The position numbers and the translations under genes are program-made. DNA of 30,587 nt from positions 1 through 30,587 of IMG/VR virus record IMGVR_UViG_3300046008_000503; one strand, given 5' to 3'. This DNA comes from a virus. This document shows, piece after piece, positions 1 through 30,587 of the stretch (the stretch's first letter is position 1; each line of letters opens with the position of its first letter). The notes beneath the pieces were generated by a model. The model was not told where the DNA came from. It saw only the letters and a list, made by a program, of their open reading frames with translations, and did no database searches.

Positions 1-80
1 ACAGTATCTTGTGTTGCACAGATTCTTGAGTCAGCAGCAAAGACATTAAATGAGATAAGAAAGATTATAAGATACTTCAT
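1..80 (-). CDS. secreted protein, N-terminal fragment (3' end outside window)
   Basis: An ATG at 80 opens a frame that runs off the left edge with 26 complete codons. The translation begins MKYLIIFLISFNVFAAD, a classic Sec signal peptide: one Lys, a hydrophobic core, and a V-F-A site that would be cut before ADS. A Cys follows at about residue 22, but not in a lipobox position, so this is more likely a soluble or periplasmic protein than a lipoprotein. It starts 8 nt after the stop of the upstream membrane-protein gene, on the same strand. No strong Shine-Dalgarno is visible. Function cannot be told from 26 residues. A plus-strand frame also stays open from 1 to 84, but the signal peptide and the strand of every neighbour favour the minus strand. 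Confidence 0.55.
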   Translation of the reverse strand, partial: MKYLIIFLISFNVFAADSRICATQDT

Positions 81-88
81 TTAGAAAC

Positions 89-388
89 TTAACGAGGTCT
101 TGTTTTGAATTTTTTAAATGTTTCGACTGTAGATTTATATTGCTCTGGCACTTCTTTATGAAATTTAAGTTTTCCAGATTTATCCTTTAGTTGAACACCA
201 AATTCATCTAGTGTTGGTACCGTAATACTCACCAAATTTATAAATGGTTGTTCAACTAAAGTAACAAATGAGTCAGTATCACTCGCAAATACCTCATTTT
301 TTACTGATTTTGTTGTTGCTTTTTTAGTTGTATAGATGGCAAATATAACAAAGATTATCCCAAAACTCATTGCAATAGTTAATTCCAT
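89..388 (-). CDS. small membrane-anchored protein, unknown function
   Basis: This encodes 99 aa. Residues about 3-19 (LTIAMSFGIIFVIFAIY) form a single N-terminal membrane helix, followed by a Lys-rich stretch (TTKKATTKSVKN) and a hydrophilic domain of about 70 aa ending in basic residues (KKFKTRPR). By the positive-inside rule the basic stretch would favour a cytoplasmic C-terminal part, which argues against a simple inner-membrane spanin. The start is supported by AAAGGA seven bases upstream of ATG. The next gene begins 8 nt downstream with a signal peptide, so the pair may act at the host envelope; that is inference. It is AT-rich like the main phage genes and unlike the fibre cassette on its other side. 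Confidence 0.7.
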   Translation of the reverse strand: MELTIAMSFGIIFVIFAIYTTKKATTKSVKNEVFASDTDSFVTLVEQPFINLVSITVPTLDEFGVQLKDKSGKLKFHKEVPEQYKSTVETFKKFKTRPR

Positions 389-564
389 TTTAAATCCTTT
401 ATATTTTAATTGTCAAACCAATAGTATCTTTAGGAAAGGCAAAATAAGATGCAATTTCCTTTGTGTTATACCCATACGAATTTATTATGATGTTAGTTTC
501 CTACCACCGAGGCTATTATTCATATTTTATATGTAATTTGCAATAATATTTCTAATTTCTCATA
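389..564. other. 176-bp intergenic gap at edge of fibre cassette
   Basis: No complete gene with a normal start was found. On the minus strand it holds a short open stretch without ATG (399-500), an AATAAATT octamer near 479-486 that only loosely resembles a late promoter, and the ribosome-binding site of the gene starting at 388. No convincing terminator hairpin with a T-tract was seen. Confidence 0.5.
399..500 (-). pseudogene. possible relic of a helix-turn-helix coding end
   Basis: A 33-codon minus-strand stretch with no ATG, bounded upstream by TAG (501-503) and ended by TAA (399-401). Its translation includes GYNTKEIASYFAFPKDTIG, which has the spacing of a helix-turn-helix (T-K-E-I-A ... 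P-K-D-T-I). It lies at the downstream edge of the GC-richer fibre cassette, where remnants of replaced genes might survive. A chance open frame of this length is quite possible, so this is a weak call. Confidence 0.2.
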
Positions 565-1062
565 TTAAAGTTGATAGGTTATAGCAGCTACATCTTCAAT
601 TGTTATAGCTGCTATAACCGAGTCTTTTAGTGCTCTTGCTTTGTAGTGAATAGTCGCAGAGAACTCTGCTAAAGCAGCTGGCATTGCCAGCATTTGAGCT
701 TGATTCAGTATAAGTATAGAATTGTCCTTTGCTGTCCAGTTTACCGAAAAAGCAGGATTAGCTGCGGCCGCTTGTGCAGCTATACCGATGCGAATAATAC
801 TTACTTGATCTGAATCAATTACCTTACCCATGTAGGTAAAGCCTTCGGACTCTTCTTTGTCGCGCAGATAATTTATTTCCTGAAGCTTCTGTGTCTTTGC
901 GTCGTCTAAGCTTGCTGACTGCTGTATATCATCTGGTTCAATTGTGATACCCAAAGCAGCTAGCTGACTCGGCTCTGCCAACTGTAGCCAGTTGCTAGGA
1001 TATTTAGTTTCGTTATGCTGAAACTGACCTCTGATGTAATTACCATTTAATTTGTAGCGCAT
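565..1062 (-). CDS. DUF4376-type tail fibre-associated protein
   Basis: This encodes 165 aa. The C-terminal two thirds match the DUF4376 pattern: KLQEINYLRDKEESEGFTYMG at about 59-79, then a DSDQVSI segment, an alanine-rich helix, VNWTAKDN at about 107-114, and a final helical part with repeated Ala/Leu heptads. DUF4376 proteins are typically found next to tail fibre genes, and a fibre-assembly or fibre-tip role is commonly assumed but is not shown here. The N-terminal about 50 aa (beginning MRYKLNGNYIRGQF) are variable in such proteins. The start has GGAG eight bases upstream. It follows the 102-aa gene after 2 nt and closes the fibre cassette. Its GC content, about 47% in a hand-counted line, is above that of the flanking phage genes. 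Confidence 0.7.
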   Translation of the reverse strand: MRYKLNGNYIRGQFQHNETKYPSNWLQLAEPSQLAALGITIEPDDIQQSASLDDAKTQKLQEINYLRDKEESEGFTYMGKVIDSDQVSIIRIGIAAQAAAANPAFSVNWTAKDNSILILNQAQMLAMPAALAEFSATIHYKARALKDSVIAAITIEDVAAITYQL

Positions 1063-1064
1063 TG

Positions 1065-1373
1065 TTACTCCTTATCCATCTGTGTCTTATTTCGTTTTTC
1101 AGTAGTGCGGAGTATGGCGGCTGTATGGGCTTCTTGATTGGTAATTTGTGCCTCTAATGCATTATAAATATCATCCAAATACTCCATCTGCAGTATGGTT
1201 GTGCTTAACCTACCTAATATATCAGTTCTACGCTCACCATCAGCTAAACCTTTTAGTAACGCCTCAAAATTCTGCTTATCAAATTCGTAGTGAAAATACT
1301 CTACCTCACGGGCATACATAGCTTCCGCTAAGGTATCGTCACGATATTGTTGGCTTAATTGTTTATAGTTCAT
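1065..1373 (-). CDS. small helical protein of fibre cassette, unknown
   Basis: This encodes 102 aa, predicted by eye as almost entirely helical and strongly charged, with no membrane segment. The stretch AMYAREVEYFHYEFDKQNFEALL (about 18-40), and the later ILQMEYLDDIYNALEAQI, look like amphipathic helices. Small proteins with a similar 'REVEYFHYE' helix are often found beside tail fibre genes, which suggests a chaperone or accessory role; this is an inference from memory of such clusters. The start is supported by AAAGGA 8 nt upstream. It lies between the propeller gene and the DUF4376 gene in a tight operon. Confidence 0.6.
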   Translation of the reverse strand: MNYKQLSQQYRDDTLAEAMYAREVEYFHYEFDKQNFEALLKGLADGERRTDILGRLSTTILQMEYLDDIYNALEAQITNQEAHTAAILRTTEKRNKTQMDKE

Positions 1374-1393
1374 TTATTTTGTTCCTTTGGTAG

Positions 1394-2287
1394 TTAAAAA
1401 AAAGCTACTCCGTTTGCACCGCCTGTAGGCAATGTAGCGGGATTAGCAAACTTAGTTCCAAACCCACTACCACTCCAAGGATATGCAGATACATATGGAG
1501 TGATGCCAATGCTTACGGCTATAGCTGTACTATCAGGTGAAAAGGCTACTCCGTAGCTACTGCCTGTAGGCAATGTTGCAGGATCAGTGAACTTAGTTCC
1601 AAACCCACTACCACTCCAAGGATATGCAGATACATATGGAGAGTTGATATGGCTTACGGCTATAGCCGTACCATCAGGTGAAAAGGCTACTCCGTTTCCA
1701 GTGCCTGTAGGCAATGTAGCGGGATTAGCAAACTTAGTTCCAAACCCACTACCACTCCAAGGATATGCAGATACATATGGAGTGGTGGCATGACCTACGG
1801 CTATAGCTGTACTATCAGGTGAAAAGGCTACGGAGTAGCCGTTACCTGTAGGCAATGTAGCGGGATTAGCAAACTTAGTTCCAAACCCACTACCACTCCA
1901 AGGATATGCAGATACATATGGAGAGTTGCTATGACCTACGGCTATAGCTGTACCATCAGGTGAAAAGGCTACTCCGTTTACGCCGCTTGGTGGCAATGTA
2001 GCAGGATCAGTGAACTTAGTTCCAAACCCACTACCACTCCAAGGATATACGGATACAAATGGAGTGATGCCATAGCTTACGGCTATAGCCGTACCATCAG
2101 GTGAAAAGGCCATTCCGATTCCGTTGCCTGCAGGCAATGTAGCAGGATCAGTGAACTTAGTTCCAAACCCACTACCACTCCAAGGATATACGGATACATA
2201 TGGAGAGTTGACATGACTTACGGCTATATAAGCGGCAGCCCTAGCTCCTACCGCTCCGCCCATCATTACTAATGAACCTGGAATCAT
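1394..2287 (-). CDS. WD40-like six-repeat beta-propeller fibre tip
   Basis: This encodes 297 aa. After a short Gly/Ala-rich start (MIPGSLVMMGGAVGARAAAY) come six copies of a 47-aa repeat: AIAVSH-x-NSPYVSAYPWSGSGFGTKF, then PATLPTG and VAFSPDGT. VAFSPDG is the WD40-like blade signature. The protein starts inside a blade (IAVSHVNSPY) and ends on the missing strand (GVAFF), so the ends can complete each other, as in propellers that close by pairing first and last strands. Propellers like this occur in phage fibre genes and would suit carbohydrate or protein binding at the host surface (inference). The start ATG overlaps the stop of the preceding gene (TAATG), implying translational coupling. It is the last of five short fibre-like genes. 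Confidence 0.75.
   Translation of the reverse strand: MIPGSLVMMGGAVGARAAAYIAVSHVNSPYVSVYPWSGSGFGTKFTDPATLPAGNGIGMAFSPDGTAIAVSYGITPFVSVYPWSGSGFGTKFTDPATLPPSGVNGVAFSPDGTAIAVGHSNSPYVSAYPWSGSGFGTKFANPATLPTGNGYSVAFSPDSTAIAVGHATTPYVSAYPWSGSGFGTKFANPATLPTGTGNGVAFSPDGTAIAVSHINSPYVSAYPWSGSGFGTKFTDPATLPTGSSYGVAFSPDSTAIAVSIGITPYVSAYPWSGSGFGTKFANPATLPTGGANGVAFF
1395..2240 (-). repeat. six tandem 141-bp coding repeats (propeller blades)
   Basis: A GGTGAAAAGG word on the plus strand recurs at 1536, 1677, 1818, 1959 and 2100, exactly 141 bp apart, and the long segment encoding PWSGSGFGTKF is almost unchanged in all six units. Variation is concentrated in two short spots per unit (after PATLP and after IAVS). 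This pattern suggests recent amplification or gene conversion, with selection or drift in the loops. Confidence 0.9.
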
Positions 2288-2718
2288 TATGACACAGCCT
2301 TGCTTAATGCAGCATGAATTGAGCCTGTTGTTCTAACGACGTAGTCAAGTCTGTCTACTGAGTTTATTGCTGTAGATAATACAGGTACAGTGCCACCTGC
2401 AAAATCCCAAGCAGTGTTATAGGCAAGTGTTCTTGAACCCGTGGCATCTTGAATAATAAAGATACTTCCTGATTGCCCTTCTACTAAATTTGTTGGTAAT
2501 GCAAGAGTGGCATTGCCTGTAAGAGTTAAGGTAAAGAAATTACCTAGTGCAAAGTCAGGAGTTATGGTTGCTCCTGAAGTGAGAGTATTAATCTTCCCGT
2601 TCGTGGCGGCACTAAATTGAAGCGCACCAGTTATTCCTGTTGAGTTGAACTTAATAGTCTCAGTACCGTTAAAGGTGAGTGCTGTGTATGTTGCTTGTGG
2701 AACGATTGCTGTTGTCAT
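2287..2718 (-). CDS. short tail fibre-like protein
   Basis: This encodes 143 aa rich in Thr, Ala, Gly and Asn, with alternating small-residue strands and no signal or membrane segment. The half containing LALPTNLVEGQSGSIFIIQD, a TGSRTLAYNTAWDF segment and VDRLDYVVR resembles a beta-sandwich module common at the ends of phage fibre proteins. Gene order places it as one element of a multi-part fibre cassette. Its own stop overlaps the ATG of the propeller gene, so the two products may be made in step. Which host structure it binds, if any, cannot be told. Confidence 0.65.
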   Translation of the reverse strand: MTTAIVPQATYTALTFNGTETIKFNSTGITGALQFSAATNGKINTLTSGATITPDFALGNFFTLTLTGNATLALPTNLVEGQSGSIFIIQDATGSRTLAYNTAWDFAGGTVPVLSTAINSVDRLDYVVRTTGSIHAALSKAVS

Positions 2719-2721
2719 TGG

Positions 2722-3405
2722 TTACTCCCACATGATGTTAATTGAACCTGCTGATGGAGTAGTATCGAACGTGTCCGTACCATTTACAGTGGTAACTGAA
2801 AGAGAATCTAATACACCTGCTAGAGTTTTAGAACCTGTGCAGGTAAATGAGTTACTTGCCGCATTATTTGTTCCGCATACCCCTGCGAATACATATGTAT
2901 TACCTGTTCCAATTTTTGTTATGGTATAAATTGCACCATGTGTGTTTGCGGAACTTCCTGAGTATGAACCTAAGAACCCTGTTGTGTTATTAACTGCGGC
3001 ATTAGCTATGCTTGTGGCTACTGAAGAATATCCTGTAGTTTCTAAAACACCACCAACACCAAGTCTTATTAAAAAGTTTGAAGTGCCACTTGTACTTACA
3101 CTATTCAAAGAAACTGTAATTCGTTTAGCCCATGATGGAATAACACTTGTAAATGGTATTGAAGTCTGTCCTGCACAAGTTACTTCTGAACCTATTGATA
3201 ACTTACTAGAGGTTAATGTTTCACCACTTGCTAATGTCACCTTACCATCACTCGCCACCGTTAAAATATCACCTAGCGAACCATCTGAGCCACGTGCGAG
3301 TTTTGCTGTGCCATCGTTATTGGCTGATAGTTGGAAGTTTTGGCTGTCAGTAGTTGACTTACCTATGGTGATTGCGTCTGTTTTTACACCTGATATGACT
3401 GGCAT
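2722..3405 (-). CDS. tail fibre-like protein with C-terminal tip module (paralogue B)
   Basis: This encodes 227 aa. The first about 70 residues are fibre-shaft-like (QNFQLSANNDGTAKLARGSDGS ... TVASDGKVTLASGE). The rest is a compact module: VTCAGQTSIPF, SWAKRITVSLNSVSTSGTSN, a variable middle, and an end TTVNGTDTFDTTPSAGSINI. The same module forms most of the neighbouring 196-aa protein, so the two genes are paralogues. GAGGG lies upstream of the ATG. The module resembles the terminal beta-sandwich of many phage fibres; receptor binding is inferred, not shown. Confidence 0.7.
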   Translation of the reverse strand: MPVISGVKTDAITIGKSTTDSQNFQLSANNDGTAKLARGSDGSLGDILTVASDGKVTLASGETLTSSKLSIGSEVTCAGQTSIPFTSVIPSWAKRITVSLNSVSTSGTSNFLIRLGVGGVLETTGYSSVATSIANAAVNNTTGFLGSYSGSSANTHGAIYTITKIGTGNTYVFAGVCGTNNAASNSFTCTGSKTLAGVLDSLSVTTVNGTDTFDTTPSAGSINIMWE

Positions 3406-3408
3406 TTG

Positions 3409-3999
3409 TTATCCCTCGTACATCACGTTAATTGAGCCTGCTGATGGTGTTGTGTCAAACGTGTCTGTACCGTTGACTGTTGTGATTCGTACTTGTGTTA
3501 ATGTTGCAGATAGTGTTTTAGTGCCTTTTGTTTCCATAACATAAACTACGTCATCCCTAGCAATACCACCGTTTGCAACCCAAGTATTACCTGATAGTCT
3601 ATTAATGACTACAGCACCGCTATAAGTACCTGTCGCAACATAAGTACCGTATAGCAAATATCCAATACCTGAATAAACTAAGCTACCTACTGTTGCTGTT
3701 GCAAAAGCAGCACTTGAGCCTGCATATCCAGTATTCTCAATACCGCCACTATCGCCAATTTGAATTAAGAAGTTAGAAGTTCCACTCACACTAATACCAC
3801 TAAACATCACAGTAATTCTCTTAGCCCAACTAGGAATGCCTGTGAAGTCTATTGATGTCTGTCCTGCACAGGTTACTGGAGTCATACTCTCAAGCGTGTA
3901 TGCTCTTGTTGTTCCTGTACCACCATCGGCTACCGCTAACGGGGTGGTTAAGTCTATTGAGCCTGTTTGTACTGATGTGCCTGATATTGTTGTAGTCAT
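3409..3999 (-). CDS. tail fibre-like protein with C-terminal tip module (paralogue A)
   Basis: This encodes 196 aa starting MTTTISG. I chose the ATG at 3999 rather than the one at 4014, because it overlaps the upstream stop (TAATG) and has GGAG eight bases before it. The first about 40 residues are linker-like (SIDLTTPLAVADGGTGTTRAY). The remainder is the CAGQTSIDF / SWAKRITVMFSGISVSGTSN / TTVNGTDTFDTTPSAGSINV module shared with the next gene. The centre, between the two conserved parts, differs most between the paralogues, as expected for a surface-exposed binding region. A role as a fibre tip subunit is inferred. Confidence 0.7.
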   Translation of the reverse strand: MTTTISGTSVQTGSIDLTTPLAVADGGTGTTRAYTLESMTPVTCAGQTSIDFTGIPSWAKRITVMFSGISVSGTSNFLIQIGDSGGIENTGYAGSSAAFATATVGSLVYSGIGYLLYGTYVATGTYSGAVVINRLSGNTWVANGGIARDDVVYVMETKGTKTLSATLTQVRITTVNGTDTFDTTPSAGSINVMYEG

Positions 4000-4991
4000 T
4001 AAGAAATACTCCATGTTGCGTTAGTTGGAACTGTCACGGTTACGCCTGTCGCTATTGATATAGCACCTGCTGAGATTGCATTTTTCACCTTACCTACTGA
4101 GTGTGGGACAGTACCTGCTGTTGTGATTGCCACCGTTGAACCACCACGAGTTGCTGAAACCATGAACGTGTTGGCTGTTAAGTTTGTCGCTATCACGTAG
4201 TACCCAGTAGCCGCTACTAAAGGTGCAGGTAGGTTTGCTGGAGTTGCGTTATAGAACTGTACTAACTGACCTTCTGTAAACCCGTGATTATTTAGTGTGA
4301 ATATGTCCGTACCTGCGTCAACCGTTACCCCTGATACCAAAGCACCTTGGCCGAGCGTGTAGTTGGTTGTAATTAGAGTGTCATTCTCTACAAATATGCC
4401 ATCGTTACCTGCGCCTGTAGCACCGCCAGAAACCTTAACCCATGAAGGTGCGAGAGTTGTACCATTACTTTGTAGAACATATCCTGCCGTACCATTAGCT
4501 AACATCGCTGTAGTATTTACTGCTGTTTGATATGGAATTGAACCGCCAAGACCACCAGAGATATTTGCAACTATTGTTTGAGATGGGTGTACATGATCTT
4601 GTCTAGCAGTTAATGTACTTGTACCTACTGCAGCAGTACCATTAATTAACGGTGCAACTGAAGCTAAACCGGTAATACTATTGAATGAAGTACCAGTTGC
4701 AGCACCAATATTACCACCAACAGTCGCCAAAGTTCCAGATGTAGGTAATGTCACATTTGTTGCTGCAGTAGCAGTTAATGTAATACTAAATGCACCAGAA
4801 GTGATTAACGAAGAACCTTGAGCAAGAGTAAGTGTTGCTGATGTTGTCGGAGCAGTAATTGTAACTTTATTGACTGTAGTTGCAGAAGCAACACCTAACA
4901 CAGGTGTAACTAATGTAGGTGATGTATTTAGTACAGCATTACCTGAACCAGTAACATTACTTATTAAGTCTGATGAAATTTTTGTTGTCAT
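3999..4991 (-). CDS. chimeric tail fibre protein with QDHVHP module
   Basis: This encodes 330 aa. Residues about 1-60 (SNVTGSGNAVLNTSPTLVTP) are a fibre-type repeat. About 63-136 carry the module TSGTLATVGGNIGAATGTSF ... TARQDHVHP, almost the same as part of the 929-aa fibre at 9726-12515. The HVHP word marks a domain border in many phage fibres. After it comes unrelated sequence (GGLGGSIPYQTAVNTTAMLA, then EGQLVQFYNATPANLPAPL and ANTFMVSATRGG, a phage structural motif) ending NATWSIS, a natural-looking terminus. GC content steps up after the module. AAAGGA precedes the ATG, and the stop overlaps the next start. It probably supplies the attachment end of the second fibre set (inference). Confidence 0.75.
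   Translation of the reverse strand: MTTKISSDLISNVTGSGNAVLNTSPTLVTPVLGVASATTVNKVTITAPTTSATLTLAQGSSLITSGAFSITLTATAATNVTLPTSGTLATVGGNIGAATGTSFNSITGLASVAPLINGTAAVGTSTLTARQDHVHPSQTIVANISGGLGGSIPYQTAVNTTAMLANGTAGYVLQSNGTTLAPSWVKVSGGATGAGNDGIFVENDTLITTNYTLGQGALVSGVTVDAGTDIFTLNNHGFTEGQLVQFYNATPANLPAPLVAATGYYVIATNLTANTFMVSATRGGSTVAITTAGTVPHSVGKVKNAISAGAISIATGVTVTVPTNATWSIS
4585..4803 (-). repeat. fibre module copy 1 (about 92% identical to copy at 10177)
   Basis: These 219 bp align without gaps to 10177-10395; I counted 18 mismatches by hand. The block encodes SGAFSITLTATAA through TARQDHVHP. It is a long enough stretch of homology for recombination between the two fibre cassettes. Confidence 0.9.
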
Positions 4992-4993
4992 GT

Positions 4994-5359
4994 TTAATCC
5001 TTTGTAGATTTATCATCAGACTTGCCAGTATATTTGGCATTTAAGAACTTAGTATAACCTTCAGAAATACCCATAGCACCTAAGTAAACTAAGAATAACT
5101 CTACAGTTAACCATTTACCAATAGTACTTTGAATAATTACCCATGTACCAGTAATGCCAGCAGCCAATTGTAAGATTCTCGTTAACGATGCAGTACCATC
5201 TGGAGCAGAGATCAAATCAATCCAATGAAACTTTTGATTTGAATCTTTTGACATGTTATAGATAAAGAACATGAATGCTAAGATAGCAAACAAGAACCCA
5301 TAAGTTAGGATCTGATTTGGTGTTACTGTAGAGATTATGTGTTTAATAAAGTCTTGCAT
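4994..5359 (-). CDS. two-helix membrane protein, possible holin
   Basis: This encodes 121 aa. The first membrane helix is at about 17-36 (ILTYGFLFAILAFMFFIYNM) and a second hydrophobic region spans about 66-97 (AAGITGTWVIIQ ... VELFLVYLGAMGIS). Between them lies a short conserved-looking loop, WIDLISAPDGTASLTRI. The C-terminus is charged (TGKSDDKSTKD). Size, topology and the 'LVYLGAMG' segment recall small membrane proteins annotated as holins in several tailed phages, but no endolysin is visible in the window, so this stays tentative. It sits between the 319-aa gene (2 nt upstream) and the second fibre cassette. Confidence 0.55.
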   Translation of the reverse strand: MQDFIKHIISTVTPNQILTYGFLFAILAFMFFIYNMSKDSNQKFHWIDLISAPDGTASLTRILQLAAGITGTWVIIQSTIGKWLTVELFLVYLGAMGISEGYTKFLNAKYTGKSDDKSTKD

Positions 5360-5361
5360 AA

Positions 5362-6321
5362 TTAAGCCTTAGGTGTTTTTAAGTGTACCATCTCACCGGA
5401 CTTAGCCTTTAAGATAATACCTTTATTTGGATATGTTTTAGCAAACTTTAATATCTCTTGACCAACAGGACCATCTTCATCAGTAATGTATTTGTCCCAT
5501 TTTTCATATCTTTGTTTTGCTGCTTTTGTTTTATCAACAGTTTTGCCTTCTACATCAAAAACATGAGAACCACCAAACTTATCCATATCTTTCCAATTAC
5601 GACGCTCAACTTTACCCATTGGTCCAGGATTGTCAGCAACACCAGCAGAAACATTTACTGGAGCATCTTCATTAATAGATTTTAAGTCATGTGATGATAC
5701 TGTATAAGGCGACATTCTACCAGCAACTTGTACATTAAATTTACCATGAGCTAATGCCGCTGTAATTTTACCTGTAACATGTTTACCTTTGTGCATTGGA
5801 TCTGCTATTGATACTTCTGTACCAACTTCCCAATTAGACTTAGATTTTGTTTCTGTGTCTCTATGTGGATTTGATTTGATATTTTGGATTGTTTTGAGTT
5901 TTGTTGCGATAAGTTTATGTGCCGTTGATTCATCTATTGTTTTATGAGCTACAATAGTCTCAACAACAGAATCAAATTCTTCTATTAAAGCTTCTTCGTC
6001 AATGGATTCTTTCATTAACATATATGCTGCGGCTAATGATGTAAACTTGCCACCCGGAACTTTTTGAATAAGACGTTTCATATTAAACACCAATCTAATG
6101 AATGGTGAATATGCAGCATTCTCAGCAACACCTTCTGGAGACTTTAACTTATTGCCTTCATCATCAATGATACCTAATTTGAATGCATCAGTCTTTGTCC
6201 AATCTTGGTAGAGCATCTTTACAATTCTAAAACTGTAAATGTAGTCTACTCCTAATGATAGTAACCCTTCGGTTAAAATATCATTATTTGCTTGGAACGA
6301 ACTCTTTTGTTTTGAAGCCAT
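5362..6321 (-). CDS. conserved phage protein with SH3-like segment, unknown
   Basis: This encodes 319 aa from the ATG at 6321, chosen because it follows the upstream stop by one base; the longer frame from 6375 would overlap that gene by about 50 bp. The N-terminal part has LLSLGVDYIYSFRIVKMLYQ and WTKTDAFKLGIIDDEGN, and resembles a family recurring in T4-like and other marine phages. The middle helical region ends near ESTAHKLIATKL. A beta-rich stretch (VGTEVSIADPMHKGKHVTGK ... GKFNVQVAG) looks like an SH3/KOW-type barrel. The C-terminus is Lys-rich (KTVDKTKAAKQRYEKWDKYI). No catalytic motif was recognised. A structural or internal virion role is a guess from the neighbourhood. Confidence 0.65.
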   Translation of the reverse strand: MASKQKSSFQANNDILTEGLLSLGVDYIYSFRIVKMLYQDWTKTDAFKLGIIDDEGNKLKSPEGVAENAAYSPFIRLVFNMKRLIQKVPGGKFTSLAAAYMLMKESIDEEALIEEFDSVVETIVAHKTIDESTAHKLIATKLKTIQNIKSNPHRDTETKSKSNWEVGTEVSIADPMHKGKHVTGKITAALAHGKFNVQVAGRMSPYTVSSHDLKSINEDAPVNVSAGVADNPGPMGKVERRNWKDMDKFGGSHVFDVEGKTVDKTKAAKQRYEKWDKYITDEDGPVGQEILKFAKTYPNKGIILKAKSGEMVHLKTPKA

Positions 6322-6322
6322 C

Positions 6323-6748
6323 TTAGTCTCTGCAATCAAATGGGAGTTTCTTTTGTGTATTAAAAACACACTCAAGATCTCTCCATGTCGTTATGGATAT
6401 GATGTATTTATTATCAACAACCAACTCTTCAGATACTACTAGTATATCTGGCATCTGTTCTAAAAATGTATATACTGTTTTTAGAAATGAAATATGTTCT
6501 TCAGATTGTTTATGTCTGAAGAACAATAATTGTTGAGCAATTTCAAATGTGAACAGATTAGAAATAGTGATTAGTTTATTAATCAAGATTCTTAAGTTTC
6601 TATGTTCACCTAATGTGAAGTAACGAGTGATATCTGCTTTGATATTATCTATTAAAGCTAAGTCTTGGTAGAATTCTTTCGTAGAAAATACCACAGATTG
6701 ATAGGCTTTGGCTGCAATGACATCATAGTTATCACTCGTTAATTGCAT
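6323..6748 (-). CDS. conserved phage protein of 141 aa, unknown
   Basis: Mostly helical, with no membrane segment. The central part LRILINKLITISNLFTFEIA followed by LLFFRH, and the end segment of the type FLKTVYTFLEQMPDILV, resemble a small protein family found widely in marine T4-like and T7-like phages, usually near structural genes. No enzyme motif is present. It starts 3 nt after the preceding gene's stop and ends one base before the next ATG, so translation is probably coupled with the 319-aa gene. Confidence 0.6.
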   Translation of the reverse strand: MQLTSDNYDVIAAKAYQSVVFSTKEFYQDLALIDNIKADITRYFTLGEHRNLRILINKLITISNLFTFEIAQQLLFFRHKQSEEHISFLKTVYTFLEQMPDILVVSEELVVDNKYIISITTWRDLECVFNTQKKLPFDCRD

Positions 6749-6751
6749 ACA

Positions 6752-7126
6752 TTATTTTTTAGACTTCAGGATAGGAGGAATTACTTCTTCTTTAACATCA
6801 GGAGTTGTATTTTCTAATACAGCAGAAGACATCACTGGTGTGTTAGCTTGTTCTTTACCTAATTTAAAGTCAACTACAGCACCTTCAACGGGTTCTTGTG
6901 TAACCTGTGCAACTAATTCATTATCACGTTTCTCTGAGATAATTTGTTTCTTAGGAGCTTTAGCATTAGACTTAACTACATCTTTCTCTTTAGCAGGTTT
7001 AACTTCTTCTTCAATATCAAGTCGAATAGCAACTAACAGTTCATTAGTTTCTGGGTGTCTCCAACCTTGAGCTGATTTTGTTGCATTTGGTTGCCATGAA
7101 GGCGGGTTATTTTTGTAATCTGGCAT
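6752..7126 (-). CDS. small acidic/basic low-complexity phage protein
   Basis: This encodes 124 aa. Residues about 10-35 (WQPNATKSAQGWRHPETNEL) form a short motif, often seen as 'GW..P.TGELL' in small phage proteins encoded near virion genes. The rest is low-complexity and rich in Lys, Glu, Pro and Val (EEEVKPAKEKDVVKSNAKAP), so probably disordered. It has AAAGGA seven bases before the ATG and is the first gene after a 169-bp gap with a late-promoter-like octamer, so it probably heads a transcription unit. Function unknown. Confidence 0.6.
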   Translation of the reverse strand: MPDYKNNPPSWQPNATKSAQGWRHPETNELLVAIRLDIEEEVKPAKEKDVVKSNAKAPKKQIISEKRDNELVAQVTQEPVEGAVVDFKLGKEQANTPVMSSAVLENTTPDVKEEVIPPILKSKK

Positions 7127-7162
7127 TTTAAATCCTTTGTTATGATAGTGTACTTCTATGTG

Positions 7163-7170
7163 TATTTATT
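7163..7170 (-). promoter_or_regulatory. T4-type late promoter-like octamer
   Basis: AATAAATA on the minus strand, one base from the T4 late consensus TATAAATA. It lies in a true intergenic gap 37 nt upstream of the ATG at 7126. The same octamer sits 39 nt before the fibre gene at 12515. In such AT-rich DNA, a few copies are expected by chance. Confidence 0.5.
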
Positions 7171-7262
7171 AAGTTGTTAGTTATGATGCTTTAATAACCC
7201 AATCAAAACTTTTAAACTTAAAATACTCTGATATATTTTTAGAAGATTATGCAAATGTATTA

Positions 7263-7280
7263 GAAGATAATATTATCTTC
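7263..7280 (-). terminator. perfect 18-bp palindrome after oxygenase gene
   Basis: GAAGATAATATTATCTTC is its own reverse complement. As RNA it could fold into a 7-bp stem with an ATAT loop, 15-33 nt after the stop at 7296. There is no clear U-tract after it on the minus strand, so termination is only likely, not certain; it may instead stabilise the mRNA end or be a dyad binding site. Confidence 0.35.
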
Positions 7281-7295
7281 ACTTTCTTAATATTA

Positions 7296-7868
7296 CTAAA
7301 TAAAACTTAACCAACCTGTAACAATATATTTATCATTATTTGAAGGAATTCCTCTATGAGTAAATGTCCAATCGGCAGGCCAGATTAATGTTAATCCTTT
7401 TTGTGGTTTTACTTTAATTTTTTGATAAAGAAATTCTGTCTCTCCGGCATCATCAACATCATTTAGATATGTTAAAAAAACTAAATGTCTATTGTTAAGT
7501 TGACTATTTACTCCACTTCTTTCACAATGCCATCCAAAATACGCATCTCCGGCATTATAATGCTGGATATTAATATTCTCAAGATCTGCCCACTCTGCAG
7601 TATCTGCTGCTGATTTATATTTTTCAACATATAAATCAAGACATAACTGTAAATGGTTAATATATCTACAATATAAATCAGATTCCCTTGGTAAAATTAA
7701 ATCTTTTGATTTTTTAACACTAAAATTAACAACACCACCTGCAATTCCGTCTTGTTTGTTTGGAGACTGATTATGAAATCTAATTATATCTTCAAATAAA
7801 TAATTATCATTAAGATACCATCCACAAATGAAATTATCTAAATTATTTATAGTATGTTCTTTTAACAT
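7296..7868 (-). CDS. 2OG-Fe(II) oxygenase, prolyl-hydroxylase type (HxE variant)
   Basis: This encodes 190 aa from the ATG at 7868, chosen because it follows the TGA of the upstream gene by one base; a start at 7925 would overlap it by 56 bp. The C-terminal half shows the double-stranded beta-helix pattern of this superfamily: QHYNAGDAYFGWHCER with the first metal ligand pair H114 and E116, LVFLTYLNDV, ETEFLYQKIKVKPQKG, and WTFTHRG with the distal His at about 171, then a Lys at about 180 for 2-oxoglutarate and GWLSF. The usual HxD is HxE here, as in other phage members. The expected reaction is hydroxylation of a substrate with 2-oxoglutarate and O2; the substrate is unknown. The gene is strongly AT-rich and ends a run of assembly and modification genes. 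Confidence 0.8.
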   Translation of the reverse strand: MLKEHTINNLDNFICGWYLNDNYLFEDIIRFHNQSPNKQDGIAGGVVNFSVKKSKDLILPRESDLYCRYINHLQLCLDLYVEKYKSAADTAEWADLENINIQHYNAGDAYFGWHCERSGVNSQLNNRHLVFLTYLNDVDDAGETEFLYQKIKVKPQKGLTLIWPADWTFTHRGIPSNNDKYIVTGWLSFI

Positions 7869-7869
7869 A

Positions 7870-8391
7870 TCAAAAATCAAAATCAGCTGGCCTATTTGGC
7901 CAGACAATATTAAATGGAAATTCATCTTGATTAGTTATGTTTCTTAAACTTTCTCTATAATCAAGCCAAGCCTGCATATTATCTTTAATCGATTGGGGTA
8001 CATCAGGACTGAAAATAAAATCAGAATGACGCAACTCAGCATAGCGTCTATGCTTTTCTTTAGCTGTAGTTTCTTTTATTCTTAAATCAATTTCATCTTT
8101 TGTTGCATTTCTAATAGTAAAAGTTTGCTTCCAGACTCCATCTGAATTTCGCTGAACACCAACACTATCAACACTTTTATTATAAGGAACTTCAGGAGGT
8201 AAACTAAACTCATACACTCCATAATTTACTATCTCAACCTCCGATGGTATTGCTCTTTCTGAAAATTTAACATTTGGAAAAAGTCTTGGTAATGTTGAAA
8301 ACAAAACTGGCGGTGATTCCTCAATTGATCCAACAGCAACTTTTTCACCGAAATTATTTTCTTTTAATTTTATAACTAAATCTTGATTCAT
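7870..8391 (-). CDS. phage tail assembly chaperone-like protein (Phage_tail_APC type)
   Basis: This encodes 173 aa. The last about 65 residues match the tail-fibre assembly signature: RYAELRHSDFIFSPDVP, then QAWLDYRESLRNIT and FPFNIVWPNRP, compared with the family's 'R..LL..SDW...PD.P....WA.YR..LRDIP...FP..V.WP'. The N-terminal part (LFSTLPRLFPNVKFSERAIP, a VEIVNYGVYEF segment) resembles the variable half of such proteins. Its ATG overlaps the stop of one oxygenase gene (ATGA), and its stop is one base before the other. In related phages it helps fold or attach fibre proteins, so the upstream fibres and glycine-rich adhesin are likely clients (inference). Confidence 0.75.
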   Translation of the reverse strand: MNQDLVIKLKENNFGEKVAVGSIEESPPVLFSTLPRLFPNVKFSERAIPSEVEIVNYGVYEFSLPPEVPYNKSVDSVGVQRNSDGVWKQTFTIRNATKDEIDLRIKETTAKEKHRRYAELRHSDFIFSPDVPQSIKDNMQAWLDYRESLRNITNQDEFPFNIVWPNRPADFDF

Positions 8392-8915
8392 AATTTAATA
8401 TCCTTGTTACATATAGTTTTAACAACAAAATTTATAACAACCCTACGTTTATTTTTAAGTGGTGGTGTTGATGAGTGTATCAAATTAGAGTCAAACACTA
8501 CAATTCTGTTTTCTTTAGGGGAAATCTTATCTCCGTAAGATAAGAATAAAGTATCTCCATCACTGTCATTAACATAAAATAAAATGCTTTTATAACCGTC
8601 TATATCACAATCAACATGAGCAGATTCATCAATTATTGGTGACTGAGGTGTTAAAAGATTAGCCTTTACTCTTAATATATTAGTAACTTTAAACCCAAAC
8701 TTTTCTTCCGTAAAACTAAGTATAGGTTTAATTGAATTGAAATAATCTGAAGTTATTTTTCCTTCCCTAAAAAATGTATGAGTAAATTGAAATAATTCAT
8801 TATTTCCTTGTGAAACTACAAAATCATTAAAGTACCAAGGAAAGTAATCACAAAGAATAATTTTTTTTATCTCTTCATTTATATTAACAGGCAAAAAATT
8901 ATCACAAATTATCAT
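8388..8915 (-). CDS. 2OG-Fe(II) oxygenase (HxD type)
   Basis: This encodes 175 aa from the ATG at 8915; a TTG two codons upstream is a less likely start. Metal ligands are seen at H100 and D102 in ESAHVDCDIDGY and H147 in DSNLIHSSTPP, with Arg157/158 (KNKRRVVINF) in the place that binds the 2-oxoglutarate carboxylate. The order 'AHVDCD - LFYVND - GDTLF - RIVVFDSNLIHSS - RRVVINFV' is that of small phage and bacterial 2OG dioxygenases. It follows the adhesin gene by 2 nt and overlaps the fibre chaperone gene by 4 nt (ATGA). The substrate is unknown; a virion protein is an attractive possibility from context. It is distinct from the HxE oxygenase two genes on, not a recent duplicate. Confidence 0.8.
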   Translation of the reverse strand: MIICDNFLPVNINEEIKKIILCDYFPWYFNDFVVSQGNNELFQFTHTFFREGKITSDYFNSIKPILSFTEEKFGFKVTNILRVKANLLTPQSPIIDESAHVDCDIDGYKSILFYVNDSDGDTLFLSYGDKISPKENRIVVFDSNLIHSSTPPLKNKRRVVINFVVKTICNKDIKL

Positions 8916-8917
8916 AA

Positions 8918-9724
8918 TCAAGGTGCCGAATTTAGTGGGTAAGATTTATCAACACCACCGAAAATAATTCTGACACCTCCATAACCACCAGTTCCTTTAC
9001 CGGTAGTCTGATTGGTGTTATCACCGTGACCACCACCACCACCACCATGTAGACCACCATTACCACCACCACCATTACCACCACCTGAGCCACCAAAGCC
9101 TGGATCTCCAGTTGAAGCACCACCGAGACCACTCGGACCTTGAACTATTAATCCAACACCACCACCACCACCAGACTGATTTGTAGATGAACCTCCTGCG
9201 CCACCACCACCACCAGCTCCAGAAGCACCACCACCATTTGTTGCTATTGCATCACCACCATCTCCTGCATATCCTGCAGCTCCTCCACCAGCACCCTCAC
9301 CATCACCGCCAAAACCACCGCTATATTTAACAGCACCAATCCCAGCAGATGCATTTCTAGCAGCATTACCTAAATAACCACCTGCTGCATATATTAGAGT
9401 AGTACCACCTCTTAATATATAAGAGGCACCCCCAGCTTCTGATACTCCAGGATTTTTAGGAGCACTACCGACAACAACAGTAAGAGTTTCATTTGGTGTT
9501 ACTGGTATATTGTTTGTGTATGTGAGTGCTCCTCCCATTCCACCATAATAAGGTGTAGTTGATGTGCGCTCATTTGATCCACCACCCACACAAACAGCAG
9601 AAATAGTAGTTATGTCGGCTGGAACAACAAAACTATAAGATCCTGGATTAATATACATTGCTTCACCGAATTCTGGTATATTATTGTACATCGCACCAAT
9701 AAGCATTTGAATTATTCCACTCAT
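8918..9724 (-). CDS. glycine-rich tail fibre adhesin
   Basis: This encodes 268 aa. The N-terminal about 90 residues are a beta domain (GSYSFVVPADITTISAVCVG ... TPNETLTVVVGSAPKNPG). From about 100 to 250 it is dominated by glycine runs (GGFGGDGEGAGGGAAGYAGD, GASGAGGGGGAGGSS and others), and it ends GGYGGVRIIFGG plus SYPLNSAP. This layout, with 'GG.RI.(W/F)G....(F/Y)P' at the end, is shared by many phage fibre tips, and polyglycine-helix bundles are known from the gp38 adhesins of T-even phages. It probably contacts the receptor. Its ATG is one base after the stop of the long fibre gene, and an oxygenase gene follows. A minus-strand frame at 8932-9132 is only a shadow of the GGT repeats. Confidence 0.8.
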   Translation of the reverse strand: MSGIIQMLIGAMYNNIPEFGEAMYINPGSYSFVVPADITTISAVCVGGGSNERTSTTPYYGGMGGALTYTNNIPVTPNETLTVVVGSAPKNPGVSEAGGASYILRGGTTLIYAAGGYLGNAARNASAGIGAVKYSGGFGGDGEGAGGGAAGYAGDGGDAIATNGGGASGAGGGGGAGGSSTNQSGGGGGVGLIVQGPSGLGGASTGDPGFGGSGGGNGGGGNGGLHGGGGGGHGDNTNQTTGKGTGGYGGVRIIFGGVDKSYPLNSAP

Positions 9725-9725
9725 A

Positions 9726-12515
9726 TTAACTTAATCCTGCACCAGAAATAAACCATGTATCAGTATCTACTTTCATTAATGTTGCCATTCCTCTAATTTC
9801 CATAGTACCACCAGAAGCCCAAGCTGCTGAAGTACCTGCTTTATATACAGTAAGTGATGTTGTAGTAAATGTAATTGCTGTGGTACCATTATTAACTATA
9901 GATATTGCAGTACCTATTGGGAAAGCAACAGAAGCATTAGTAGGAACTGTAATTGTTTGAGCACCAGTATTGGCAGAATAAACATGTTTACCGTTATCTG
10001 CTAGTGCAAGAGTATAGTCAACACTTTGAATATTTTGTGGTACATTTCTATAACCTATATCAACAGAACCTACAGTACAACCTGTTAAATCTAAAGTAGC
10101 ACTTGCTCTGTTAATTGCAACTGATGTAGTACCAATAAACATTGTTTGACCAACGGCAGCCCTTGATGTATCTGTAGGGTGTACGTGATCTTGTCTAGCA
10201 GTTAATGTACTTGTACCTACAGCAGCAGTACCATTAATTAACGGCTCAACTGATGCTAATCCAGTAATGCTATTGAATGATGTACCTGTTGCAGCACCAA
10301 TGTTACCACCAACAGTCGCCAAAGTACCTGATGTAGGTAATGTCACATCAGTTGCTGCAGTTGCAGTTAATGTAATACTAAACGCGCCAGAAGTGGCTAA
10401 TGTTGATCCTGTACCTATTGTAAGAGTACCAGTTGATGAAGTGATACCTAAACCATTTACGGAAGTAATACCAGTCAAAGCTATTGCAGAACTTGTTCTG
10501 TTTAATGCAACTGATGTAGTTCCTATAAAATGAACATCATCAACATAAGCTAATGTCTTTCTAGTAGGACCAGCAGATTGAGTAATGAATAAGTTTGTAC
10601 CATTCCATTCAACAGCACCAGCACTTGCTGCAGTCAAATTAGTTCCAGATGCAAATCTTAGTGGAGCAATTGCTGTAGTACCAGTTGCTAATTGTAGACT
10701 TCCTGATAATGTACCACCTGCAATTGCTAATTTCTCTGAATCTAATTCTTGTAATGCAGTTTGAACTGTAACAGCCGCAATATTACCAACAGGTGTCACT
10801 TCGGTTAATGATGCTAATTGAGTATATGAGTTAAAGCCATCAACCTCAACCATAACAACAGAACCTGTACCAGGAGCAGTATTTAATGTAACGGCATAAG
10901 CTTTAACAGTACCTGTATCAGCAACTAAAGTAATTGATCCTGTTGTTGCACAAGTATAAGAGAAGTGTGTTGCATCAATAAAAGTAATAGGAACATACGA
11001 TGCGGAACATGTTGCATTTGTAGTTACTACCATATAAGCATAATCACCGGCGATTAAACCATGAGCAGCAGATGTTGTTACTGTAACTACAAAGCCAGTT
11101 CTTGCAACCTGTGTAATTGTTGCTGATTTATATGTTTCAGAATATTCAGAGTCAAATTGTCTAACACCATTAATGAAGACTTTTGTTTGTGAAACACCAG
11201 GAGCATAAGCATAAATAGCAGGATAATAAGTTTGTGAAGCACCAGCAGTTGTAAATTTTCTAGTAGTAACAATTGATGTACCTTGAGTAGAACTTCCACC
11301 TCCACCACCTGCGGCAATCCATGAGAATGAAGAACCAGATGTACTTAGTACATAGCCAGGAGTTCTACCTGCCGCAGGTAGTAAGTTGTCTAATGCATTA
11401 GACGCAGATGATGCACCAGTACCACCTGCAGTAATAGGTACTTGTCCTGTAATAGAAGTACCTGCAACAGAACCAGCAGTACCGTCAATTGAAATACCAG
11501 TAAGAGTTTGTGCAGTAGTTGTTCTATTAAGAGCAATTGCCGTAGTACCGATATAAACTGTTGAGTTACCTAATACAGCACCAGGAATTGTACCTGTTAA
11601 GTTTGCTGCAGTTAAGTTAGTTAAATTTGCACCAGAAACAACACCAAAATTAGCATTCCAAGTACCATTATTTATAGTTCCTACAGACTGAAGACTCGAA
11701 CTAACAATACTAGTTCCTAAGTTAGCCTGACTTAATACAGCTTGTCCATTAAGTCTAAATACTTTACCAAAAGCAAGATTTATATCTTCAGAAGATGTCC
11801 ATCCATTAGTGCTTCCCCAAGAAATTGTCTTATCAGTTGAACCCTTAACTGTAATACCACCACCAGACGCATTAGCATCTGTAGGACTAGCAACAGCATT
11901 TAATTCTATATTATTATCATCTACTGTATATGTTGCAGTATTAATTGTTGATGTTGTACCATTAACAGTTAAGTTACCAGTTACAATAATATCAGTACCG
12001 AATGTTTGAACACCGGTAAATGTTTGAGCAGCATCTGTTCTTGCAATAGTTGCAGATGTGCTAGGGAATGTCATTACTGTACTATCAGTACCAGTAAGGG
12101 TAATACTATTATTAGCAGTAAATGTTTTACCTGTTGCAATATTTAAAGCATTAGATCCATTAGCAGTAATAGTTAATCCATTAAATAGAGAACTTGTTAA
12201 GTTACCCGTATTAGGATTAAATGTAAGTTTTGTACTTGAAAGTTTTAATGATGTTGCAACACCAGATGATACTGTTGCAAATGTAGGGTAATATGTCGCT
12301 GATGTAGATGTATCATCAGATAGTGTAGCGCCACCTACAGGAGACCAAGCAAGAGTTGAACCAGAATAACCTTCAAATCTATGATTAGTAAAGTCATATC
12401 TTAAACGACCTTCAGAATCAGAAACTCCACCACCGGTTGAATTAAATAAAATACCATCAGTGCCAGCTACTTGTATACCGTTTTTGACTACGAAGTCAAT
12501 ATTTGAGATTGCCAT
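9726..12515 (-). CDS. long tail fibre protein (929 aa)
   Basis: The protein is rich in Thr, Ser, Ala, Gly and Asn with short beta repeats throughout, typical of fibre shafts. The N-terminus (ISNIDFVVKNGIQVAGTDGI) is of the kind found in baseplate-attached fibres of marine T4-like phages. Words such as GTTAIALNRTTTAQTLTGIS and GTTSVALNRTSSAIALTGIT are repeated. Near the middle, STQGTSIVTTRKFTTAGASQ starts a more globular insert. Near residues 705-780 lies the TARQDHVHP module also found in the fibre at 3999-4991. It ends DTDTWFISGAGLS. AGGGA precedes the ATG and an AATAAATA octamer lies 39 nt upstream. It carries no signal peptide or enzyme motif. It probably pairs with the glycine-rich adhesin encoded next. 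Confidence 0.8.
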   Translation of the reverse strand: MAISNIDFVVKNGIQVAGTDGILFNSTGGGVSDSEGRLRYDFTNHRFEGYSGSTLAWSPVGGATLSDDTSTSATYYPTFATVSSGVATSLKLSSTKLTFNPNTGNLTSSLFNGLTITANGSNALNIATGKTFTANNSITLTGTDSTVMTFPSTSATIARTDAAQTFTGVQTFGTDIIVTGNLTVNGTTSTINTATYTVDDNNIELNAVASPTDANASGGGITVKGSTDKTISWGSTNGWTSSEDINLAFGKVFRLNGQAVLSQANLGTSIVSSSLQSVGTINNGTWNANFGVVSGANLTNLTAANLTGTIPGAVLGNSTVYIGTTAIALNRTTTAQTLTGISIDGTAGSVAGTSITGQVPITAGGTGASSASNALDNLLPAAGRTPGYVLSTSGSSFSWIAAGGGGGSSTQGTSIVTTRKFTTAGASQTYYPAIYAYAPGVSQTKVFINGVRQFDSEYSETYKSATITQVARTGFVVTVTTSAAHGLIAGDYAYMVVTTNATCSASYVPITFIDATHFSYTCATTGSITLVADTGTVKAYAVTLNTAPGTGSVVMVEVDGFNSYTQLASLTEVTPVGNIAAVTVQTALQELDSEKLAIAGGTLSGSLQLATGTTAIAPLRFASGTNLTAASAGAVEWNGTNLFITQSAGPTRKTLAYVDDVHFIGTTSVALNRTSSAIALTGITSVNGLGITSSTGTLTIGTGSTLATSGAFSITLTATAATDVTLPTSGTLATVGGNIGAATGTSFNSITGLASVEPLINGTAAVGTSTLTARQDHVHPTDTSRAAVGQTMFIGTTSVAINRASATLDLTGCTVGSVDIGYRNVPQNIQSVDYTLALADNGKHVYSANTGAQTITVPTNASVAFPIGTAISIVNNGTTAITFTTTSLTVYKAGTSAAWASGGTMEIRGMATLMKVDTDTWFISGAGLS
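10177..10395 (-). repeat. fibre module copy 2 (about 92% identical to copy at 4585)
   Basis: Gap-free counterpart of 4585-4803, encoding the same SGAFSITLTATAA to QDHVHP stretch. It lies toward the C-terminal part of the 929-aa fibre. Confidence 0.9.
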
Positions 12516-12553
12516 TTGTTTCCCTATCCACGTTGGCTATTATTGTTATAATC

Positions 12554-12561
12554 TATTTATT
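12554..12561 (-). promoter_or_regulatory. T4-type late promoter-like octamer
   Basis: AATAAATA on the minus strand overlaps the stop of the 969-aa fibre gene and lies 39 nt upstream of the ATG at 12515, almost the same spacing as the octamer before 7126. The 44-bp gap, unusually long for this gene block, fits an internal late promoter. Confidence 0.5.
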
Positions 12562-15469
12562 AGATTGCTAATAACTCTGCACTGAATTTAAATGTAGTTG
12601 ATGTTGCTGAAGCAGGTGTAACTAATACTTGCACGTTAGTAGAACCATCATAACCACCAGCAATTGTGAATAATGGAGTAGATGATACTGTACCATATTC
12701 AGAGATAAAGACATTAGGTGTTGCATTGCCGTCTTTAACAATTGAGATCTTTGTAATATGTACATCAGTACCAGAAGTTGCTTTAATAACATATTCAGCA
12801 GAGCCATAAGTTGCCGCAGCGAAAGCATCAACAGGAACTTCTGTTGTATCAGTAGTTGTAATTGAACCTGTTCTCTTAGTTACTTGACCAAATGTAGTAT
12901 TATTTGCTAAGTTTAATTGTCCTGTAAATGTCTTATCACCAGTAATAGTTTGAGCACCACCAAGAACAACAACATCAGTACCTACATCAATTGCATCAGC
13001 ACTTACAACAATTCTATTAGCAGTTCCTACAACATCAATTGATGAACCAGACTTAACTAAACCATTACCTGCATTTACGTTAGTACCAGCAACTTCCCAT
13101 TTTAATAATGTAGTACCTAATACTACCGGTGAAGCAGAATTTAGATATGAATTACCTCCATATAATGTACCAGCATTAACAGATACAAGCGCGTTGTTTA
13201 ATTCAGCATTAGTATCAGCATCATATGCTCTTGTTAGAATCCATGGAGTGCCACCAGAACCAACATCACTTACAAAATAGATACCGTTAGCCAAATCCGA
13301 AGGAGGTGAAGTAGCACCACCATTTTGATCTTTTACTAAAATTCTATCTAATACAGAATATGAAACACCATCAATAGTTGGTAATACACCATTTGAATTT
13401 GCTGTTAAAGTACCGGCACCATTATTATATGTTGCTAATAGAGCTGTTACTGTTGCTCCCTTAACAGTTAACTTAACTTGGAAGCCACCGGTTTTAACAT
13501 CAACATATTCTTTATTTGCAGCATCAGTATTTGATACTGGAGCATCTATAAGAGTTAATTTTACTGTAGTTGGAACTGTAAATGATGTTGCAACAGTACA
13601 AGCAGTTAATGTTTTACTTGAAAGAGTTGAAGCAATATCTGCAGAAGGAATACTTGTTATTAAAGCTGAAGTACCAGTTGTATATTTTAAATAACCAGAA
13701 GATGCAGAATAGTTTTGTCCAGTACCACCATATTGAGATGATATTGCAGTACCATTCCAGATACCAGAAGTAATAGTACCTACAGAGTTACCTGTGCCAG
13801 AAAGAGTAATATTTCCAGTTACACCTAATGTACCTGCAATAGTTGTATTACCAGATGCCGCAACAATGTTGAACTTATTAGTATTAATATCAACATTGCC
13901 AGTAACAGCAAGTGTTGAACTTAATGTAGTTGCAAGTGTAACACCTAATGTACCTGCAATAGTTGTATTACCAGATGCCGCAACAATGTTGAACTTATTA
14001 GTATTAACATTTACATTGCCGGTTACATCTAATGTACTTGAAAGAGTAGTTGCTAAAGATACACCTAATGTACCTTGAAGTGTTGCATTACCAGCAGCAT
14101 TGAATGCACCAGTAGTAGCTGTGATGTTGAATTTGTTTGTATTGACTGCTACATCACCAGTAACACCAAGAGTACCTGCAATTGTAGTATTACCTGATGC
14201 TGCTGTGATGTTGAATTTGTTTGTATTGACTGCTACATCACCAGTAACACCTAGTGTTGAACTTAATGTAGTTGCTCCAGTAACACCAAGAGTACCACCA
14301 ATAGATCCAGCACCAGCAACATTAATTAAACCACCAATCCATGTTGCACCAGAAATACCTACACCGCCAGTAACAACTAATGTACCAGTTGCTGTTGTAG
14401 TTGATGCAATACCGTCAGTCATTAAGATACCAGCTGTTGCTTTTGTAGAAGAACTAGTTGATCTTAAAGTTAATGTACCAGATGCAGCAATAGAACCTTG
14501 AACAATTGGAGATGTTGTATCTGTAGTAACAGTTAAATTTGTACCTACATATAATTTCTTAGCAATACCCACACCACCAGCAATAATTACAGCGCCAGTA
14601 ATGCTTGAACTTGAATCAGTTACATTATTTAATGTATTAATACCAGAAGTTGTAACATTACCTGTAATACCTAAGCCAGAAGCTGATGTAAGAGATAAAA
14701 CATTTGAACCAGTAGTTAGTAATGTATCACCAACAACATCTAGTGGAACTGTTGGAACTGCTTTGTTAATACCAATTCTATTATTTGTACCATCAATTAC
14801 TAAAGTATTTGAGTCAAAGTTGATTGTAGAACCAACAGCAATAGTAGTTGCATTAGAGAATGTCCAAGCACCTGATGCTACAGTAACAGTATCACCAATA
14901 GCATTACCTAAGTTAACAGGTCCATTAAATGTTGATGTAGTACCATCTGCAACAGTTAAACCACCATTAGCGGTAATCAAACCAGAGATAGTAGCAGTAC
15001 CGGCAGACACAGTTAAATTAGCAGCAATATCCAATGCACCAGTCATTGTATCACCACCGCGGTATAACTTAGATTCTTCTAACTTATTAATCTCATTAAC
15101 TATTGTTGTTTTTGCTGGATATGTTGCAACACTAAAACCTGTCTCTGTTGAGATCATAGTCACTGATGATACAACACCAGAACCATTCACTGTATTTACA
15201 CGGAAGATTGCTTTGTTTAAGTTAGCATTTTCAATTTCAACTAGATCATATTTCTTATAACCAGTACCACCAGAACCAATAGATGATGTTGCAACTGAAG
15301 TTGAACTTAGAGTTAAAACGTTGATTGTTAAGCCAGAACCACGACGATAAAGTAAATCAATACCTCGGTCACTAAGTCTTACCAAATCACCTTGTTCTTG
15401 GGCAACTTGATTGCTCTTGTTTTGCCATCCGGCGAATGTATCATCTAAGAGAATTTTCTGAATTGCCAT
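12560..15469 (-). CDS. long tail fibre protein with internal repeats (969 aa)
   Basis: The N-terminal about 75 aa (QKILLDDTFAGWQNKSNQVA ...) are distinct and probably attach to the virion. A GSGY-type unit follows (SIGSGGTGYKKYDLVEIENA), linking it to the baseplate repeat proteins. After GGDTMTGALDIAANLTVSAG, a classic phage fibre motif, the shaft contains several units of the type TLGVTGDVAVNTNKFNIT. The C-terminal third has KEYVDVKTGGFQVKLTVKGA, a segment typical of the distal part of such fibres, with WILTRAYDADTNAELNN and a final beta domain ending FKFSAELLAI. The ATG overlaps the upstream stop (TAATG). Role: shaft of a long or side fibre; that it pairs with the 929-aa protein is inferred from adjacency. 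Confidence 0.8.
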   Translation of the reverse strand: MAIQKILLDDTFAGWQNKSNQVAQEQGDLVRLSDRGIDLLYRRGSGLTINVLTLSSTSVATSSIGSGGTGYKKYDLVEIENANLNKAIFRVNTVNGSGVVSSVTMISTETGFSVATYPAKTTIVNEINKLEESKLYRGGDTMTGALDIAANLTVSAGTATISGLITANGGLTVADGTTSTFNGPVNLGNAIGDTVTVASGAWTFSNATTIAVGSTINFDSNTLVIDGTNNRIGINKAVPTVPLDVVGDTLLTTGSNVLSLTSASGLGITGNVTTSGINTLNNVTDSSSSITGAVIIAGGVGIAKKLYVGTNLTVTTDTTSPIVQGSIAASGTLTLRSTSSSTKATAGILMTDGIASTTTATGTLVVTGGVGISGATWIGGLINVAGAGSIGGTLGVTGATTLSSTLGVTGDVAVNTNKFNITAASGNTTIAGTLGVTGDVAVNTNKFNITATTGAFNAAGNATLQGTLGVSLATTLSSTLDVTGNVNVNTNKFNIVAASGNTTIAGTLGVTLATTLSSTLAVTGNVDINTNKFNIVAASGNTTIAGTLGVTGNITLSGTGNSVGTITSGIWNGTAISSQYGGTGQNYSASSGYLKYTTGTSALITSIPSADIASTLSSKTLTACTVATSFTVPTTVKLTLIDAPVSNTDAANKEYVDVKTGGFQVKLTVKGATVTALLATYNNGAGTLTANSNGVLPTIDGVSYSVLDRILVKDQNGGATSPPSDLANGIYFVSDVGSGGTPWILTRAYDADTNAELNNALVSVNAGTLYGGNSYLNSASPVVLGTTLLKWEVAGTNVNAGNGLVKSGSSIDVVGTANRIVVSADAIDVGTDVVVLGGAQTITGDKTFTGQLNLANNTTFGQVTKRTGSITTTDTTEVPVDAFAAATYGSAEYVIKATSGTDVHITKISIVKDGNATPNVFISEYGTVSSTPLFTIAGGYDGSTNVQVLVTPASATSTTFKFSAELLAI
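13821..14007 (-). repeat. 67-bp exact direct repeat, period 120 bp, in fibre gene
   Basis: 13821-13887 and 13941-14007 are identical and lie 120 bp (40 codons) apart. Each encodes the VNTNKFNIVAASGNTTIAGT type of unit. This is exact DNA identity, beyond what protein constraint needs. Confidence 0.85.
14118..14252 (-). repeat. second direct repeat pair in fibre gene, period 84 bp
   Basis: About 50 bp at 14118-14168 recur at 14202-14252, 84 bp (28 codons) apart, encoding GVTGDVAVNTNKFNIT. The third base choices differ from the 13821/13941 pair, so the two pairs arose in separate duplication or conversion events. Confidence 0.8.
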
Positions 15470-15684
15470 TATTTAGCCTTTGATAGTAGTTCTAGTAACA
15501 TGCCCTTAATGTCGGACATATCTTTCTCAATCTTATTTATTCTTTCTTCATTACTTTTCTTTTCAGCCAAGATTTGTTTCTGTCTTTGCATATATTGTTC
15601 ATATTTACTAGAATCAGTATCTATAATTGCTGTGGTAAAAAGATCCCGTTTAAGAGATCTTTCTTCTTTCATATTAAGTAACAT
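15469..15684 (-). CDS. small coiled-coil protein, unknown
   Basis: This encodes 71 aa, highly charged. Residues about 25-70 (SSKYEQYMQRQKQILAEKKS, then ERINKIEKDMSDIKGMLLEL) are a continuous helix with heptad-like hydrophobics, so a coiled coil. Both ends overlap neighbours as TAATG, placing it under translational coupling between the 878-aa structural protein and the 969-aa fibre. A second ATG at codon 5 (MKEERS) could be the true start. Position suggests a connector or accessory of fibre attachment, but no family function is known to me. Confidence 0.6.
   Translation of the reverse strand: MLLNMKEERSLKRDLFTTAIIDTDSSKYEQYMQRQKQILAEKKSNEERINKIEKDMSDIKGMLLELLSKAK
15534..15541 (-). promoter_or_regulatory. 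weak late promoter-like octamer inside coding sequence
   Basis: AATAAATA on the minus strand lies 65 nt before the ATG of the 969-aa fibre gene. It is inside the 71-aa gene, so codon content (Arg-Ile-Asn-Lys) may explain it. Confidence 0.2.
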
Positions 15685-18320
15685 TAAGTTGCCAGTGCAA
15701 TGATTCGAAGATCTTTAACTACTGGAGGGATACATGAATTAGTACCACGTAAAAGAATCTTAACAGAGAATGTTTTAAATTCTGGCACTGGAGTATCTTC
15801 TGTATTTCTAACCTCATAAGTCAAGTCAAAGAATTGATTTGGGGTTGATGAGTACACAGTAGGAGTTGAAGTCATATCTAACTTGAACCAAGGGTAGTCA
15901 TGAATATCTTTAGACTCACCTACCGGTACAGTTCTGTAATAAACATCAATTGCATTACCTTCAGCAATAACACCTGCCAACATAACTCTAATAGATGATG
16001 CTGGATTTGCTAATGAAATTGGTCTTACATTATATCTTGCAGAAACAATGCCGCCGCCAGGAATTGCTTCAGATTCCCAATCTGTAGTTGGATGTGCTCC
16101 ATCAATATCAGTAGGATCATCTAATAAGTTAGATCTTGTGATAAGTCTTGATGCTTGTAAGTCAAACATTGGGGCAACAAACTCAGAATCTGTTCTTAAT
16201 GTAGTTGCAATTCTAGTTGAAATAGAACCTTTTAGAGCAGGTGACTTAAATGATGTAGCATGAGAAGTAACAACTCTAGGAGTAGGGAATTTTACCTCTA
16301 CCATATTAGGAATTTCAATGAATGTAGTATCACCAACTAATTCTGGTTGATTACCATGAATACTTGAGTATGAAATACCTTTTAATTCCGTTGTTAGTGA
16401 TGTACCTGTAACTTCATTATTAACACCAACAAATCTTACAGATTCATATTTGATGTTAGGTTCAAATGCACAAGATGCAAGTTCAACAAAACCATCTTCT
16501 GTTGCAAGAATGTTATTAGTTAAGATACCATCTGGATTAAGTTCAAGTTCAAATGAGTAAGCATCTGCATAAGTAACTTCTTTAAAGCCACTTAAATTAG
16601 ATTCACCAATACCATTTAATAGATATTCATAACCAGCAGTTCTATTTGAATTCCAACCTGTAAATGAACCTACTAATGGTACTTGTGCTGTACCTGCAGG
16701 AACATCAACTGTAATTGTAGTAAACATGCCTTCACGTAAGCCGTGATCATTAGCGAACACTCTAATTCTAGATGTGCCTGCATAAGTTTCAATCATTGTG
16801 TCGTAAGCAACACGGCGATTTGGCCATAGAGGTGCAAGCATTAACTTAGCAGAAGCACCTTTAGTAAACTTAGCTCTGTTAATAACAAACTTAATATCCG
16901 CTAATTGATCTGCAGTCCAAGTCAGATCATTTTGAGATACAAACATTGATCCCAAGTATGGTTGTTTAGCCATAGTTTGAGTTGAGTTAAGTAAGAACTC
17001 ACCAAGTCTTGAGATATATGCATTATATTGCATAGAGTCTGATTTTAATACAAAACAATACTCAGTTAAGTTACTTAAGAAAACAGGTTTATTAAACACA
17101 AACTTAGTTCTTAGTGTTGAGTCTGCTGAAGTAACAGCATCAGTTACAACAGAGTTTGAAATAACATCTGTACCAGGATAGCCATTAACCATATTTCTTA
17201 TTTCAAGCATCACAGGAACACCTGATGTATCTACAGTTCTGAAATAAACATCAATAGATGTAATATACATACCTGCTTCAGAATTATCACCACAGTCAAT
17301 TAAGAATGATTGTGCTAATGGATCATAATAATTTCTTACTGTATATGTAGAAACTTTAGTATCTGTAGTTGAGAATCTTGTTTGTGTAATTAATTGTCGT
17401 TGATAGACTTCGGCACCGGCAGAGAAGTAATCTGCTTTTGATGTAGTTGTTGCTGTATTTTCATCTTGTGGGTTATCTGTTAGGACAAATGTTCTTGTGC
17501 CAACTTTAAAATGAACGGCGGGTGTGTTAGGAATATTAAACTCACCAGAAATAGTACCATCAGCACTTGTAATTAATGTTGAACCCCAAGCAGATCTTTC
17601 TCCAGCGGAATTAATTGATAGACAATAGTTAGAAACATCAACACCATCAAAAATTGGATAAACTCTAGTATTTGGTCGCATTCCCTTAGCAGAGAATGAA
17701 ATGATTCTTGACATCATTGACTGCTGAATTTGAACAGAAGCAACTTTTGTCTCAGCATTAGTACTTAAGAAGTTATTAGTTGTTGTTTGTGTAGCTGTAA
17801 CTTGAGATACACTTAAAAGAAGACCTTTACTTGATCTCGTGGTAAGCACAGACCCATTTGCAGGAATTGCCGGAGTTGATGATGTTGATACTAATGTTGT
17901 ACTTGAGGATTTCGCTGTTGTTTCACCTACATTAGGAAGTAGTAGCTTTAATACATTTTCTGCTGTTGGTGTAGGAGCAATTTCAAATAAAGATGCATAA
18001 GACAAAGTAGGATCTGTTGAACTTACTCTGCTAAGAGCATTAGTAACTCTTGTTGATGCGATACCAGTAGGTGAGATAGTAATATCAGATGTTGTTAAAC
18101 CTGAACGACCAACGGTTCTTAATGAATGCCAGTGATGATCATTATATCTAGTATCAGCATCATAGACCCAATTTGAAAGTCTATTACTTTTCTGAAGTTT
18201 AGCATCAACCCTTTGAAGAATATTTCTATTACTTGGGATTGGCTCACTATTTAAAGCTAAACTTAATCTAATGTTTGAAGTTTTTACCGTTCCAAGTAAA
18301 TCATCAATCTGTTGACTCAT
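15684..18320 (-). CDS. large virion structural protein (baseplate/tail, 878 aa)
   Basis: The C-terminal two thirds begin near YDPLAQSFLIDCGDNSEAGM, followed by YITSIDVYFRTVDTSG, VMLEIRNMVNGYPGTDVISN, and later MAKQPYLGSMFVSQNDLTWT. This 'DPLAQ ... ITS.D.FF ... IR....GYP ... QPY.GS.F.SQN...W' pattern is shared by large structural proteins of marine T4-like phages, where it often sits at the end of a bigger protein next to a DUF4815 domain. Here it is a separate gene directly downstream of the DUF4815 gene, with a 35-bp gap. The N-terminal part starts with a helix (NILQRVDAKLQKSNRLSNWV) and beta-rich repeats. AAGGA precedes the ATG. It probably belongs to the outer baseplate; the exact T4 counterpart is unclear. 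Confidence 0.7.
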   Translation of the reverse strand: MSQQIDDLLGTVKTSNIRLSLALNSEPIPSNRNILQRVDAKLQKSNRLSNWVYDADTRYNDHHWHSLRTVGRSGLTTSDITISPTGIASTRVTNALSRVSSTDPTLSYASLFEIAPTPTAENVLKLLLPNVGETTAKSSSTTLVSTSSTPAIPANGSVLTTRSSKGLLLSVSQVTATQTTTNNFLSTNAETKVASVQIQQSMMSRIISFSAKGMRPNTRVYPIFDGVDVSNYCLSINSAGERSAWGSTLITSADGTISGEFNIPNTPAVHFKVGTRTFVLTDNPQDENTATTTSKADYFSAGAEVYQRQLITQTRFSTTDTKVSTYTVRNYYDPLAQSFLIDCGDNSEAGMYITSIDVYFRTVDTSGVPVMLEIRNMVNGYPGTDVISNSVVTDAVTSADSTLRTKFVFNKPVFLSNLTEYCFVLKSDSMQYNAYISRLGEFLLNSTQTMAKQPYLGSMFVSQNDLTWTADQLADIKFVINRAKFTKGASAKLMLAPLWPNRRVAYDTMIETYAGTSRIRVFANDHGLREGMFTTITVDVPAGTAQVPLVGSFTGWNSNRTAGYEYLLNGIGESNLSGFKEVTYADAYSFELELNPDGILTNNILATEDGFVELASCAFEPNIKYESVRFVGVNNEVTGTSLTTELKGISYSSIHGNQPELVGDTTFIEIPNMVEVKFPTPRVVTSHATSFKSPALKGSISTRIATTLRTDSEFVAPMFDLQASRLITRSNLLDDPTDIDGAHPTTDWESEAIPGGGIVSARYNVRPISLANPASSIRVMLAGVIAEGNAIDVYYRTVPVGESKDIHDYPWFKLDMTSTPTVYSSTPNQFFDLTYEVRNTEDTPVPEFKTFSVKILLRGTNSCIPPVVKDLRIIALAT

Positions 18321-18355
18321 CTTTATTCCTTAATACATCTATAATGTTTAATTTA

Positions 18356-21300
18356 TTACTTATTAATGATCTGAAGTGTTGTTGATGTACTTGTTGCAAT
18401 ATCAATATTAAAATCAGGTGATAATTTCAAATCACCATTCCATTGGAAGATAGCAAATGGATTCAAGTTCATTGAAGATGTCGCATAAGGATTCATCACA
18501 ACCGGTACTTCTGTAAACTTCAGTGTAACAATACCATTTTCAATATATGTAGTATCATATGTTGTTGAAGTAGATTCATTTTGAATCAAGAATAACTCAT
18601 GGGCCTCAAGTGTACTTGGAACATTCAATGTATGAGTTGATGGATCTAATTTAACATTATTAAACTCATCTTTATCTAGTACATTTAATGAATCGAAGTT
18701 ATCAACAATGAAACCAGATTTATATCTATCAAGACCTGTCTCAGCATCAGTAATATTATAATCAGTTGTTGACTTCTCAAGCATATTCAATAGAGTATAT
18801 TCTTCAAGTCTATCAATACGTTTATCAATTTGATGGATCTCAGCCATTGTGTAGCCGGGACGGTCAACAGTCTCAACTCGAATATCATCAACATTATATG
18901 TATAAGGTGGTAATTCTAATTTGAATACAACCATTTGCTTATCAGAATCTAATACCTTAGGAAACTCTGGTTTTGCTGATGAGAATCCTTTATGTAACTT
19001 GAACAAACCTTCTGTATCAAGAGTAATAACATCTTTTCTTGGTAAGAAGTGAGAGTAATTAAATGTAATATCAGAGCCAGGACATACAGGATTCAATAAT
19101 GGAGTACTTAAGTTATTGTAATAAGGAGATACAAATCTTCCTCCAATATTTTCAAACCCAACATTTAATACAATGTTTGAGTATTTAAGATCTGGAGTTG
19201 TACCTAGTGTGAATTTTGAGTTAGATTCAATTGAAGCAACAGTATTAATTGCATTGCCTTGGAATATAACATTTTGACCAACACTCAATTCTCTCGTTGA
19301 ATATCCATTTGCTAAAGTAACTACTTTACTTCTTGCAACAATAGTAGCTCCTGACGTCATCGCATTGGCAGCATTAGCTACTAATGTTATTGTTGTGTCA
19401 GGACCAACAGATATACTTTGTACAGTACCAATTATTAAGGAGTTGCTAAGATTGCCATTATATAACACATCTCCAACAGATATTTTGCCTCCGTTAGCAT
19501 TTAAAACTACTGTCGGAGATCCAGTTGTAACATCAGCGGTAATTGTAGTCTGAAATCCCATAGACCCATAGACATTCATCGCGCTGTCTTTAACGGACGG
19601 TCTAAAGTCTAAGCAGTCTTGTAATCTATATGTTTGACCAGAACTTGATGTAAATGTAGGAATGAATGGTAAATAATCAACACCAGAATCTTGAGTAATA
19701 CCTGAGTATGAATTTACACTGTAAAAATCACCCTCTCCAGGCTCAAGATGTTGAAAGTAGATATCTAATGTACCAGTAGGAGAATAAGCACCAGAACGAA
19801 GTTTAATTGTACCTACTTCATATTGACTATCTCTTTGACCATTATCAAGAATATAGTTTTTAGAAATATCAATTCTTGCAGATAATTGAGCATTTGCAGA
19901 ATTTGTGGTTGCATCAGCACTAACAGTAATAGTTCTATCAACTGTATTAGTTTCTGTTACAAATGTTCCTAATGGTAAGCCCGTACCAAAGATATATGTA
20001 CCTAGTTTAACATTATCAACAATATCTGTGGTTGAATCAACTGCTATAATATTTGATCCGGCAGTTAATGAACCGTTGAATGGTGTATCTTTAGTTCTCT
20101 CAAACACCCAATTTAAAGCATAGATATCAGGTTGACGTAAACTCATAATTCCAGCAGGAGTTGTAGTTTCTTTAGATGAGACTAATGTTTTAGTTTTCTC
20201 TTTTAAGTTCTTCTCAACTTTTGCAATAACTCTAATACCAGTATTTACAGTACCATAAGCAGCATCTGTTGTTGTAATAGTAACACTTGTTGTAGTAGTT
20301 CTATTAGTTGTAGTTGAAATTAGACCATTTAAGATCTTACCTGAGAATGTATGCCAGATAATAAAGTTCTGCTCATTCAATACAGATGGGAATTTCTCAC
20401 CATCAGTAAGATTGAACGTTGCTGTGTAAGGACCAGCACCAGTAAATGATAGATTAGCCTCTTTATAGATTGAGTAAGAAAGACTTGATACTTCAGATAC
20501 TGCTGAATTAGGTAGAGGTTGTAATAATGTTACACCTTGGTTATTGAATGTTGATAGTCTTTGAGTTGACTGAGTGGTGAATGTAGTTGCTCCACTTGCA
20601 CCAGCACCAGAAACTTTAAATGATCCTGCACCTTCAACCCAAGCTTTGCCAGGAGCTTTCTTAGCAAAGATGATATTGTTATTAAGATCATGTAACACAA
20701 CAACGGCTTGATTCAAAAGAGGTGACTTCATTGATTGAATCATTGCACCATTTTGGACAACACCTTCATTCAAACTTGGAATATAGCCAGAAAGAATATC
20801 ACCACAAACATGATCTGAGTTAAATGTAGTTGATGAGATCATTTTCCATGAAGCAACATCGGTAAGTTTCTTACCTAGATCCATGTCAATATCAGTAATA
20901 TTAATTCTGAAGATACCTTCACCAGAACCAACAAATACAGATTCACCATTACCAATAGTAATTGGAGCACTTAATGTTGCAACGTTACCATTAACAGCAG
21001 TAATATAAACTCCTGCTAAAGTACCAGTTGAGTTTGAGATGTGTTGATATAGATCAAAATCAGTTAATGTTGAGAAACCAACACCAGGAGATCCATTAAG
21101 AGTCAATGTTGCTGATGCAGTGATAGCACCACTAACTTTTAGAATTCTTTGTTCTTTTGCTAATGAACCTGTTAAATAGTCACTTGCTAATACTTTAGCA
21201 TAACCTATAATATTACCATTTGGTGAACCAACATCAACTATTGAGTTATCTCTAAGTTCAATAATACTTAGTGGTGATGGAATACCATAGTTATTAGCAG

Positions 21301-22459
21301 ACAATAAGAATTGACCGTGCTGAATAGAACCAATAGCACCAGTTAATGACTTAGTATCTTTAGCCTTTGGAATCTCAACATAGTTAAAGCCGACAGTATT
21401 ATCAATCTCATAACCACCAATAAATGCTTGACCACCGGATATAATCATACCAGCTAGTGTAGGATCATTTTTATTATCGATAACTTTATGTTCAAATGTA
21501 TTTGTAATGTAGTTACCTGATTCTTCATATGTTCTACGAGCAATCATCTTCATTAATTCTGAATATTGAGTCTTGTCGCGAATTTCTTGCACAATACCAT
21601 TAACAACTCTGAACAATAGAACAAAATTATTTTCTGCAACTTCGTTTGGTCCAATCTTAATTAACTCAAGATCAATCTTATATCTATGGGCTCCAGGTCC
21701 GTTGTAGTTAGAAGCACCAAGTGCAGGATCTAATAAACTTAGATCTTCTGTTTCTGTTACAATAGTTTCATTATATCTTAGACCAACTTCATAAGAAGGA
21801 GTATCTGAATACTTATCAAGAACAATAGCTTGTTTCTTAACACCAACAAAGATACCATTAATAAAATAAACACCATTATCAATTGTAGTGATTGAAGATT
21901 TTCCTGAGATCACACCAGAAGTAAGTGTTTTCGCTATTGTAGATCCAGTTGAGACATTAGTATCAAGATCTATAGAATCAACTAATTTTATACCTTCATC
22001 AGTTAAGAAGTCTTGTTGAGTACCGTTGATACCATTTGAGATCAATTTGTAGATCAGAGTAGGAGGTGCTGATGTTGCTGTATCTTCTGGCTCTGCTGCA
22101 AGAACTAATGCACGTACACCGGATGTGATACCTTCAATTGTTCTATTCTCTGGAGTACCAGTTGTACCATTATAATCATTAGCAAATAAGAATTTGTTAA
22201 CATCAACTAACAATCCGTCGTAGATAGAGTTTAATTTTAGATATTGAACATTATTATCATATTTAAACGAGCCTGGAATAACCATTGAGCCGTGTTTAAA
22301 GATGTGTTCACCAAATTTTGCAATTTGATTTTGAAGAATTGTTTGAAGTTGATTCAACTCTCTAGACTGAAGAGGAACTCCTGGTCTGAACAATACTCTA
22401 TGGAAGCCTTTATCAGAATTAAAGTCATCATAATATGGTGCGTAGTTAAAATCTGTCAT
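18356..22459 (-). CDS. DUF4815-type virion structural protein (1367 aa)
   Basis: The first about 60 residues carry the family signature: FNYAPYYDDFNSDKGFHRVL, then FRPGVPLQSRELNQLQTILQ and KFGEHIFKHGSMVIPG. DUF4815 proteins are large tail or baseplate components of T4-like phages. The long middle is beta-rich. It holds a module NVKLGTYIFGTGLPLGTFV, akin to segments in the giant repeat protein upstream, and another, ISVGDVLYNGNLSNSLIIG. Near residue 1160-1240 is a part ending MAEIHQIDKRIDRLEEYTLL with helical character, followed by a tail segment WNGDLKLSPDFNIDIATSTS. AGGAA precedes the ATG, and the gene begins 8 bp after a gp8-like gene. Assignment to a particular T4 gene (gp7 or gp10) is not possible from sequence alone. 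Confidence 0.75.
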   Translation of the reverse strand: MTDFNYAPYYDDFNSDKGFHRVLFRPGVPLQSRELNQLQTILQNQIAKFGEHIFKHGSMVIPGSFKYDNNVQYLKLNSIYDGLLVDVNKFLFANDYNGTTGTPENRTIEGITSGVRALVLAAEPEDTATSAPPTLIYKLISNGINGTQQDFLTDEGIKLVDSIDLDTNVSTGSTIAKTLTSGVISGKSSITTIDNGVYFINGIFVGVKKQAIVLDKYSDTPSYEVGLRYNETIVTETEDLSLLDPALGASNYNGPGAHRYKIDLELIKIGPNEVAENNFVLLFRVVNGIVQEIRDKTQYSELMKMIARRTYEESGNYITNTFEHKVIDNKNDPTLAGMIISGGQAFIGGYEIDNTVGFNYVEIPKAKDTKSLTGAIGSIQHGQFLLSANNYGIPSPLSIIELRDNSIVDVGSPNGNIIGYAKVLASDYLTGSLAKEQRILKVSGAITASATLTLNGSPGVGFSTLTDFDLYQHISNSTGTLAGVYITAVNGNVATLSAPITIGNGESVFVGSGEGIFRINITDIDMDLGKKLTDVASWKMISSTTFNSDHVCGDILSGYIPSLNEGVVQNGAMIQSMKSPLLNQAVVVLHDLNNNIIFAKKAPGKAWVEGAGSFKVSGAGASGATTFTTQSTQRLSTFNNQGVTLLQPLPNSAVSEVSSLSYSIYKEANLSFTGAGPYTATFNLTDGEKFPSVLNEQNFIIWHTFSGKILNGLISTTTNRTTTTSVTITTTDAAYGTVNTGIRVIAKVEKNLKEKTKTLVSSKETTTPAGIMSLRQPDIYALNWVFERTKDTPFNGSLTAGSNIIAVDSTTDIVDNVKLGTYIFGTGLPLGTFVTETNTVDRTITVSADATTNSANAQLSARIDISKNYILDNGQRDSQYEVGTIKLRSGAYSPTGTLDIYFQHLEPGEGDFYSVNSYSGITQDSGVDYLPFIPTFTSSSGQTYRLQDCLDFRPSVKDSAMNVYGSMGFQTTITADVTTGSPTVVLNANGGKISVGDVLYNGNLSNSLIIGTVQSISVGPDTTITLVANAANAMTSGATIVARSKVVTLANGYSTRELSVGQNVIFQGNAINTVASIESNSKFTLGTTPDLKYSNIVLNVGFENIGGRFVSPYYNNLSTPLLNPVCPGSDITFNYSHFLPRKDVITLDTEGLFKLHKGFSSAKPEFPKVLDSDKQMVVFKLELPPYTYNVDDIRVETVDRPGYTMAEIHQIDKRIDRLEEYTLLNMLEKSTTDYNITDAETGLDRYKSGFIVDNFDSLNVLDKDEFNNVKLDPSTHTLNVPSTLEAHELFLIQNESTSTTYDTTYIENGIVTLKFTEVPVVMNPYATSSMNLNPFAIFQWNGDLKLSPDFNIDIATSTSTTLQIINK

Positions 22460-22467
22460 TTAAATTC

Positions 22468-24099
22468 CTAGAAGCCTAATACGATAATTAGTTGTTCGCG
22501 TTGGTTGATATCTCTTGTAATTGGAGATCTATAGTCTTTGTAGATAATATTACCTGATCTATTAATCTCTGAGTCAATCAGAACTAATTTATTACCTGTA
22601 ATCTGTGTATCTGTAGATCCACGCATAACTTTTACATCTTCCGTTCTTGTTGATGTAACAGTAATTTGAGCAGCTACTGAAGGAGTTGTATCACCATCAA
22701 ATGAACTGCTTGTAATAACTTCATTTGGTTTTTCTGTTACTAGATTTGCTTCAAGTCCGTAATTCTTACCTCTTGATGCAAAATCACCTGTGTCAAAATT
22801 AAGACCTGTAATACCACCAGTACCAGAAACACTTGTAACATAAGCCTTTGCTCCAATACCAACATCACTCGCACTTGAGAAGCCAACAACATCGCCTACA
22901 TGATATCCAGCACCCGCAGTAGAAATAGTATAAGTAAGAATTTGATTTGATATAAAATCTTTCTCCTTGAATACAATACTTGCTGATAATGTACCAGAAT
23001 CAAAATCTACTACTCGTGCAGAAGCACCTGATGTAAGTCCAATCAACTCATCATCTGGATTAATAGATGTTGCTAATAGTGAATATGATACAGTTTGAAA
23101 CTTAAGTTTTTCCATTGCACTATATGTTGGCTCAATAGCAGTTGCACCATTTGATGTTTTAGTAAGACCATTCATTAAGAAGATCTTTCTATAGTCATTA
23201 CTTGTTGTAAAGTCACCAGCACCAGCATTGAAACTTAATGTATTATTAATCATCAAACCTGATACTAATAACTCAGAAACAGCATCAGATCCATGTCCGA
23301 GAATTGGAGAAATAACCGGTGTTATTTCTGCTGGAGTAACTGCTGTATCAAGAATATTAGGTGTTATCTGAACTGTTGCGTAAGTATAACCTTGACCTTT
23401 ATTAGTGATTGTTATACCAACAATACTTCCACCACTTATTGATGCAGTTGCTGTAGCATTAACACCATTACCTTTAACTACTAAAGTAGGAATATTATTA
23501 TATCCTGTACCACCAAGAACAATTTCATACTTATCAATTGTGCCAGGAATTGAGTTATCTTGTACTGTTTGTTGATCTGTAGATCCAACATCTTCACCAT
23601 CAACAATTTTACGTACTGGCATCCAAGAATTTGTTAAGAAACCAATAACATCAGAAGTAGTAAGTGCGAACATATATTTCCACTTATAGTTATCTGATGT
23701 TGTGACAATACTTGTAGAAGTAGAAGTAGGTTCAATAGTTGATGGTTGCTGAATACCATTAACAATAGGAACATCAATACACTTATAGACTTTATATGTA
23801 GATGTTAAGACATAGAATCTACTAGCAGACGCTTTACCATAGTAATCATATAGATCACCTTTTCGCCAGTTAATTCTCGGTACAACATAGATAGTCTTTT
23901 CTTTATCTACACGTAATACAGACATTAATTCTGGGAAGTCAAAACCATCATTGTCACTTGGTGACGTTGGAAGATCATCAGCACCCCAAGGAGTTGGCTT
24001 TGCAATACCTAGATAATAATATGCAGAAGCATTTGCTAAAGAATCTCTAAATGTCTTTAGTTGTGAAAACTTAAATTTGTGGGTTACTATTGAAGGCAT
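22468..24099 (-). CDS. gp8-like baseplate wedge protein, longest paralogue (543 aa)
   Basis: Termini match T4 gp8: start SIVTHKFKFSQLKTFRDSLA, then YLGIAKPTPWGADDLP, VPRINWRKGDLYDYYGK, YKWKYMFALTTSDVIGF, and end YKDYRSPITRDINQREQLII. T4 gp8 is 334 aa; the extra about 200 aa come from GSGY-type beta repeats (GGTGYNNIPTLVVKGNG, NKGQGYTYATVQITPN, GAGYHVGDVVGFSSAS) in the middle, the same repeat family as the giant protein at the window's right end. In T4, gp8 dimers join the baseplate wedge and contact gp7 and gp10. The ATG overlaps the stop of the previous paralogue (TAATG) with GGAG upstream. Confidence 0.8.
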   Translation of the reverse strand: MPSIVTHKFKFSQLKTFRDSLANASAYYYLGIAKPTPWGADDLPTSPSDNDGFDFPELMSVLRVDKEKTIYVVPRINWRKGDLYDYYGKASASRFYVLTSTYKVYKCIDVPIVNGIQQPSTIEPTSTSTSIVTTSDNYKWKYMFALTTSDVIGFLTNSWMPVRKIVDGEDVGSTDQQTVQDNSIPGTIDKYEIVLGGTGYNNIPTLVVKGNGVNATATASISGGSIVGITITNKGQGYTYATVQITPNILDTAVTPAEITPVISPILGHGSDAVSELLVSGLMINNTLSFNAGAGDFTTSNDYRKIFLMNGLTKTSNGATAIEPTYSAMEKLKFQTVSYSLLATSINPDDELIGLTSGASARVVDFDSGTLSASIVFKEKDFISNQILTYTISTAGAGYHVGDVVGFSSASDVGIGAKAYVTSVSGTGGITGLNFDTGDFASRGKNYGLEANLVTEKPNEVITSSSFDGDTTPSVAAQITVTSTRTEDVKVMRGSTDTQITGNKLVLIDSEINRSGNIIYKDYRSPITRDINQREQLIIVLGF

Positions 24100-25427
24100 T
24101 AAAACTCCAGCGCAATAAACAATTTCTCTTTTTGATTTATATCCCTCGTAATGTATCTTCTATAATCTTTATACAATACAGAGCCTGAATTTGGTTTTAG
24201 TTCTGGGTTTGTTATTGAAATGAGTGTTACATTTCTTGGTGAAATTCCGTTTGTTCTAAATGTTACTGTATGACCAGCAGTAAATGTACCAATCTTAGAA
24301 TTAATCTTTACATAATTACTTACAGTGTTAACCTCAACAACTACAGCAGTTGCTCCAGAAACATCATCTGTAACAATATCATCTACTAATACATTACTTA
24401 CAGAACTACAATAGTACTTATAACATGCATCATAAGTAGATGTTGTAGCTAAATTACCGCCAAACTCAAGTGGAGTAGATATTAATGTTATTTTTCTATA
24501 ATCATTAGCAGTAATAAAGTCACCAGAACCTTCATTAAAGTTCAATGAAGCAATACATAACATATATCTTGCATTTAATTCAACAACAGCATCAGATCCA
24601 TGTCCATTCACAGGTGATACTACAACTGATGTATTTAGATTTGTTCCAGTAGGAAGATCTAATCTCGCCCAAGAATAACCAGACCCTCTTGATACAACAG
24701 TCACATTTGTAATAATACCACCAGAAGCAGTAACGTTAACAACAGCTCCAGTACCATTACCAACTAACGGAACATTAGTTGCTGATGAGTAACCTGTGCC
24801 ACCATTAATTATATTAACATTAGTAATCTCACCCTTAACGGCATTCTGTTGAACATTCCACTGATTAGAACCTGAGATCTCATCTTGTTGTACTAATACT
24901 GTTCTAACTGGAATCCATTCTTCCGTAAGCATTGAAATAGCTTCAAGTGGAGTAATAGTATACATATACTTCCACTCATAACCATCTGCTAAAGTTGTTG
25001 TACCTGTTGTAGAAGTACTAGTTGGCATTATAGTTGAAACTACATTACTTGCTCTTGTAATACACTTATAGACATTATAGTCTGATGTTAGTACATAATT
25101 TGGAAGAGAAGCATTTGCTCCAATCTCACCATAGTATGAGTACTTCGTATCTACAGGAACAGTTCTCCAACTATTATAATTAACTCTTGGAATAGCAGTT
25201 GCCACATTAGTTTTATTAATTCTTTTTACTGAGAGTAAGTCCCATAAGTCTACACCATTTGAAGAACTAGTTGGAGTTGCCGGAGCCATTTCCGTAGCAC
25301 CAATACCATCATCAGAAGTCCAAGGAGTTGACTTACCAATTCCAAGATATAATGGGATTGCATCTAGTGATGAAATAAAGTTTCTTATTTTTGCAAAACG
25401 AATTTCGTCTGTAATAATTGCTGTCAT
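24099..25427 (-). CDS. gp8-like baseplate wedge protein, middle paralogue (442 aa)
   Basis: The start TAIITDEIRFAKIRNFISSL and YLGIGKSTPWTSDDG parallel the T4 gp8 start (AIVTSKFRTEKMLNFYNS ... FGRSEPW). The end YKDYRRYITRDINQKEKLFI parallels its MENRPPIIMAMDQTEEINIL. Between are VPRVNYNSWR, YKCITRASN, and YEWKYMYTITPLEAISMLTE. Two GSGY units (GGTGYSSATNVPLVGNGTG, SRGSGYSWARLDLPTG) are inserted near residues 210-255, fewer than in the 543-aa paralogue. A stretch like GDFITANDYRKITLIS is conserved in all three. AGG precedes the ATG, 11 nt after the previous stop. Confidence 0.8.
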   Translation of the reverse strand: MTAIITDEIRFAKIRNFISSLDAIPLYLGIGKSTPWTSDDGIGATEMAPATPTSSSNGVDLWDLLSVKRINKTNVATAIPRVNYNSWRTVPVDTKYSYYGEIGANASLPNYVLTSDYNVYKCITRASNVVSTIMPTSTSTTGTTTLADGYEWKYMYTITPLEAISMLTEEWIPVRTVLVQQDEISGSNQWNVQQNAVKGEITNVNIINGGTGYSSATNVPLVGNGTGAVVNVTASGGIITNVTVVSRGSGYSWARLDLPTGTNLNTSVVVSPVNGHGSDAVVELNARYMLCIASLNFNEGSGDFITANDYRKITLISTPLEFGGNLATTSTYDACYKYYCSSVSNVLVDDIVTDDVSGATAVVVEVNTVSNYVKINSKIGTFTAGHTVTFRTNGISPRNVTLISITNPELKPNSGSVLYKDYRRYITRDINQKEKLFIALEF

Positions 25428-25438
25428 TTGTTAACCTA

Positions 25439-26203
25439 TTAGAATTCAATAACTATTGAGATTGCTTCTTTTTGTGTTGGTGCTCGTTGAGTAAGTTTTC
25501 TATAATCTTTATAGAAGATAAAACCAGAGTTTGGTGATATTTCACTTACTGAATATGTTGATGCTGTACATAATGTTGTGTTATTAGATTCAACAGGTGA
25601 ATCGATAAGGAAGATCTTTCTGTAAGATATACTATTTGAAAAATCAGGAGCGTCAGTATCACTCAATGTAGCATTTATTGCAAGATGTTTGCACTGTAAT
25701 GTTTTGCATGGATCATATGAATCTAATAGTGGATTTGTATCTCCTGTCCAACCATATACTGGTAACCATGATGTAGTTAAGAAGTCTATAATTTGAGTAT
25801 TACCTACTGTATATAAGAATTGCCACTGATAAGTACCTATAGTTTGTGGAGTAGTTTTATTTGTACTTGTTGGTTTTGTAGTTGATGCAACTCCAGGAGA
25901 GTTCTTACATAGATACACATTATAGTCTTCTGTCAAGACATAATTACCCGTTACATAAGTCTTACCAGAAGTCCAATCAACACGAGGAACAACCTTATGT
26001 ATGTCAGAATAATTGACTTTCTTAATAGCTATTAAATCAGCAATATCTTGAGTATGATTATTAAAGCTAGGAATATCTGGTACTTGCTCATCTGCCCAAG
26101 CTGTTGATTTCCCAATACCAAGATAACAATGACCTTGAAGAATATACTGCTTAAAAGCAAATACTTGAGCAAGACTTTGGTAGTTAGTTACGATTGCTGT
26201 CAT
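25439..26203 (-). CDS. gp8-like baseplate wedge protein, shortest paralogue (254 aa)
   Basis: The start TAIVTNYQSLAQVFAFKQYI then CYLGIGKSTAWADEQVP, VPRVDWTSGKTY, VYLCKN, YQWQFLYTVGNTQIIDFL, FSNSISYRKIFLID, and end FYKDYRKLTQRAPTQKEAIS follow the gp8 pattern without the GSGY insert. It is shorter than T4 gp8 (334 aa) and may be a minimal core. Its ATG overlaps the stop of the giant repeat protein (TAATG). Three gp8-like proteins in a row could fill different wedge positions or form heteromers; this is inference. Confidence 0.8.
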   Translation of the reverse strand: MTAIVTNYQSLAQVFAFKQYILQGHCYLGIGKSTAWADEQVPDIPSFNNHTQDIADLIAIKKVNYSDIHKVVPRVDWTSGKTYVTGNYVLTEDYNVYLCKNSPGVASTTKPTSTNKTTPQTIGTYQWQFLYTVGNTQIIDFLTTSWLPVYGWTGDTNPLLDSYDPCKTLQCKHLAINATLSDTDAPDFSNSISYRKIFLIDSPVESNNTTLCTASTYSVSEISPNSGFIFYKDYRKLTQRAPTQKEAISIVIEF

Positions 26204-29200
26204 TATGGTGCCTTAAATGTCAATGTTACATTATTCAATACTTGAGTTGGTGCTTGTGATATAAGCATATAGTCCTCTGATATGTAATTTATTGAGGTTC
26301 CTGCTTGAATTCCAGTACCAGAAACTAACATACCTTTCTTAAGACCTTGAATATTCTTAGTGATCATAACTTTTGTTGTAAGATCTATATTAAAACCATC
26401 AAATTGTGAATTAGCAATAATTGTTGCATCAAGTACATAGATTGTTTTCTTAGCAAAGTTTTCAGTATTTACACTTGAATCTGAAACCCAATCAACTACC
26501 TTTTGATTCTGCACAATACTTACAGGTGTATTTGACATTTGTTTAGCATCAGTCTCAATGTCACCTTGTGTATTACCCATTATCACCGCTAATGCAGATT
26601 GAGTTGTACCTGTTGCCACAACAAGACTTGTTGTGCCTGTTAATACTGTGCCACCAGATATAGTGAATGGTTTTGTATTAAAGATAACATTAAGAGTTTT
26701 TGTTGCAAAGTTAAAGTCAAGTACTCTACCCGTCAATCCTGTAACAGATTCTGTTATTGTTTCATAAGGAATAAATGATCCGGAAACTGATGTTAGTTGT
26801 AAGATTTGATATGAATCATTAATAACATTGTTATCAACGTATTTAAGTGTCTCAATGTTATTTGCATTTGGTAATGTATAAGCAATAATACTAGTATCAA
26901 TATATTTCTTAACATTAAATGTTGACATTTCAATAAAAGAAGTTACATCAATATATTTCTTACCTTGTGATGTTATTGTCAACACAGAAAGCATACCATT
27001 AACTCCTGTAGTTGCAACCGAACTATACAAGCCAGGAACATACTCAGATCCGTAGTTAAGAACAGTAACAGTATTTGTTAATGAACCACCAGCACCTACA
27101 GCATTAACTCTAACGGTAAAATATGACTGATTATGAATTGATGAGTTATTATAGAATGTAACTATATCACCAACAGTAAAGCCAGTACCACCAGAAAGAG
27201 TAAATGTATTAACAGTACCTCTTGAAGCTAACACGTTAATATCATTTGATCCTAAACCACTTGCTACAACTTCTTCAATTAATAACTGACCAAACAGTTT
27301 ATAACCGGCTGGGTGGAATAACTGCTTAATTAATGATCCATATTCATTGATTGATTTTGATGTCTTAATTGCATATGAATATTTCTGATAGAAATCACCA
27401 TCCGTAACATAAGACCTTTGAGAGACTTGAGACTTCTCATCAGTAAATGAACCTGATTCATTAAAGATAGTACCATTGTACAACTCTGCTGTTGCGTTAC
27501 CATCACCTAGTTCTGTAAGATTTAATTTTGGAACTGAAATATAATTAAAGCCTGGATTTAGAATTTTAATTGATTTTAGTTTTCCTATATCAGAACCAAG
27601 AGCAATTAAATTAGCACCAGTACCTACACTTGGAGTTAAGACAGGTTGAATGTTATATCCAATGCCAGGATTTGTAATTTCAACGGATTTAATATTACCA
27701 TTTCTTATAGAATCAACTCTAATCTGTCCATTGATACCGCCAGGAACTGAAGTAAATTCAATTATATCACCAATTGAATATTCTGAACCACCATTAGTAA
27801 TCTCAAATGTCTTAACTCCACCAATTTGAGAAACATTATTTAAAACATTTGCATCTGTAGGTAAGTATACTGATGTCACTTTTAGTGTACCACCAGAACC
27901 TTCATTCACATTAACTAATGTAAGTTTATCATTTTGTGTATAACCAGAACCAACAGCTTCTTGTAAATAAGTAAAGCCTGTAATTGCACCTGATCCACTT
28001 ACACTTCCAACTCTAATTCTTGCGCCAGCACCAAGCATTGGGTATGTTGTGTAAAGAGTATTATATTGACTATAACCGGATCCACCACTTATAATATCAA
28101 TACTAGATAAAGTAATTGCTAAACCAACTGTAGTAGCAGTACAAGCATTTGAAACTTGAACTGCAACCTCACCAGTAACAAGCTCAAGTACTGATTGAAT
28201 AAATGTATCAGCAGGAATACCTGCTCCGGTAACTCTCATTCCGACACAAAGATCTGTTATATCAATATTAGAAATATTAACATTAGAAATTATGTTTGAA
28301 GTATTTGCAATATTACCAGTAGTAGTTACATTATCAACAGAACCTTGTTCATTCACAGCAAGTACTTTTACTTTTGCTCCAGTACCTGAGATATATTGAG
28401 AAGTTGTAATAACATCACCAACTGCGTATCCCGTACCACCGGTAAATGAACCAATAGTAAGAACTTTACCTGAATCAACTGTTCTTATAACTTTTAATGT
28501 TCCAGTACCACCAGTTACAGTAAGTGTATCATTTGCTTTATAGCCACTTCCACGAGAAACAATCTCAACATCGTATAATGTACCATTTGCAATAGTATTA
28601 ACTTTAAATGTAAAACCTATGCCTGTTGAAATTGAGTTGTAGATTGTACCTGCTACATAAGAATCACCACCATCAAGTATAGTAAATGATGTTACCTTAC
28701 CTGATGAAACTGTTTTAACTTTTAGTGTTAAGTATGTATTATGATATGCAGTATCAGATACAACATTAATAATATCATTTACTTTATAATTAGTACCACC
28801 ACTTACAATAGTACCTGCAGTTACATAACCATTTCTTATTTTTCTAATTCTAATTTTTGCATTACCGGTTACAGTAACTTCAGCAGCACTTGCTGAATAG
28901 CCAGAACCTACATTTATAAGATCAAACTCAGCAATACCAGAATCAATTCCAGTTACAGTAATCAAACCGCCTTTACCTGAACTATCTTTTCTTGTACTAT
29001 AATTTCCTAGCACATAACCAACACCACCTGATGTTAAGGTTAATCCTGTTATTGACCCCTTTGCATCTGTATTAGTAACAGTAAATACTGCAAGACCACC
29101 AATCATTGATTCTAAAACTAACTTATCACCTACATTGTAGTATAAGCCTGAGTTAACAATAATCCAACCAGGCTTTGTAGTTACATCTACATATGTATTT

Positions 29201-30587
29201 AAGATTGTACCAGAACCATTAACTTTCTTAATTTTTATTACAGCACCGGCACCAGATTCAAGACCTTCATTAATACCAACTAGATCATATGTTATATCTG
29301 CACTGAATGTACCAAAACTATCATATTTTTCAATAGCAACAATTGATCCAGTTGAAGAAACTTCTAATACTTTAAATCTTGCTTTTGAGTATTCAACATC
29401 ATTAAAGATCTCAACGAGATCACCAACTCTATAACCAGATCCGGCATTAGTAATACTAAATGATTCTATTTGTAATGAATCATCTATAGTAGTAACTGTA
29501 ATTGTTGCATTAATTCCAGGATTTGCTGATACAAGATTTAATCTATCATTGATATTATAATAAGTACCGTTTGATAGTATTTCTAATCCTGTAGGAGCAC
29601 CAGAAGATACTGATGTTACTTTTAATTTTAATCCTGCTGCATTAGATTTAATAGGATTAAGATCTACTAAATCATTTTGTAAATAACCAGAACCACCACT
29701 TAAAATATTTAATGAAGTTACAGAACCAGTTGAAACTGAATTAACTTCAAATGTTAATCCTTTCCCTACCGGTTGCTCTTGATTTAGTTCTAAAATATCA
29801 CCAACTCTATAATCAACACCAGTTGAATCTAATTCTATTGTATTGATTGAAGATCCATCTAAGTGAACAACATGTGCCTTAGCACCAGTACCTGGATCTA
29901 TTGAAGGTGTAATACTAAATGTATCATTAACTTTAAGATTAATACCAGTTCTTGTAAGATTTAATGTACTTATCTCACCAACAGATCTTAATTTTGCGTC
30001 TGCAGTTGCTGCAACAGAAGGGCTTCCGCCGCTTATGCTTACAGTTGGTACTGTTGTATAACCAGAGCCTGGATTTGTTATTTTAATTTCTTTTACCGAT
30101 GATGTAACAACTGGAGTTGCAGTAGCAGCAACAGAGAAGCCACCTCCGGTAAGAACTGCAGATGCAGAGCTATAACCAGTACCTTGATTTAAAATAGAGA
30201 TACTCGTTACATTAAATTCACCAACACAAGTTGCTAAACCTAAAATAGATGGAGAACCACCTACTAAAGTAACCTTAGGTGTATCTGTATAACCGCTTCC
30301 TGGAGTATCAAGAACTATTGTATTAATATATTTTGATATAGTAGATGTTATGTAACCATCTTGTCCTGAAGTTGGAGAACCACCAATAATATTAACAGTT
30401 GGTGCTGAGTCATAACCAGAACCTTTATTTGTTAAAAGTACATTAGTTATTTTATATTTTACTGTTGTTGATAATGCCGCCGAACCTAAGACTTGTGATA
30501 GCACTGGAGTTGGTGCTGATGTATAACCAGAACCAGAAGTTACTAAACTTACTGAATCAATAACTGCATTTAGTTTACATGTAGCCC
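26203..30587 (-). CDS. giant GSGY-repeat virion protein, 5' end outside window
   Basis: The frame stays open to the right edge: upstream of an in-window GTG at 30504, 27 more complete codons (CKLNAVIDSVSLVTSGSGYT ...) continue the same repeat, so that GTG is not the start and the gene is 5'-partial (at least 1460 codons). It holds about 24 copies of a roughly 40-70-aa beta repeat marked by G-S-G-Y, in two flavours: NPGSGYTTVPTVSISGG and NAGSGYRVGDLVEIFND. A helical insertion near the end includes SINEYGSLIKQLFHPAGYKL, a motif of large structural proteins of marine T4-like phages. Modules VGMRVTGAGIPADTFIQS and KKGMLVSGTGIQAGTSINY recur. It lies where T4 has gp7, directly before gp8 genes; homology to gp7 cannot be claimed from sequence alone. 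Likely a baseplate component. Confidence 0.7.
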   Translation of the reverse strand, partial: ATCKLNAVIDSVSLVTSGSGYTSAPTPVLSQVLGSAALSTTVKYKITNVLLTNKGSGYDSAPTVNIIGGSPTSGQDGYITSTISKYINTIVLDTPGSGYTDTPKVTLVGGSPSILGLATCVGEFNVTSISILNQGTGYSSASAVLTGGGFSVAATATPVVTSSVKEIKITNPGSGYTTVPTVSISGGSPSVAATADAKLRSVGEISTLNLTRTGINLKVNDTFSITPSIDPGTGAKAHVVHLDGSSINTIELDSTGVDYRVGDILELNQEQPVGKGLTFEVNSVSTGSVTSLNILSGGSGYLQNDLVDLNPIKSNAAGLKLKVTSVSSGAPTGLEILSNGTYYNINDRLNLVSANPGINATITVTTIDDSLQIESFSITNAGSGYRVGDLVEIFNDVEYSKARFKVLEVSSTGSIVAIEKYDSFGTFSADITYDLVGINEGLESGAGAVIKIKKVNGSGTILNTYVDVTTKPGWIIVNSGLYYNVGDKLVLESMIGGLAVFTVTNTDAKGSITGLTLTSGGVGYVLGNYSTRKDSSGKGGLITVTGIDSGIAEFDLINVGSGYSASAAEVTVTGNAKIRIRKIRNGYVTAGTIVSGGTNYKVNDIINVVSDTAYHNTYLTLKVKTVSSGKVTSFTILDGGDSYVAGTIYNSISTGIGFTFKVNTIANGTLYDVEIVSRGSGYKANDTLTVTGGTGTLKVIRTVDSGKVLTIGSFTGGTGYAVGDVITTSQYISGTGAKVKVLAVNEQGSVDNVTTTGNIANTSNIISNVNISNIDITDLCVGMRVTGAGIPADTFIQSVLELVTGEVAVQVSNACTATTVGLAITLSSIDIISGGSGYSQYNTLYTTYPMLGAGARIRVGSVSGSGAITGFTYLQEAVGSGYTQNDKLTLVNVNEGSGGTLKVTSVYLPTDANVLNNVSQIGGVKTFEITNGGSEYSIGDIIEFTSVPGGINGQIRVDSIRNGNIKSVEITNPGIGYNIQPVLTPSVGTGANLIALGSDIGKLKSIKILNPGFNYISVPKLNLTELGDGNATAELYNGTIFNESGSFTDEKSQVSQRSYVTDGDFYQKYSYAIKTSKSINEYGSLIKQLFHPAGYKLFGQLLIEEVVASGLGSNDINVLASRGTVNTFTLSGGTGFTVGDIVTFYNNSSIHNQSYFTVRVNAVGAGGSLTNTVTVLNYGSEYVPGLYSSVATTGVNGMLSVLTITSQGKKYIDVTSFIEMSTFNVKKYIDTSIIAYTLPNANNIETLKYVDNNVINDSYQILQLTSVSGSFIPYETITESVTGLTGRVLDFNFATKTLNVIFNTKPFTISGGTVLTGTTSLVVATGTTQSALAVIMGNTQGDIETDAKQMSNTPVSIVQNQKVVDWVSDSSVNTENFAKKTIYVLDATIIANSQFDGFNIDLTTKVMITKNIQGLKKGMLVSGTGIQAGTSINYISEDYMLISQAPTQVLNNVTLTFKAP

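Follow-up and report, generated by a model that had tools for sequence, protein, structure and literature searches.

In marine phages, genes for 2-oxoglutarate (2OG)-Fe(II) oxygenases number among the most frequent of those that lack an explanation, and one cultured phage carries 24 of them (PMC9602691). In the accessible portions of the literature, the phage enzymes have so far been read as agents of DNA repair, of 2OG/nitrogen signalling or of general metabolism (PMC9146016; PMC3037559; PMC9602691; PMC9599517), and HTVC023P-type phages are described as carrying, next to “ferrochelatases”, a set of eight 2OG genes that are co-located and non-orthologous (PMC9599517, in part). The cyanophage and pelagiphage genes treated as “auxiliary metabolic genes” (AMGs) in these accounts (PMC3037559; S-SCSM1, PMC9602691; HTVC023P-type phages, PMC9599517) belong to the families that concern us here, phrog_61, phrog_81 and phrog_274, and come from the same phages; the available sections of the three papers make no link between them and a glycine-rich adhesin module.

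Protein hydroxylation by viruses through P4H-type enzymes is activity of a known kind. The viral collagen prolyl hydroxylase vCPH of the chlorella virus PBCV-1 (5c5t) and bacterial P4H (P. putida, 4j25/4iw3; Bacillus, 3itq/5hv0) share a predicted fold and a 2OG-Fe(II) site with Ox1, one of the two oxygenases of the locus described below. Ox1 differs from them in sequence (about 15-17% identity), in having an HxE motif and in that its activity is predicted, and its gene lies beside a phage glycine-rich protein and a fibre chaperone rather than collagen. On the adhesin side, the T4-like Salmonella phage S16 encodes a Gly-rich tip protein after its fibre genes, as our virus does. This protein, gp38 (6F45), is a polyglycine-II sandwich that combines Gly-rich stretches with variable loops, and the Gly-rich strands of the S16 adhesin tip form polyglycine II helices that resemble collagen polyproline II (PMC6851490, in part); hydroxyproline stabilises collagen (PMC3368898). 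A search for direct homology to gp38 was negative, neither our Gly-rich protein nor a Gly-rich profile giving a PDB sequence match to 6F45, and the accessible S16 account mentions no oxygenases. The collagen-like fibre proteins of phages (EPclPs of E. coli prophages, PMC3368898) are likewise Gly-rich and fibre-associated. Their authors considered bacteria and viruses to be without prolyl hydroxylases for collagen-like proteins, whereas the locus described here has putative hydroxylases and no long Gly-X-Y repeat. Phage 2OG oxygenases are well known, and their proposed link to an adhesin is not a proven new system. Our search of the open literature, with subscription journals largely outside its coverage, turned up no paper describing hydroxylation of a phage fibre.

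Layout of the gene block

The whole stretch of DNA considered here, referred to as the window, spans 30.6 kb of a virus of bacteria and carries T4-like phage baseplate and fibre genes. Judged by its gp8-type baseplate wedge, the phage is nearest to Kyanoviridae-type phages. A tightly packed minus-strand run comprises two long fibre genes followed by genes for the Gly-rich protein, the oxygenase Ox2, a chaperone and the oxygenase Ox1:

12560-15469, minus strand: fibre or structural protein of the same gene run, 969 aa (open reading frame; phrog_697 structural protein, 1e-23)
9726-12515, minus strand: long fibre protein, 929 aa (open reading frame; matches to phrog_30158 and phrog_6002, virion structural protein)
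8918-9724, minus strand: Gly-rich protein, putative fibre-tip adhesin and putative substrate, 268 aa, 31% Gly (open reading frame; phrog_4474, 1e-44)
8388-8915, minus strand: Ox2, 2OG-Fe(II) oxygenase, HxD...H...R, prolyl-hydroxylase-like predicted fold (phrog_274, 2e-42; PF13640, 2e-5)
7870-8391, minus strand: tail-fibre assembly chaperone (Phage_tail_APC, PF16778, at 2.5e-11; tail fibre assembly families of PHROG at 6e-11 to 1e-10)
7296-7868, minus strand: Ox1, 2OG-Fe(II) oxygenase, HxE...H...K, viral-collagen-prolyl-hydroxylase-like predicted fold (PF13640, 6e-10; phrog_61, 5e-42)

The original prediction had described two oxygenases flanking a fibre chaperone in an overlapping operon just after a Gly-rich adhesin, and all four minus-strand open reading frames are present in that arrangement. 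Ox2 and the chaperone overlap at ATGA, and the remaining junctions span 1-2 nt: the preferred start of Ox2 (ATG at 8915) lies 2 nt past the TGA of the Gly-rich gene, and that of Ox1 (ATG at 7868) lies 1 nt past the TGA of the chaperone. A single nucleotide separates the Gly-rich gene from the long fibre gene upstream of it (9726-12515), whose product is a possible alternative substrate for the oxygenases. The chaperone assignment passes the curated cut-off of PF16778 (43.7 bits versus 26.6).

The Gly-rich gene directly follows the fibre genes. The identity of its product as an adhesin is one that we infer, the match to Gly_rich_2 (PF21722) being below threshold (15.5 bits, cut-off 24.3) and phrog_4474 being a PHROG labelled as of unknown function; a relative 53% identical to it (locus L081) passes the same PF21722 cut-off at 31.9 bits. 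The protein has X-Pro-Gly prolines at residues 27 and 92 (both NPG) and 208 (DPG). Single-protein viral scans with the Gly-rich protein and with the chaperone of the window returned no confirmed relatives, both being too diverged or of too low complexity for such scans, and family alignments were therefore used in the comparisons below.

Several features of the surrounding structural genes were also recorded. Three successive minus-strand genes at 22468-26203 (543, 442 and 254 aa) all match phrog_438, a baseplate wedge family, and are apparently a triplicated gp8-type protein. Two adjacent genes at 15684-22459 (878 and 1367 aa) match separate parts of the large cyanophage family phrog_358 and represent a structural protein that has been split or fused. 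A 262-nt module is shared at 86% identity between two fibre genes (4585-4846 and 10177-10438), a sign of module exchange inside the fibre cluster, and the adjacent genes at 2722-3405 and 3409-4014 have the appearance, by eye, of tandem fibre-tip paralogues.

Families and predicted folds of the two oxygenases

With the preferred ATG starts, the catalytic residues fall exactly where they had been predicted, at H100, D102 and H147 with R158 in Ox2 and at H114, E116 and H171 with K180 in Ox1. The H/E/H/K set of Ox1 is invariant across 52 aligned sequences, and in Ox2 the H/D/H triad is invariant across 32, with R158 conserved in at least 90%; neither is therefore a degraded enzyme. The two belong to separate PHROGs (phrog_61 and phrog_274), which rejects a recent duplication and bears out the view that they are not recent duplicates. 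The PF13640 match of Ox1 is over the cut-off and that of Ox2 just below it. On Pfam, invariant residues and confident predicted models that match structures of the family, both are members of the 2OG-Fe(II) oxygenase superfamily.

Structure models were built from the window and IMG/VR rows only, and both were confident (AlphaFold pLDDT 94.2 for Ox1 and 91.5 for Ox2). When compared with solved structures by Foldseek, the Ox1 model was closest to PBCV-1 vCPH (8.6e-11, TM 0.69/0.72), followed by P. putida P4H and PHD2. The best matches for Ox2 were PHD/PHD2 (7.6e-7, TM about 0.6), with P. putida P4H also found, so that its similarity to prolyl hydroxylase structures is lower than that of Ox1. Of the 50 top-ranked PDB structures listed for each enzyme, almost every one was a P4H/PHD prolyl hydroxylase, and neither AlkB nor TET appeared among those 50 for Ox1 or Ox2. 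By sequence, the best PDB match of Ox1 was a bacterial P4H (1.5e-5); Ox2 had no significant sequence match in the PDB, and for this enzyme structure comparison was therefore needed. Against predicted viral proteins, the Ox1 model matched P4H-like proteins as well as 2OG oxygenases of phages and giant viruses. The closest fold relatives of both modelled enzymes are prolyl hydroxylases, as are the sequence relatives of Ox1 only, and structure prediction thus agrees with the proposed direction. The predicted folds support a peptidyl hydroxylase activity, although a prolyl-hydroxylase fold leaves the substrate unfixed. The canonical HxD iron motif of prolyl hydroxylases is present in Ox2, whereas Ox1 has an HxE that is invariant in its family.

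Members of phrog_274 are named “DNA endonuclease V” (denV) in many phage records and once “tail fiber protein”. The PHROG label of endonuclease V was ruled out for Ox2, as its motifs and model are those of a 2OG oxygenase. For a defence role, PADLOC returned just a generic “2OG, Cas-associated” model, which we do not count as evidence.

Recurrence beside glycine-rich proteins and their proline content

The co-occurrence of oxygenases and adhesin in relatives, proposed earlier as a check, was positive in both bait directions. For the Gly-rich bait we used two alignments, one built from oxygenase-adjacent and the other from oxygenase-free members, so that their biases were opposed. These yielded 90 non-redundant loci, comprising 33 with an oxygenase within 3 kb, 33 with none in a flank of 1.5 kb or more, and 24 truncated by contig ends. 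Oxygenases were therefore found within 3 kb at 33/66 informative loci, compared with 6/49 around ribonucleotide reductase, a cyanophage housekeeping bait (Fisher p = 2e-5, for related loci and for sets that differ in habitat). In about equal amounts of DNA, 116 oxygenase genes surrounded the first bait and 27 the second. In the reverse direction, 77 new loci found with Ox2 of the window type had a Gly-rich gene within 4 kb in 47 cases, a chaperone-like gene in 52 and at least two oxygenases in 66; for the 80 loci found with Ox1 the corresponding counts were 34, 40 and 65. A scan of genome contigs with the Gly-rich alignment gave six loci, none with an oxygenase array.

The cassette recurs in many unrelated aquatic phages in the order Gly-rich protein, chaperone-like protein and one to eight oxygenases, and dozens of Ox2-bait loci share the order Gly-rich, Chp, OxF, Ox2, OxE, OxB, OxC. 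The chaperone position is occupied by PF16778 in the window and by phrog_7759 in marine relatives, and the array oxygenases are diverse in family (PF13640, PF13759, OxC). Two loci, L007 and L081, have the window's own gene order, with proteins that are each 42-53% identical to their counterparts and with L081 deviating in its first oxygenase and in a small intervening gene, while L309 and L310 preserve the order in part, with a 120-aa gene ahead of Ox2. The window does hold two oxygenases, but to speak of a “pair” understates the system, since relatives hold arrays of up to about eight. Most of the oxygenase loci from the Gly-rich bait form a single clade on the chaperone tree.

Among named phages, the T4-like S-SM1, S-RSM4 and Sf-CH11 have a fibre gene, a Gly-rich gene and then oxygenases. 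In the pelagiphage podoviruses HTVC023P (cultured) and 023Pt_psg01, Gly-rich gp60-62 or two structural genes precede Chp, OxF, OxE, OxB and OxC, and 023Pt_psg01 additionally has Ox2 between OxF and OxE. The module is thus shared between phage types, a distribution not readily expected of a lineage-bound passenger. At comparable sites, ACG-2014e encodes a Gly-poor protein and no oxygenase, and Sf-CH1b has a single oxygenase-like gene together with a Gly-rich one.

Gly-rich proteins also differ in composition according to their neighbours. In an enlarged comparison of 105 oxygenase-linked with 33 unlinked loci, part of the linked set having been found by oxygenase bait, proline made up 5.8% of linked and 2.7% of unlinked Gly-rich proteins; the set from the Gly-rich bait by itself showed the same trend (5.6% versus 2.7%). 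More than 4% proline was present in 93/105 linked and 3/33 unlinked proteins, and Pro-Gly occurred 1.66 versus 0.37 times per 100 aa, a 4.5-fold difference. X-Pro-Gly is the commonest proline context in the linked proteins, and two motifs are nearly confined to them: GNPGG (50/105 versus 1/33) and PPVSP (35/105 versus 0/33). An effect of GC content was ruled out, as the linked loci have lower GC and their other encoded proteins are lower in proline. The linked proteins are richer in lysine too, but lysine, unlike proline, tracks the lower GC. Few independent lineages underlie the proline contrast, however, and a phylogenetic artefact is not rejected: among four supported independent pairs, 3.2-3.5 agree and 0-0.1 oppose (p = 0.125 at best by sign test). 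The Gly-rich family to which the window protein belongs shows no such contrast, its enterobacterial phage members without a nearby oxygenase model match having 2.5-6.1% proline, and one locus with four oxygenases (L141) has a Gly-rich protein of 2.2% proline. Within these bounds, the Pro-Gly enrichment seen in the sequences is suggestive of a proline substrate.

Proposed function and competing explanations

It seems somewhat more likely than not that these four genes constitute a cassette for fibre-tip maturation that hydroxylates the adhesin, probably on prolines. In this model, the phage would make long fibres and a separate Gly-rich tip protein, with a small assembly chaperone occupying the fibre-chaperone position and working with the cassette. 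The two oxygenases would hydroxylate the tip protein, or the adjoining fibre protein, during infection and before or during assembly. Ox1, most likely P4H-like, would target exposed prolines, mainly in X-Pro-Gly, in the loops between Gly-rich stretches, while Ox2 would be a second enzyme of prolyl-hydroxylase fold with a site or residue of its own. The polyglycine II of the S16 adhesin tip resembles collagen polyproline II, and hydroxyproline stabilises collagen. Hydroxylation could stiffen such strands; the outcome would be either stiffer polyproline-II-like Gly-rich strands or altered receptor-binding loops. The Gly-rich protein as substrate, proline as target residue and any effect on host binding are each presumed from these comparisons. 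Co-occurrence, the predicted folds and the Pro-Gly content all fit the earlier suggestion of fibre or adhesin hydroxylation, which is tempered by the presence of oxygenase relatives away from fibres.

Those relatives bear directly on the competing explanations. The closest relative of Ox1 (L001, 55%) lies between uvsX and a gene for a DnaB-like replicative helicase, others lie near a UvsW-like helicase gene (L012) or after an SbcC-like gene (L062), and in S-RIM2 and S-BM1 relatives of Ox2 lie next to hli and psbA. The Ox1 tree requires 16 changes of fibre context, at least seven of them on supported branches; the window enzyme falls in a poorly resolved group holding both contexts, its nearest neighbour by path being the fibre-linked L007. 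Recruitment of oxygenases beside adhesins has therefore happened repeatedly, but family membership alone is uninformative on substrate, and independent movement of the oxygenases, named beforehand as evidence against the proposal, is observed in part, for relatives of both enzymes. This leaves room for DNA or host targets. Were the oxygenases enzymes for the repair or modification of phage nucleic acids, DNA or RNA, their position in the fibre region would be incidental. The replication and repair neighbours of Ox1 relatives, the “DNA endonuclease V” name of the Ox2 family and the DNA repair role proposed for phage 2OG oxygenases near uvsX/uvsY/uvsW in the available parts of PMC9146016 and PMC3037559 all accord with this. 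We nevertheless consider it quite unlikely, as the models match prolyl hydroxylases, with no AlkB or TET among the 50 best matches listed, the endonuclease label is at odds with the conserved HxD...H site and fold, and DNA repair fails to predict repeated siting right after Gly-rich and chaperone genes across phage types.

It is also unlikely, if slightly less so, that the enzymes hydroxylate a host surface, a lipid or a small molecule, or deplete 2-oxoglutarate, as passengers in a hypervariable region beside the fibres. Modulation of nitrogen signalling through 2OG was suggested by Sullivan et al. (PMC3037559, in part), the AMG regions with hli/psbA also hold oxygenases, and arrays may include Trp-halogenase-like flavoenzymes. 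Passengers would not, however, be expected to keep a fixed order behind the Gly-rich and chaperone genes across many contigs, nor to be accompanied by Pro-Gly enrichment in the linked Gly-rich protein only. The presence of several non-orthologous enzymes in one array suggests that they have separate sites and do not simply consume 2OG in bulk. Hydroxylation of virion proteins at something other than Gly-rich proline, such as Asp, Asn, Lys or Arg, or on the upstream long fibre proteins, appears improbable. The HxE of Ox1, the diversity of array families, the lysine enrichment and the proline-poor protein of L141 are in keeping with it, but lysine follows GC where proline does not, and the best predicted folds for both enzymes are those of prolyl hydroxylases.

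The recurrence of the same gene block suggests, from sequence comparison, that phages may chemically finish their host-recognition protein. If part of the oxygenases do finish the adhesin, the long-standing “auxiliary metabolic gene” puzzle becomes a question of virion assembly, and host recognition may depend on the oxygen, iron and 2-oxoglutarate supply of the infected cell. A broader and rather doubtful extension of the maturation model is that a widespread, horizontally spread operon is dedicated to oxidative, post-translational tailoring of the receptor-binding tip. Its non-orthologous 2OG oxygenases, between one and eight in number and at times joined by a flavin halogenase-like enzyme, would act on different residues of a polyglycine-type adhesin, providing a genetically switchable chemical layer of host recognition.

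Several oxygenase arrays (among them L098:4860-6017, L033, L005 and L225:7220-8776) contain flavin tryptophan-halogenase-like genes, in Sf-CH11 close to the Gly-rich gene, and these genes possibly represent a second tailoring chemistry. A 382-aa protein with an Ox1-type domain and an extra N-terminal part is encoded between Gly-rich and gp13-like genes (L003:2980-4128). Finally, a recurrent array member named “ferrochelatase” (phrog_2954; L011:5366-6016, L109:8569-9210 and relatives) has no ferrochelatase Pfam match and no PDB sequence match, and carries an invariant HxD...H (H110, D112, H163). From its sequence it is probably a further 2OG oxygenase, which would account for the constant 2OG-oxygenase neighbours of the “ferrochelatases” in PMC9599517.
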